From: Closterium sp. NIES-65
Taxonomy: Eukaryota > Streptophyta > Zygnematophyceae > Desmidiales > Closteriaceae
Assembly: GCA_948144175.1 (NCBI GenBank)
Contig: CANXME010000106.1
Location: 3,100,001-3,164,000, forward strand
DNA: 64,000 bases
Direction of reading: 5' to 3'
Of the stretch, positions 1 to 64,000 are shown piece by piece (the first letter of the stretch is position 1; every line of letters begins with the position of its first letter). Made by a program: the position numbers and the translations under genes. The notes under the pieces were generated by a model. It searched no databases, had not been told where the DNA came from, and saw only the letters and a list, made by a program, of their open reading frames with translations.

Positions 1-1369
1 TCACCCTCATCACTAATAGTCACAGCATACATGGCAGCAAGGATAGCATCAAAGTCAAGATCAAAGATAGCTACGCCTGCCCTAGACAGCTCTCCCCAGC
101 GGGGGATCTCACTAGCCTCCGGGAACTGCTGACGCCAAGCGTCCGTCAGGCGGCCAAAGCAGCGCTGGGTGGGGTGAGCACCCCCACACTGCTCACCCGC
201 GCAGTCGCCGGAGCGGAGGACGTAGGTGCACGGGCTAAAACCCCCACCACGCTGACGCTGCGTGTACCACTGACGGAGCTGCTGTGGAGGGGAGATGTCC
301 CGAGAACGCTGCTGCTGGTGCTGCTACTGCTGGCGCATACCACTCCCGGTGCCGCTCCGCTGAGAAGTGCCACCCCGACCAGCTCCACCTCCTCCACCAC
401 CGCCGCCTCCACCTCCGCCGCCACCGCCGCCTCCGCTCCCATCGCTACCGCCACCGCCGCCTCCGCCTCCGCCGCTGCCACCGCCACCTCCACCCCAGCC
501 ATCACTCCCACCGCCACCCCCACTCCCCCCGCCGCCCCCACCGCCACCTCCACCACCCCCGCTAGCCCCACCCGCGCCCTTGCCCCCCTTGCCCTTGCCA
601 GAGCAGCGTCTCCCGCTAGGGGCAGACGCCGCACCGACCGACTCAAGACCAACGAGGTCGGCCGCAGCAGCAGAGGCGACAGAGGGCAACAGGGGGGAAG
701 GGGAACACCCCTCAAAGATGGGGTTGCAAGGGTCACCACGAGAGGCTCCTACACTGACTATGCTCTTCTCCGCTGCTAGGAGGGCCTTCTCTAGGAGGTC
801 AACAGTGAGAGTGGTGGGACAGACTGAGAGGAAGTGGTCCGTGACTACGCGAAGGGAGTCAGGGAGGCGAGTGACTATATAATAGAGAGTGATGTACATG
901 GGGGGGGGATTCTTGGTGCAAAACTCAGCAAAAAGTGCGGCGCGATAGCGAGTGTCACTAAGGCGGAGGTGCGTAACGAGGTCAGCGACTGTGGGAAAGG
1001 CAGCAAGGTCAGGAAAGAGGTACGGTAGCATAAGGCGGTTCAGTGCAGCAGTGGCAGGGGAAGAGTAGCGCGCAACTACAGCGTCGTACAAGGTGTGAGC
1101 ACTCTTGTACTGACTAAAGTGCGCGCGCTCAGAGGTAAGCAGGTGGCGACGCACAGCAGGACGTGCAGCAGTACGCGCGTGGCCCACTGGGAGCGAACAG
1201 TGGGGTCAGCATCAGCAGCAGGGGCAGGAGAGGCGCCAGAGGTGAGGTCAAAGAGGGAGAGACCGTCTGCCCTATCGCACTGTAAGAAGAGCTGCAGGTC
1301 ATCTACCCAAACCTCAAAGTCAATGGCTCGACCCTCAGCGTCAAAAGCGAGAACACTAGGGGAAGCCAT
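1..1369 (-). pseudogene. copia gag, broken (family 1, copy 1)
   Basis: The minus-strand ATG at 1369 opens MASPSVLAFDAEGRAIDFEV, the family-1 Gag start. The frame shifts near 1185 and resumes as a conserved Gag (YDAVVARYSSPATAALNRL) down to about 620, followed by a Gly-rich run (about 570-375). Near 300-130 comes the Cys/His motif C-x13-C-x3-H-x4-C and the conserved tail up to the left edge. Gag should form the particle and bind RNA. The C-run at 900-908 (9 C on the coding strand) keeps the frame here, unlike other copies. The shift near 1185 makes this copy defective as it stands. Confidence 0.82.
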
Positions 1370-1489
1370 GACAGCAGTAGACTAGCGAGACCAACTGTAG
1401 GACAGGGGCAGTGCAGTGATAAAAGCGCTGGTCTCACCAGACAGGGCAAGTCGGGCAGCTCAGTAGTGCAGTAACACGGCAACACGGCT

Positions 1490-2450
1490 GCTCGGACGGC
1501 TCAGTAGCGACTGCGGCTCCGCGGCACCGGCGACTCGGCTGATCACGCGGCTCGGGCGGCTCGGGCGGCTCGGGCGGCTCGGGCGGCTCGGGCGGCTCGT
1601 GCGGCTCGGGTGGCTCACGCGGCTCGGGCGGCTCGGGCGACTCGGGCGGCTCGGGTGTCTCGGGCGGCTCGGGCGGCTCGGCTGTTCCGGCAGTTCGGGC
1701 GGCGCGGGCGGTGTAGGGCGGCAGGGCCGCTGGTGAACGGTGGCGGGGCCGCTGAGTAGGGCGGCGGGGCCGCAGGAGTAGGGCGGCGGGGCCGTAGGAG
1801 TAGGGCGGCGGGGCCGCCGGAGTAGGGCGGCGAGGCCGCAGGAGTAGGGCGGCGGGGCCGCAGGAGTAGGGTGGCGGGGCCGTAGGAGTAGGGCGGCGGG
1901 GCCGCAGGAGTAGGGCGGCGGGGGCCGCAGGAGTAGGGCGGCGGGGCCGCTGCAGAAGGGCGGCGAAGCCGCTGAGCAGGGCGGCGGGGCCGCGAGGTAG
2001 GGCGACGGGATCGCGAGGTAGGGCGGCGGGGCCGCGAGGTAGGGCGGCGGGGTCGGGAGGTAGGGCGGCGGGGCCGCGAGGTAGGGCAGCGGGGCCACGA
2101 GGTAAGGCGGCGGGGCCGCGAGGTAGGGCGACGGGGCCGCGAGGTAGGGCGGCGGGGCCGTGAGGTAGGGCGGCGGGGCCGCAAGGTAGGGCGGCGGGGC
2201 CGCGAGGTAGGGCGGCGGGGCCGCGAGGTAGGGCGGCGGGGCCGCGAGGTAGGGCGGCGGGGCCGCGAGGTAGGGCGGCGGGGCCGCGAGGTAGGGCGGC
2301 GGGGCCGCGAGGTAGGGTGGCGGGGCCGCGAGGTAGGGCGGCGGGGCCGCGACGACGGGCGGCAGGGCCGAGGCGATGTGCAGCGGGGCCGCTAGGGTAA
2401 AGGGCCGCTAGGGCGGCTCGACGAAGTGCGACTCGGGCGGAGCGCGCTTC
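1490..2450 (-). repeat. GC-rich tandem-repeat leader of copia copy 1
   Basis: Between PBS and gag lies about 1 kb of tandem repeats. From roughly 1980 to 2360 the unit is about 21 bp (plus strand GGGGCCGCGAGGTAGGGCGGC, with variants such as CGCAGGAGTAGG from 1740 to 1960). From 1550 to 1680 it becomes a short CTCGGGCGG repeat. Long Pro/Arg/Ser-rich open frames occur on both strands simply because stops are rare in such DNA. I see no reason to call them genes. Confidence 0.8.
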
Positions 2451-2513
2451 GGGCAGGAAAAAAAAAAAAAGAGGTCGATGTGGTGGGCCCTAGGCACAGT
2501 TCCCACGTGGGAA

Positions 2514-2527
2514 CCTGCTCGATACCA
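2514..2527 (-). other. Primer-binding site (initiator-Met tRNA type)
   Basis: Directly inside the LTR the minus strand reads TGGTATCGAGCAGG. The plant initiator-Met PBS is TGGTATCAGAGC; this copy looks like that motif with one A deleted. It fixes the orientation of the element and the inner end of the LTR. Confidence 0.7.
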
Positions 2528-2658
2528 TGTGAGAATGAGAATGAGGATGAATGAACTATGAAAGAGTTGGGTACAAGTACTAACCCTAATTGGGTTGTAC
2601 CCCATATGGGCTACCCCACTACAGCCTACACAAAAGCATAAGCTATAATGTTCTGACA
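2528..2658 (-). repeat. 5' LTR of family-1 copia copy 1
   Basis: On the minus strand it starts TGTCAGAACA and ends TTCTCACA. It shares the core TGGGGTAG..CATATGGGGTAC and a stretch ending CTTGTACCCAA with the LTRs at 33734, 46434, 48808, 56125 and 57690. LTRs of this family are unusually short, about 127-131 bp. The TG..CA ends are visible and a PBS abuts the inner end. Confidence 0.88.
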
Positions 2659-3564
2659 CCCTTAAGCCGCCCTTACGGCCCCTCGCACGGCCCCTTACGG
2701 CCCCCTCGCGACGCCCGTCGGCTCCCCTCGCGGCGCCCTTACGGCCCCTTACGGCCTCGTCTTCGCCCCGTCTAGGCCCCTTACGGCCCCGTCGCCGCCC
2801 CGTCTAGGCCCCTTACGACCCCATCGCCACCCCGTCTGGGCCCCTTACGGCCCCGTCGCCGCCCCGTCTAGGCCTCTTGCGGCCCCCTCTGCGGCCCCGT
2901 CTAGGCCCCGTGCGGCCCCTCTACGGACCCGTCTAGGCCCCTTGCGGCCCTCTGCGGCCCCGTCTAGGCCCCTTGCGGCCCCGCTGCAGCCCTGTCTAGG
3001 CCCCGTGCGGCCCCTCTACGGCCCCGTCTAGGCCCCTTACGGCCCCTCTGCAGCCCCGTTGCGGCCCCTTGCGGCCCCTCTACGGCCCCGTTGCCGCCAC
3101 CTGCGGCCCCATCGCCGTCACCTGCGGCCCCGTCGCCGTCACCTGCGGACACCCCGCCGCCACCTGCAGCCCCGTCGCCACCACCTGCGGCCCTGTTGCC
3201 GCCAACTGCGGCCACGCAGCCGCCACCTGCGGCCTCGCCGCCACCTGCGGCCCCGTCGCCGTCACCTGCGGCCCCGTCGCCCTCCCCTAGCGGCCACGTC
3301 GCCGCCTCTACTTGCCCTGCCACCGCTCAGCCGCCCAGCGACCGAGCCGCCGAGCAGCCCAGCAGCCGAGCCGCTCAGCAGCCGCGCCGCCCAGCAGCCG
3401 CGCCGCCCAGCAGCCGAGCCGCCCACTTGCCGAGCAGCCGAGCCGCCCTGCAGCCGAGCCGCCCAGCAGCCGAGCCGCCCGGCCGCCGAGCCGCCGAGCC
3501 GCCCTACTGTCGATCCGCTACTGTTCCTACTGGTGAGCTCACTCCCTACTAGGCCACTGCAATC
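2659..3564 (+). repeat. GC-rich leader repeats of copia copy 2
   Basis: About 2670-3090 is built from CGGCCCCGTCTAGGCCCCTT-like units of roughly 20-40 bp. From 3090 to 3290 a CCRCCTGCGGCCCCGTCGCC type of about 21 bp follows. From 3330 to 3510 it is GCCGAGCCGCC-type repeats, the same motif found in the leaders at 8991 and 10098. The block ends just before gag at 3565. Long open frames on both strands are products of base composition. Confidence 0.75.
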
Positions 3565-6500
3565 ATGGCTACCCCCAGTGTCCTTACTTTTGATGCTGAG
3601 GGCCGTGCCGTTGACTTTGAGGTATGGGTCGATGACCTCCAGCTGTTCCTCCAGTGCGATAGGGCAGATGGTCTCTCTCTGTTCGCCGAGCCGCCCGACA
3701 GCCGAGTCGCCCAACAGCCGAGCCGCCGAGCCGCCCAGCAGCAGAGCCGCCGAGCCGCCCTGCCGTCGAGCCGCTACTGTTCCTACCGGCGCGCCCCGGC
3801 CCTACTTACTCGGACTGGTGAGATCACTCCCTGCTAGACCAATGCAGTCATGGCTACCCCCAGTGTCCTTACCTTTGATGATGAGGGTCGTGCTGTTGAC
3901 TTTGAGGTCTGGGTCGATGACCTCCAGCTGTTCCTATAGTGCGATAGGGCGGACGGACTCTCTCTGTTCGATCTCACCTCTGGTGCCTCTCTTGCCCCGC
4001 TTGCTACTGCTGACAGCACTATTCGCTCACAGTGGGTGACACGCAATGCTGCTGCCCGTCTTGCTGTGCGTCGCCACTTACCAACCACTAAGCGTGCACA
4101 CTTTAGGCAGTACAAGAGTGCTTAGACCTTGTACGACGCTGTAGTTGCACGCTACTCTTCCCCTGCCACTGCTGCACTGAGCCGCCTCATGCTACCGTAC
4201 CTCTTCCCTGACCTTGCTGCCTTTCCCACAGTCGCTGACCTCATTACGCACCTCCGCACTAGTGACACTCGCTACCGCGCTGCGCTTCCTGCTGAGTTCT
4301 GCGCCAAGAACCTCCTCGAGAAGGGCCTCCTAGCAGTAGAGAAGAGCATAGTCGCTGTAGGAGCCTCTCGTGGTGACCCTCGCACCCCCGTCTTTGAGTG
4401 GTGTTCCCCCTCCCCCCTCTTGCCCTCTGTTGCTTCTGCTGCTGCGGCCGACCTCGTTGGTTTCGAGTCGGTCGGCGCTGCGTCTGCCCCTAGCGGGAGA
4501 CGCCGCACCGGCAAGGGCAAGGGGGGCAAGGGCGCTGGAGGGGCTAGCGGGGGCGGTGGAGGTGGTGGTGGAGGCAGTGGAGGGGGTGGGGGTGGTGGTG
4601 GGAGTGGTGGCGGGGGTGGCGGCGGCAGCGACAGCAGTAGAGGCAGTGGAGGCGGCGGTGGTGGCGGAGGGAGCGGAGGCGGCGGAGGTGGCGGAGGAGG
4701 CGGAGGTGGAGGAGGCGGCGGAGGCGGCGGCGGCGGCGGTGGTGGAGCGGGTCGCGACTCTGCGCAGAGGAGTGGGTCAGGTGGTGGTCCGCGCCAGCAG
4801 CAGCGGAGTGGTGTGACTCTGTCCCCTCAGCAGCTTCGTGAGTGGTACGCTGCGCGTCAGCGCGATGGGGGTACTGGTCCCTGCACTTACGTCCTCCGTA
4901 CCGGCGACCGAGCTGGTGAGCAGTGCGGGGGGCCCGCACTCCACCCAGCGCTGCTTCGGTCGCCTGACGGACGCGTGGCGTCGCCAGTTCCCTGAGGCGT
5001 CAGAGATCCCTCGCTTGGGAGATCTGTCTAGGGCGGGGGTTGCCATCTTTGATCTTGACTATGATGCTATCCTTGCTGCCATGTATTCTGCGACTACTAG
5101 TGTTGAGGGTGACTATTACCTGTATGTATCGCCTGACCCCGGCATTGAGGCCACTGCTCTAGATGCTGGTGAGGCTGCTGGTCTAGGTGCTACTGAGTCT
5201 ACTGCCCCGAGTGCTAGTGCGTCTGCTGCCCCAGGTGCTGGTGAGTCTGCTCTCTCACGTACTGCGTCGGCTTTGGCCTTACACACCTTCACCCTTGACT
5301 CGGGTGCGTCCCGCTCCTTCTTTCGAGACCGCACCACTCTTACGCCGCTCAGTCGGCCGGTTGCAGTCTCCCTGGCGGACCCCTCTAGGGGTCCTGACCT
5401 GGCTAGCTTCTCCACTGTCTTACCGTGCCCGGCAGCCCCCTCTGGCACCCTATCAGGTCTCTACCTCCCCTCGTTCTCTACGAACTTGGTGAGTGGAGCG
5501 GACCTACAGGATAGGGGGGTTGACCCACTGCACGTGTGCTCGGACAAGCCGACACTTGGCCACGTTCACCCGCCGGCCAGGGTCGAGCCTGTACACCCTT
5601 AGTACTGAGTCTCCTCCGGCTGCTGAGTCTAGCCAGGTAGCTGCGTCGAGTCAGGTGTTTGCTGCAGCCTCCAGGTCTGGTCCTGAGTCTGCTCCCTGCT
5701 CGTGTCGTCTCCTGTCCTACCAGACTCTCCTCTGGCACCACCGCCTTGGTCACCCCTCCCTGCCTCGTCTCCGAGGCATGGCCTCCCGTGTCCTTGTCTC
5801 TTATCTCCCCCGGTCTCTCCCTCCCCTACCTCCGGGGCCTCCCCCTACCTGCGTCCCCTGTGTCGAGGGTGACAGCGTGCCGCCCCTCACTCCTCCGAGT
5901 TTCCTCCAACAGAGGCTCCGCTGCAGACTCTCCACATGGACGTGTGGGGCCCCGCCCACGTCCGTGGACAGGGACACGAGCGTTACTTCCTGTTGGTGGT
6001 TGACGACTACTCGCGTTACACCACAGTCTTCCCCTTGCGCAGCAAGGGTGACGTCACTGAGGTGTTGATTGGCTGGATCCGCGCAGCTCGTCTCCAGCTC
6101 AGAGAGAGTTTTGGTTCCGACTTTCCTGTTTTGCGTCTGCACCCGGAGCGAGGTGGGGAGTTTTCCTCTGCCCGTCTGGGAGCTTTCTGTCGGGCACAGG
6201 GCATCCGCCAGACCTTCACGCTTCCGGCCTCTCCACAGCAAAATGGGATTGCTGAGCGCCGCATTGGCATGGTCATGGACGTCGCTCGTACGTCCATGAT
6301 CCATACGGCTGCCCCCCATTTTCTGTGGCCGTTTGCGGTTCAGTACGCGGCGCATCAGCTCAACCTTCAGCCCCGGGTCTCCTTGCCAGAGACCTCCCCC
6401 ACCTTGCGGTGGATGGGGAAGGTTGGTGATGCGTCTGCGTTTCGGGTCTGGGGATTTAAGGCGTTTGTCCGCAACTTGTCTTCGGACAAGCTGCCCCCCC

Positions 6501-8990
6501 GTACTGTTCCCTGCGTCTTCCTCGGCTTCCCCCCTGACGCGCCTGGGTGGAAGTTTTACCACCCCACCTCGCGCCGTGTTCTGTCCTCCCAGGACGTCAC
6601 CTTTGACGAGTCGGTGCCTTACTACCGTCTCTTCCCCTACCACGCTGCGCCCCTTCCCCCGCCGCCGCTCTTCCTTGTGCTAGGTCCTCCCCCGGTAGAC
6701 CCCCTCCCCCCTCAGGGTCCTGCCTCGTCAGGTGTGTCCCAGGTAGACGCAATCGAGCCTGTCGAGGTAGATGTTGACTCTGGTGCTGCTAGAGGTGTTG
6801 AGCCTGCGGGTGCCGGGTCAGGAGGTGCTGAGCCTACGGGTGCTGAGTCTGGGGGTGCTGGGCCTTGGGGTGCTGAGACTGGGGGTGCTGAGCCTGGGGG
6901 TGTTGGGTCTGGGGGTGCGGAGCCTGGGGGTGCGGAGCCTGGGGGTGCGGAGCCTAGGGGCGCTGGGTCTGCTCGTGTGGCCGCCGGCGGTGCTTCGTCG
7001 AGGCGGGAGCCACTCTCTCCGCAGGAGCTGCGCGAGTGGTTTGCCCGGCGCTGGAGTCGTGCTGCTGGAGCGGGAGGCACTACTGTTGCTGCTGGTTCCG
7101 GAGGTGCTCGTACTGGCGCTACTAGAGCTGGTGGGACTGGGGGTGCTGCTAGAGCTGCTGGAGTTGGTCCTGCTGGAGCTGGTGGCGGTGCTCGATCTGC
7201 CGGTCCTGCTGGAGTTGGTACTACTAGTGCTGCTGGAGCTGGAGGTACTGGGGGTATTGGCACTGGTGTTTCTACTGGCGCTGGTGCGTTTGAGGTTGCT
7301 GGAGCTGACGCTGTTGGAGCTGGAGGTGCGGCTGGTGCTGGTGCTGCTGCTGGGGGTACTGGTGCCGTCCCTGCTGGTTCTGGAGGCGCTACGCGACCGA
7401 GGCCGTACTTCGTTCCGCTCCTTGAGCAGGTTCTTGGTCTCCCGCCCTCTACTGGTCCTTCTCCTCCCTTAGAATGTCCACTGCCCGTCCAGTCGCAGTC
7501 ACAGTTACAGCCCGCCTCCCCTCTTCCTGCTCCTTCTCCCTACACTGGTCCTACTAGAGGTCCTGCTGAGCGTCGTGAACCTGCGTCTCGTCCTACGTCG
7601 CCTGTTCGCACTGCTCGCACTAGTCGTCGTGTTCCGCGTCCTCCTACGGTTCCAGGCACACACCAGATGGCACTGCGTCCTTCCACTGCTCCTCTGCGTG
7701 TCCCGTTGCCGTCTCCTCTAGAGTCCTCTCTTCCTATCCTTCCTGACCCTGAGTGTGACTCTCTTCGTGCTGCCAGTCTTACTGTCATGCGTCTCCTGGC
7801 CACTGTTGTCAGTGGCCCTTCCTTTGAGTCCACTGCTGCGTCTGCCTTAGTGGCTGAGCTTGTCGACTTCGCTGCTCGCTGTCGTCTAGACTACGCAACT
7901 AATCCTGTTGCTCAGTCCGAGTCTATCTGTTCTCCGTCCGTCGAGGGTGGGTGTGCTCTTAGCACGGACGTCCTTGAGGACAGGTAGGAGGAGTTCCAGT
8001 GTTTTGCCGCTGCTTTGCCTCATCTCGTGTCCACGCTGATTGCCCCTGAGGGAGACTCGGATGCACCAGACATCCCGACTCCTCGATCGTACGCTGAGGC
8101 GATCGAGGGTCCCTACTCCTCTCAGTGGCAGACAGCCATGGACGTAGAGATGGCTTCCTGGAAGTCCATAGGCACCTACGTCGACGAGGTTCCCCCACCT
8201 GGGGTGAACATCGTCAGTGGCATGTGGATTTTCAGGGTGAAGCGGCCGCCGGGTTCTCCGCCTGTCTTCAAGGCGCGTTACGTGGCTTGAGGCTTCAGTC
8301 AGCGGCAGGGAGTTGACTACTTTCAGACCTTCTCTCCCACCCCAAAGATGACCACTCTTCGGGTGCTGCTGCACATAGCCGCTCAGCGCGACTACGAGCT
8401 TCACTCTCTTGACTTTAGCACAGCTCTCCTGCAGGGCAGCCTGCACGAGGAGATCTGGCTGCGCCGCCCACCTGGCTTCACTGGGTCGTTTCCTCCTGGT
8501 ACCTAGTGGAGCCTCAGGCGGCCAGTCTACGGTCTCCGCCAGGCGCCCCGTGAGTGGCACGACATACTGAGGACTACGCTTGCGGCTCTTGGGTTTGCTC
8601 CTTCTACAGCCGACCCGTCGCTGTTTCTGCGCACCGACACCTCTTTGCCGGCGTTGTACATCCTCGTGTACGTTAACAACTTGGTCTTTGCCACTGGTGA
8701 CACTGCTGGACTCGCCCACGTGAAGTCCGAGCTGCAGAAGAGACACACGTGTACAGACCTGGGTGAAGTGCGCAGCTACCTTGGCTTGAGATCACCCGGG
8801 ACAGAGCACAGCACACCATTACCCTGACTCAGTCACACATGGTGCAGTAGGTCCTTCAGCGCTTCGGCTTCACGTACTCCTCGCCTCAGGCCACTCCTCT
8901 GTCTACTCGCCACTCGCTTTCAGCTTTGCCTTCGGATGAGTCCGTAGAGCCGAGTGGCCCGTACCCAGAGCTTGTTGGCTGCCTCATGTA
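3565..8990 (+). pseudogene. copia gag-pol pseudogene (family 1, copy 2)
   Basis: Gag starts at 3565, is duplicated and restarts at 3850. About 110 bp is missing at 4312. A Gly run spans about 4540-4750. Protease has D-S-G-A-S near 5297. Integrase spans about 5736-6700: HHRLGHPS zinc region, first Asp in MDVWGPAHV (5936), but the second Asp position reads L-H-P-E-R-G-G-E-F where other copies have S-D-R, and the last Glu is in GIAERRIG. A spacer with 15-bp repeats (6780-6990) precedes RT (about 8000-8990). In RT the YVDD box reads Y-V-N-N (near 8670). In-frame stops lie at 3938, 4123, 7986, 8288, 8505 and 8848 (approximate). It cannot make functional enzymes. Confidence 0.85.
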
Positions 8991-9287
8991 CCACCGAGCT
9001 GCCGGCGCCGCCGAGCTGCTGCCGAGCCGCCCGATCCACCCGAGCCGCCCAAGCCGCCGCGCCACCTGAGCCGCCAGAGACGCCGGGTCGCCGAGCCGCC
9101 GAGCTGCAGTTGCTGCCGAGCCGCTGTACCGCCGAGCCGCCCGAGCCGCCCGAGCCGCCGAGTCGCCGAGCCGCAGTTGGTGCCGAGCCGCCGTACTGCC
9201 GAGCCGCCCAAGCCGCCCGAGCCGCCGAGTTGCCGAGCCGCCGAGCTGCCGAGCCGCCCGAGCCGCCCTATCTGGTAAGAGCAGTAG
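8991..9287 (+). repeat. Family-1 copia leader fragment (left piece)
   Basis: GCCGAGCCGCCCGAGCCGCC-type repeats start abruptly after the RT of copy 2 and end CCGCCCTATCTGGTAAGAGC. That tail matches the leader end just upstream of gag at 10300-10325 (CCGCCCTGTCCGGTAAGAGC). I read it as the left part of a leader whose right part lies at 10098-10386, split by the fragment between them. Confidence 0.6.
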
Positions 9288-9330
9288 GTGAGCACGAAGA
9301 CCGGTGCACCTGCAAGGTGTGGACACTTGT

Positions 9331-9798
9331 ACCTCTCGTGCTTCACGGATGCTACCTGGGCAAGTGACACCAGTGATGCAACATCCCATGGTGGCTATGT
9401 ATGCTGTGCTGGAGGGAGTCCAGTGAGTTGGAAGTGTAAGAAGCAAGGGGAGATAGCTCACTCATCAACGGAGAGCGAGTACATGGCGTTGTTTCATGGG
9501 GTGAAGGAGGTGGTTCGGATGAGACGTTGCTTGAGGAGTTGGGGCAGGAGCAAGAGGGTCCTACACCTGTGTTTTGTGACAGCCAAGGAGCAATTCCAAT
9601 GGCTCGCAATGGTGTGCTCCATGGGCTGAACAAGCACATGCATATCAAATGGCATTGGGTGAGGAAGGAGGTGAAGAAGGGCACGGTCTCCTTGCACTAC
9701 TTCAACACTACCAAGCAACCTGCAGATTTTTTAACGAAGCGGCTTGCAGAGGATCAGCATTGGACCTGTGCCACCTTGTGTTACATGTCCTTCAACTA
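9331..9798 (+). pseudogene. copia RNase H fragment
   Basis: Recognisable copia RNase H motifs occur in order: CFTDATWASD (first catalytic Asp), HSSTESEYMAL, then after a frameshift near 9527 VFCDSQGAIPMARN, HGLNKHMHIKWHWVR and QPADFLTKRLAEDQHW, ending in TAA at 9796-9798. It is closer to the element at 34328-36737 than to family 1, which has YVDNKAMLALCRE at the equivalent place. It lacks the rest of pol, so it is a dead fragment. Confidence 0.75.
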
Positions 9799-9829
9799 AG
9801 GGGATGATTGGGCATCATGAAGCTTCAGG

Positions 9830-10097
9830 ATGGAGCTCCTCTTCAACCATTATGGGCTGCTTGAAGTGATGGATGGAGAATTGAAGAGGCCTACGAGCGA
9901 AGGAGCGACCAAAGAATGGGATCGCCGGTCCAAGGATGGATTCTTCCTTCTCTCCCAATGCCTCTCATCCAACCAGCTGCACCACATCAAGCATCTCATC
10001 AAGGAAGCTGAATGTGGTCCGAAGGCATGGAGGATATTGAAGGACGTCCATGCCCCCAGCAGCGAAGCAATGGTGGTGGTGCTCGAGCGACAACTCC
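9830..10097 (+). pseudogene. copia Gag N-terminal fragment
   Basis: An open frame starting MELLFNHYGLLEVMDGELK continues with KEWDRRSKDGFFLLSQCLSS and PKAWRILKDVHAPSSEAM. This spacing is typical of the UBN2/DUF4219-type Gag of plant copia elements. It runs straight into GCCGAGCC leader repeats at about 10098, so only about 85 Gag residues remain. Family assignment rests on motif recall. Confidence 0.6.
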
Positions 10098-10386
10098 AAG
10101 TGGTGAGCTACTGCCGAGCCGTCAGCGCCACCCGAGCCGCCCGAGCCGCCACGCCACCTGAGCCGCCCGAGCCGCCGTACCGCCGAGCCGCCCGAGCCAC
10201 CCGAGCCGCCGAGTCGCCGGGCCGCAGTTGCCGCCGAGCCGCCCGAGCCGCCCGAGCCGCCGAGTCGCCGAGCCGCCGAGCTGCAGTTCCCGCCAAGCCA
10301 CCCGAGCCGCCCTGTCCGGTAAGAGCAGCGCCTCTGTCACTGCACTGCCCTTACCCCACTATTCGCGCTACTAGTCTACTGCTGTC
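10098..10386 (+). repeat. Family-1 copia leader (right piece)
   Basis: GCCGAGCCGCC-type repeats to about 10315, followed by a non-repetitive 70-bp stretch ending CTACTGCTGTCATGG. This directly precedes the gag ATG at 10387, as at 50062 (CTCTACTGCTGTCATGG). Confidence 0.65.
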
Positions 10387-12242
10387 ATGGCTACCCCTAG
10401 TGTCCTCGCTTTTGACGCTGAGGGTCGTGCCATTGACTTTGACGTCTGGGTAGATGACCTGCAGCTTTTCCTACAGTGCGATAGGGCAGACGGTCTCTCC
10501 CTCTTTGACCTCACCTCTGGTGCCTCTCCTGCCCGTGCTGCTGATGCTGACGCCACTGTTCGCTCACAGTGGGCTACGCGCGATGCTGCTGCACGTCTTG
10601 CTTTGCGTCGCCACCTGCCTACCTCTGAGCGGGCGCACTTTAGCTAGTACAAGAGTGCTCAGACCTTGTACGACGCTGTAGTTGCGCGCTACTCCTCCCC
10701 TGCCACTGCTGCACTAAGCCGCCTCATGCTACCGTACCTCTTCCCTGACCTTGCTGCCTTTCCTACAGTCGCTGACCTCATTACGCACCTCCGCACTAGT
10801 GACACTCGCTACCGCGCTGTGCTTCCTGCTGAGTTCTGCGCCAAGAACCCCCCCCCCCATGTACATCACCCTCTACTACATAGTCACCCGGCTCCCTGAC
10901 TCCCTTCGCGTAGTCAGGGACCACTTCCTCTCAGTTTGCCCCACCACTCTCACTGTTGACCTCCTCGAGAAGGGCCTCCTAGCAGCAGAGAAGAGCATAG
11001 TCGCTGTAGGAGCCTCTCGTGGTGACCCTCGCACCCCCGTCTTTGAGGGGTGTTCCCCCTCCCCCCTTTTGCCCTTTGTTGCCTCTGCTGCTGCGGCCGG
11101 CCTCGTTGGTTTCGAGTCGGTCGGCGCTGCGTCTGCCTCGAGCGGGAGACGCCGCATCGGCAAGAGCAAGGGGGGCAAGGGTGCTGGAGGGGCTGGCGGG
11201 GGTGGCGGAGGTGGCGGTGGAGGCAGTGGAGGGGGTGGGGGTGGTGGTGGGAGTGGTGGCAGGGGTGGAGGTGTCGGTGGCGGCAGTGGAGGTGGAGGCG
11301 GCAGCGGTGGTGGCGGTGGGAGCGGAGGTGGCGGAGGTGGCGGCGGTGGAGGAGGCGGCGGCGGAGGAGGTGGAGCTGGTCGGGGTGGCGCTGCAAGAGG
11401 GTCGGCTCCGGTGGTGGTCAGCGCCAGCAGCAGCAGCAGCAGCGCACTCGTGTCATCCCCCCCCCTCAGCAGCTCCGTGAGTGGTACGCTGCACGCCAGC
11501 GGGGTGGGGGTACTGGTCCGTGCACCTACATCCTACGCACCGGCGACCGCGCGGGTGAGCAGTGCGGGGGTGCGCACTCCACCCAGCGCTGCTTTGGCCG
11601 CCTGACGGACGCTTGGCGTCACCAGTTCCTTGAGGCCACTGAGATCCCCCGCTGGGGCGAGCTGTCTTGGGCGAGAGTAGCTGTCTTTGACCTTGACTTA
11701 GATGTTATTCTTGCTGCCATGTTTGCTGTGACTATTAGTGATGAGGGTGACTGTTACCGGTGTTTTCCGCCCGACCCGGGCATTGAGACTACTGCTCTAA
11801 GTACTGGTGAGGCTGCTGCTCTAGGTGCTAGCGAGGCTGCTGCTCTAGGTGCTCGTGCGTGTGCTCCCTCAGGTGCTGGTGAGTCTGCTCTCTCAGGAAC
11901 TGCATCGGCTTCGGCCTCCCACACCTTCACCCTTGACTTGAGGGCTTCTTGCTCCTTCTTTCGAGACCGCACCATATTCACGCCGCTTGGCCGGCCAGTT
12001 GCAGTCTCTCTTGTAGACCCCTTTGGGGGTCCTGTCCTTGCTCACTTCTCCACTGTCCTCCCGTGTCCGGCGGCCCCCTCTGGCACCCTGTCTGGTCTTT
12101 ACCTCCCCTCGTTCTCTACAAACTTGGTGAGTGGTGCTGACCTACAGGATGCGGGGGTTCACTAGTTCACTCCTGCGCGTCAGCGGGTGACCTACTGCAC
12201 GGACGCTCGGACAGGCCGACACCTGGCCACGTTTACGCGTCA
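10387..12242 (+). pseudogene. copia gag-protease, 5' half of copy 3
   Basis: Gag starts MATPSVLAFDAEGRAIDFDV at 10387. An in-frame TAG (about 10645) replaces the conserved Gln of HFSQYKSAQ. Eleven Cs at 10848-10858 instead of ten shift the frame, after which Gag continues as MYITLYYIVTRLPDSLRVVR. A Gly-rich run spans about 11190-11380, then the C-x13-C-x3-H-x4-C motif. The protease region has D-L-R-A-S where other copies have D-S-G-A-S, so its catalytic triplet is lost. A TAG stands at about 12163 in GVH-stop-FTPAR. Family identity ends at about 12242 inside the pre-integrase region. Confidence 0.82.
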
Positions 12243-13131
12243 CCTCGTCAGTGGCCGCTCCTGTGTACCATTCCAAACCGCCACGTCAGGCCCAACCCTC
12301 ACATGCCGCCACGCCACACCCTTTTGCATCCGCCAACAACCCGTCCTACTTGCCACGTCACACCCCCACCAAGAGCGACGTCACCCCCCACCCACCTGAA
12401 ACGCCTCGCTTTGTCATGCGCCGCTCACGTGTACCCTTGTAGGGTGCCACGTCATCCCCAACCCTCACCTTCCCCCACGTCACACGCACCTGCATCCGCC
12501 ACGTCTTTCCCAACCCTCACCTTCCGCCACGTCACACCCTCCTGCATCCGCCACGTCCACCAACAACCAGCCCCACGTGCCACGTCACACCCTCCTGCAT
12601 CCGCCACGTTCACCAACAACCAGCCCCACGTGCCACGTCACACCCTCCCACCCCATGCCACGTCACCCCCCACCCACCTCTCACGCGTCGCCTCGTTACG
12701 CGCGGCTCCTGTGTACCATTCCAAACCACCACGACAGCCCCAACCCTCCCATTCTGCCACGCCACACCCTTTTGCATCTGCCAACAACCCGCCCTACTTG
12801 CCACGTCACACCCCCCACCAAGAGCCACGTCACACCCCCCACCAAGAGCCACGTCACCCCCCACCCACCTGAAACGCCTCGCTCCGTCATGCGGCACTCC
12901 CTTGCACCCTTTCACACCGCCACGTCATATCCCAACCCTCACCTTTTGCCATGTCACACGCACTTGCATCCGCCACGTTCACCAACAACCCGCCCCACTT
13001 GCCACGTCACACCCACCCACCCCATGCCACGTCACCCCCCACCCACCTGATACGCGTCGCCTCGTCACGCGCCGCTCCCGTGTTCCCTTCGAACCCGCCA
13101 CGTCAGCCCCAACCCCGACCTTGTTGCCACG
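12243..13131 (+). repeat. CACGTC-rich tandem repeats, about 450-bp higher-order unit
   Basis: A block opening CTCCTGTGTACCATTCCAAA at about 12260 recurs at about 12710 and in diverged form at about 13075. Inside it, shorter units (CCACGTCACACCC, CATCCGCCACG, CACCAACAACC) repeat many times. It separates the broken copia from the gene at 13132-15716. The ACGT-core motif CCACGTCA is present dozens of times. No coding function is supported. Confidence 0.75.
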
Positions 13132-15716
13132 TCAACCCCAACCCGCCCCATTTGGCCCGCCACATACTGGGAATGGGTTTGTCTCCTGCAACACTAGCAC
13201 TCGTGCCTTGTCCACGGCGCTCATCGGCGGCGGGGTACCAGCCATAGGCAGGGCTGCCGGCCCGCCGACATAGCTGGCAGGTACTCCACGACGCAGGCCG
13301 AGCTGTGCAAACATGGCGTACATCTCAGACCGCAGCGCCTGGAACTCCTCCCGTGTAACAAACTGCTCGTGCTCCTCACTTTCACCTAGGGCACCCATGA
13401 GCGGAGGAAAAGGGTGTGAAGAATCCCCCCTCTGGCCAAGGGTATCAACGTCTTCTGCAGCAGTCCCGTGTGCCCTCACACTATCACGCTGGCGGGAAAA
13501 GGGGAGCTCAGGGAAGGGATTGGCATAAGTGCCTGCGTGATGCCCGCGCGAAGGACCGGCGATGGGGGAGACCGCCCTGCCCCGGACAGGAGAAGCGTGG
13601 AGTTGCCGAAATGGGTACGAGGGTGAGGCGAGTGAGGAGTGCGTGACGGGGACGGGTGGAGGGGATTCGGATTCCTCTCCTCTTGGCGCGCCGGGTGCCG
13701 TCGCAGCGACTTTGCTGGGGCCGGCCCATGGCGTGTAGAACCTTGGTGCACCGGACGAGAGCGGTGTAACACTCGCTATCCCGGCAGCCTTCGTTAGATG
13801 CATTCGTTGCACGCTTAAGGGCGGCCCAATGCCTGTAACGCGAGGGGCTGAGATGTAGAGGGAGTGGGAAAATAAAAATTGGAGTCGATCGGTTTCAAGG
13901 CGGGGCCAGACATGCATGCATATTCAGAAAGGTTTGAATCTAGATCGGGTTTAGGGTTGTACTGGTTTGAGACAAGAGGGTTTACCTTGCTTGGCAGATT
14001 CGTCAACCTTCTCCTTCCCTGCAGGAGAGAAACAATGTGAATAAAGGGTGTTATTTGGGACGGTTTAGCAGATTGTTTAACACGTCACGCCAGTTGTATT
14101 GGACACAATGCTCACCTTTCTGTTGTCCCTTCGGTTTTGGGGCAGCCTGCGCCTTCTCGTTGCCACCTTTCCGCGGGGTGCTTCGGCGCACGCTGCGACG
14201 TTTACCGGCAGGTTCCTTCTTGTCGGTACCCACTCGAACCCCTTTGGCGCGGCCACCCTTTCCTCCTCCATCCCCTTTTGCACCCTGGCTCCCTTGCTTT
14301 TTACCAACCCCTTCACTTTCGACCTTCACCTTACGCGCCTTCGGTTTGCCCGCTGCTTCGCCGCGCGCAGCGTCAGCTGCCCCGCGTTTTCGGGAAGGGC
14401 GAGTCCGGCCCCCCTCCTTCCCTGTCCCACTCACCCGACCGCCGCCCGCCCCGTCTCTTCCCTGGCGCCACATCCTCCTCCTCCTCCTCCTCCTCCTCCT
14501 CCTCCTCCTCCTCCTCCTCCTCCTCCTCCTTCTCTGATGCCTCCTCCTCCTCCTCCTCCTCCTCCTCCTCCTCCTCCTCCTCCTCCTCCTCCTCCTCCTC
14601 CTCCTCCTCCTCCTCCTCGTCACCCTGCTCCTCCTCCTCATCCCCCTCCTCCTCCTCCTCCTCCTCCTCCTCCTCCTCCTCCTCCTCCTCCTCCTCCTCC
14701 TCCTCCTCCTCCTCCTCCTCCTCTTCGTCCTCCCCGCCATCATTCTCATCTTTAGCATCCTCCCCGACATCCGCGTCTTGCTCCTCCGCTTCCTCTTCAT
14801 CCTCCTCTCCCTCCGCATCCTCCTCCTCATCCTCCTCCTCCTCCGTATCACCGGGGTCTTCATCGCCCTGTTTCGGCCTCGTTCCTGTCGCTGCTTTCTT
14901 GCCTCTCCTTCCGCCAGATGCTTTTCTTGCTGCGGGGCGGCCCTTCTGGCGCAATGCTTGACCGCCCGCCTTGCCACTAGCTTCCTTGGCGCCTCGCGGT
15001 GTGTCAACTTCCGCGCCTCCGGCGTTGTCAGCACTACCTGTCGTCTGGCGCCTCTTCGCTCGCGTGGTGAGGTCCCCGGGCACGGCGGTGTCATCATCCT
15101 CCTCCCCATCGCTCTTCCTTTGCCTACGCCTTCCCCGTCCACCTGAAGGAGGAGAGCCACCGACCAGCCCCACCGACTCGTGCTGTGCCACCTTGTCTTT
15201 ATCCAGTACGGCTGCAGAAACTTCGACCACGCTCGTCTGGAGCAGCGTCAGATGGTGTTGCGTTGCCGCCTCCTCGGACTCCTTGGTTGCGGCATGCTCG
15301 GCGCGAGGATCGCCTCCGTGATTTCCCCCTGTCGCCGAACCCTCCATCTCCGCCGACGGGAGTGCAAGACTCGCGCTCCCTCGCCCCGGATCTTCGTTGC
15401 CGCCAGTGGTGCCGTCTTTACTCGGACCGGGCTCGGTTCCAGCAGAGGCACCATCCGCAGCTTTGTTCACTGTAGAAACACGCTTGCGTGGCGTTGGTTT
15501 AGGCCCCTTGTCTGCCGCTTTCTTGCCGGCCTCCTGTTGACCGCGCGCGACCTTTTTTGCCGCCGCTTTTTTCGGCCCAATGCCACGAGCGACGGACGCA
15601 TTGTTTTTTTTAGCGCCGCCACCACTCTCCCTATCGATTTGTTTAGACGTCCCCCTTGTCGCGCGGCGGCCGACCTGTTCCTCCTCCATTGCTTGGTTAC
15701 GTGTTGCACGTGTCAT
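13132..15716 (-). CDS. Charged chromatin-like protein, 4 exons, unknown function
   Basis: My gene model on the minus strand has exons 15716-14435, 14376-14116, 14018-13986 and 13847-13132. All three introns (58, 97 and 138 bp) have GT-AG ends and phase 1, and the joined frame is open for 763 residues with a TGA stop. The start is the ATG giving MTRATRNQAMEEEQ; an upstream in-frame GTG is unlikely. Order of parts: a Lys/Arg/Ala-rich N-terminal region; an acidic tract of Glu/Asp about 130 residues long (14860-14470) encoded by GAG repeats; a second Lys/Arg/Gly-rich segment (exon 2); and a Pro/Ser-rich C-terminal exon with a possible short helix (VTREEFQALRSEMYAMFAQL). I recognise no enzyme domain. 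The composition suggests a nuclear, nucleic-acid or histone-binding protein (inference). It is divergent to the transposase at 17882 and could be an accessory gene of the same transposon. The 58-bp intron could instead be a frameshift in the triplet repeat. Confidence 0.6.
14471..14731. repeat. (TCC)n / (GAG)n triplet microsatellite
   Basis: Long interrupted TCC repeats on the plus strand, with breaks near 14535, 14620 and 14640. Read on the minus strand in the gene's frame they encode almost pure Glu; in another frame they would encode Arg. The homopurine/homopyrimidine mirror symmetry could form triplex DNA, and length slippage here would alter the protein. Confidence 0.9.
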
Positions 15717-16474
15717 GGTAATCGTAGGAAGAGCAAAGTTGCAAATCGCACGGAAGGGTTGAGCCGGTTGCGAAAGGGTTTTGCTACTGAATCCCACGAA
15801 GGCATAATCGGCCGTCTATCACTGTTATGTGTTTACGAAAACAGCCGCTTCAACTAAGTCTGAAATAGTAGCCACTATGCTTCGCGCTAAGGCCGATCTG
15901 GAGAGGCGTGTGTCAAGGCAACGAGCAGCGTCAAAGTGTTGGCCCAGGGAGTGACGGAAGCAGGTGGGTGGGGCACGAGGGTGGTTGGGGTGAGTTGCGA
16001 GACTAGAGAGAGAAATGTAACCCTATCAGGCTACATTGGACGGTGTACGTGTAGCCACCCTAGCATAAACCCACCTTCCGCTCGATCTCAGCCGCCCAAT
16101 GGCTGAAGTACCTCTTGGCTGATGACTGTGTTGCGGGGGGAATTGTTTGAGATGCGTCGGCCAATGACGGTTGCCAACACATCAATCACAACAAAGGGTA
16201 AACCTGGTGTGAAACCTACAGTGCGAAATTAGTCAAATCCCTGCAAAGTACAGTGTTTTCGGTTGCAAAGTAACAACGCATTTCATCAAACTCTAAGTTG
16301 CAACTGGTTTTGTACGGGGTTGGGGTAAGTTAATCGGTGATTCTCACGTCACACACACAACGACCGTCTTGAATTATTACTTAGGAAAGATGTACTGCGC
16401 ACTTTTAGGCTTTGCCACAATGGTTTAGGGCCAGCGGACGTCATTCTAACACGATTATCAATAATAACAAACGT
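15717..16474. other. Upstream region of the charged-protein gene, no gene seen
   Basis: Less GC-rich than the flanks. It contains no convincing open frame, and I see no clear TATA box, LTR or terminal inverted repeat. As the space between two divergent genes it should hold at least one promoter, but I cannot point to an element. Confidence 0.4.
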
Positions 16475-17133
16475 GAATCCGTTGTGGTATGGTGTTGGAT
16501 TGTCATCCATTCTTGCACAGACATTACATAAGGTGCTTAGAAGGAGTGGTATGAAGCACAGGCCCAACGCACAAGCGTAGATGCGTTATCGACAGTCATG
16601 TTTAGACTGTGCGACGATGCATCGTTCAGGCCTCCGCGTTGCGCGACTTGGTGAATCCGTTGTGGTATGGTGTTGGATTGTCATCCATTCTTGCACAGAC
16701 ATTACACAAGGTGCTTAGAAGGAGTGGTATGAAGCGCAGGCCCAACGCACAAGCGTAGATGCGTTATCGACAGCCATGTTTAGACTGTGCGACGATGCAT
16801 CGTTCAGGCCTCCGCGTTGCGCGACTTGGTGAATCCGTTGTGGTATGGTGTTGGATTGTCATCCATTCTTGCACAGACATTACACAAGGTGCTTAGAAGG
16901 AGTGGTATGAAGCGCAGGCCCAACGCACAAGCGTAGATGCATTATCGACAGCCATGTTTAGACTGTGCGACGATGCATCGTTCAGGCCTCCGCGTTGCGC
17001 GACTTGGTGAATCCGTTGTGGTATGGTGTTGGATTGTCATCCATTCTTGCACAGACATTACACAAGGTGCTTAGAAGGAGTGGTATGAAGCACAGGCCCA
17101 ACGCACAAGCGTAGATGCGTTATCGACAGCCAT
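16475..17133 (+). repeat. 178-bp tandem repeat, about 3.7 copies
   Basis: Units begin GAATCCGTTGTGGTATGGTG at 16475, 16653, 16831 and 17009, exactly 178 bp apart; the last is truncated at about 17133. Copies differ by only a few bases (for example ACATAA/ACACAA, GCGTTA/GCATTA). A smaller reading frame across it is not coding-like. It lies between the two divergent genes, where an array of transposase- or regulator-binding sites would be plausible (inference). Confidence 0.92.
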
Positions 17134-17881
17134 CCATTCTTGGATATTCGTTCTTCACGGTGCGGCACGATATATGTATTTGCTCCAAGCACCAATCATA
17201 CGTTACGGCATGGAGTTACCGGGTAGTTCCCGTATCGTTATCGAGTAAGGATTGTTCAAGAACAGTCCCAAGGATATGAATGTTTACTATTTATGAATGA
17301 TACGAGTTTCTTGTTAAGTTGTAACTGTACATATGCATTTCCAGGTTTGTTTGACGCCTCTATAGCTCACCTACGTAATTCCGATTTTGAGGCTATATCG
17401 ATTCGCGACACAATCAGAGATCCAAACGGATCTCTTCCCGCTCTTCCTCATCCTCCTCGACTCTCACGCACAGTTCATAAACACTTGTTCTAGACTCAAT
17501 AGGCACGTCCTTCTTGCCTTGCTTGCGAATCACACACACGACCATGAGACTTAAGATCCAGTGCATCTCCCCTGGCCACGTCGTGGTCGCTGTAAACGGG
17601 GGCGACACGCCTTGTAGGGCAGACGGCCCGTGCTATGGGCGGTCTGTATCGTGCCTGGTAACGACCACGCGGCTCGACAACGTTAGCTAGTCATATACAT
17701 TAGCGCGTGCGTCAAGTGCCAGTCGTGCAGTGATACAAGCCGCCCACCACAGTGCGCGCATTGGCGATGATCGTGTAGCTGTCACAGACTTCTTGAACGG
17801 GGTAGTTAATGCGTTCACAAGCTTCATCACGGGTAGTAGCTTCATAGGCCAGGTCTCGACTCTACAACGGATCCGTAATTG
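17134..17881. other. 5' flank of the transposase gene, no gene seen
   Basis: About 750 bp with no open frame that resembles a known protein and no further copy of the 178-bp unit beyond a short echo (CCATCCATTCTTG at 17130). The promoter and 5' untranslated region of the downstream transposase gene should be here; no motif is clear enough to call. Confidence 0.4.
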
Positions 17882-20800
17882 ATGGGCTCTTTACCAGGCG
17901 TCGTTTGCGAGTTCTGCAACAGATGGTTCCCCAACGCCCAAGTTTATGGTGGTCATAAGTCACGGCGGACCCCTTGCCAAGGAATATCCGCCGTGGCGAG
18001 GCCCACGCAATCTGCACCGACCGCCGGTCTTCACGCTTTGCTATTCGTCCACGACATTCTGTTGGACGCTCCAGCCGCTCCCGGTTCACCAGCGTCTAAC
18101 GCATCCAACGCCGTCAGTGTGAGCCGACCTCCACGCGTTCCTGATGCTCACGTTGACGAAACTCCCAACGACGTGAACGAGGGGCCTCCTGAAGATGAAC
18201 ATCAACCACGGCATGGAGCTCCTGCGGCTGAGACGACTGACCATCCTGAGAGCCGGCCCGAAGGGAGTCATGCCGCGCCGCCAACCGTCATCTCCGGACA
18301 GAGCAATGCCATGCCCCTCAATCCGCTCGCGTTGAAGCTACTGCATTTCGTCCGGCGCGTGAATGGCGGAATGGGAATGGCCGAGGTTGACATCAACGGC
18401 CTGCTTCAGCTAGTCGTAGAGCCCGGCCTTGCGCCTCTTGTGAACTCGGAGCTCCGGAACTGTAAGGATCTGGAGCGGTTCGAGTTGGAGCGCTTGGCAG
18501 GGCTCAATCGCGGATGGTCGGTGGCGACCTTCGAGATTGTCGGTCATCCACCACAGCGCTTGCTCTTCCAGAACTCAGCCCAGGTAAGCCGACTTTGCAT
18601 TCAAGGCCGTGAAATGATGATGAGGCACACAGGGTTTGCATGTACTTAGTTATCCTTGTATTAACCGTACACCCACCTTCTCCGCCACGAACCATGCCTC
18701 TCCTCTCACCTGCTTTCGCCACCGTACACCAGGCATTCGCTGAAATGTTTGGACATCCCAACAACGCGCCCGGCTTCAAGCTCAAGGCGCGTGTAGATGA
18801 GGACCCTGACGCAGGCGGCCGTCGCTATACCACGCCCGAAACAGGAACGTGGTGGAATGATGCTCAGGTAAGGAAAGACCACGTTGCCACCCCAAACCCA
18901 ATCCTGAGTCATGCATCCATCGCAGCACTGATCTCTCAAGAGCATCTTGAGTGTTAAACCGTGTGTCCGTTGCCGCTTTGTCGTGCACTGCAGGAACACT
19001 TCGGTTGGTCCGAAGTTGTGGGGGGGATCATCTTATATTCGGATGTGACGCACATGAGCAACAACGGCCGGAAAAAGGCGTGGCCGCTCATGATGACGCT
19101 GGCGAACATCGCCCAGGCCAAGCGATGGGGGAAAGCCGGTCACACACTACTTGCCCTCCTTCCAATCCCCCCATCTGCAATGTCTGCCGTGGAGAAGGTG
19201 ATGCTCTTCCAGCGTTGCGTCATCACCGTGCTGCAGCCGCTTCTTGATGGCATCGCCAGGTCCGTACTCGGTTTGCATCTTGCTAAGACATCATCTCACC
19301 ACCTGCATGGTATGCAAACCCTCTCTGTATGTAGCATGGCCCTTTGCCCCTCGTCGTTCCTCCCTAAAAGCCGCAACCTTGAATGCATGTTGCCACTCAC
19401 TCCATTCCTTGCAGCGGGTTCCGTCTCAGGGACCCTTTCGGAGATTGGCAAACCGTGCGGCCCCTGCTGTACGCCTGGGTGTGCGACTACCCCGAGAGCG
19501 GCAAAATCAGTTGCACACTCTCGCATGGATCGCGGATGCCGTGCAGCATCTGCTATGCTGCAAAGGTGAGGTCACATGCCATCTGCACGCATTCAATTAC
19601 ATTCCCGTTTGTGGCTCGCCTGAGCGAACCCACATAGCTACCACCCTTACCTTTTCTATCCCATCCCTCGGCCCCGTGCTACAACAGGAGCATCTGAGTG
19701 CTGTCAAGGCACAGAACACGCCGCGCACGCCTGAACAGCAGCAATGGATCGTTAACGAGGCGGCGGGGACGACAACTAGCCAGGACAACCCGTGCAAGGC
19801 CTACTCTACCTACCCTGTTGAGGTGAGTGACCTGTTTCCCCGGCCCATGAGTAGTCTATGCTCTCGCCCGCCCCGTCATGAATTGCCAGATGTGCTCTGC
19901 CCCATTGAACTCACCCGACTTGTGGTTTAGATTACCTATCCACTCTCACGTACATCTCTCCTCCATTCCCCACCACATCCCCATTTCCAGTGCGTGCTCT
20001 GGAAGTGGGATGTCCCAGGGACCGCGTGGGGCAATCCCTACCTCGTGGTGATGCCTGACATCATGCACCAGGCGGACCTAGGCATCATGAGCCACATTGT
20101 GGCTGTCGTGCGCAAGATGAAGAAGCGGCGTGTGAAGCAGATGGACAGGTCAGTGTTTTGGGGATTGGATTCGTTGCTCCTGGTCACAATTACTCAAACC
20201 ATAAGTTCTGTCCTATTACTGACCTGTTTCTGCCCTTTTGGCGCCGCTGAACTGATGTGTATGGGCAGGCGCCTGTCTCTCATTCGCGACCGCACGCGCC
20301 TGAATCACATGCGCCTGCCGGAGAGCGCCTACTTCGAGACCGGCGCATGTGTGGCGGCCTATGAGCACAGGGCCGTCATGCAGGTATAAACCCTCCATTC
20401 CCTGTTGCTTGTCCTGGCCTAAACCCTCAAGCAGTCTGCTCATGCTGCCATTGTCCGTCATGCTCCACTCCTCACACCATCTGTGCTCACCCTCCCCTTT
20501 GCTGCTATCCACGTTCTTTGCAGGTCATGGTGTTTGTTTTTGCAGGTCTGCTTCGCCAGCCCCAGATGGATGCCGTTCGTGCCTATCTTGGCTGGTACAT
20601 CCTGTGCTCCCAGCCACAGGGGCACACTGAGCGGTCCCTCCGGGAGCTGAAGAAGATGACCTCTCGGTAATAATATCACGCATGTAAATCCCTGTGCATG
20701 GGATGTATGCTTGGCTACTGTAAATGTGCTCTTGTAGTAGGCAATCTTGTGAGGATGTTGCTGCTAAACTTTGATGAAAAGGATCAGGAATAGGAAAAGC

Positions 20801-21866
20801 ATATGAATAAGTAGACTCTGTGAATGCATGTGTTGTCATCTCCCACTCCCATCAGGCTCGTTGAGCAGTTGCAGGCTGCGTTTCCAAAGCAGCCATCCTC
20901 TTGGTGCCTTGTGAAAACACATCTCATGTCGCACTACATTGACTCCATACGTCGGGCGGGTCATGTGACTGAATTCAGCACCAACATGTTCGAGCACTTG
21001 CACGGACCGTTGGTAAAGAGGATCTACCGTCGGTCCAACAAGCGCAATGTAGATGGGCAGATCATGAAGTTCCATGCTAGGCGCATTCCGGATGTGGTGC
21101 CGGTGGATGATCCTGCCGGTCGGGACACCGCCATGCGGCAGGTAAATCTGTTTAGTGCTTGAATTGCATGGATATGAATGCAGAATGTAATAATATCAAT
21201 AGCATATGTTGGCAGGCGATTGAGACCGACACACGGACGCTCATCAAGGAGTCATACTCCCTCCCTGTGGAGTTGTCACAAGAATCCACCTCTACCAACT
21301 GGTTTCCAAGGAAGTGGGCCAAGCAACACCCTCGTGCCCAAGCTGCCCTCAAGGATGCGCTTATGCGTTATGCAGGATGCGTCACCAAGATTCGAGTAAG
21401 TAGTTGCAAGTTTATGCAATCAACCATCATTTTGGCTGGCTCGTATCATACATGACTAACATCAACTGTTATGCAGGCCCATGCATCGCTGGCAATCCCT
21501 GCAGCAGACGACGCCAGCTTCTCAAGAGTGTCTCACTTCGTTCGAGCGACCCCTGACTATTTTGAGAAGCCATGGTACTCGGATGTTGCAGTGGAGGGTG
21601 TAAGGTATGGTCGGAGAGAGGAGTGGTATGCAAGGTTGCTTCTGTTGTTCCATACCAAAATACGTGGAGAGAGGGAGGAGCTGGCTTACGTTAGATATTG
21701 GAATGCAAGCGGAGAGGATACAGCAACAGGATGCCTTCGCCTCAAGTGGACGACAGGAATGTACGCGTACTCCGTGATTCCCATTGAAGCGCTGCTCCGC
21801 CACGTCCATGTGGTGAAGGCATTCCATCTGGACAGTATCTATCTCCTTAAGAAGTATCAAATGTGA
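17882..21866 (+). CDS. Plavaka-like (KDZ/CACTA-related) DNA transposase, 11 exons
   Basis: Exons: 17882-18583, 18733-18867, 18994-19259, 19415-19565, 19688-19822, 19991-20148, 20269-20383, 20524-20666, 20856-21141, 21216-21395, 21477-21866. Every intron is GT-AG, phases match, and the product is 886 residues ending in TGA. The N-terminus has a C2HC finger (C9, C12, H25, C32). Then come SDVTHMSN (D296), W-V-C-D-Y-P-E (D392), CSIC (C411/C414), the DxxH box DIMH (486-489) and FEHLHGPLVKRIYRRSNKRN (E648). The D..D-Y-P-E..CxxC..DxxH..E-x-L-H series matches what I recall of fungal Plavaka transposases, which cut and paste DNA through a DDE active site. The start is the ATG after an in-frame TTG. 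Assignment of the three catalytic acids is inference. Exon 3 ends at a weak donor (GTCCGT). No internal stop or frameshift is seen, so the gene may be functional or recently so. Confidence 0.8.
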
Positions 21867-22147
21867 TGCATTTATCTTGTAATAAAATGGCCAGCATATT
21901 TTCATGCAGTCACATTTCAGGGAATTCAAAGCTTACAAAACCAGTTACAAATTCAGAACAAAATTGGCAAGCTTAAAAAAACCGGCAATGTACCGGAGTC
22001 GCGGATTCGATTTCGACTTCGACAAACAAACGCGTTCCGAATTCATTCCGTGATTGGTCGCGATCTGGCTTCGGAACTTCGCCAACCAAAACACCTGAAC
22101 TGTACCCCCCTTCGAACCCCCTTCAAAAATCAAGGTTTTTTGTGATG
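21867..22147. other. 3' flank of the transposase gene
   Basis: Begins with an AATAAA-like TAATAAAATGG about 20 bp after the stop, a plausible poly(A) signal. Further on are short TTCGA/TTCGG-rich motifs (about 22005-22125). It ends where the gypsy terminal repeat starts at 22148. I searched for a terminal inverted repeat shared with 12.2-16.3 kb and found nothing convincing. Confidence 0.45.
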
Positions 22148-22202
22148 CCCCAGTTAGCACAGTTACAGAATATAATGCTCTTACCATGATATTCAGTGAC
22201 AG
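22148..22202 (-). repeat. Truncated 3' LTR of the gypsy element
   Basis: 55 bp, 54 identical to 29525-29579. On the minus strand it starts TGTCACTGAATATCATGG just after a purine-rich tract. It breaks off at 22148 after CTAACTGGGG, whereas the right copy continues into further LTR-like sequence. Confidence 0.65.
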
Positions 22203-22332
22203 CTGTCGGAGTCCCTTCCCTTACTGCCTCTCACCCTCGCCCTGTTCCTGCATTACTCTGTTCGCTCCCCTTGTTCCTGCCTTATTGCGCTCAGTCCCCT
22301 TTTCCTCCTCTCCTTGCACAGTGATCCCTTCC

Positions 22333-25300
22333 TCAGCCACTCCATGCCCCCTCCTGTGCTCGTGCTCGGGCTGCCCGTGCACGTGTCACAGGACCCTCTT
22401 GCTGAGGCCGTCTCTCCTTCACTGCCGCCGTGTCCGTCTGGTGATCCATTGCCCGCTCTCCTCTCTCATTTTCCAGCACCAGCACCCCTGACCCTCTCAC
22501 CTCTTTAACCTTCCACCTCTCTGTTCCCAGCCCCACGTCCAGCGTGTCTTTCTTCGCTCTGCGCAGGTAGACTTCCTGTCCCTCTGTCACTGCTGGCTTC
22601 GCTTTCCTGCCTTCTTGCTGCCGTCGCTGCTCGTATCTGTGGGCATCTCTCAGCTGCGCCGTGTGCAAGTTCTCCAAGGCAGCCGGGAGCATTTCCCTCA
22701 TGTATCTTGCTCGTGCTTCTGCCAGCGCCACCCACTGTTCCGCTCCCTTCACGCTCACCACCCCCGTCAGTACCCTTGGTGCTCCCACGGGCAGTATTGG
22801 TTCCTTTCCATACAGCAGTCTATACGGGGAGTAGTCCTTTAGTGACGCCTGCTTCCCGAACCTGTACCCTACTGCCACCCAGTCTAATTCTTCATCCCAG
22901 TCCCTCTTCCGCTTTTCTCCGTACGCCCTCAGGTTCCGCTTCAAGGTCTGCACCAGCCGCTCGGTCAGCCCATCACTCTGAGGATGGTACCTTGATGTCT
23001 GCCTGTGTGTCACCCTTGCCTCGTCCAGCAGCGCTTGGAACTCCCCCTTGAATTCCGTGCCCTGATCGGTGAGTACCTCCCCTGGTGCCCCGAATCTGCA
23101 CAGCACCTGTCCCTTGAATGCCTTCGCCACACGTCTGGAATCCTTGCTCGGCAACGCACACACTTCTAACCACTTGCTTGCATGCTTCACCATGAGTAGG
23201 ATGTACCGCTGTCCTCCCCTGCTCAGCGGCAGCTCGCCGGCTATGTCCAGAGACCACCGAAACCCCAACCCTCTGATCGGCAGTGATTGCAGCTCCTGCT
23301 TCGCCTGGGTCAAGCTGGCCTTGCTTCTCTGGCAGCCTTCACAACCACTGACCCACTCTCTGACTTGCTTCCTCATCCCTTCCCACCACCAGCCGGTCTT
23401 GAGCAGCTGAGTTGTGCGCTCATGCCCGAAGTGGCCCAGCTTCCTATGCACATCCTCTATTACCCCTTCCCTCTCTTGCGGCGCAGGCACCAGCTTCCAC
23501 CCATCCACTGACTGCAGCTGCAACTGTCCCTGGTACCAACGGTAGTGGTGCCCTCGTGCTCTCACCCTGTCAATCACCTGTTCGTTCTCCTCTGTTTCCC
23601 CCTTAATCCACCGCAGGGCCGTGGGATCCTTCCATATGTCCTGTGGACCCCTCTTTCCTTGCTTTTCTGCTGCTGCCTCCTCCCCTTGCCTAGTGAGCAG
23701 CATCAGCGCGTGCACCGGCTCTGCTGCTGGCGGGTTCCTCGAGAGCCCGTCCACATGCTGCAGTGTCTTCCCCGGCCTGTGGCGTATCTTGAAATCGTAT
23801 TCCTGCAGAGTCATGGCCCAGCGCGCGTTTCTCCCCGTCAGCCCCTGGTGAGTCATCAGCCACTGCAGCGGCTGATGATCTGTGATCAGTGTGAATTCCC
23901 TCCCTTGCAGGTATACTCTGAAGTGCTTCACAGCCCATACTGCAGCCAGCCCCTCACCGTGATAAGAGCTGTACTTGGCCTCTGCTGGGTTACAGCTTCT
24001 GCTCGCGTACGCCACTACTCTCTCCTCTCCGTCCAGTTCTTGGCACAGGATTGCCCCCATACCCTGGCTGCTCCAGTCAGTGTACAAGCAGAAGGGCTTG
24101 TCGGCCTTGGGCAGCTGCAGAATCGTTGCTGTCTGCACTGCCTCCATCAGGTCTCTCAAAGCTGCTTCCTGCTCTGCCCCCCATTCCCACCTTTTGTCCT
24201 CTCTCAGCAGCCCATTCAGCGGTGATGCACGCTTGCTGAAATTAGGGACGAACCTTCGGTAGTAACTCAGAAAACCCAGCACCGCTCTCAGTCCACTTCT
24301 GTCCTTCGGCTGCTGCAGCCTATTCAACACCTCGACCTTCGCCTGCTGAATCCCTATCTGTCCGCCCCTGACCTCATACCCCAGGTACTGCACGGTCGCT
24401 TCCCCCCACCTGCATTTCTTTGGGTGGCAGGTCAGCCCTGCTGCCGCCAGCGCCTTCAGCGTCCGCTCCACGTCTCGCACGTGCTCCTCCTCACTGTTGC
24501 TGAATATCACCACGTCATCTATGTAACATGCTGCACACTCCAGCCCCCTCAGTACACTGTCCATTACCCTTTGGAAGATGGCTGACGCGTTCCTCAGCCC
24601 AAATGGCATAAACAGCCATTCGTACAACCCGTCTGCACCATGGAATGCTGTTTTACGCACGTCCTCCTTCCTGATCTTGATCTGGTTAAAGCCCTGTCTC
24701 AAATCTAGCGTGCTAAAGATCTCCCCTGCCCCCAGTCGGTCGAAAATGTCCTCCGCTATCGGCATTGGGTACCTATCGGGCACTGTCACCTTGTTCAGTG
24801 CTCGGTAATCCCAACACATACGCCGGCTCAGCACCTCTCCCAGCAGGTCCTTTCGTGCGGCTACCACTGTCGGTGTTGCGTACTCCGATTCTGATCTCTG
24901 TATCAGTCCTGCTTCTATCAATTCCTTGCATTTTTCCTTGCAGATGTCCTCATCCCCGGGTGTCATTCTCCGTTTCCTTTGAAACACCGGCTCGTCCGTG
25001 ACCAGCTTCAACTCCATCTCCTTCACTGAGCACTTTCCTAACTCCTGTAAGGTAAACGCAAAGGCATGCCTATACCTGGCCAGCACCTCCTGCACTGCCT
25101 TCTTCCCTTGCTCGCTCATTGCATTACCCACAACCCACGTTGGCTCTTCCTGAACTGCCATACACGCCCATGCCCCCACCCTTTTCACCCCTTCCTCCTC
25201 CCTTCGCGGTTTTTGCTCCCCTTCCAGCACCAGCCCTCTCCACATTCGCCGCAACAGCCACTGCATGACCTGACCGTCCATGGCCTGTCCTAACGCTTTC

Positions 25301-27339
25301 CTCCTTTCCTGTTCCGTCACCCCTGCTGCCTTGGTTATGTCTTCCCCATACCCCATCGCCAGCTCCCGCTCCAGTGCCGTTGGTTCCTCCCACTTCTTCG
25401 TCTTATGATCGTACACCATGCCTTCCCCTGGCATTCCTCCCTTCCTAAACCCTGCTGCCCCCTTGTACCCCACCAATGTCGGCCAGGCCCTGCGTACTGC
25501 CCCCACCTTGTTGCATGGGCACTGTGTCTCGTGCCTGCCCTTCTTCACCGGCGCTGCAGTCCTGCCTGGCTCTAATATCTCTTGCACCGTCCTGCTCCAG
25601 TCCCTTCGTATCCCATCCAGCTCCTTCTGCAGTTGCTCTTCCGTCACAACATTTTGCCAATACCTTCTGACACGGTGAGCCCGTGCCCCCAGCCTGGCGG
25701 CGTCACACCTTACCCCCTTCCCCAGCTTCCGTGTTACTAACTCTCGGATCTTTCTGACTGGTTCCCGGCAATCCCCCTCCATGTCCAGGTGCTCCAGTAG
25801 GTACACCACCTGCTCCTGTCTTTCTCTGATCCAGTCAATGATGCACAACAGATTAATTAGCAGTGCTCCCCTTGGATCATCCAACCCCTTTCCCTTCCCC
25901 GCTCTTGAGACGGCTTGGCACTCCCACCCTGCTACCAGTAGATCCACGTGCCCCCAGCCCCTCACCACTTCTCGTGTCACGTCCCTCACGTCGGTAAACG
26001 TCCCTGCCATTGCTTTGCTTATCACTGCTTCCTCCAGTAGTTCAGGATGCTCCTTTTGCAGTCTCTTCGCATGTCGTTCAGCCATCTTTCTCACTTGTCC
26101 ATCTTTTTCCACATATATCCACTCCTTCACCGCTACTCCCGCTCTGAGCACCGCTGCCAGCCCCGCTCCTATTCCCCCGAACAGCTCCACCAGCCTGATT
26201 GGTTCCTGCCATGCATTAGCTATTGCTGCTTCACCCACTAGGCCCGCTCTCCCTCTCCCCTCGCTTCCCGCTTGCTCAGCCGTGTACGCTCTTTTTGGCT
26301 CCTGTTTAGTGAATTGCACAGGCAGCTCACCCGTCTTGCTCCCCCGTACCCAATACTGCGTCCGAAACTTCACTTTCTCCTTCCAGGTGCAGATGGTCAT
26401 CCCCACGCCCCATATCAGGTCTGTCCCCAACAACACGTCAAAATCTTCCGAGTCTGATATCCCGCATTGTAGCCGTATACTAGTCTGTTCCTCTCTCCCC
26501 GGCATTAGGACTATTTCCACTAGGTCCCTTGTACATGGCAACCACTTGGGCTCGCCTCCTTCCGCGGTCATTACCTGCATTCCTCGCTTTATGTATTGCC
26601 CTACTTCGGTCAGCCCCAGCTTCCGTGCTAGCCTTTTTCCCAGCATCACGCTCTGCGCTCCCGTGTCCAAGATTGCTGTCTTTGCTATCTCTCCACCTAC
26701 TGCCACCGTTCCTGTCTCTGCCACTAGCACGGTTGCCTGGCTAGCTAGCCGATCCTTGGGATGCCTCGCTGGCTCTTCTCCTTCCTCACCCTTCTCCCCT
26801 GGCCTTTGTTTCGGTCTGCCCCTTTCCTTGGTCATGTGGTCCTTTCTCCCATCCCTGCCCCCGCTGCGCAGGCCCAGCTCCTCTCTGCTGCGGAGCACCA
26901 TGAAATTGTATTCCGGCTCTGGTTCCTCTATTTCTTCTGCTTCGTCATCGTCTTCCCTGGCATATAACCCTGCCTCTTTCTCCTTTTTCCTCCCCATTGC
27001 CTGTAGCTGCGCCTGTAGCCTGCCTATCTGACCCTCTATGTCTTCTGGAGTCCTCCTCGGCCCCCCTGTGCGTTGGTAACAGTCCTTCCCTTTGTGCCCC
27101 CGCTTCCCACAGACTTTGCATGTTGGTGCATCCGGGCAGTCCTTGCGGCGGTGTCCCGGCTTCCCGCAGGTGTCACAGTTCCTACAATTCCTCATCAGAT
27201 GCCCCGGCTGCTTGCATCGGTGGCAGGTGCGTGTCTCAGCTCCTCTCTCCGCTCGGCCATCCTCCCTTCCCCCCATCTCTGGCACTGCTGCTGCTGCCCA
27301 AGCGGGGTTCCTCTTCTCAGTCGGCCTCGGTAGGTACAC
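22333..27339 (-). CDS. gypsy Pol: zinc knuckles, PR, DNA methyltransferase, RT, RNase H, IN
   Basis: A 1,668-codon open frame. Residues 39-87 hold three CCHC knuckles (C-x2-C-x4-H-x4-C). The retropepsin has D-T-G-A at 225-228. A cytosine-C5 methyltransferase follows (about 383-700, see separate entry). RT is about 770-990 with LDLRQGFNQI and the YIDD box at 939-942. RNase H is about 1080-1200 (YTDWSSQG, DHQPLQWL). The integrase zinc finger (H-x3-H..C-x2-C) lies at about 1298-1336. The integrase core has D1365 (SLDIAG), D1425 (LTDQGTEF) and E1460 (LTERLVQ). I see no chromodomain at the C-terminus. All catalytic residues are present and there is no internal stop, so the enzyme set may be active. 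The frame is the same as gag, separated by one TAG; the first codon given is a GTG, so translation probably enters by readthrough rather than at its own start. Confidence 0.88.
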   Translation of the reverse strand: MYLPRPTEKRNPAWAAAAVPEMGGREDGRAERGAETRTCHRCKQPGHLMRNCRNCDTCGKPGHRRKDCPDAPTCKVCGKRGHKGKDCYQRTGGPRRTPEDIEGQIGRLQAQLQAMGRKKEKEAGLYAREDDDEAEEIEEPEPEYNFMVLRSREELGLRSGGRDGRKDHMTKERGRPKQRPGEKGEEGEEPARHPKDRLASQATVLVAETGTVAVGGEIAKTAILDTGAQSVMLGKRLARKLGLTEVGQYIKRGMQVMTAEGGEPKWLPCTRDLVEIVLMPGREEQTSIRLQCGISDSEDFDVLLGTDLIWGVGMTICTWKEKVKFRTQYWVRGSKTGELPVQFTKQEPKRAYTAEQAGSEGRGRAGLVGEAAIANAWQEPIRLVELFGGIGAGLAAVLRAGVAVKEWIYVEKDGQVRKMAERHAKRLQKEHPELLEEAVISKAMAGTFTDVRDVTREVVRGWGHVDLLVAGWECQAVSRAGKGKGLDDPRGALLINLLCIIDWIRERQEQVVYLLEHLDMEGDCREPVRKIRELVTRKLGKGVRCDAARLGARAHRVRRYWQNVVTEEQLQKELDGIRRDWSRTVQEILEPGRTAAPVKKGRHETQCPCNKVGAVRRAWPTLVGYKGAAGFRKGGMPGEGMVYDHKTKKWEEPTALERELAMGYGEDITKAAGVTEQERRKALGQAMDGQVMQWLLRRMWRGLVLEGEQKPRREEEGVKRVGAWACMAVQEEPTWVVGNAMSEQGKKAVQEVLARYRHAFAFTLQELGKCSVKEMELKLVTDEPVFQRKRRMTPGDEDICKEKCKELIEAGLIQRSESEYATPTVVAARKDLLGEVLSRRMCWDYRALNKVTVPDRYPMPIAEDIFDRLGAGEIFSTLDLRQGFNQIKIRKEDVRKTAFHGADGLYEWLFMPFGLRNASAIFQRVMDSVLRGLECAACYIDDVVIFSNSEEEHVRDVERTLKALAAAGLTCHPKKCRWGEATVQYLGYEVRGGQIGIQQAKVEVLNRLQQPKDRSGLRAVLGFLSYYRRFVPNFSKRASPLNGLLREDKRWEWGAEQEAALRDLMEAVQTATILQLPKADKPFCLYTDWSSQGMGAILCQELDGEERVVAYASRSCNPAEAKYSSYHGEGLAAVWAVKHFRVYLQGREFTLITDHQPLQWLMTHQGLTGRNARWAMTLQEYDFKIRHRPGKTLQHVDGLSRNPPAAEPVHALMLLTRQGEEAAAEKQGKRGPQDIWKDPTALRWIKGETEENEQVIDRVRARGHHYRWYQGQLQLQSVDGWKLVPAPQEREGVIEDVHRKLGHFGHERTTQLLKTGWWWEGMRKQVREWVSGCEGCQRSKASLTQAKQELQSLPIRGLGFRWSLDIAGELPLSRGGQRYILLMVKHASKWLEVCALPSKDSRRVAKAFKGQVLCRFGAPGEVLTDQGTEFKGEFQALLDEARVTHRQTSRYHPQSDGLTERLVQTLKRNLRAYGEKRKRDWDEELDWVAVGYRFGKQASLKDYSPYRLLYGKEPILPVGAPRVLTGVVSVKGAEQWVALAEARARYMREMLPAALENLHTAQLRDAHRYEQRRQQEGRKAKPAVTEGQEVYLRRAKKDTLDVGLGTERWKVKEVRGSGVLVLENERGERAMDHQTDTAAVKERRPQQEGPVTRARAARARAQEGAWSG
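25240..26195 (-). other. Cytosine-C5 DNA methyltransferase domain inside gypsy Pol
   Basis: Pol residues about 383-700. Motif I reads VELFGGIGAGLAAVLRAG (S-adenosylmethionine site). A motif II-like YVEKD follows. Motif IV reads LLVAGWECQAVSRAGKGKG with the catalytic Cys at 474, but Glu replaces the usual Pro before it. Motif VI reads LLEHLD, with His in place of Asn of the usual E-N-V. Motif VIII reads GARAHRVRRYWQN. A C-terminal part EEPTALERELAMGY leads to motif X ERRKALGQAMD. The order is that of DNA cytosine methyltransferases. Its job could be to methylate the element's own or other DNA. Retrotransposons that captured methyltransferases are known from charophyte algae and dinoflagellates (my recollection of published work). 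The altered motif IV and VI residues leave activity uncertain. Confidence 0.85.
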
Positions 27340-27351
27340 CTCGTACTTCCA

Positions 27352-27354
27352 CTA
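27352..27354 (-). promoter_or_regulatory. Amber codon between gag and pol, in one frame
   Basis: The minus strand reads GAG TTG GCG TAG TGG AAG TAC GAG: Gag ends in a single TAG and pol continues without a change of frame. This is the layout of readthrough-type gag-pol junctions, in contrast to the frameshift or fused layout of most gypsy elements. A one-base mutation of a fused frame is the alternative. Confidence 0.55.
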
Positions 27355-28857
27355 CGCCAACTCCACTCTCTCTGCTAGCTCAAACACCTCTTCAGGTGTC
27401 GCCTCAGCCCCTAGCTCGTATACTCGCATCCTCAAGCCTCCTGCCAGCCCCTTGTCTAAGCCGTTCAAGAATTTGCTAATGATCATACTGCTGTCAGTGC
27501 ACACCACGTCCTCTGCTAGGTTCATCAACCGCCCGTAGTACGTTAGAAGTGATTCCTCATCTCGACGCCTGAACTCCTGGAACTCCCTAATGCGCTGGGC
27601 CGTGTGCCCTGGAAACTGCTTCCTCACCCGATCCAGGAACAGTACTGTTGGGTCCTCGCCATCCTCCTCTGCCCTCCTCAACCATTCTCCGATTTTCATG
27701 CGGTACAGTGTCTCCGCCTCACCTCCCAGTGTGTTTGGCAGGCTTAAGAAGAACTCGGTAGGGTCCATACCGCTCCGGTCACACCTGTACTTAACATTGC
27801 TGATCTGCATCAAGTAGTTCTTCAGGCTCGGGCCAGTCCCTTCATTCCCTGTGAAGCGCACCGGTACCTCCACTCTTGGCTGCGCCGTCGTGGCCCATCT
27901 GCCTGTGTCCCAGCTTCCTGATTCTCCCCGAGCTGACTGCACAGCTCCCCGCTGCCTCCCCTTTTCTTCTCTGCTTCCCGTACTGGTCCCGTACAGCACT
28001 CGCTCCAGCCCCTTGCGGGCTGCTCTCGCTCCTCCAGATCCTTCTCCGTATGGCCGTGGCCTCCTTGGCCCTGTCGGACTTGGGCTCCTCCTCCTCTCAT
28101 CTCCATGATCTTCTTTGCGCCTTTTTGCACTATCTTGCCGCTCTGATTTCCACGCAGGTGCGCGCTCTTGGTGCCGCCGCTCAGGCTCTCCTCGCCGACA
28201 TCCTCTTTCTTCTGTTCTTGAACCATTCGGCGACCGCTGGCTTCTTTCCTTGTCACGCCTTTCTGCATCCTGCCTTCGCTCCCTTCCGCGCGGGCTTCTC
28301 TGGCGCCGATCCTCGTACTCTTCCTCCTCTTCATGATCCTCGCGCTCCGCCCCTTGCCCTTCACCCGTCGCCATACGTCTTCGGCGCTCATACCGCAGTC
28401 CTGGTTCAGGCGAGCGGAAGACACCCGCATGCGCGTTACGTCCACCTTCGCCCTCCCGATTTGCCTTCGACCGGCGTTCCGCACTCTTGGCGCTTCCTCG
28501 CGGCACGTCATTTTTACGCCGCCTCACTGGTGAGTGCTCTTCGGCCTTGCCTTCTGCCTCGTGCTTCCGCGTTCCGTTGCGTCGGCTTGGTTCCTCATCA
28601 TCCTTCTCCGCCTCTCCTTGACTTCCTCCTCCCCGCGCAGTGGGGGAATCTTCTCCGTTTTGGCTCTTGGGATGTTCGTCGCCCCGCGCAGTCGGGGATT
28701 CTCCAGCTTCGCCAATTTTGCCGTGCTGCATGCCGCCTTGCGCACCTGTCGCATCTTCATTTTCTTTCGCGCCACGACGCAGCTCGCGTTCCGCCTCTGA
28801 CGCTTCCTCATGGTATTCTTCTTCGTCCGCTTCACTCGCTGAATCAAGCGACTGCAT
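27352..28857 (-). CDS. gypsy Gag
   Basis: 501 residues from the ATG at 28857. The first 300 or so are low-complexity and rich in Glu/Arg/Ser/Asp with many R-R, R-S-P and R-R-R-S-P-like runs, resembling SR/RE-rich nuclear proteins. The last 150 residues are a typical Retrotrans_gag domain (RKQFPGHTAQRIREFQEFRR, LLTYYGRLMNLAED). Knuckles are not here but at the start of the pol frame. The stop is a TAG in frame with pol. The same frame is also open upstream, from an ATG at 29142 (MDRHELREQRTYS, RS-rich) to another TAG at 28917-28915. The true Gag may start at 29142 if that stop is read through or is a mutation. Confidence 0.8.
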   Translation of the reverse strand: MQSLDSASEADEEEYHEEASEAERELRRGAKENEDATGAQGGMQHGKIGEAGESPTARGDEHPKSQNGEDSPTARGGGSQGEAEKDDEEPSRRNGTRKHEAEGKAEEHSPVRRRKNDVPRGSAKSAERRSKANREGEGGRNAHAGVFRSPEPGLRYERRRRMATGEGQGAEREDHEEEEEYEDRRQRSPRGRERRQDAERRDKERSQRSPNGSRTEERGCRRGEPERRHQERAPAWKSERQDSAKRRKEDHGDERRRSPSPTGPRRPRPYGEGSGGARAARKGLERVLYGTSTGSREEKGRQRGAVQSARGESGSWDTGRWATTAQPRVEVPVRFTGNEGTGPSLKNYLMQISNVKYRCDRSGMDPTEFFLSLPNTLGGEAETLYRMKIGEWLRRAEEDGEDPTVLFLDRVRKQFPGHTAQRIREFQEFRRRDEESLLTYYGRLMNLAEDVVCTDSSMIISKFLNGLDKGLAGGLRMRVYELGAEATPEEVFELAERVELA

Positions 28858-29142
28858 GTCGACGTCGCCATCGTATTGGCGCGCGCGTCCTCCGTGCTGT
28901 CCCTCCGGCAGATTCTACGGATCGCTCCTCGCTGGCCTTCTCCACGGCTCAGATCTGACGCGCGGATCCGATCCATCATCACCACGGTGTCTGCCCGTAG
29001 GTGTCACCAAGTCCGCGCGGTACGCTGCTCTGCGTGGCGAGCGTGTTGGCGACCTCCCGCGCTCCGATGCGCGCCTCCTCCGCGACGGTGAACGCTCCCG
29101 CCGTGAGTACGTACGCTGCTCGCGCAGCTCATGGCGATCCAT

Positions 29143-29524
29143 GTCGCCTGCACTTCTCTCGTTTGTGAGAGATTCGGCTCCCACAACTGGCTACCTAGAG
29201 TGGCGTTTGTCACCTGGCTGCTGTAGCTTAGAACGGTAACATAAGTCCACTATGCACTGGTAAACAAACGAGAGAACAAGAGTACTATGCTAGGCTAGGC
29301 TTACTTATGCTAGGCCACCCAGTCGCGAGATTCTCAGCGTGATGGGTTGGGCTCGAGCCGCCTTGGCTTTGTATTGGCCTCGTGCCAGATTTCCTGTCTC
29401 TCGAGGGCCCTGGAATTGTGCCCGCAGCGCCTTGCAATCCCCCATACTACCAACTTCGCGCTTCTCCCAATGTCCCAACTACATAATGTACAAACTGAAT
29501 AACAATTACTACACTGCTTCTACA
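29143..29524 (-). other. gypsy 5' LTR/leader region
   Basis: Sequence between the outer LTR end and the earliest candidate gag ATG (29142). It holds no convincing coding frame. The rest of the 5' LTR, the PBS and the leader must be here. I could not recognise a perfect tRNA complement. Confidence 0.45.
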
Positions 29525-29579
29525 CCCCAGTTAGCACAGTTACAGAATATAATGCTCTTACCATGATATTGAGTGACAG
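29525..29579 (-). repeat. Outer end of the gypsy 5' LTR (shared 55 bp)
   Basis: The minus strand begins TGTCACTCAATATCATGG, matching the left copy with one change. The LTR should extend leftwards into 29.2-29.5 kb, but its inner boundary and PBS cannot be fixed because the left LTR is truncated. To the right, family-1 integrase (HHRLGHPS) resumes at once. Confidence 0.6.
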
Positions 29580-32500
29580 GCACCACCGCCTTGGTCACCC
29601 CTCCCTGCTTCATCTCCGAGGCATGGCCTCCCGTGTCCTTGTCTCTGCTCTTCCCCGGTCCCTCCCTCCCCTTCCTCCAGGGCCTCGCCCTACCAGCGTC
29701 CCCTGTGTCGAGGGGCGCCAGCGGGCTGCCCCTCACTCCTCCCAGTTTCCTTCGACAGAGGCCCCGCTGCAGACGCTTCACATGGACATGTGGGGCCCGG
29801 CCCGCGTCCGTGGTCAGGGTCACCACGGACGCTGACCACGTACGTCGCCGGTAAATCCATGATGCATGCGGGCGACGTACTGGGAGGAGTACGGGCGACA
29901 TACTGGGAGGAGTGAGGGGCGCCAGCGGGCTGCCCCTCACTACTCCCAGTTTCCTTCGATAGAGGCCCCGCTGCAGACGCTTCACATGGACATGTGGGGC
30001 CACGGCCCGCGTCTGTGGTCAGGGTCACCAGAAATCCCATTTTGCTGTGGAGAGTCCGGAAGCGTGAAGGTCTGCCGGATGCCTCGTGCACTGACCCATA
30101 CGTCGCCCGTACGTCCATGATGCTTGCGGCTGCCCCCCATTTTCTGTGGCCGTTTGCGGTTTGGTACGCGGCGCATCAGATCAACCTTCACCCCAGGGTC
30201 TCCATGTCGGAGACCACCCTAGCTTTGCTGTGGACAAGGAAGGTTGGCGATGCGTCTGCGTTCCGTGTCTGGGGATCTCGGGCGTCTTTGTTCCGTGTCT
30301 GCGGACATGCTATCCCCTCGTGCTGCTCCTTGCGTCTTCCTTGGCTTCCCTCTTGACGCGCGAGGGTGGCAGTTCTACCACCCCACCTCTCGCCGTGTTC
30401 TGTCCTCTCAGGATGTCACGTTTGATGAGCCGGTCCCCTACTACTGCCTCTTCCCCTACCGCACTCCGTCCCTCCCCCCTCCACCGCTCTTCTTTGTGCA
30501 AGGTCCCCCCCCGGTAGACCCCCTCCCACCTCAGGGTCCTACCCCTTCAGGAGTGTCCCAGGTAGACGCAGTCGAGCCTGTCGAGGTTACTCGTGACTTT
30601 GATGCTGCTGAGGGTGCTGAGCCTGGGGGTGCTAACTCTGGGGGTGCTGAGCGTGTGGGTGCTACGCCTGGGGGTGCTGAGCTTGAGGGTGCTACTACTA
30701 GGGGTGCTGAGCCTGGGGGTGCTGAGCCTGGGGGTGCTACCACTGAGGGTGCTGAGCCTGGGGGTGCTAAGCCTGGGGGTGCTACGCATGGGGGTGCTGA
30801 GCCTGGGGGTGCTACGCCTGGAGGTGCTGAGCCTGGGGGTGCGGAGCCTGAGGGAGCTTGGCCTGCTCGTCTGGCGTCTGGCGGTGCTGGGCCTGGAGGT
30901 TCTCCTGGTGCTTCGTCTCGGCAGGAGCCACTCTCTCCACGGGAGCTGCGCGAGTGGTTTGCTCGGCGCTGGAGCCGTGCTGCTGGAGCTGGAGGTTCTT
31001 CGGCTGTTGAGGGTGCTGGTGCCGTGGGTCTCGGAGGTGCTCGTACTAGGAGTACTGGAGCTGCTGGGCCTGCGTGTACGACTGGAGCTGGAGCTGCTGA
31101 GGGTGTTGGCGCTGAAGCTACTGCTGTCGGTCCCGGAGGAGGTCTTGTTGAAGGTGCTACTGGTGCTACTGGAGGTACTGGAGCTGGAGGTGTTGCTGGC
31201 GCTGGTGCTGCCGCTGGGGGTACTGGTGTTGTCCCTGCTGTGTCTGAAGTCGCCGCGCGGCCTCGGCTATACTTCGTTCCGCTCCTTCAGCAGGTTCTTG
31301 GTCTCCCGCCTTCTACTGGTCCTCCTCCTCCCTTAGAGTGTCCACAGCCTGTCCCGTCACAGTCAGAGTTACAGCCGGCCTCCCCACTGCCTGCTCCTTG
31401 TCCCTACACTGGTCCTACTGGAGGTCTTGCTGAGCGTCGTGAGCCAGCGTCTTGCCCTGCGTCGCCTGTCCGTCCTGCTCGCACTAGTGGTCGTGGTTCG
31501 CGTCAGCGTCCTCCTCCTATCCCTGGCACGCACCGTATGTCTCTTCGTCCGTCCACTGCTCCTCTGCATGCCCCTTTGCCTTCTCCTCCTGTGTCCTCCC
31601 TTCCTGCTCTTGCCGACCCGGAGTCGGACTCTCTTCGTGCTAGCAGTCCTACTATCACGCGTCTCTTTGCTACTACCGTCACTGGCCCTTCCTTTGAGTC
31701 CACTGCTGCGTGTGCCCTAGTTGCTGAGCTCGTCGACTTTGCTGCTCACTGCCGTCTAGACTACGCTGCTAGTCTTCTCGCTGAGTCTTAGTCTGTCTGT
31801 CCTCCGTCCGTCGGGGGTGAGTGTGCCCTTGGCACGGACGTCCTTGAGGACAGGCAGGAGGAGTTCTAGTGTTTGGCTGCTGCTTCACCTCATCTCGTGT
31901 CCGTACTGCTTACCCCCGAGGGAGACCCGGATGCACTTGACATCCCGACTCCGCACTCTTACGCGGAGGCGATAGAGGGTCCCTACTCCTCTTAGTGGTA
32001 GGCAGCTATGGACACAGAGATGGCTTCCTGGAAGTCCACAGGCACCTACGTTGAAAAGGTTCCCCCGCCTGGGGCGAACATCGTCAGTGGCATGTGGATT
32101 TTCAGAGTGAAGCGGCCGCCGGGTTCTCCGCCTGTCTTCAAGGCGCGTTACGTGGCTCGTGGCTTCAGTCAGCGGCAGGGAGTTGACTACTTTCAGACCT
32201 TCTCTCCCACCCCGAAGATGACCACTCTTCGGGTATTGCTGCACATAGCTGCTCACCGCGACTATGAGCTGCACTCTCTTGACTTCAGCACTGCTTTCTT
32301 GCAGGGCAGCCTGCACGAGGAGATCTGGCTGCGTCGCCCACCTGGCTTCACTGGGTCTTTTCCTCCTGGCACCCTGTGGAGCCTCCGGCGATCAGTCTAC
32401 AATCTCCGCCAGGCACCGCGTGAGTGGCACAACACACTGAGGACCACACTTGCGGCTCTTGGGTTTGCTCCCTCTACTGCTGACCCGTCGCTGTTTCTGC

Positions 32501-33522
32501 GCACCGACACTTGTTTGCCGCCGTTCTACATCCTCGTGTACGTCGACGACTTGGTCTTTGCCATAGCTGACACTGCTGGACTTGCCCACGTGAAGTCCGA
32601 GCTGCAGAAGAGACACACGTGCACAGACCTGGGTGAACTGCGCAGCTACCTTGGCCTGCAGATCACCCGGGACAGAGCACGTCGCACCATTACCCTGACT
32701 TAGACACACATGGTGCAGCAGGTCCTTCAGCGCTTCGGCTTCACGTACTCCTCGCCTCAGGCCACTCCTCTGCCTACTCGCCACTCGCTCTCAGCTCTGC
32801 CTTCGGATGAGTCCGTAGAGTCGAGTTGCCCGTACCCAGAGCTTGTTGGCTGCCTCAAGTACCTGATGACCTGCACACGACCTGACCTTGCATATCCTCT
32901 TAGCATTCTCGTACGCTATGTTGCTCCTAGGAGATACAGACCGAAGCACATAGCTGCAGCGAAGAGGGTGTTGCAGTACTTGTGCAGTACGTCGGGCATG
33001 GGGCTTGTGCTTGGAGGGCAGAGTCCAGTGGTCCTCACTGGGCACGCAGACGCTTCTTGGGCTGACGACCTGGCTACGCAGCGGTCGTCACAGGGTTACA
33101 CCTTCAGCCTTGGTTCCGGCTCTGTTTCGTGGCGGGCTACCCGCTTATCTTCTGTTCTCGGCTCCAGTTGTGAGGCTGAGATCTACGCGGGGGCCATGGC
33201 TGCACAGGAGCTTCGCTGGCTCACCTACCTACTGACTGACCTCAGAGAGCCGCCTCGTTCTCCTCCAGTGCTGTACGTAGACAACAAGGCCATGCTGGCC
33301 TTGTGTCGAGAGCAGAGTTTGGAGCACAGAACGAAGCAGATTGCTCTTCGCTACTTCCTTGCTCGTGAGCTACAGCAGGGTGGTGAGCTGCGCCTTGCGT
33401 TCGTGGCCTCTGAGGCCAACACTGCTGATATCTTCACCAAGGCACTTGCGCCTTGTGATCATCAGCGCTTTTGTACTCAGCTGGGTCTTGTGCCTACCTT
33501 GCCTCACTTGCTCACCCCTTGA
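29580..33522 (+). pseudogene. copia integrase (rearranged), RT and RNase H of copy 3
   Basis: HHRLGHPS at the start, then the first integrase Asp region (LHMDMWGPAR), which is duplicated (29712-29824 and 29916-30030). The core with the second catalytic Asp is missing, and a short inverted piece (30032-30089) stands in its place. Sequence resumes with VARTSM. The spacer has 15-bp repeats (about 30600-30850). RT/RNase H (about 31880-33522) is nearly complete: FSTAFLQGSLHEEIWLRRPP, YVDDLVFA, YLGLQITRD, GHADASWADD, YVDNKAMLALCRE, stop TGA. Stops at 31788, 31870, 31994, 32000 and 32701 (approximate) break it; all are TAG and four replace conserved Gln. Not functional. Confidence 0.82.
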
Positions 33523-33733
33523 CCTTGTTTGTACTGTTGCATATATATATATATACACCTGCTCTTACTTGTCTAGCCTTATATATATATGTAATCCTGC
33601 ATGTGAACTGGCCTTGTGGCCTTGAACTTGTGCTCGGAATGTGTGGTGACTTTGTGATCCACCCTGAGCTTGCTTTGCTTTGCTTGACTGGTCTTGTGAC
33701 CCCTTGTTCTCCCCCACTTTGCCTATGGGGGTG
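29580..33733 (+). mobile_element. Ty1/copia element, 3' half of copy 3 (pol to PPT)
   Basis: Family-1 sequence resumes at the gypsy border in the integrase zinc region and runs to the polypurine tract TATGGGGGTG at 33724-33733, followed by the LTR. With 10387-12242 it makes one element, apart from about 190 bp missing at the junction. That the two halves belong together is inference from order, strand and complementary content. Confidence 0.75.
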
Positions 33734-33860
33734 TGTCAGATTTATATGGCATAGCTACTGTAGGCTATAGTGGGGTAGTACATATGGGGTACAGCTTGCT
33801 AGGGTTTGCACTTGTACCCAACTTTCTCTTAGTCATTTCATTCTCGTTCAGTTTCTCATA
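33734..33860 (+). repeat. 3' LTR of copia copy 3
   Basis: Starts TGTCAGATTTATATGGCATA directly after the PPT, contains CATATGGGGTACAG and CTTGTACCCAACTTTC, and ends about GTTTCTCATA. At 127 bp it matches the family-1 LTR length. Beyond it lies a piece of a different LTR, so this element inserted into, or recombined with, that sequence. Confidence 0.82.
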
Positions 33861-33911
33861 CGACTTAATGTTTTGATGCGACAGAGGTGCTTAAATCACT
33901 TGTTTCCAACA
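33861..33911 (-). repeat. Outer end of a TGTTGG..CCAACA LTR (fragment)
   Basis: TACGACTTAATGTTTTGATG..TGTTTCCAACA corresponds to 48527-48575, the outer end of the minus-strand LTR at 48120-48575. The remainder of this LTR is missing, cut by the family-1 LTR on its left. Confidence 0.65.
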
Positions 33912-33967
33912 GTTTAGGGCTGTCACGCACAAAACTAAATCCCTAACGGATGGCCTGTTTTTCAGCG

Positions 33968-34068
33968 CATCAACCTGAAACATCATGCGACAAGGAGTTT
34001 ATGGTTGATGCTTTTTTTTGAAGTGCATCAACCCTAAACACCATGTGACAAGGTGTCTAGGGTTGATG
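33968..34068. repeat. Two 43-bp palindromes, 58 bp apart
   Basis: 33968-34010 and 34026-34068 each have 20-base arms around a 3-base centre (CATCAACC..GGTTGATG). The arms have a few mismatches here; a third copy at 48594-48636 is perfect. The second one abuts the inner end of an LTR at 34070. Confidence 0.8.
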
Positions 34069-34069
34069 T

Positions 34070-34327
34070 TGTTGGGCTCACAAAAGCCCTTAGGATCTTT
34101 GCAGGGCTAAACTCTGGGCACGAATGTTGTAGTTGCAGAAGCATTTTATTGAGAAGCATTGAACCACATTGTGCTGGTATGTGAGGGCAAAGTAGATTGA
34201 TTTCTAGCACGGAGATACAGGGTTTTTATAAGAGTACAAGGAATACGAAACGATACAGCTAATAACCGTTTTACTGTTCCTGTTTCGGTTCGATACAGTG
34301 ACGGCTCGGGCAATTGCTCAATAGCGA
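34070..34327 (-). repeat. Inner part of a TGTTGG..CCAACA LTR (fragment)
   Basis: About 258 bp matching 48120-48370 (shared GGATCTTTGCAGGGCTAAAC, GGTATGTGAGGGCAAAGTAG). It lacks the PBS that should follow at its left end; a palindrome is there instead. At its right end it is fused to plus-strand copia integrase, so it is a solo, truncated LTR. Confidence 0.72.
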
Positions 34328-34930
34328 GAAGGAGCTGAAGCGGAAGGGGATCCAGCATCAGCTCACAGTGCCTTACAACCCTCAGCAGAATGGCGTGGCT
34401 GAGCGGTTCAACCGGACCCTGCAGGAAGGTGCTCGCACTCTCCTTGGGCGTGCAGGGCTGCCGGATTCGTTTTGGGTGACAGCACTGCGGCAGGTCGTTG
34501 TTGTGAAGAACCGGGTGCTGGCGACTGTGGGGGACAAGCAATGGGTCCCCTACACCAAGTGGTATGGGAGTGTGCCTGCAGTCAACATGCTGAGAACTTA
34601 TAGCTGTATGGTGGTGTTTCATGTGCCGAAGGAGAAGAGGGGAAAACTGGAAGCTTCTGGGAGATGGGGTGTGCACTTGGGGCTTGCTAAGGATCACAAG
34701 GGTTGGCTGATTTGGGACTTGACCAGCCAGCAGCTGAATGTGTCGAGGGATGTGGAGTTCCTTGAGTCCTAGTACTACAAGGAGTGGAAGCAGCAGCAGC
34801 AGAAGCTTCCCACTACACCGCTGATCATTGAGGCTGATGAGGTGCAGCGGCATTCGAGGCAAGTGCAGGTCACTGTCTCAGAGGAGGAGATTTCTGGGGT
34901 GACTGAGGATGGGGGAGAACCTGAGGTGGA

Positions 34931-34963
<33 letters not shown>

Positions 34964-36737
34964 GCAGCAGCAGCAGCAGCAAGGTGCTCCACAAGGTGCC
35001 GCGCGTCCGGCTGACCGTCCCCGGAGGGAAGTGCGCCCTCCTAACCGGCTGACCTATCCGAGCTTTGGCAAGCCAAAGGTAGTACGGGCTGGGAGTGTGG
35101 CTGAGCAGTGTGATGAGGATGAGATAGCACACTGCTACTGGGCAGCCGTCCCTGAGCCCAAGACGTTAGCCGAGGCATTGAGCGGGCCCGACGCTGAGAA
35201 GTGGAAGCAGAGTGTGAAGGAGGAGTATGACTCTCTGCTGGAGAACGAGACGTGGGAGCTGTGTGAGCTGCCACCTGGGAAGAAGGCCATTTCTTCCAAG
35301 CTGATCTTCAGGCATAAGTACGGAACTGATGGGGAGCTGACCCGCAACAAGTCAAGGCTTGTGGCTAAGGGGTTTCAGCAGACAAAGGGGAAGGATTATG
35401 ACGAGATCTTTGCTCCTGTGGGGAAAGGCACAACATTGAAAGTGTCACTGGCAATGGCAGCAAACCGTAGATGGCGGGTGAAGCAGATGGACATCACCAC
35501 CGCCTTCCTCAATGGGATCATTCTGGAGGAGCTGTACATGTTACAGCCTGAGGGTTTGGATGATGGGAGCGGCAGGGTGTGCAGGCTGAAGAAGGCCATC
35601 TATGGCCTGAAGCAGGCTCCTCGTGCATGGTACAACAAGCTAGAGGAGACACTGCTGGCTGGGGGGTTCAAGAAGAGTGAGTGTGACCACAGCCTGTTTT
35701 TGCTACAAGAGAAGGAGCAGTTTCTCATGCTCCTGGTGTATGTGGACGACATCCTGCTCTTCTCTGAGTCGTCTGCAATGATTGAGCGTGTGGAGGAGAT
35801 GCTGGAGATGCAGTTCAAGTGTTCCAAGATGGGAGATGTGAAGTACTACCTGGGTATGCATGTGGAGAGGGACCTTGACAAGGAAGTGTTGAGGTTGCAC
35901 CAGAGGAAGTACTGTGAGGGGCTGGCCGAGAAGTATGGGCTGCAAAATGGAGGGAAGCCAGCCACCCCACTGCCTTCAGGGTTCACAGTGGAGCCCTGTG
36001 CTGATGAGGAGGTGGTGGGTGAGAGTGACAGGAAGCTGTTTCACTCCATGGTGGGGGCACTCAACTATGCGGCTAACCACATACGGCCTGACATTGCCTT
36101 TGCTACATCCAGGCTTGCCAGTGTGGTTGCACGCCCCAGTCATGAGCAGCTGGAAGCGGCCAAGAGGCTGGTCCGCTATGTGAGTGCAACGGTATCAGTG
36201 GGTTTGGAGTACAGTGCTGTGAGGCAGAGGCTGCAGAGGGGTGCAGCTGATTTGAGCAAGGGGGAGATGCTCCTGACCTGCTACACTGACGCTAGCTTCA
36301 ACTCGGTGAAAGCGGATGGCACCAGCATTGGAGGCTATGTGTGCCTGTTCGGAGGTGGTGCAGTGAGCTGGCGCAGCAAGAAGCAGAACGAGGTGGGGCT
36401 GTCCTCGTGTGAGACCGAGTACATGGCCCTTCATCATGGGGCAAAGGAGGTGGTGTGGCTGAGGCGTTTGTGGGAGGAAATTGGAGTGTGTCAGAGGGAG
36501 CCGACTGTGATTTTCTGTGACAATGAGTCGGCGGTGAAGCTTGCAAAGAATGCCTGTCTTCATGGCTTGACAAAGCACATCAGGCCAAAGTGGCATTGGA
36601 CAAGGAAGCTCCTGGACAAGGAGGTGCGGCTGGAGATTGTGAAGACCCAGCAGCAGGCGGCTGACATTCTCACCAAACGCCTGGCAGAACCTGAGCATTG
36701 GAAGGGCATGAAGCTTGCTGGGATGAGTGTGCATTGA
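34328..36737 (+). pseudogene. copia Pol (integrase C-part, RT, RNase H), 5'-truncated
   Basis: In one frame from 34328 to TGA at 36735-36737, interrupted only by a TAG at 34770-34772 (after VEFLES). It opens with the last integrase motif YNPQQNGVAERFNRTL (catalytic Glu). A Gln-rich linker from CAG repeats (34933-34982) is followed by RT: ETWELCELPPGKKAI, FLNGIILEELYMLQPEG, YGLKQAPRAWY and catalytic YVDDILLF. RNase H follows: CYTDASFN, SSCETEYMALHHGAKE, FCDNESAVKLAKN, KHIRPKWHWTRK, ADILTKRLAE. RT and RNase H look intact, and codon composition is less GC-extreme than family 1. The missing 5' half makes it non-autonomous. Confidence 0.85.
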
Positions 36738-36794
36738 GGGTGCATGCTTGAGCTATGGCATGTGGGATGATGGTTGGCAGCCAGAGGGGGAGTT

Positions 36795-37666
36795 TGTTAT
36801 GTGATGCTATCATTTGCATTCACGTCTCTCTGCCTCCCATCATGTGTTCGTGCGTTGCATGTGTGAAATGAGCGTGCGCAAGAATTTTTTGTTTTTCTGT
36901 GGTTTGGATTTTCTGAGTGTGTGTGAATGTTATTTGGCTTGAGCAGATATCTGAAGTGACTCCAGTGCTCAAGAGCTTTCCGACGAACCAAGAATCACTT
37001 CAATCGGAGCACGAACAAGAAAGTTACGAACGTTGGAGTTCGTATGCTTTTGATATTTGCTTGTGGTGACCATGGAGAGTTGTGGGGTTGACTCAATAGA
37101 CTTTTGGGGGTTGGGAAACTCGTCACTACTACTGTAGTTGCTGCCAATAGGTTGGGAGAAACCAAACCAGGTTGGCAAGTGTGGCCAAGTTGGGTTGAGG
37201 TGGATTGTGGAGGTTGGGATAGTGACAAAGGTCAAAGTTGGGTTGCCTATGGGGAAGGGAATTGTGTGGCATGGAGTTTTCTTTGGTTGGGGACTCCTTG
37301 GGTTCTTCCCTCTCGTCCTCTTCTTTCCTCCTACCTGGTTTAGTGCTACTCTAACTCTCTTGTGTGCAACTCTTGTGAACTTGTGAAACTATTGTGAGTG
37401 AATTTAAATTTCTATGTGGCAGCATACCCCCTGGTGCGCCGTAAAGCATAGCTCAAGATTTACTCCGCCTTTCGATACGATTCAACTTGGGAATGATAGC
37501 CACGAACAAGGGCTATAACATACTCGAGTTTGAGACGATTCTAACAGTGCACTTTTCGTCGACAACGTTTCTTGTGAAGTCGCGGTTTCTGTCCAGAATT
37601 TCAAGCCAACGATTTTGAGAAATTTAGGCTCCTAATCTTCACAGACTCGATCCTTAGTCTCTAACA
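36795..37666 (+). repeat. 3' LTR of the second copia family
   Basis: Starts TGTTATGTGATGC right after the PPT and probably ends TCTCTAACA at 37666, giving a TGTTA..TAACA terminal inverted repeat and about 872 bp. An earlier CTAACA at 37541-37546 is a possible alternative end. No partner LTR is in the window, so the right border is not certain. Open frames inside it are not coding-like. Confidence 0.65.
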
Positions 37667-37770
37667 GCGCCGCCCTACTGTGCACCACCTGCAGCACCTG
37701 CTGCTTCTGTTACTGATACTGCTACTACTGCTACTGCTGCTATTGCTCCTACTGCTGCTACTGCCACTAT

Positions 37771-40700
37771 GGCCACTCCTACTGTTCTCACTTTTGACGC
37801 TGAGGGCCGTCCGATTAAGTTTGAAGTTTGGCTTGATGACCTGCACCTATTCCTCCAGATCACTACCTAGGACGATGTTTCCCTGTTTGACCACACGTCC
37901 GGCGCCGCTCCCGCACCTGCTGCTCCTGCTGACAGCACGACTCGCTCATAGTGGCAGACCCGTGACGCTCAGGCTCGCCTAGCCGTTCGCAGCCACCTAC
38001 CGTTAGATGAGCGCGAGCATTTTGGCCAGCATAAGACCGCTAAGGAGCTGTACGATGCTGTAGTTGCACGCTACTCCTCCCTTGCTACTGCTGCGATAGG
38101 CCATCTCTCGCTGCCCTATCTCTTCCCAGATCTGTCTGCCTTTGCCACTGTAGCTGACCTCATCACTCACCTCCGTACTAGTGATCTCCGCTACCGTGCC
38201 GCGCTTCCCCCCGATTTCCTCGCCAAGAACCCTCCCCCGGTGTACCTCACACTCTACCACCTAGTCACTCGCCTCCCTAACTCTCTTCGCAATGTCAGGG
38301 ACCAATTTCTCGCCCTCTCCCCCACCGACCTCACTGTCGACCTGCTCGAGAAGGAACTCCTTGCAGCTGAGACTAGTATTGTAGCTGTAGGTGCCTCTTG
38401 TAGCGACCCTCGCACTCCCTTCTTTGAGTGATGTTCCCCCTCCCCCCTTCTCCCCTCCATTGCATCTACTGCTGCTGTCGACTACCTCGGTGCTGAGGGG
38501 GTCGGGGCTGCGTCTGCTCCCAGTGGGAGGCGCAAGGGCGCCAAGGGCAAGGGGGGCAAGGGTGGCGGAGGTGGCGGCGGGGGAGGCGGTGGTGGAGGGG
38601 GTAGAGGGGGTGGGGGTGGTGGCGGTGGTGGGAGTGGTGCTGGTGGTGGGGGGGTCAGTGGCGGAGCCGGGAATGGTGGCAGCGGCGGTGGTGGGGGTGG
38701 CGGGGGTGGTGGTGGCAGTGGTGGAGGCAGTGGAGCTGGTGGCGGGCGCGGTGGAGCGGTGCAGCGTGGGGGGTTTGGCGGTGGCCAGAGGCAGCAGCAG
38801 CAGCGTCCCAGCAAGACCCCGTCGCCTAGCAGTTCCGTGAGTGGTACTCTCAGCGTGGGGGGTCTGGGGGTGGAGGTACCTGCCCGTTCATCATCCGCAC
38901 AGGTGACCGCACTGGCCAGACCTGTGGGAGGTTCCACACGGCGCAGCGCTGCTTCTTTCGTCTCGACGACGCCTGGCGCGAGCAGTTCCCTGATGCCTCT
39001 GAGCTGCCCCGCTGGGCTGATCTACTTAAAAAGAACATTGATATCTTTGCTCTTGATTTTGATGCTATCCTTGGTGCTATGTATGCATTGACTAATAGTG
39101 CTGAGGGTGACTATTTCCTGCGTGTACCGCCCGACCCAGGGTTTGGGACCAGTGAGGCTGCCTCTCTAGGTGCCAGTGCATCTGCTGCTCTAGGTCCTAG
39201 TGAGGCTGCTGCTCTAGGTGCTAGTGAGTCTGCTGCGCCAGGTGCTCGTGCGTCTGCGCCTGCTGGTGTTGCGTCTACTGAGGCACTACACACCTTCAAA
39301 CTGGACTCGAGTGCTTCCCGCTACTTCTTTCGTGACCGCACTGCCCTTGAGCAGCTAGCTCAGCCTGTTGCTGTCTCCCTCGCTGACCCCTCTGGGGGCC
39401 TGGTCCTTGCGACCTCCTCCACTATCCTCCCTTGTCCTGCGGTCCCGTCCGGCACCCTATCGGGTCTTCACCTCCCCTCGTTCTCTACGAACTTGGTGGC
39501 GGGCTCTGCTCTCCAGGACGGGGGTGTTCACCTGTTCACTCCTGCCTATGAGCGTGTGACCCACTGTACGTGTGCTCGGGCGGGTCGCCACCTGGCTATC
39601 TTCACTCGGCAGCCGGGGTTGGACCTGCACACACTGACCACTGAGTCCCCTCAAGTAGCTGCGTCTGCGTTAGCGTCAGGTCAGCTGTCGGCCCCCTGCT
39701 CGTGTCGCACCCTGTCGCACCAGACCGTCCTCTGGCACCACCGCCTTGGTCACCTGTCAGTGCAGTGCCTTCGTGGCATGCGCTCCCCGTACCTTGTCTA
39801 TGGTCTTCCCAGGGTTCTCCCTCCCCTCCCTCCCTCGCCTGCTCCTCCCTGTCTTCCCTGTATCGAGGGGCGGCAGCGCGGCACTCCTCACTCCTCCTCG
39901 TTCCCTCCCACTCCTCCTCGTTCCCTCCCAGAGAGGCTCCCCTGCAGACTCTCCACCTGGACGTGTGGGGCCCAGCCCACGTCCGTGGACAGGGCCACGA
40001 GCGGTACTTCCTGCTGGTCGTCGACGACTACACGTGTTACACCACGGTCTTCCCCTTGCACACCAAGGGTGGGGTCCCTGATGTTTTGATCCCTTGGATC
40101 AGCGCTGCTCGTCTCTAGCTCCGCGACCGGTTCCAGTAGGACTTTCCCATCCTGCGTCTGCACTCTGACAGAGGTGGTCAGTTTTCCTCCGACCTCTTGG
40201 CAGCCTACTGTGCGGAGCACGGCATCCGCCAGCTGTTTACGCTTCCGGCCTCTCCACAGCAGAATGGGGTTGCTGAGCGCCGCATTGGCTTAGTCATGGA
40301 GGTCGCTCGTACCTCCATGATCCATGCGGCTGCCCCCCATTTCCTGTGGCCGTTTGCAGTGCAGTACGCTGCGCATCAGCTCAACCTCTGGCCCCGTGTC
40401 CCTGCTCCGGAGACCTCGCCCACACTGCGTTGGACGGGGGAGGTTGGTGATGCGTTGGTGTTCCGGGTCTGGGGATAACGAGCCTTTGTCCGCGACACAT
40501 CCGCGGACAAGCTCTCCTCCCGTGTCTTCCTTGGCTTTGTCCCTGACGCGCCTGGCTGGCAGTTTTACCACCCCACCTCGCGCCATGTCTTCCCCTCTCA
40601 TGACGTCACTTTTGACAAGTCAGTACCCTTTTACCGTCTGTTCCCCTACCGCACTGCCCCGCTTCCCCCCCCCCCCCCTCTTTCTCACCTCAGGTGTCCC

Positions 40701-41588
40701 TTCGGTAGACCCCCTCCCTCCCCAGGGTCCTGCTCCCTCATGTGTTCCCCCGGTAGACCCTGTCTAGCCTGTCGAGGTAGCTGTCGACTCTGGTCCTAAG
40801 AGGGGTACTGAGCCTGGGGGTGCTGAGACTGGGGGTGCTGAGCCTGGGGGTGCTGGGACTGGGGGTGTCGAGCCTGGGAGTGCTGCGGCTGGGGGTGCTG
40901 AGCCTCGAGGTGCTGCGGCTGGGGGTGCTGAGCCTAGGGGTGTTGAGACTGGGGGTGCTAAGCCTGGGGGTGCTGAGGCTAGGGGTTCTGAGACTGACCG
41001 TGCTGCGCCTGGTGGCGCTCCCTCTTCACAGCAGCTGCGTGAGTGGTACTCCTAGAGCTGCAGCCTCCGGCGTGGGGCTACTGGAGCTGGGGATTCTTCT
41101 GGAGTTGGGGCTGGTCGTAGTGCGGGTGCCGTGTTGCGGCTGGAGCCTCCCTCCCCACAGCGGCTGCGTGAGTGGTACGCTAGGCGCTGCAGCCTCCGGA
41201 GTGGAGCTCCTCGCGCTGAGGTGCCGCCCGCTGGAGGCCCTGGTGCTGCTAGAGGTGCTGGAGCCTCTAGTCCTGGAGGTGCTCGTACAGGCGGTACTGG
41301 AGCTGCTGGGACTGGGGGTGCTGCTGAAGCTGGTACTGCTGGAGGTGCTGGAGCTGCTGGTGGTACTGCTGGAGGTGCTGCTGGTGCTGGTGCTGCTGGA
41401 GGTGCTGCTGGGGCTGGTGGTGGTGCATGGACTGGAGCTAGAGGCGCTGCCGCTCATCCTTCTGCTGGTGCTGGAGCCGACGGTGGGGCTGGAGCTGGTG
41501 CTACTAGGGGTACTGGAGTTGGCACTACTGGGGCTGCTAGTGGTGCTGCAGGAGTTGGAGCTGCCGCTAGGGGTTCCAGTGCTGTCTA
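37771..41588 (+). pseudogene. copia gag-protease-integrase of copy 4 (left of insertion)
   Basis: Gag ATG at 37771 (MATPTVLTFDAEGRPIKFEV). In-frame stops at about 37868, 37948 and 38429, two at Gln-type positions. Gly-rich run (38560-38760). Protease D-S-S-A-S (near 39305) replaces the usual D-S-G-A-S, so its catalytic loop is altered. Integrase: HHRLGHLS, LHLDVWGPAHV, LHSDRGGQF and GVAERRIG, so all three acids are present, but stops at about 40117, 40137 and 40477 interrupt it. From 40800 to 41000 lie 15-bp repeats encoding Ala-Glu-Pro-Gly-Gly-like units. The frame is cut at 41588 by the nested element. Confidence 0.8.
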
Positions 41589-41829
41589 TGTTGAGATACT
41601 AAGTATGGGTGGGCTTAGGAGCCATAGGTTTAGGTGACTTGGTAGTTAAGTTCGAGGGTAAGGAAAAGTATCGAGAGAGTTGAGAAGGAGAAAGGATGGT
41701 TTCACTATAGGCTCAAGGGTACAAATATGAAAGAAGAGAAGCAAGGTGCACCACCTAACAAGCAAGATAACTACACTAAGTCTACATTGCAGGCAGTTAT
41801 AAAGTGATGTATACAATAACATTCTGACA
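41589..41829 (-). repeat. 3' LTR of nested element
   Basis: 241 bp, differs from the other LTR at one base (CCATAGG versus CCATAAG near 41628). TG..CA ends. Preceded on the minus strand by the purine tract ATTAGGGGGTG (41830-41840). Confidence 0.92.
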
Positions 41830-42359
41830 CACCCCCTAATTGCCTGTAGTGAAGAACCATGTGCAGAAACACTCCCGAAAGGGGTACACCAAGCAGAGCG
41901 CAGCAGACTGAGAGGGCAAGTAAGGAGGAGGAGGGACTATGAGAGGAGAGGAGGTGGTGGGCGGCAGCTTAAGCTGCTGGCACACTACACAACTGGAGCA
42001 ACTGACACTCGAGCAACTGGAGCAACTGGCACACTGGCAACTAGAGCAAGTGGCACACGGGCAACTGGAGTAACTGACTCCGCGGCTAGACGAGCGGCAG
42101 GAGCAACTGACTCACTGGCGACTGGAGCAACGGGCTTACGGGCGACTAGAGCAACGGTCTCACGGGCGACTAGCGCAACGGTCTCACGGGCGACTGGAGC
42201 TGCTGACTTCACGGCGGCCACCTCCACTCAACCTCCCTCACCTGTCCCACACCCCTTTCACACCCCTTGCCGCACCCCTTCCCACACTCAACACCCTCAC
42301 ACCCGCCACCCCCATACCTCCCACACTCATCACCCCCACACCCGCCACCCCCATACCCA

Positions 42360-43070
42360 CCCCCCCACGGCTGCACCAGGTCCAGGAGCGGCTGCTACAG
42401 TGGCTGCTGCTCCTGTGGCCAGGGGCGGCTGCTGCAGGGGCGGCCGCTCCAAGGGCGGCTGCTTCAGGGGCGGCGGCTCCAGGGGCGGCTGCTGCAGTGG
42501 CGGCTGCTCCAGGGGCGGCTGCTTCAGGGGCGACGGCTCCAGGGGTGGCTGCTGCAGCGGCGGCTGCTCCACGGGCGGCTGCTGCTGGGGCGGCTGCTCC
42601 AACGGCTGCTGCTGTAGTGGCGGCTGCTCCAGGGGCGGCTTCTTCAGGGGCGGCGGCTCCAGGGGCGGCTGCTGCAACGGCGGCTGCTCCAGGGGCGGCT
42701 GCTACTGGGGCGGCTGCTGCTGGGGCGGCTGCTCCAGGGGCTGCTGCTGCAGTGGCGGCTGCTGCAGGGGTAGCGGCTCCAGGGGCGGCTGGTGCAGTGG
42801 CGGCTGCTCCAGGGGCGGCTGCTTCAGGGGCGGCGGCTCCAGAGGCGGTTGCTGCAGCGGCGGCTGCTCCAGGGGCGGCTGCTGCTAGGGCGGCTGCTCC
42901 AGGGGCTGCTGCTGCAGTGGCGGCTGCTCCAGGGGCGGCGGCTCCAGGGGCGGCTGCTGCAGCTACGGCTGCTCCAGGGGCGGCTGCTGCTGGGGCGGCT
43001 GCTCCAGAGGCTGCTGCTGCTGAGGTGGCTGCTCCAGGGGCAGCTGCTGTTGCAAGGCAGGCCCGCGCGC
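42360..43070 (-). repeat. 15-18-bp GC-rich repeats in the nested element
   Basis: The internal region is mostly GGGGCGGCTGCTCCA-like units (plus strand) with GCGGCTGCTGCAG variants. On the minus strand they lie in a 473-codon open frame made of Ala/Pro runs. Its first ATG straddles the LTR/PBS junction (43659). Stops are rare in such repeats in several frames, so I do not call a protein. Confidence 0.8.
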
Positions 43071-43646
43071 TTCTGCAAAGCAGGCACGGGCACAGGGGAG
43101 GCAGAGGCGGCGGCCAGGGGGGGGTGCGCCGTGACGAGCAGGTGACAGGGCCAAAAGGGGCGGCAACGGAGCCGCTAGGGGCGGCAACGGGGCCGTGAAG
43201 AGCGGCGACGGGGCCGCTAGGGGCGGCAACGGGGCCGCTAAAGGCGGCGACGGGGCCGAGAAGGGGTGGTGACAGGGCCGCGAAGGGGTCGCGAGAAGCC
43301 GAGAAGGGCGGCGACGGGGCCGCTAGGGGCGGCGACGGGGCCGCTAGGAGTGGCGACAGGGTACGATGGGGCGCCGACAGGGCCGCGAAGTGTGGCGACG
43401 GGGCCACTGAGGGTAGGGCGAGGGGCCGTGAGAGGAGCAGCGACGGGGCCGCGAAAAGGCCGTGAGGGGCCGAGAAGGGCGGCGACGGGGCAGGAAGACG
43501 CCGCGCGTCCGGGGCGCACGGCGGGCGGAAAACCGCCACGCGCCCCGAGCGCGTGGCGGGAAGAAAAAAGTGTTGCGCGCCTTGTGGCGCGCGACAGACA
43601 AGAAAGCAGCGGAAGCACGTGGGGCCCACAGGCCAAGAGCGTAGTC

Positions 43647-43658
43647 GCTCTGATACCA
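43647..43658 (-). other. Primer-binding site, perfect initiator-Met type
   Basis: The minus strand reads TGGTATCAGAGC, the standard plant copia primer-binding site complementary to the 3' end of initiator-Met tRNA. It supports a green-lineage host and gives the element's direction. Confidence 0.9.
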
Positions 43659-43899
43659 TGTTGAGATACTAAGTATGGGTGGGCTTAGGAGCCATAAGTT
43701 TAGGTGACTTGGTAGTTAAGTTCGAGGGTAAGGAAAAGTATCGAGAGAGTTGAGAAGGAGAAAGGATGGTTTCACTATAGGCTCAAGGGTACAAATATGA
43801 AAGAAGAGAAGCAAGGTGCACCACCTAACAAGCAAGATAACTACACTAAGTCTACATTGCAGGCAGTTATAAAGTGATGTATACAATAACATTCTGACA
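43659..43899 (-). repeat. 5' LTR of nested element
   Basis: 241 bp with TG..CA ends, immediately followed on the minus strand by the PBS. Its outer end abuts GTCTC of the target. Confidence 0.92.
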
Positions 43900-46205
43900 G
43901 TCTCTGCTGGTTCTGGGGGCACTCCACGACCGCGGACGTACTTCGTTCCGCTCCTTTAGCAGGTTCTTGGTCGGCCCCTTGCTCCTTGTCTTGCTCCCTC
44001 CTTAGAGTGTCCTTCGCCTGTCCAGTCACGGTCACAGTTACAGCCTGCCTCGCCACTCCCTAGTCCTTCTCCATATACTGGTCCAACAGAAGTCTTACGA
44101 AGCGTCGTGGGCCTGAGTCTCGTCCTGTGTTGCCTGAGTCTCGTCCTGCATCGCCCGGTCGTGCTGCTTGCACTGGTAGTCGTGTCCCGCGTCAGCTTCC
44201 TCTTGCTGTCCCAGGCACGCACCAGATGACGCTTCGTCGTTCCACTGCTCCTCTACGTGTCCCTTTGCCTTCTCCTCCTGCGTTTTCTCTTCCTACCCTT
44301 GCTGACCCAAAGTATGGCTCTCTTCGTCCTGCTAGTCCTACTGTCACGCGTCTCCTGGCCACTACTGTCATTGACCCTTCCTTTGAGTCCGCTGCTGCGT
44401 CTGCCTTAGTTGTTGAGCTTGTCGACTTTGCTGCTCACTGTCGTCTAGACTACGCCGCGAGTCTTGTTGCTGAGTCTAAGTCTGCCTGTCCTCCGTCCGC
44501 CAGGGGTGAGTGTGCTCTTCGCACGGACGTCCTTGAGGACAGGCAGGAGGAGTTTGAGTGCTTTGCTGCTGCTATACCTCAACTCGTTTCCATGCTGATT
44601 GCACCTGAGGGAGACCCGGATGCACCAGACATCCCGACCCCGCGCTCTTACGCTGAGGCGATCGTGGGTGAGTACTCCTCTCAGTGGAAGACAGCCATGG
44701 ACGCAGAAATGGCATCCTAGAACTCCATTTGTACTTACGTCGACGAGGTTCCCCCTCCTGGGGCGAACATCGTCAGTGGCATGTGGATTTTCAAGGTGAA
44801 GCGGCTGCCAGGTTCTCCGCCGGTCTTCAAGGCTCGTTACGTTGCTCGAGGCTTCAGTCAGCGAGAGGGAGTAGACTTCTTCCAGACCTTCTCCCCCACC
44901 CCAAAGATGACCACTCTTCGGGTGCTACTACACGTTGCCGCTCAGCGTGACTACGAGCTTCACTCTCTTGACTCCATCACAGCTTTCTTACAGGGCAGCC
45001 TTCACGAGGAGATCTGGCTGCGCCGCCCTCCTGGCTTCACTGGGTCGTTCCCTTCTGGTACCCAGTGGAGCCTCAGACGGCCGGTCTACGGTCTCCGCCA
45101 GGCGCCACGTGAGTGGCACGACACACTGAGGACTACACTTGCGGCTCTTGGGTTCGCGCCTTCTACTGCTGACGCGTCGCTGTTTCTGCGCACAGACACT
45201 TCGCTGCCGACGTTCTACATCCTCGTGTACGTCGACGACTTGGTCTTTGTCACTGCTGACACTGAGGCTCTCGCCCTGGTGAAGTCGGAGCTGCAGAAGA
45301 GACACACGTGCACAGACCTGGGTGAACTGCGCAGCTACCTTGGCTTGCAGATCACCCGGGACAGAGCACGGCACACCATCACACTGACTCAGTCACACAT
45401 GGTGCAGCAGGTCCTTTAGCGCTTCGGCTTCACTTGGTCCTCGGCACAGCCGACTCCTTTGGCTACAGGTCACTCGCTCTCAGCTGCACCTTCGGACGAG
45501 TCCGTAGAGCCAAGTGGTCCTTACCTAGAGCTAGTTGGCTGCCTCATGTACGTGATGACTTGCACTCGTCCTGACCTCGCATACCCTCTTGGCCTTCTGG
45601 CTCACTAAGTGGCTCCTGGTCGTCATCGAAAGGTGCACATGGATGCTGCTAAGAGGGTACTGCGCTACTTGTGCAGTACATCAGGCATGGGGCTCATGCT
45701 TGGAGGGAGGAGCTCAGTTGTTCTTAGTGGGCACTCAGACGCTTCTTGGGTTGACGACCAGGCTACTCAGCGGTCGTAATAGGGTTATACCTTCAGCCTT
45801 GGCTCGGGTTCAGTTTCTTGGCATTCTACACGCTCGTCTTCAGTTCTCAGCTCCAGTTGTGAGGCTGAGATCTACGCCACAGCCATGGCTGCACAGGTGT
45901 TACGTTGGCTCACCTACCTGCTGACCGAGTTGGGAGAGCGGCCTTGTTCTCCTCTAGTGTTGTACGTCGACAGCAAGGCTGCCATTGTCTTGTGTGAGGA
46001 GCACATACTGGAGCACAGAACGAAGCACATCGCTCTGCGTTACGTCCTGGCTCGAGAGTTGCAGCAGCGTGGTTAGCTTCGTCTTGCTTACGTGGCCACT
46101 CAGGCCAACACAGCTGATATATTCACCAAGGCACTTCAGTCTGGTGATCATCAGCGTTTCTGCACTATGCTAGGGCTTGTGCCCACCTTTCCTCACTTGC
46201 TGTAG
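43900..46205 (+). pseudogene. copia spacer, RT and RNase H of copy 4 (right of insertion)
   Basis: Resumes in the spacer (GTCTCTGCTGGTTCTGGGGG, equivalent to 7370 in copy 2). RT: MWIFKVKRLPGSPPVFKARY, GLRQAPREWHDTLR, YVDDLVFV, YLGLQITRDRARHTITLTQS. RNase H: YVDSKAAIVLCEE, KHIALRYVLARELQQ. Stops at about 44718, 45417, 45606, 45778, 45781 and 46073 break it; several replace conserved Gln, Trp or Tyr. The final codon is TAG at 46203-46205 where other copies use TGA. Confidence 0.8.
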
Positions 46206-46433
46206 GCTTTGCTTGTATTGTGATCTATATATATATACCTGCATGCTTGCTTTGCTAGGTAGAGATCACTGTGATGTTTGTGTTGCATATATGCCTCTGC
46301 ATGTGAAATGGCCCTGTGGCTCTTTGCTTGTGATCAGTGAGTGTGGTGACGTTGTGATCCACCCTGAGCTTGCTTTGTCTTTATTGACTAGTCTTGTGAC
46401 CCCTTGTTCTCCCCCACTTTGCCTATGGGGGTG

Positions 46434-46562
46434 TGTCAAATGTTATATCTGCTATAGTTGGTTTACGCTGTAGGGGGGTAGTTCTTTTGAGGTACAGTAA
46501 GTTTAGGCTTTACCATTTGTACCCAACTCTTTCCTAGTCCATTCACTTCTCTCATTCTGACA
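46434..46562 (+). repeat. 3' LTR of copia copy 4
   Basis: Follows the PPT TATGGGGGTG, starts TGTCAAATGTTATATC and ends CTCATTCTGACA. At 129 bp with the core TTTGTACCCAACTCTTTCCT it is a diverged family-1 LTR. It directly abuts coding sequence of the minus-strand copia element at 46563. Confidence 0.8.
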
Positions 46563-48059
46563 CATGTGTTGTCCGCAACAAGTGTCCAAGAACCAAGTGT
46601 CCTTCCCGGACGGCTCGCTCTGAGCGATGGCTGCGTATGTCGGGTTCGGCTCCACTGTTTCACGGCGAGGAGTGCTCTCATCGAGCAGTTCTTCTGGTGA
46701 GTAGTGTGGTGGTGATTCGGTGTTGCAGGAATCTGACAGTTTTGCCATGTAGCTCACGATGTTTCTTGCTCCTTGTGAAGGTTGTGTCGGTGAGGTAGTT
46801 GAAGACTTCGTCCGACTTGTGGGGTGCGCCTGTGTGGATGCTACTTGGCTGCTTGAAAGACGAAGTTGACTTTGTGGCGGTGTTGGCTGCTGTCGATTCG
46901 GGCAATGTGTGCGAGGGTACCCTGATGTCTTGCAAAGATGACAAAACGTAGGTACGGGTTTTGGTTGATGCCGGTTGTTGTTGTTGTTGTAGCGCCGTTG
47001 AGTGTGGAATGCAAATTCGTGCACTGACATTTACTTCTTGTGCCGCTCCTCGTGCATGTCCATGTATTGTTGCTTGGCGTGTATTTCGGCGCACAGTGCT
47101 GCTTCTGAGATTTTTCCATGAGCTCGGAGTATGGCGTGAGTGGAGCGCCAGTGAAGATCAAGACCGGAGATGACGACTGTGACGAAGGCTTCTTCGGATA
47201 TCGATCCTCCGCATCGAAGGAGTTTGTCGCGCAATTCGCGACAACGACTGATATTGACTATTCCCTTTTCACCCGGTTTCATTTTGACTATTGTCAGCTG
47301 TGCCATTAATCGACTTTGATTGACGCTGTCTGTTGCTTGAGACCAGTTCTTCAAGTGGTTGTACGCGAGCTCGGCGGAGTTGCCATATCCCCGATAAGAC
47401 TGAATGTTCTGCTGCTGGTTTGGAGTTACGTTTCTTAGCAAGATCGTGTAAGCCATCATTGACTGATACGTGTACTGCTGCTTGTCGTATTGTATTCCGT
47501 GTGTCGGGTATGGCAGGGACCCGTCAAAGAATCCAAGAATCTGCGCGCCTTCCATCATCAGCTCAAACTCGAATGACCAGGTATAGAAATCCTTCTTGTC
47601 GAAAGGTGTTGATGTTTGAAGTTTCAGAACGTGCGGGAACTGCGACTGAACCTGAAGTGCGTCCAATATCTTTTCTTGTCCAGGTGAAGGCTGCTGACGC
47701 GACATGAAGCTTATGGAGCCGCGCTGGGGCTCGTACGGAGCAAAGGTAGGCTGCTACTGGTTTTCGCGCGCATACGATGAACCATCGAGGCTCATGGGCG
47801 TAACGTTGTTGTTGTTGTTGCTGATGTTTGACTGCGCAGGTGCCGCTTGCTGGTGTTGTTCGTAGAAGGACATGAAGGAGAAGAACTTCTCCATCATGCT
47901 TGGGTCAAAGCCCGCGGCTTGATTCGCGGGAGTTTTAGTAGACCCAACTGCTGGTCTTGTTGCCGTGCCCTCCTCTGTCTGTAGGCCAGAGGCAGGAGGT
48001 GGAGTAGGAGTAGTACCGGGAGAGCCGTTAGAGGAGCTTCTCTCCTTCTGTGTTGCCAT
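46563..48059 (-). pseudogene. copia Gag and protease start, third family
   Basis: ATG at 48059 (MATQKERSSSNGSPG). The N-terminal region is Asn/Gln/Pro-rich. The Gag core reads FDKKDFYTWSFEFELMMEGA, TVKMKPGEK-like text and FVTVVISGLDLHW. The zinc knuckle is C-x2-C-x4-Y-x4-C (CHLCKTSGYPRTHC), with Tyr where His is normal. Protease starts DTWFLDTCCGQHMC, so the D-S/T-G triplet reads D-T-C. Single in-frame stops occur at 47754-47756 (TAG) and 47031-47033 (TAA), with the same frame open on both sides. The rest is lost at the junction with the neighbouring LTR. Confidence 0.75.
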
Positions 48060-48119
48060 GCCTTTTGATGCTGTAGGTGCTTTGAAATAGTTGAGTTTGC
48101 CCTGATAGCTCTCATACCA

Positions 48120-48575
48120 TGTTGGGCTGAGAAAAGCCCTTAGGATCTTTGCAGGGCTAAACTCTGGGTAGGAATGTTGTAGTTGTGGAAGCGTTTCAAT
48201 AAGAAGTATTGAACCACCTTGCGGTGGTATGTGAGGGCAAAGTAGATTGATTAAAACACGGAGATACAAGGTTTTCATAAGAGTACAAGGAATACGAAGA
48301 GATACAGCTAACAACCGTTTTACTGTTGCTGTTGCGGTTCGATACAGTGACGACTCGGGCAACTGCTCAAAAGCGAGTCAGTTGTTTGTCCTTGCTGTCG
48401 CGCTGTATTTGTCAGATCAAAGGTCGCTGACCTTTGACTTTCGCATAACCTCCAGCAGTTACTTTTCTTCTCAACCTCCAAAGGTTGACTCGCCGATGCT
48501 TCGTTGTGCTTCGCTTTGTTTACGACTTAGTGTTTTGACACACAACAGAAGCGCTTAAATTACTTGTTTCCAACA
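48120..48575 (-). repeat. 5' LTR of third copia family
   Basis: Minus strand TGTTGGAAACAAG..CAGCCCAACA, so ends are TGTTGG/CCAACA inverted repeats. The PBS follows the inner end. The outer end is followed by 18 bp and then a perfect palindrome. Confidence 0.85.
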
Positions 48576-48593
48576 GATGTCATTTTTTAAACG

Positions 48594-48636
48594 CATCAAC
48601 CCTAAACACCTTGCGACAAGGTGTTTAGGGTTGATG
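48594..48636. repeat. Perfect 43-bp palindrome
   Basis: CATCAACCCTAAACACCTTG, the three bases CGA, then its exact reverse complement: 20-base arms with no mismatch. It is the same repeat as at 33968-34068. It could form a stable hairpin or cruciform. Confidence 0.92.
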
Positions 48637-48802
48637 TCATTCCCAATGGGTTTTTTTTTCCCACTCGGGCAGAAACGTAGAAAGACTTGTTGTGAGAAAT
48701 GTCAAGAACTGGCCAATGAGAAGCCGATTCCAATGATGTATCACTAATTCTATCCACTAGGTCACAAATCGGCGGAAAGCGTCCCGAGGTAGAGATGCAG
48801 TT
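48637..48802. other. Short spacer, nothing recognised
   Basis: About 165 bp between the palindrome and the target duplication of the next element. It continues across that element at 56258 and is probably pre-existing DNA. No gene seen. Confidence 0.4.
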
Positions 48803-48807
48803 CCCTA

Positions 48808-48935
48808 TGTCAGATTTATATGACATAGTTGCTGTAGGCTAAAGTGGGGTAGCACATATGGGGTACAGGGTTTCCAGGGTTGTATTTGTACCCAATCTTT
48901 CCTTAGTCATTCCATCCCTGTTCACTTGTTTCACA
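48808..48935 (+). repeat. 5' LTR of copia copy 5
   Basis: 128 bp, TGTCAGATTTATATGACATA..CTTGTTTCACA, followed immediately by the PBS. Confidence 0.93.
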
Positions 48936-48949
48936 TGGTATAGAGCGGG
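48936..48949 (+). other. Primer-binding site of copia copy 5
   Basis: TGGTATAGAGCGGG, the plant initiator-Met motif TGGTATCAGAGC with one base (C) missing. Copy 1 has a different one-base deletion, so family 1 may use a slightly different primer or tolerate gaps. Confidence 0.75.
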
Positions 48950-49029
48950 TCCTTCCTAAGGACCGTTTTTTTAGGGCCCACCGAAGCGCGCCCCGAGGCG
49001 CGCATTTTTTTTTAGCGACCCCTCGGGTC

Positions 49030-49990
49030 GCCATTTCCCTCGCGGCCCCGCTGTCCCTCAGACGCGGCCCCGCCACCCCTCCTGATCGCGGCCCCGCCGC
49101 CTGCTTGACGCGGCCCCGCCGCCTCCACTGACGCGGCCCCGCCGCCGGCTCTGACGCGGCCCTGCCGCCCGCTACGGCGCGGCCCCGCCGCCTACTTGAC
49201 GCGGCCCCGCCGCCTCCACTGACGCGGCCCCGCCGCCGGCTCTGACGGGGCCCTGCCGGCCCGCCGCTGCACCTGACGGCCCCGCCGCTGCACCTGCCGG
49301 CCCGCCGCTGCACCCTACGGCCCGCCGCTGCACCCTACGGCCCGCTGCCTCACCTGACGGCCCCGCCGCTGCACCTGCCGGCCCGCCGCTACACCCTACG
49401 GCCCGCCGCTGCACCCAGCGGCCCGCCGCTGCACCTGCCGGCCCGCCGCTGCACCCTACGGCCCGCCGCTGCACCCTACGGCCCCGCCGCTGCACCTGCC
49501 GGCCCGCCGCTGCACCCTACGGCCCGCCGCTGCACCCAGCGGCCCGCCGCTGCACCCAGCGGCCCGCCGCTTCACCTGACGGCCCAACCGCTGCACCTGC
49601 CGGCCCGCCGCTGCACCCTACGGCCCGCCGCTGCACCCAGCGGCCCGCCGCTTCACCTGACGGCCCCGCCGCTGCACCTACCGGCCCGCCGCTGCACCCT
49701 ACGGCCCCGCCGCTGCACCTGCCGGCCCGCCGCTGCACCGGTCGACCCGCCGCTGCACCTGCCGGCCCGCCGCTGCGCCTGACGGCCCCGCCCCTGCATC
49801 TCCCGGCCGAGCCGCCCCAGCAGCAGAGCCGCCCCAGCAGCCAAGCCGCCCCAGCCGCCGAGCCGCCCCAGCAGCCGAGCCGCCCCAGCAGCCGAGCCGC
49901 CCCAGCAGCCGAGCCGCCCCAGCTGCAGTGCCGCCGAGTCGCCCGAGCCGCCCAGCAGTCGAGCCGCCCGAGCCGCCCGAGCCGCCCGAG
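49030..49990 (+). repeat. GC-rich leader repeats of copia copy 5
   Basis: CGCGGCCCCGCCGCC-type units (49030-49250), then an 18-20-bp unit such as CTGCCGGCCCGCCGCTGCAC repeated about 25 times (49250-49790), then CAGCAGCCGAGCCGCCC units (49800-49990). Long open frames on the minus strand are compositional. Confidence 0.8.
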
Positions 49991-50061
49991 CCCTCCTTGC
50001 AGTGCCCTGTCTGGTGAGCACTGAGCTTTACTCTGCGCACTGCCCTCTCTCTACTGCTGTC

Positions 50062-53000
50062 ATGGCTACCCCCAGTGTCCTCGCCTTTGACGCTGAGGGC
50101 AGAGCCATTGACTTTGACGTGTGGGTAGACGACCTACTGCTTTTCCTACAGTGCGACAAAGCTGACGAACTCTCTCTCTCTTTGATCTCACTTCTGGTGC
50201 CTCTCCCGCCCCTGCTGCTACTAAGGATGCCACTGTTCGCTCACAGTGGGCCACACGCGATGCTGCTGCACGTCTTGCTGTGCGTCGCCACCTCCCTCCC
50301 GCTGAGCGTGCGCACTTTGGGTCGTACAAGAGTGCTAAGACCTTGTACGACGCCGTTATTGCACGCTACTCCACCCCTGCCACTGCTGCACTGAGCCGCC
50401 TCATGCTACCGTACCCACCTGCGCACTAGTGACGCTCGCTTCCGTGCTGCACTTCCTGCTGAGTTCTGCGCCAAGAACCCCCCCCCCCAGTACTTCACTC
50501 TCTACTACATTGTCACCCGCCTCCCTGACTCCCTTCGCGGAGTCAGGGACGACCTACTCGCAGTCTCCCCCACCACTCTCACTGTCGAGATCCTCGAGAA
50601 GTCCCTCCTAGCAGCCGAGAAGAGCATTCTCGCTGTAGGGGTCTCTCGTGGTGACCCTCGCAACCCCATCTTTGAGGGGTGTTCCCCCTCCCCCCTCCTG
50701 CCCTCTGTCGCCTCTGCTGCTACGGCCGACCTTGTTGGTTTTGAGTCGGTCGGAGCGGCGTCTGCCCCCAGCGGGAGACGTCGCTCTGGCAAGAGCAAGG
50801 GGGGCAGGGGCGGTGGTGGAGGCGGCGGGGGCGGTGGAGGCGGAGGTAGAGGCAGCGGCAGAGGTGAGGGTGGTAGCGGGAGTAGTGGCGGGAGTGGAGG
50901 TGTCGGCGGAGGCAGTGGAGGCGAGGGCGGCAGCGGCGGTGGTAGTGGGGGTGGAGGCGGAGGCGGCGGTGGCGGCGGCGACGGTGGGAGTGGCGGTGGC
51001 GGTGGAGGTGGTGGCGGCGGCGGCGGAGGAGGCGGCGGAGGTCGTGGCGCGCCGAGGAGGAGTGGCTCCGGTGGTGGTCAGCGCCAGCAGCAGCAGCGTG
51101 GTCAGGAGACCCTCTCCCCGCAGCAGCTCCGTGAGTGGTACTCTGCGCGTCAGCGGGGTGGGGGTACTGGTCCGTGCACTTACGTCCTGCGCACTGGCGA
51201 CCGTGCGGGTGAGCAGTGTGGTGGTCCACACTCCACCCAGCGTTGCTTCGGCCGTCTGACTGACGCTTGGCGCCGCTAGTTTCCTGACGCCTCTGAGATC
51301 CCTCGCTGGGACCAGCTCTCTAGGGCTGGAGTAGCTATCTTTGATCTTGACTTTGATGCTATTCTTGCTGCAATGTATGCTGTGACTATTAGTGAGGAGG
51401 GTGACTGTTACTGGTGTTTCCCGCCCGACCCGGGCATTGGTACTGCGACTCTAGGTGCTGTTGAGGCTGCTGCTCCAGGTGCTGGTGAGGCTGTTGCTCT
51501 AGGTGCCCGTGAGTCTGAGTCCTCAGGTGCTGGTGAGTCTGCTCTCTCAGGTACTGTGTTGACTTCACCCTCTCTCACTTTCACTCTTGACTCCGGGGCA
51601 TCTCGCTCCTTCTTTCGAGACCGCACCACACTCACGCCGCTTAGTCGGCCAGTGGCGGTCTCCTTGGCAGACCCCTCTGGGGGTCCTGTTCTGGCTCGCT
51701 ACTCCACTGTCCTGCCGTGCCCTGCGGTCCCGTCTGGCGCCCTGTCCGGTCTCTACCTCCCCTTGTTCTCTACGAACTTGGTGGCGGGTGCTGACCTACA
51801 GGATGCAGGGGTTGACCAGTTCACCCCTGCGCGCCGACGAGTCACCCACTGCACGGACGCGGACACGGGTCGACACCTGACCACATTCACACGTGGTCCA
51901 GGGTGGAGCCTGTACACACTCACTGTTCCGTCTCCTCCTCCTGCGTCTGGTCAGGTAGCTGCGTCGGGTCAGGTGTTTGCTGCAGCGTCCAGATCTGGTC
52001 CTGAGTCTGCCCCCTGCTCGTGTCGCCTCCTGTCCCACGAGACCCTCCTGTGGCACCACAGGATGGGTCACCCCTCCCTGCCTCGTCTCCGGGGCATGGC
52101 CTCTCGCCTTCTTGTCTCTGGCCTTCCCCGGTCCCTCCCTCCCCTTCCTTCGGGGCCTGGCCCTCCCTGTGTCCCCTGTGCCGAGGGTCGCCTGCGGGCT
52201 ACCCCTCACTCCTCCCCGTTCCCTCCGACGGAGGCCCCGATGCAGACGCTTCACATGGACGTGTGGGGCCCAGCCCGCGTCCGTGGACAGGGTCACGAGC
52301 GCTACTTCCTGCTGGTGGTTGACGACTACACGCGTTACACCTCAGTCTTCCCCTTGCGCAGCAAAGGTGAGGTCACTGAGGTGTTGATCGTCTGGATCCG
52401 CGCAGCTCGTCTCCAGCTCAGGAAGAGCTTCGACTCAGACTTTCCTGTTTTCCGCCTGCTCTCGGACAGAGGCGGAGAGTTCTCCTCCGGCCTTCTGCGA
52501 GCCTACTGTCGGGCACGAGGCATCCGCCAGACCTTCACGCTTCCGGACTCTCCACAGCAGAATGGGATTGCTGAGCGCCGCATCGGCATTGTCATGGACG
52601 TCGCCCGTACGTCCATGGTGCATGCGGCTGCCCCCCATTTTCTGTGGCCGTTTGCGGTTCGGTACGCCGCGCATCAGATCAACCTTCACCCCAGGGTCTC
52701 TCGGCCCGCGATGTCCCCAGTCTTGATGTGGACGGGGAAGGTTGGCGATGCGTCGGCGTTCCGTGTCTGGGGATCTCGGGCGTTTGTCCGCGACTTGTCT
52801 GCGGACAAGCTGTCCCCTCGTGCTGCTCCCTGTGTCTTCCTTGGCTTCCCCCCTGACGCCTCAGGGTGGCAGTTCTACCACCCCTCCTCTCGTCGTGTTC
52901 TGTCCTCCCAGGACGTCACGTTCGACGAGTCAGTCCCCGTCTACCGCCTCTTCCCCTACCGCACTCCTTCCCTCCCCCCTCCACCGGACTTCCTTGTGCC

Positions 53001-55913
53001 GGTTCCCCCCCCGGTAGACCCCCTCCCCCCTCAGGTTCCTGCTCCCTCAGGTGTGTCCCAGGTAGACGCCGTTGACCCGGTCGAGGTTACTGGTGACTCT
53101 AGTGCTGCTGCGGGTGCTGGGCCTGGGGGTGCTGCCTCTGGGGGTGCTGTGCGCGGGGGTGCCGGGCCTGGAGGTGCTGCTACTGGGGGTGCTGAGCCTG
53201 GGGGTGCTGGGCTTGCGGGTGCTACTGCGGAGGGTGCTGAGCCTGGGGGTGCTGAGCCTGGGGGTGCTGAGCCTGGGGGTGCTGAGACTGGAGGTGCTAC
53301 GCCTTGGGTGCTGAGCCGGGGGGTGCTGTGTCAGGAGCTGCTGAGCCTGGGGGTGCTGAGTCTGGAGCTGCTGCGCCTGGGGGTGCTGCGTCTGGAGCTG
53401 CTGAGCCTGGGGTTTCTCCTGCTGCTGCGTCTCGCCGGGAGCCCCTCTCTCCACAGGAGCTGCGCGAGTGGTTTGCTCGCCGCTGGAGGCATGCTGCTGG
53501 AGCTGGAGCTTCTTCGACCGTCGAGGGTGCTGGTCCTGCCGGTCCCGGAGCTGCTGGGCCTGCGGGTCCTACTGGAGCTGGAGCCGCTGAGGGTGTTGGT
53601 GCTGAGACAGCTGCTGTCTGTCCTGGCGGTGGTTCTGCTGCTGGTGCTGCTGGAGGTCCTGCTGCTGGAGGTGCTGGTGGCGCTGGAGCTGTCGCTGAGG
53701 GTGCTGGTGCTGTACCTGCTGAGTCTGGAGTTGCCGCGCGGCCTCGGCCGTACTTCGTTCCGCTCCTGCAGCAGGTTCTTGGTCTTTCTCCTCCGGTAGA
53801 GTGTCCATAGCCTGTCCAGTCGCAGTCCCTGTTAAAGCCTTCCTCTCCACTGCCTGCTCCCTCTCCTTACACTGGTCCTACTGGAGGTCTTGCTGAGCGT
53901 CGTGAGCCTGCGTCTCGTCCTGCCTCGCCTGTTCGTTCTGCTCCCACTAAAGGTCGCGGTTCGCGTCAGCGTCCTCCTTCTGTCCCTGGCACGCACCGGA
54001 TGTCTCTGCGTCCGTCCACTGCTCCTCTGCGTGCCCCTTTGCCTTCTCCTCCTGAGTCCTCTCTTCCTGCGCTTGCCGACCCAGAGTCGGACTCTCTTCG
54101 TGCTGCCAGTCCTACTGTCACGCGTCTCCTTGCTACTGTCGTCACTGACCCCTCGTTTGAGTCCACTGCTGCGTCTGCCCTTGTCGCTGAGCTCGTCGAC
54201 TTTGCTGCTCGCTGTCGTCTAGACTACGCTGCTAGTCTTGTTGCTGAGTCAGCGTCTGACTGTCCTCCGTCTGTCGGGGGTGACTGAGCTCTTGGCACGG
54301 ACGTCCTAGAGGATAGGCAGGAGGAGTTACAGTGTCTGGCGGCTGCTTCACCTCATCTCGCGTCTGTACTGCTTGCTCCTGAGGGAGACTCGGATGCACT
54401 AGACATCCCGACTCCGCGCTCTTACGCGGAGGCCGTAGAGGGTCCCTACTCGTCTCAGTGGCAGGCAGCTATGGATGCAGAGATGGCTTCCTGGAAGTCC
54501 ACAGGCACCTATGTTGACGCAGTTCCCCATCCTGGGACGAACATCGTCAGTGGCATGTGGATCTTCAGAGTGAAGCGGCCGCCGGGCTCTCCACCTGTCT
54601 TCAAGGCGCGGTACGTTGCTCGTGGCTTTAGTCAGCGGCAGGGAGTTGACTACTTTCAGACCTTCTCTCCCACCCCGAAGATGACCACTCTTCGGGTGCT
54701 GCTGCACATAGCCGCTCAGCGCGACTACGAGCTTCACTCTCTCGACTTCAGCACTGCGTTCCTGCAGGGTAGCCTGCACGAGGAGATCTGGCTGCGCCGT
54801 CCACCTGGCTTCACTGGGACTTTCCCTCCTGGGACTACGCTTGCGGCTCTTGGGTTTGCTCCCTCTACTGCTGACCCGTCGCTGTTTCTGCGCACCGACA
54901 CTTCTCTGCCGCCGTTCTACATCCTCGTGTACGTCGACGACTTGGTCTTTGCCACAGCGGACACTGCTGGACTCGCCTACGTGAAGTCCGAGCTGCAGAA
55001 GAGACACACGTGCACAGACCTGGGTGAACTGCGCAGCTACCTTGGCTTGCAGATCACTCGGGACAGAGCACGCCGCACCATTACCTTGACTCAGTCACAC
55101 ATGGTGCAGCAGGTCCTTCAGCGCTTCGGCTTCACGTACTCCTCGCCTCAAGCCACTCCTCTGTCTACTCGCCACTCGCTCTCAGCTCTGCCTTCGGATG
55201 AGTCCGTAGAGTCGAGTGGCCCGTACCCAGAGCTTGTTGGCTGCCTCATGTACCTGATGACCTGCACACGACCTGACCTTGCATACCCTCTGAGCATTCT
55301 TGCACGCTATGTTGCTCCTGGGAGACACCGACCAGAGCACATGGCTGCAGCGAAGAGGGTGTTATGCTACCTGTGCAGTACGTCGGGCATGGGGCTAGTG
55401 CTTGGAGGGCGGAGTCCAATGGTCCTTACAGGGCACGCGGACGCTTCTTGGGCTGACGACCAGGCTACGCAGCGGCCGTCACAGGGTTACACCTTCAGTC
55501 TTGGTTCCGGCTCTGTCTCGTGGCGGGCTACTCGCTCGTCTTCGGTTCTCAGCTCCACTTGTGAGGCTGAGATCTACGCTGGGGCCATGGCTGCACAGGA
55601 GCTTCGCTGGCTCACCTACCTGCTGACTGACCTTGGAGAGCCGCCTCGTTCTCCTCCAGTGGTTTACGTAGACAACAAGGCCATGCTGGCCTTGTGTCGA
55701 GAGCAGCGTATGGAGCACAGAACGAAGCACATTGCTCTTCGCTACTTCCTTGCTCGTGAGCTGCAGCAGCGTGGACAGTTGCGGCTTGCGTACGTGGCCT
55801 CTGAGGCCAACACTGCTGATGTGTTCACCAAGGCACTCGCGCCTTGTGACCATCAGCGCCTCTGCACCCAGCTGGGTCTTGTGCCTGTCTTGCCTCACTT
55901 GCTCTCCTCTTGA
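50062..55913 (+). pseudogene. copia gag-pol of copy 5, nearly complete
   Basis: Gag ATG at 50062; an extra CT in a CT run (about 50180) and eleven Cs at 50478-50488 shift the frame, and about 45 bp is missing near 50416. Gly-rich run 50810-51050; C-x13-C-x3-H-x4-C motif near 51175-51250; TAG at 51278. From 51373 an 808-codon frame has protease D-S-G-A-S, HHRMGHPS, and a full integrase triad (LHMDVWG, LLSDRGGEF, GIAERRIG). The frame shifts in the 15-bp repeat spacer near 53305. Stops at 53807 (TAG) and 54285 (TGA). RT and RNase H (54471-55913) are open with YVDDLVFA, but about 24 codons including GLRQAPREWHD are deleted in frame at 54834. Integrase looks usable; RT does not. Confidence 0.88.
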
Positions 55914-56124
55914 CTTTACTTGTACTGTGACATATATATACCTGCTCTTGCTTGTCTAGTTTTATATATATATGTCTGTACTCCTGCATGTGAACTGGCC
56001 TCTGGCCCTGCTCTTGTGCTCGGACTGTGTGGTGACGTTGTGATCCACCCTGAGCTTGCTCTGCTTTGCTTTACTTGACTGGTCTTGTGACCCCTTGTTC
56101 TACCCCACTTTGCCTATGGGGGTG

Positions 56125-56252
56125 TGTCAGATTTATATGACATAGTTGCTGTAGGCTATAGTGGGGTAGCACATATGGGGTACAGGGTTTCTAGGGTTGT
56201 ATTTGTACCCAATCTTTCCTTAGTCATTCCATCCCTGTTCACTTTTTTCACA
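56125..56252 (+). repeat. 3' LTR of copia copy 5
   Basis: 128 bp after the PPT TATGGGGGTG (56115-56124), ending TTTTTTCACA, then the target duplicate CCCTA. Confidence 0.93.
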
Positions 56253-56257
56253 CCCTA

Positions 56258-56947
56258 GAAAGCGCAAGACCCACAATAACACCCCCTCGATACCTGAAAA
56301 CCCATTTTTGGGTTGCGAAGCAACCCTTTACGATCGATTTGGTCATTATTTATTTTCATCATTGTATTTAATTAATTATAAAAGTAAAATCTGGAAGCTA
56401 GAGTAATACCTTCTATACTGTGTGGTTGTTGAGCAGTTTTGAATACTGTTTGAGTATTATTAACCATACTGATGAATTTTCATGGTTTCATACAAACCGG
56501 TACTATTTGCAAATTGTTTTCTATGTTGGATGATATATCAATATTACGTGACAGCCATGAAATGCATATAATACCACATGTTATGAATTCCACGCACATA
56601 CTTAAATAAACGTAATGATGCAAATTATATATATCAAATGCATGAATGGTAAAATATGCAAATGATACACTGAAATGTATACAAAATAGAAATGCGTGAT
56701 AGTTAACGACCCAAAAACTAGGCTACCGCATCCCCTGCCTAGCATTGGGGGGGGAAGTCAATAACGTAATTTTTTAATAATCAACAAAATCATGAAACAA
56801 CACAATTCGTGAACTCTAAAAAAACAAAATTTAACTCTATCAGATCCAGTTCGAAGTGGCCAACACACAAGTCACTGAATGCGCCAAAGAACCTTTGAGA
56901 AATGAGAGAAGGAAACTTCTTTTGAAATTGACAGACATGCACTGTTA
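56258..56947. other. AT-rich spacer without recognised genes
   Basis: The only long AT-rich stretch in the window (TTATTTATTTTCATC, AATTAATTATAAAAG). A 76-codon minus-strand frame at 56790-57020 has no recognisable motif and overlaps an LTR. Probably old non-coding host or degraded transposon DNA. Confidence 0.5.
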
Positions 56948-57055
56948 TGTCAGATGTTATAGTTTTATTGATATGTGTCATATGGGGCACAACAGTTATG
57001 GTTAGGTTTATGTATTCCAACCAACCTTAGTGAAATCATCATTCCGTTCTTGAAA
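56948..57055 (+). repeat. Old family-1-like 5' LTR
   Basis: Starts TGTCAGATGTTATAG, keeps CATATGGGGCACA and CCTTAGTGAAATCATCATTC, ends TTCTTGAAA, and is followed by TGGTATGACCTAGG, a decayed PBS. At 108 bp it is more diverged than the other LTRs. Confidence 0.6.
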
Positions 57056-57689
57056 TGGTATGACCTAGGTTAGGATCCTGTGGGATCCCGTTCCTCTCAT
57101 CCACGTCCGTAGTGCCCGAGCCTGTTCCGTACCCTAGTGCCCGTTACGACCGTACTGTCCCCTAACGCCTATTGCGCTCGTCTCTCTCATGCCCTAGCGC
57201 TCGCTGCGCCTGCCGTCGCGTCGCCCCTGCTGTCTCGTCCCGTCGCGTTGCCCCTGCTGTCCCGTCGCCCCTGCTGTCACGTCGCCCCTGCTGTCCCGTC
57301 GCCCCTGCTGTCCCGTCGCCCCTACTGTCCCATAGCCCCTGCTATTCCGTCGCGTCGCCCGTGCTGTCCCGTCACGTCGCCCCTATTGTCCCGTCACTTC
57401 GCGTCCGTCCCGTCCCATCGCATGCGCCGCACCTGTCCATCCCGCCGCGTCGTGCCGTCCGTCCTGTCCCATCCCGCTGCGTTGCGCTGTCCGTCCGCGT
57501 CGCGCTGCCCGTCCCGTCCCGCTGCGTCGCGCCTGCCCTTCTTTTCCGGTCGCGTCGCGCTGCCCGTCCCATCACGTCGCGCTACCCCTGCCCGTAGCGC
57601 GGCGCACTTCTAGTCCCGCCGTGTTGCACCCTACCCTACGTCCCGTAGCGCCGTAAGCCGCTCTTTCGGGTTTTGGCAAAAGCACTTCT
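57056..57689 (+). repeat. Leader of the old copia copy, GC-rich repeats
   Basis: After the PBS-like motif come TGCTGTCCCGTCGCCCC-type repeats (57210-57600). The sequence ends at the LTR of the next, minus-strand element, which cut off the rest of this copy. Confidence 0.6.
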
Positions 57690-57820
57690 TGAGAAAATGA
57701 GAACGAGAATGAATGAACTATGAATGAACTGAGTACAAGTACTAACCCTAATTGGGTTGTACCCCTTATGGGCTACCCCACTATAGCCTACACAATAAGC
57801 ACAAGCTATATGTTCTGACA
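57690..57820 (-). repeat. 3' LTR of copia copy 6
   Basis: 131 bp; minus strand TGTCAGAACATATAGC..CTCATTTTCTCA. Closest in sequence to the LTR of copy 1 (shared TGTGTAGGCT, GGTACAACCCAATTAGGGTT). Confidence 0.88.
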
Positions 57821-58030
57821 CACCCCCATAGGCAAAGTGGGGGAGAACAAGGGGTCACAAGACCAGTCAAGCAAAGCAAAGCAAAGCAAGCTCAGGGTGG
57901 ATCACAAAGTCACCACACATTCTGAGCACAAGTTCAAGGCCACAAGGCCAGTTCACATGCAGGAGTACATATATATAAAGGACTAGACAAGCAAGAGCAG
58001 GTGTATATATATGCAACAGTACAAGCAAGG

Positions 58031-61000
58031 TCAAGAGGTGAGCAAGTGAGGCAAGACAGGCACAAGACCCAGCTGCGTGCTGAAGGGCTGATGATCACAA
58101 GGCGCAAGTGCCTTGGTGAAGACATCAGCAGTGTTGGCCTCAGAGGCCACGTACGCAAGCCGCAACTGACCACGCTGCTGTAGCTCACAAACAAGGAAGT
58201 AGCGAAGAGTAATGTGCTTTGTTCTGTGCTCCAGTCTCTGCTCTCGACACAAGGCCAGCATGGCCTTGTTGTCTACGTACAGGACTGGAGGAGAACGAGG
58301 CAACTCTCCAAGGTCGGTCAGCAAGTAGGTGAGCCAGCAAAGCTCCTGTGCAGCCATGGCCCCGGCGTAGATCTCAGCCTCACAATTGGAGCCGAGAACA
58401 GAAGACGAGCGAGTAGCCCGCCACGAAACAGAGCCGGAACCAAGACTGAAGGTGTAACCCTGTGACCACCGTTGCGTAGCCTGGTCGTCAGCCCAAGAAG
58501 CGTCCGCGTGCCCAGTGAGGAATACTGGACTCCGCCCTCCAAGCACTAGCCCCGTGCCCGACGTACTGCACAAGTAGCGCAACACCCTCTTCGCTGCAGC
58601 CATGTGCTCCGGTCGGTGTCTCCCAGGAGCAACATAGCGTGCGAGAATGCTAAGAGGGTATGCAAGGTCAGGTCGTGTGCAGGTCATCAGGTACATGAGG
58701 CAGCCAACAAGCTCTGGATACAGGCCACTAGACTCTACGCACTCATCCGAAGGCAGAGCTGAGAGCGAGTGGCGAGTAGGCAGAGGAGTGGCCTGAGGCG
58801 AGGAGTACGTGAAGCCGAAGCGCTGAAGGACCTGCTGCACCATGTGTGACTAAGTCAGGGTAATGGTGCGGCGTGCTCTGTCCCAGGTGATCTGCAAGCC
58901 AAGGTAGCTGCGCAGTTCACCCAGGTCTGTGCACGTGTGTCTCTTCTGCAGCTCGGACTTCACATAGGCAAGTCCAGCAGTGTCAGCTGTGGCAAAGACC
59001 AAGTCGTCGACGTACACGAGGATGTAGAACGGTGGCAGAGAAGTGTCGGTGCGCAGAAACAGCGACGGGCCGGCAGTAGAAGGAGCAAACCCAAGAGCCG
59101 CAAGCGTAGTCCTCAGTGTGTCGTGCCACTCACGTGGCGAATGGCGGAGACCGTAGACTGGACGCCGGAGACTCCACTGGGTACCAGGAGGGAAAGACCC
59201 AGTGAAGCCAGGTGGGCGGCGCAGCCTGATCTCCTCGTGCAGGCTGCCCTGCAAGAAAGCTGTGCTGAAGTCGAGAGAGTGCAGCTCGTAGTCACGGTGA
59301 GCAGCAACGTCCAGCAATACCCGAAGAGTGGTCATCTTCGGGGTGGGAGAGAAGGTCTGAAAGTCGTCAACTCCCTGCCGCTGACTGAAGCCATGAGCCA
59401 CGTAACGCGCCTGGAAGAAAGGCAGAGAACCCGGCGGCCGCTTCACCCTGAAGATCCACATGCCACTGACGATGTTCGCCCCAGGAGGGGGGACAGCGTC
59501 AACGTAGGTGCCTGTGGACTTCCAGGAAGCCATCTCTGCATCCATAGCTGCCTGCCACTGAGAGGAGTAGGGACCCTCTATCGCCTCCGCGTAAGAGCGC
59601 GGAGTCGGGATGTCAAGTGCATCCAGGTCTCCCTCAGGGGTAAGCAGTACGGACACGAGATGAGGTGAAGCAGCGGCCAAGCACTGGAACTCCTCTTGCG
59701 TGTCCTCAAGGACGTCCGTGCCAAGGGCACACTCACCCCCGGCGGACGGAGGACAGACAGACTCAGACTCAGCGAAAAGACTAGCAGCGTAGTCTAGGCG
59801 ACAGCGAGCAGCAAAGTCGACGAGCTCAGCAACTAGGGCAGACGCAGCAGTGGACTCAAAAGAAGGGTCAGTGACGACAGTAGCCAGGAGACGCGTGACA
59901 GTAGGACTAGCAGCACGAAGAGAGTCCGACTCCGGGTCGGCAAAAGCAGGAAGAGAGGACTCAGGAGGAGAAGGCAAAGGGACACGCAGGGGAGCAGTGG
60001 ACGGACGCAGAGACATCCTGTGCGTGCCAGGGACAGGAGGAGGACGCCGACGCGAACAACGACCACTAGCGCGAGCAGCACGGACAGGCGACGCAGGGCG
60101 AGACGCAGGCTCACGACGCTCAGTAAGACCTTTAGTAGGACCAGTGTAGGGAGAAGGAGCAGGCAAAGGGGAGGTAGGCTGCACCTGTAACTGTGACGGG
60201 ACTAACTGTGGACACCCTAACGAAGGAGGAGGACCAGTAGAAGGCAGAAGACCAAGAACCTTCTGCAGGAGTGGAACGAAGTACGGTCGCGGCCGCGCGG
60301 CGACGCCAGACACAGCAGGTACAGCATGAGAACCCCCAGTAGGAGCACCCGCTCCAGATGCACCTCCAGCAGCGCAAGAACCTCCAGGAGTACCCGCAGC
60401 AGGACCGCCAGCAGTAGTCTCAGCTCCAACACCCTCAGCAGCACCAGCTCCAGTCAAACCCGCAGGCCCAGCAGCTCCAGTACTCCCAGTACGAGCACCT
60501 CCGGGACCCGCGACAGCGGCACCCTCAGTAGCCGAAGAACCTCCAGCACCTGCAGCACGCCTCCAGCGCCGGGCAAACCACTCGCGCAGCTCCCGTGGAG
60601 AGAGTGGATCCCGCAAAGACGAAGCACCCGAAGAACCTCCAGGCGGAGCACCTCCAAGCTCAGAACCCCCAGGCTCAGCACACCTAGGCTCAGCACCCCC
60701 AGGCTTAGCACCCCCAAGCTCAGCACCCCCAAGCTCAGCACCCCCAAGCTCAGCACCCCCAGGCGCAGCACCCCCAGACTCAGCACCCCCAGGCTTAGCA
60801 CCCCTAGTCTCAGCACACCCAGGCTCAGCACCCCCAGGCTCAGCACCCCCAGGCGCAGCACCCCCAAGCTCAGCACCCCCAGGCTCAGCACCCCCAGTCG
60901 CAACACCCCCAGGCTCAGCACCTCTAGGCTCAGCACCCCCAGAGTCAGCACCCCCTGGCTCAGCACCCTCAGCAGCACCAGAGTTACCAGTGACCTCGAC

Positions 61001-63793
61001 AGGCTCGATTGCGTCTACCTGGGACACACCTTAAGGGGACGGACCCTGAGGGGGGAGGGGGTCTACCGGAGGGGGACCTGGTACAAGGAAGAGCGGCGGC
61101 GGGGGGAGGGACAGAGTGCGGTAGGGGAAGAGGCGGTAGTAGGGGACCGACTCGTCAAAGGTGACGTCCTGGGAGGACAGAACACGGCGAGAGGTGGGGT
61201 GGTAGAACTGCCACCCAGGCGCCTCATGGGGGAACCCCAGGAATACGCAAGGAGCAGCACGAGGGGACAGCTTGTCCGCAGACAAGTCGCGGACAAACGC
61301 CCGAGATCCCCAGACCCGGAACGCCGACGCATCGCCAACCTTCCCCATCCACAGCAAGGCTGGGGATGTCTCCGGCCTGGAGACCCTGGGGTGTAGGTTG
61401 ATCTGATGCGCCGCCTACCTCACCGCAAATGGCCACAGAAAATGGGGAGCAGCCGCATGCATCATAGACGTACGAGCGACGTCCATGACCATGCCAATGC
61501 GGCGCTCAGCAATCCCATTTTGCTGCGGGGAGTCCGGAAGCGTGAAGGTCTGACGGATTCCTTGTGCGCGACAGTAGGCTCGCAGAAGGCCAGAGGAGAA
61601 CTCTCCGCCTCTGTCAGAGTGCAGACGCAGAACTGGAAAGTCCGAGCCAAAGCTCTGCCTGAGCTGGAGACGAGATGCGCCGATCCAGTCGATTAGCACC
61701 TCAGTGACATCACCCTTGCTGCGCAAGGGGAAGACTGCGGTGTAACGCCAGTAGAGGGGTGGCCAAGGCGGTGGTGCCAGAGGAGAGTCTCGTGAGACAG
61801 GAGACGACACGAACAGGGGGCAGACTCAGGACCAGACCTGGACGCTGCAGCAAACGCTTGACCCGACGCAGCGACCCTACCAGACTCAACACCTGGAGGA
61901 GACGTAGTGGTCAGTGTGTACAGGCTCGACCCCGGCTGACGGGTAAACGTAGCCAGGTGTCGGCCTGTGCTAGCCTCTGTGCAGTGCATCACCCGCTGAC
62001 GCGCACGAGTGAACTGGTGTACTCCCCCATCCTGTAGGTCAGCACCACTCACCAGGTTCGTAGAGAACGAGGGGAGGTCGAGACCAGACAAGGTGCCAGA
62101 GGGAGCCGTCGGACACGGGAGGACTGTGGAGAAGTGAGTCAGGACAGGACCCCCAGAGAGGTCAGCGAGAGACACCGCAACCGGCCGACTAAGCGGCGTG
62201 AGTGTGGTGCGGTCCCTAAAGAAGGAGAAAGAAGCCCAAGAGTCAAGGGTGAAGGTGAGGGAGGCCGAAGCCGACGTAGTACCTGAGAGCGCAGACTCAC
62301 CGGTACCTAAGGACGCAGACGCACTAGCACCTAGAGCAGCAGCGTCGCAAGCACCTAGGGCAGCCGCCTCACCAGTACCTAGAGCAGCAGTTCAAATGCC
62401 CGGATCAGGCGGGAAACACCGGTAACAGCCACCCTCATCACTAATAGACACAGCATACATGGCAGAAAGATCGCATCAAAATCAAGATCATAGATGGCAA
62501 CACCCGCCCTAGACAGCTCGCCCCAGCGAGGGATCTCTGTGGCCTCCGGGAACTGGTGACGCCACGCGTCCGTCAGGCGGCCAAAGCAGCGCTGGGTGGG
62601 GTGCGCACCCCCACACTGCTCACCCGCACGGTCGCCGGTGCGCAGGACGTAGGTGCACGGACCAAAACCCCCACCCGGCTGGCGTGCAGTGTACCACTCA
62701 CGGAGCTGCTGAGGGGACAGGGTCTCACGACCGCGCTGCTGCTGCTGGCGCGGACCACCATCGGAGCCACTCCTCTGCGTAGACACGCGACCAGCTCCAC
62801 CGCCACCCCCGCCGCCTCCGGCGCCTCCTCCACCGCCGCCACCTCCGCCACCTCCGCTCCCACCACCACCGCCGCCGCCACCTCCGCCTCCACTGCCGCC
62901 ACCGACACCTCCACCCCCACCACCACTCCCACCGCCACCCCCACTCCCTCCGCCGCCCCCACCTCAACCTCCACCACCCCCGCTCGCCCCTCCAGTGCCC
63001 TTGCCTCCCTTGCCCTTGCCAGAGCGACGTCTCCCGCTAGGGGCAGACGCCGCACCGACCGACTCAAGACCAAGGAGGTCGGCCGCAGCAGCAGAGGCAA
63101 CAGAGGGCAGAAGGCGGGAGGGGGAACACCCCTCAAAGATGGGGGTGCGCGGGTCACCACGAGAGGCCCCTACAGCGACTATGCTCTTCTTGGCCGCTAG
63201 GAGGGACTTCTCGAGGAGGTCAACGGTGAGAGTGGTGGGACAGACTGAGAGGAAGTGGTCCTTGACTACGCGAAGGGAGTCAGGGAGGCGAGTGACTATG
63301 TAGTAGAGAGTGATGTACATGGGGGGGGGGGGTTCTTGGCGCAGAAGTCAGCAGGAAGCGCAGCACGGTAGCGAGTGTCACTAGTGCGGAGGTGCGTAAT
63401 GAGGTCAGCGACTGTGGGAAAGGCAGCAAGGTCAAGGAAGAGGTACGGTAGCATGAGACGGCTTTGTGCAGCAGTGGCAGGGGAGGAGTAGCGCGCAACT
63501 ACAGCGTCATACAAGGTCTGAGCACTCTTGTACTGACTAAAGTGCGTACGCTTGGAGGTAGGGAGGTGGCGACGCACAGCAAGACGTGTAGCAGCGTCGC
63601 GCGTGGCCCACTGGGAGCGAACAGTGGCGTCAGCATCAGCAGCAGGGGCAAGAGAGGCGCCAGAGGTGAGGTCAAAGAGAGAGAGACCGTCTGCCCTATC
63701 GCACTGTAAGAACAGCTGCAGGTCATCTACCTAGACGTCAAAGTCAATGCCTCGACCCTCAGCGTCAAAAGCGAGGACACTAGGGGTAGCCAT
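58031..63793 (-). pseudogene. copia gag-pol of copy 6
   Basis: Gag ATG at 63793; a TAG near 63731 replaces Trp of DVWVDD, and 12 Cs (63321-63332) shift the frame. Gly-rich run with one TGA near 62965. Protease lies at about 62250-62190. The integrase zinc region and the first catalytic Asp are deleted: LLWHHRLGHPS joins directly to TGVTPQSS-type sequence at about 61745. The second Asp (LHSDRGGEF) and the Glu (GIAERRIG) remain. Then a 725-codon frame (61027-58850) has the 15-bp repeat spacer (60970-60650) and a complete RT (FSTAFLQGSLHEEI, YVDDLVFA). A single TAG at 58850 precedes RNase H (58843-58031, TGA stop). RT and RNase H are the best preserved of family 1 here. Confidence 0.85.
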
Positions 63794-64000
63794 GACCACA
63801 GTAGACTAGCAGTGCAACAGTAGGGTGAGGGCAGTGTAGCAAAAAGGAGGCACTGTGCTCACCGGACAGGGCAGCTCGGGCGGCTCGGCAGTAGGGCGGC
63901 TCGGCAGATCGGCGGCTCGGCTACTGGGCGGCTGGGCGGCTCGGCTGCAGTGCGTCTCGGCAGCTGGGCGGCTCAGCTGCAGGGCGGCTTGGCTGCTGGG
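63794..64000 (-). repeat. Leader of copia copy 6 (partial)
   Basis: Upstream of gag on the minus strand: about 70 bp of unique sequence, then GCCGAGCCGCCCGAGC-type repeats to the window edge, as in the other family-1 leaders. Confidence 0.7.

Follow-up and report, generated by a model that had tools for sequence, protein, structure and literature searches.

Retrotransposons are usually victims of DNA methylation, and elements that carry a methylation writer of their own invert this role. A locus of Closterium, a freshwater alga and kin of the land plants, raises the question of what such a writer does inside a retrotransposon. The stretch analyzed here, called the window, comprises 64,000 nucleotides of Closterium sp. 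NIES-65 (contig CANXME010000106.1, positions 3,100,001 to 3,164,000 of the forward strand), and all coordinates below are window positions. An initial annotation, made from the letters alone, had proposed that a cytosine DNA methyltransferase sits inside a Gypsy Pol, between the protease and the reverse transcriptase (RT). Our analysis bears this out, and we propose, with a probability of about 0.5, that the window holds a member of a Gypsy family whose DNMT3-type domain methylates the element's own new cDNA or fresh insert.

Methyltransferase-bearing elements are not new as such, this kind being already described in Klebsormidium. Green-algal carriers per se are not news either, since PMC6338049 gives green algae and charophytes, but not tracheophytes, as carriers of cytosine- or adenine-methylase retrotransposons; PMC12344493 mentions streptophyte retrotransposon DNMT3s in general terms. 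Excerpts of the Closterium genome paper (PMC10407611) contain neither 'methyltransferase' nor 'retrotransposon', those of the Zygnema genome paper (PMC9915684) make no mention of DNMT, and those of PMC6453930 and PMC9033089 hold nothing on methyltransferase-bearing elements. Supplements aside, a literature search on Closterium, Marchantia and other carriers and on the motif IV Pro yielded, among the matches listed, only the papers cited here. As far as this literature shows, the Closterium and Marchantia carriers, a branch with Glu-Cys in motif IV, and elements bearing the domain on the integrase side together with a PHD finger are new.

Layout of the element

The initial annotation had located the methyltransferase at 25240..26195 without giving a strand. 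This interval is encoded on the minus strand, where a Pol frame of 1672 codons is open from 22336 to 27351 (stop at 22333-22335), and its plus-strand translation contains stops. This single open frame spans the zinc knuckles to the integrase, the bulk of gag lying upstream. Pfam searches placed along it, in order and all on the minus strand, three stretches of CCHC zinc knuckles (27067..27225; PF00098, E 5.5e-9, span read off the translation), a retropepsin-like aspartic protease (26419..26706; PF13650, residues 216-311, 26.4 bits against a cut-off of 24.3), the C5-cytosine methyltransferase (25237..26220, about residues 378-705), the RT (24370..24822; PF00078, residues 844-994, E 9.2e-31), RNase H (23797..24102; PF17917, residues 1084-1185, E 1e-35), and an integrase with its H2C2 zinc domain and DDE core (22981..23481; PF17921, residues 1291-1345, and PF00665, residues 1365-1457). 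The methyltransferase apart, this is the Ty3/Gypsy order of protease, RT, RNase H and DDE integrase. Among solved structures, Ty3 is the closest relative of the Pol frame as a whole (E 2.5e-82), and the Ty3 RT that of its RT part (E 4.2e-67). The tyrosine recombinase that marks DIRS elements gave no Pfam match in Pol at E up to 1, the integrase being instead of the DDE type.

Upstream of Pol, a minus-strand frame of 520 codons (27355..28914) ends at an in-frame TAG (27352-27354). It gave no Pfam match at E up to 1, and we infer that it is gag from its position and its similarity to the start of the predicted protein P0007; the frame above a second in-frame TAG (28915-28917) would belong to gag as well. 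Both TAG codons interrupt gag, and none of the three stop codons occurs within the 1672 Pol codons. At 27352-27354, P0007 and another predicted protein, P0008, have a sense codon, which speaks against a programmed stop between gag and Pol; we therefore read this TAG as a probable lesion of the window copy, readthrough being the alternative. The copy is probably defective unless its stops are read through.

The element's ends are marked by a 55-bp terminal direct repeat, 54/55 identical between the start of the presumed 5' LTR (29525..29579) and a truncated 3' repeat (22148..22202), whose match to the 5' one stops after 55 bp. A search for DIRS-like split repeats found this pair and no second one, the 3' end of the element being truncated. 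At its 5' end the element is inserted into a copia element, homology to which resumes at 29579, and no target-site duplication is readable at the element's ends. The surroundings are a nest of copia-type elements (1-13000 and 29579-64000), with many partial, mutually similar copies matching RVT_2, SH3_retrovirus, rve and gag. A Plavaka-type transposase match (18958-19566; PF18759, 39.5 bits) lies downstream of the 3' end, and a tandem repeat with a period of 178 bp and copies 98-99% identical occupies 16473-17133.

The methyltransferase domain and its relatives

The five motifs quoted in the initial annotation are all present, in order and at the place given, in the same frame as protease, RT, RNase H and integrase. 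On the minus strand, motif I lies at 26161-26190 and motif X at 25276-25305; between them, translation and row comparison place motif IV with Glu 477 and Cys 478 (25906..25932), motif VI (25783..25800), which has Glu 520 followed by His 521 where ENV is usual, and motif VIII (AHRVR; 25651..25680), which contains Arg 560 as well as Arg 562. The catalytic Cys, the motif VI Glu and both Arg are kept, while the Pro before Cys is replaced by Glu and the Asn of ENV by His. DNMT3 has this same canonical order; the DRM arrangement, with motifs VI-X before I-V, is not found in the window domain.

Neither of the two refuting conditions that the initial annotation had set came true. The domain matches PF00145 above the cut-off, though by a thin 2.7 bits (24.7 against 22, E 1.9e-5), and its fold strongly matches DNMT3, contrary to a fold that would lack the SAM-binding Rossmann core. 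Its best solved relatives are DNMT3C, 3A and 3B, with an E-value of 9.8e-7 for the single sequence and 4.9e-25 for a profile of 12 element domains. The profile search of solved structures also puts DNMT2, an RNA methyltransferase, in the same fold family, and a fold search against viral models returned phage and giant-virus C5 methyltransferases with E-values weaker than those of DNMT3. Domestication as a host gene is not supported, the domain sitting inside a full Pol. We conclude that the window element almost certainly belongs to a family of Ty3/Gypsy LTR retrotransposons in Closterium, with a C5-cytosine methyltransferase of DNMT3 type lodged in Pol between protease and RT.

A protein search with residues 378-740, which scored the 7988 candidates with most shared words, found 28 proteins, among them 18 from Closterium (NIES-53, 54 or 68), one from Marchantia polymorpha and one from Klebsormidium nitens. 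The best relative, P0003, aligns with 99% of the query at 69% identity and is without the motif IV stretch. Two more searches gave 22 and 120 matches, mainly Klebsormidium-type and metagenomic. The order protease-methyltransferase-RT recurs in the Closterium relatives and in P0019, and gag-protease-methyltransferase is found in Klebsormidium.

For the methyltransferase tree, 87 rows were prepared (element matches that reach 235 or more of the 328 profile positions, another 4 matches, 9 phage rows and one DNMT3A), and 26 (23 metagenome, 3 phage) were dropped beforehand, leaving 61. Fifty element rows fall on one side (support 99/99) and split into a Klebsormidium-type half of 27 rows (99/99) and a half of 23 rows (99/94) in which Closterium, the integrase-side elements, P0019, and Marchantia together with P0020 are united in no firm branching order. 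The initial annotation's statement that such elements occur in charophyte algae thus holds, the window domain sharing a clade with Klebsormidium element methyltransferases. Host DNMT3 is represented by the DNMT3A row only. Because that row and P0159 sit on long branches, which also weaken the rooting, the tree does not point to a particular host enzyme as the one captured. A bacterial or phage origin is rejected: the 6 phage rows of the tree lie outside the element clade, and among 62 prokaryotic loci only L081, labelled cyanobacterial, holds a clade member, and we read it as a misbinned algal contig. P0159, also outside the clade, is a Gypsy Pol in which a distantly related C5 methyltransferase with Pro-Cys lies between RNase H and integrase, possibly a separate capture judging by its place in the tree. 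In the RT tree, Klebsormidium P0097, a partial row on a long branch, groups with the protease-side elements (84/91); compared with the methyltransferase tree, in which the Klebsormidium half stands apart, this is suggestive of module exchange between element lineages.

Between the window and P0003, the domain is identical at 135/164 positions of its core (82%) and 91/105 of its C-terminal part (87%), against 222/235 (94%) for RT and 75-79% for the linkers. P0005, P0004, P0006, P0011 and P0019 repeat this pattern, the domain ranking below RT and above the linker to RT. On these comparisons, the domain appears to be under less constraint than RT and to exceed the linkers only somewhat, which we count against an active enzyme.

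The Glu-Cys loop

The initial annotation had singled out two changes on an equal footing, Pro to Glu beside the catalytic Cys and Asn to His in ENV. Both Glu 477 and His 521 are indeed in the DNA, but they differ in standing. Counting the retrieved matches that cover this part of motif IV, Glu stands before the Cys position in 21/21 readable rows of three element groups (Closterium 14/14, integrase-side elements 6/6, and P0019), whereas His 521 is confined to Closterium, where 6/16 rows have it. Pro occupies the same position in 94/97 Klebsormidium-like rows (the rest being Leu, Leu and Ser), in P0020 and Marchantia (2/2), in P0159, and in three of four microbial rows, the exception being P0160 with its intein. 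Pro also precedes Cys in 158/158 matches on 142 prokaryotic and viral loci (62/62 plus 80/111 relatives, including L081, read as algal). The patterns that fetched these loci permitted Glu or Pro and disfavored other letters, so Glu was not shut out of this set. A single origin of Glu-Cys is not rejected (AU p 0.218), and the best tree requires two changes.

What the loop means for activity can be argued both ways. PMC2965745 terms the Pro before Cys invariant and predicts OsDRM3, which has Cys without Pro, to be inactive, casting doubt on the activity of our domain. The ENV Asn, found not to be directly catalytic, forms a hydrogen bond with the motif IV Pro through the carbonyl of the latter (PMC4802922), so the two changes meet at one contact. 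The case for activity comes from the retained residues: Cys is kept in 20/21 Glu rows, Ser replacing it in P0004, and in 95/97 Klebsormidium-like rows, and the readable Glu-Cys rows keep the motif VI Glu in 23/23, the first motif VIII Arg in 18/18 and the second in 17/17. By these residues, the domain is predicted to be, fairly probably, an active methyltransferase.

Alternatively, the domain could be a non-catalytic relic or scaffold that, like DRM3 or DNMT3L, recruits or blocks nucleic acid or the host's methyltransferases by binding to them, a possibility that we consider unlikely. The lost Pro and the greater variability compared with RT agree with it, as does the precedent of DRM3 and DNMT3L, which are without Pro-Cys and are taken as inactive yet are required for methylation (PMC2965745). 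Against it stand the catalytic residues just listed, kept in nearly all readable Glu-Cys rows, whereas DRM3 proteins have lost several of theirs (PMC2965745). Moreover, of the 324 columns of the tree alignment only 28 are invariant across its 18 Glu-Cys rows, and Glu 477 is one of them, which disfavors drift.

Proposed function and alternatives

Returning to methylation of the element's own DNA, a plausible course of events would be as follows. Because it is placed in Pol, the domain would be packaged together with RT; the element's protease may free it or leave it joined to RT, and either way it would travel with the cDNA. It would then act on newly made cDNA or on the fresh insert, and the benefit may be that the copy resembles host DNA, is shielded, or has its chromatin set. 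That the element's own cDNA or insert is the main target is a tentative part of this proposal, somewhat short of an even bet. In yeast, related DIRS-borne DNMT3s gave CG methylation, and cDNA methylation was proposed for DIRS elements (de Mendoza et al., PMC5890265). In the same paper, the Klebsormidium enzyme, the nearest tested relative, gave no methylation in yeast, a result that its authors call inconclusive, and elements without a methyltransferase move too.

A further, doubtful proposal is that, in a green-lineage Gypsy branch with the module at two places in Pol, the fixed replacement of the supposedly invariant motif IV Pro by Glu fitted the enzyme to reverse transcription by way of a new chemistry or a new substrate (RNA, single-stranded DNA or RNA-DNA hybrid). 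Also improbable, in our view, is an active enzyme that works mainly on RNA or RNA-DNA hybrid within the reverse transcription complex (template, tRNA primer) and not on double-stranded DNA. An altered catalytic loop fixed in one branch of reverse-transcribing elements, the RNA methylation proposed for LINE-borne DNMTs (PMC5890265), and the kinship in fold with DNMT2 speak for it, but both fold and sequence indicate DNMT3, not DNMT2. Finally, chance similarity, or an assembly artefact joining an unrelated gene to Pol, could invoke the small Pfam margin and is refuted by the many separate relatives, the DNMT3 profile matches and the fold.

The presence of the module in Closterium, in Klebsormidium and in a Marchantia record, and at two positions in Pol, suggests an association of long standing and not an accident. 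With its conserved Glu-Cys loop, the branch is a natural experiment on the need for the motif IV Pro in catalysis, and it gives a handle on what a retrotransposon-borne methyltransferase acts on.

Related elements

The closest described system is KnitGypsy-Dnmt3 of Klebsormidium nitens (de Mendoza et al. 2018, PMC5890265), which shares with the window element a Gypsy Pol, a DNMT3-type domain with unrearranged motifs, the methyltransferase clade and the protease-side position. Klebsormidium-type rows differ in their Pro-Cys, and their domain is 33-35% identical to that of the window. Moreover, Klebsormidium P0027 and its near relatives end soon after the domain, so their RT lies outside the same predicted protein, whereas that of the window continues in frame. 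The Klebsormidium element's repeats are described as DIRS-like (PMC5890265), a type not seen in the window element with its truncated 3' end. SymbioDIRS-Dnmt3 and SymbioLINE-Dnmt of Symbiodinium (PMC5890265) are likewise retrotransposon-borne C5 methyltransferases, in a DIRS element with a tyrosine recombinase and in a LINE, respectively, and not in a Gypsy element. DRM3 and OsDRM3 (PMC2965745) share the loss of Pro before the Cys position, OsDRM3 retaining Cys; by contrast with the window domain, which has the DNMT3 order and keeps the other residues, their motifs are rearranged and more catalytic residues are lost.

Six metagenomic Gypsy elements (P0021, P0022, P0023, P0024, P0026 and P0029) carry the domain between RNase H and integrase, unlike the window element, whose half of the tree and Glu-Cys they share. 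Four of the six hold an RT, 41-44% identical to that of the window. They also differ by a PHD finger, present beyond the integrase in five (P0021, P0022, P0023, P0026 and P0029). At residue 767, between protease and RT, P0021 has a 2A-like motif, DVEPNPGP, the only one in 163 proteins.

Marchantia polymorpha MARPO_0020s0163 (P0025), P0020 and L081 share the tree half and the protease-side domain of the window element but have Pro-Cys; P0025, a predicted protein, is a land-plant carrier of this clade's methyltransferase. The Gypsy element of L081 (L081:1-6203) encodes gag-protease-methyltransferase and RT-RNase H-integrase in one frame, split by a single TAG followed by CAATCA, which we take to fit the leaky-stop consensus of tobamoviruses. 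If this TAG is leaky, the methyltransferase would be made at the Gag level and RT by readthrough, since the codon separates the two. In P0160, the C5 methyltransferase is interrupted by an intein with a LAGLIDADG-like match.
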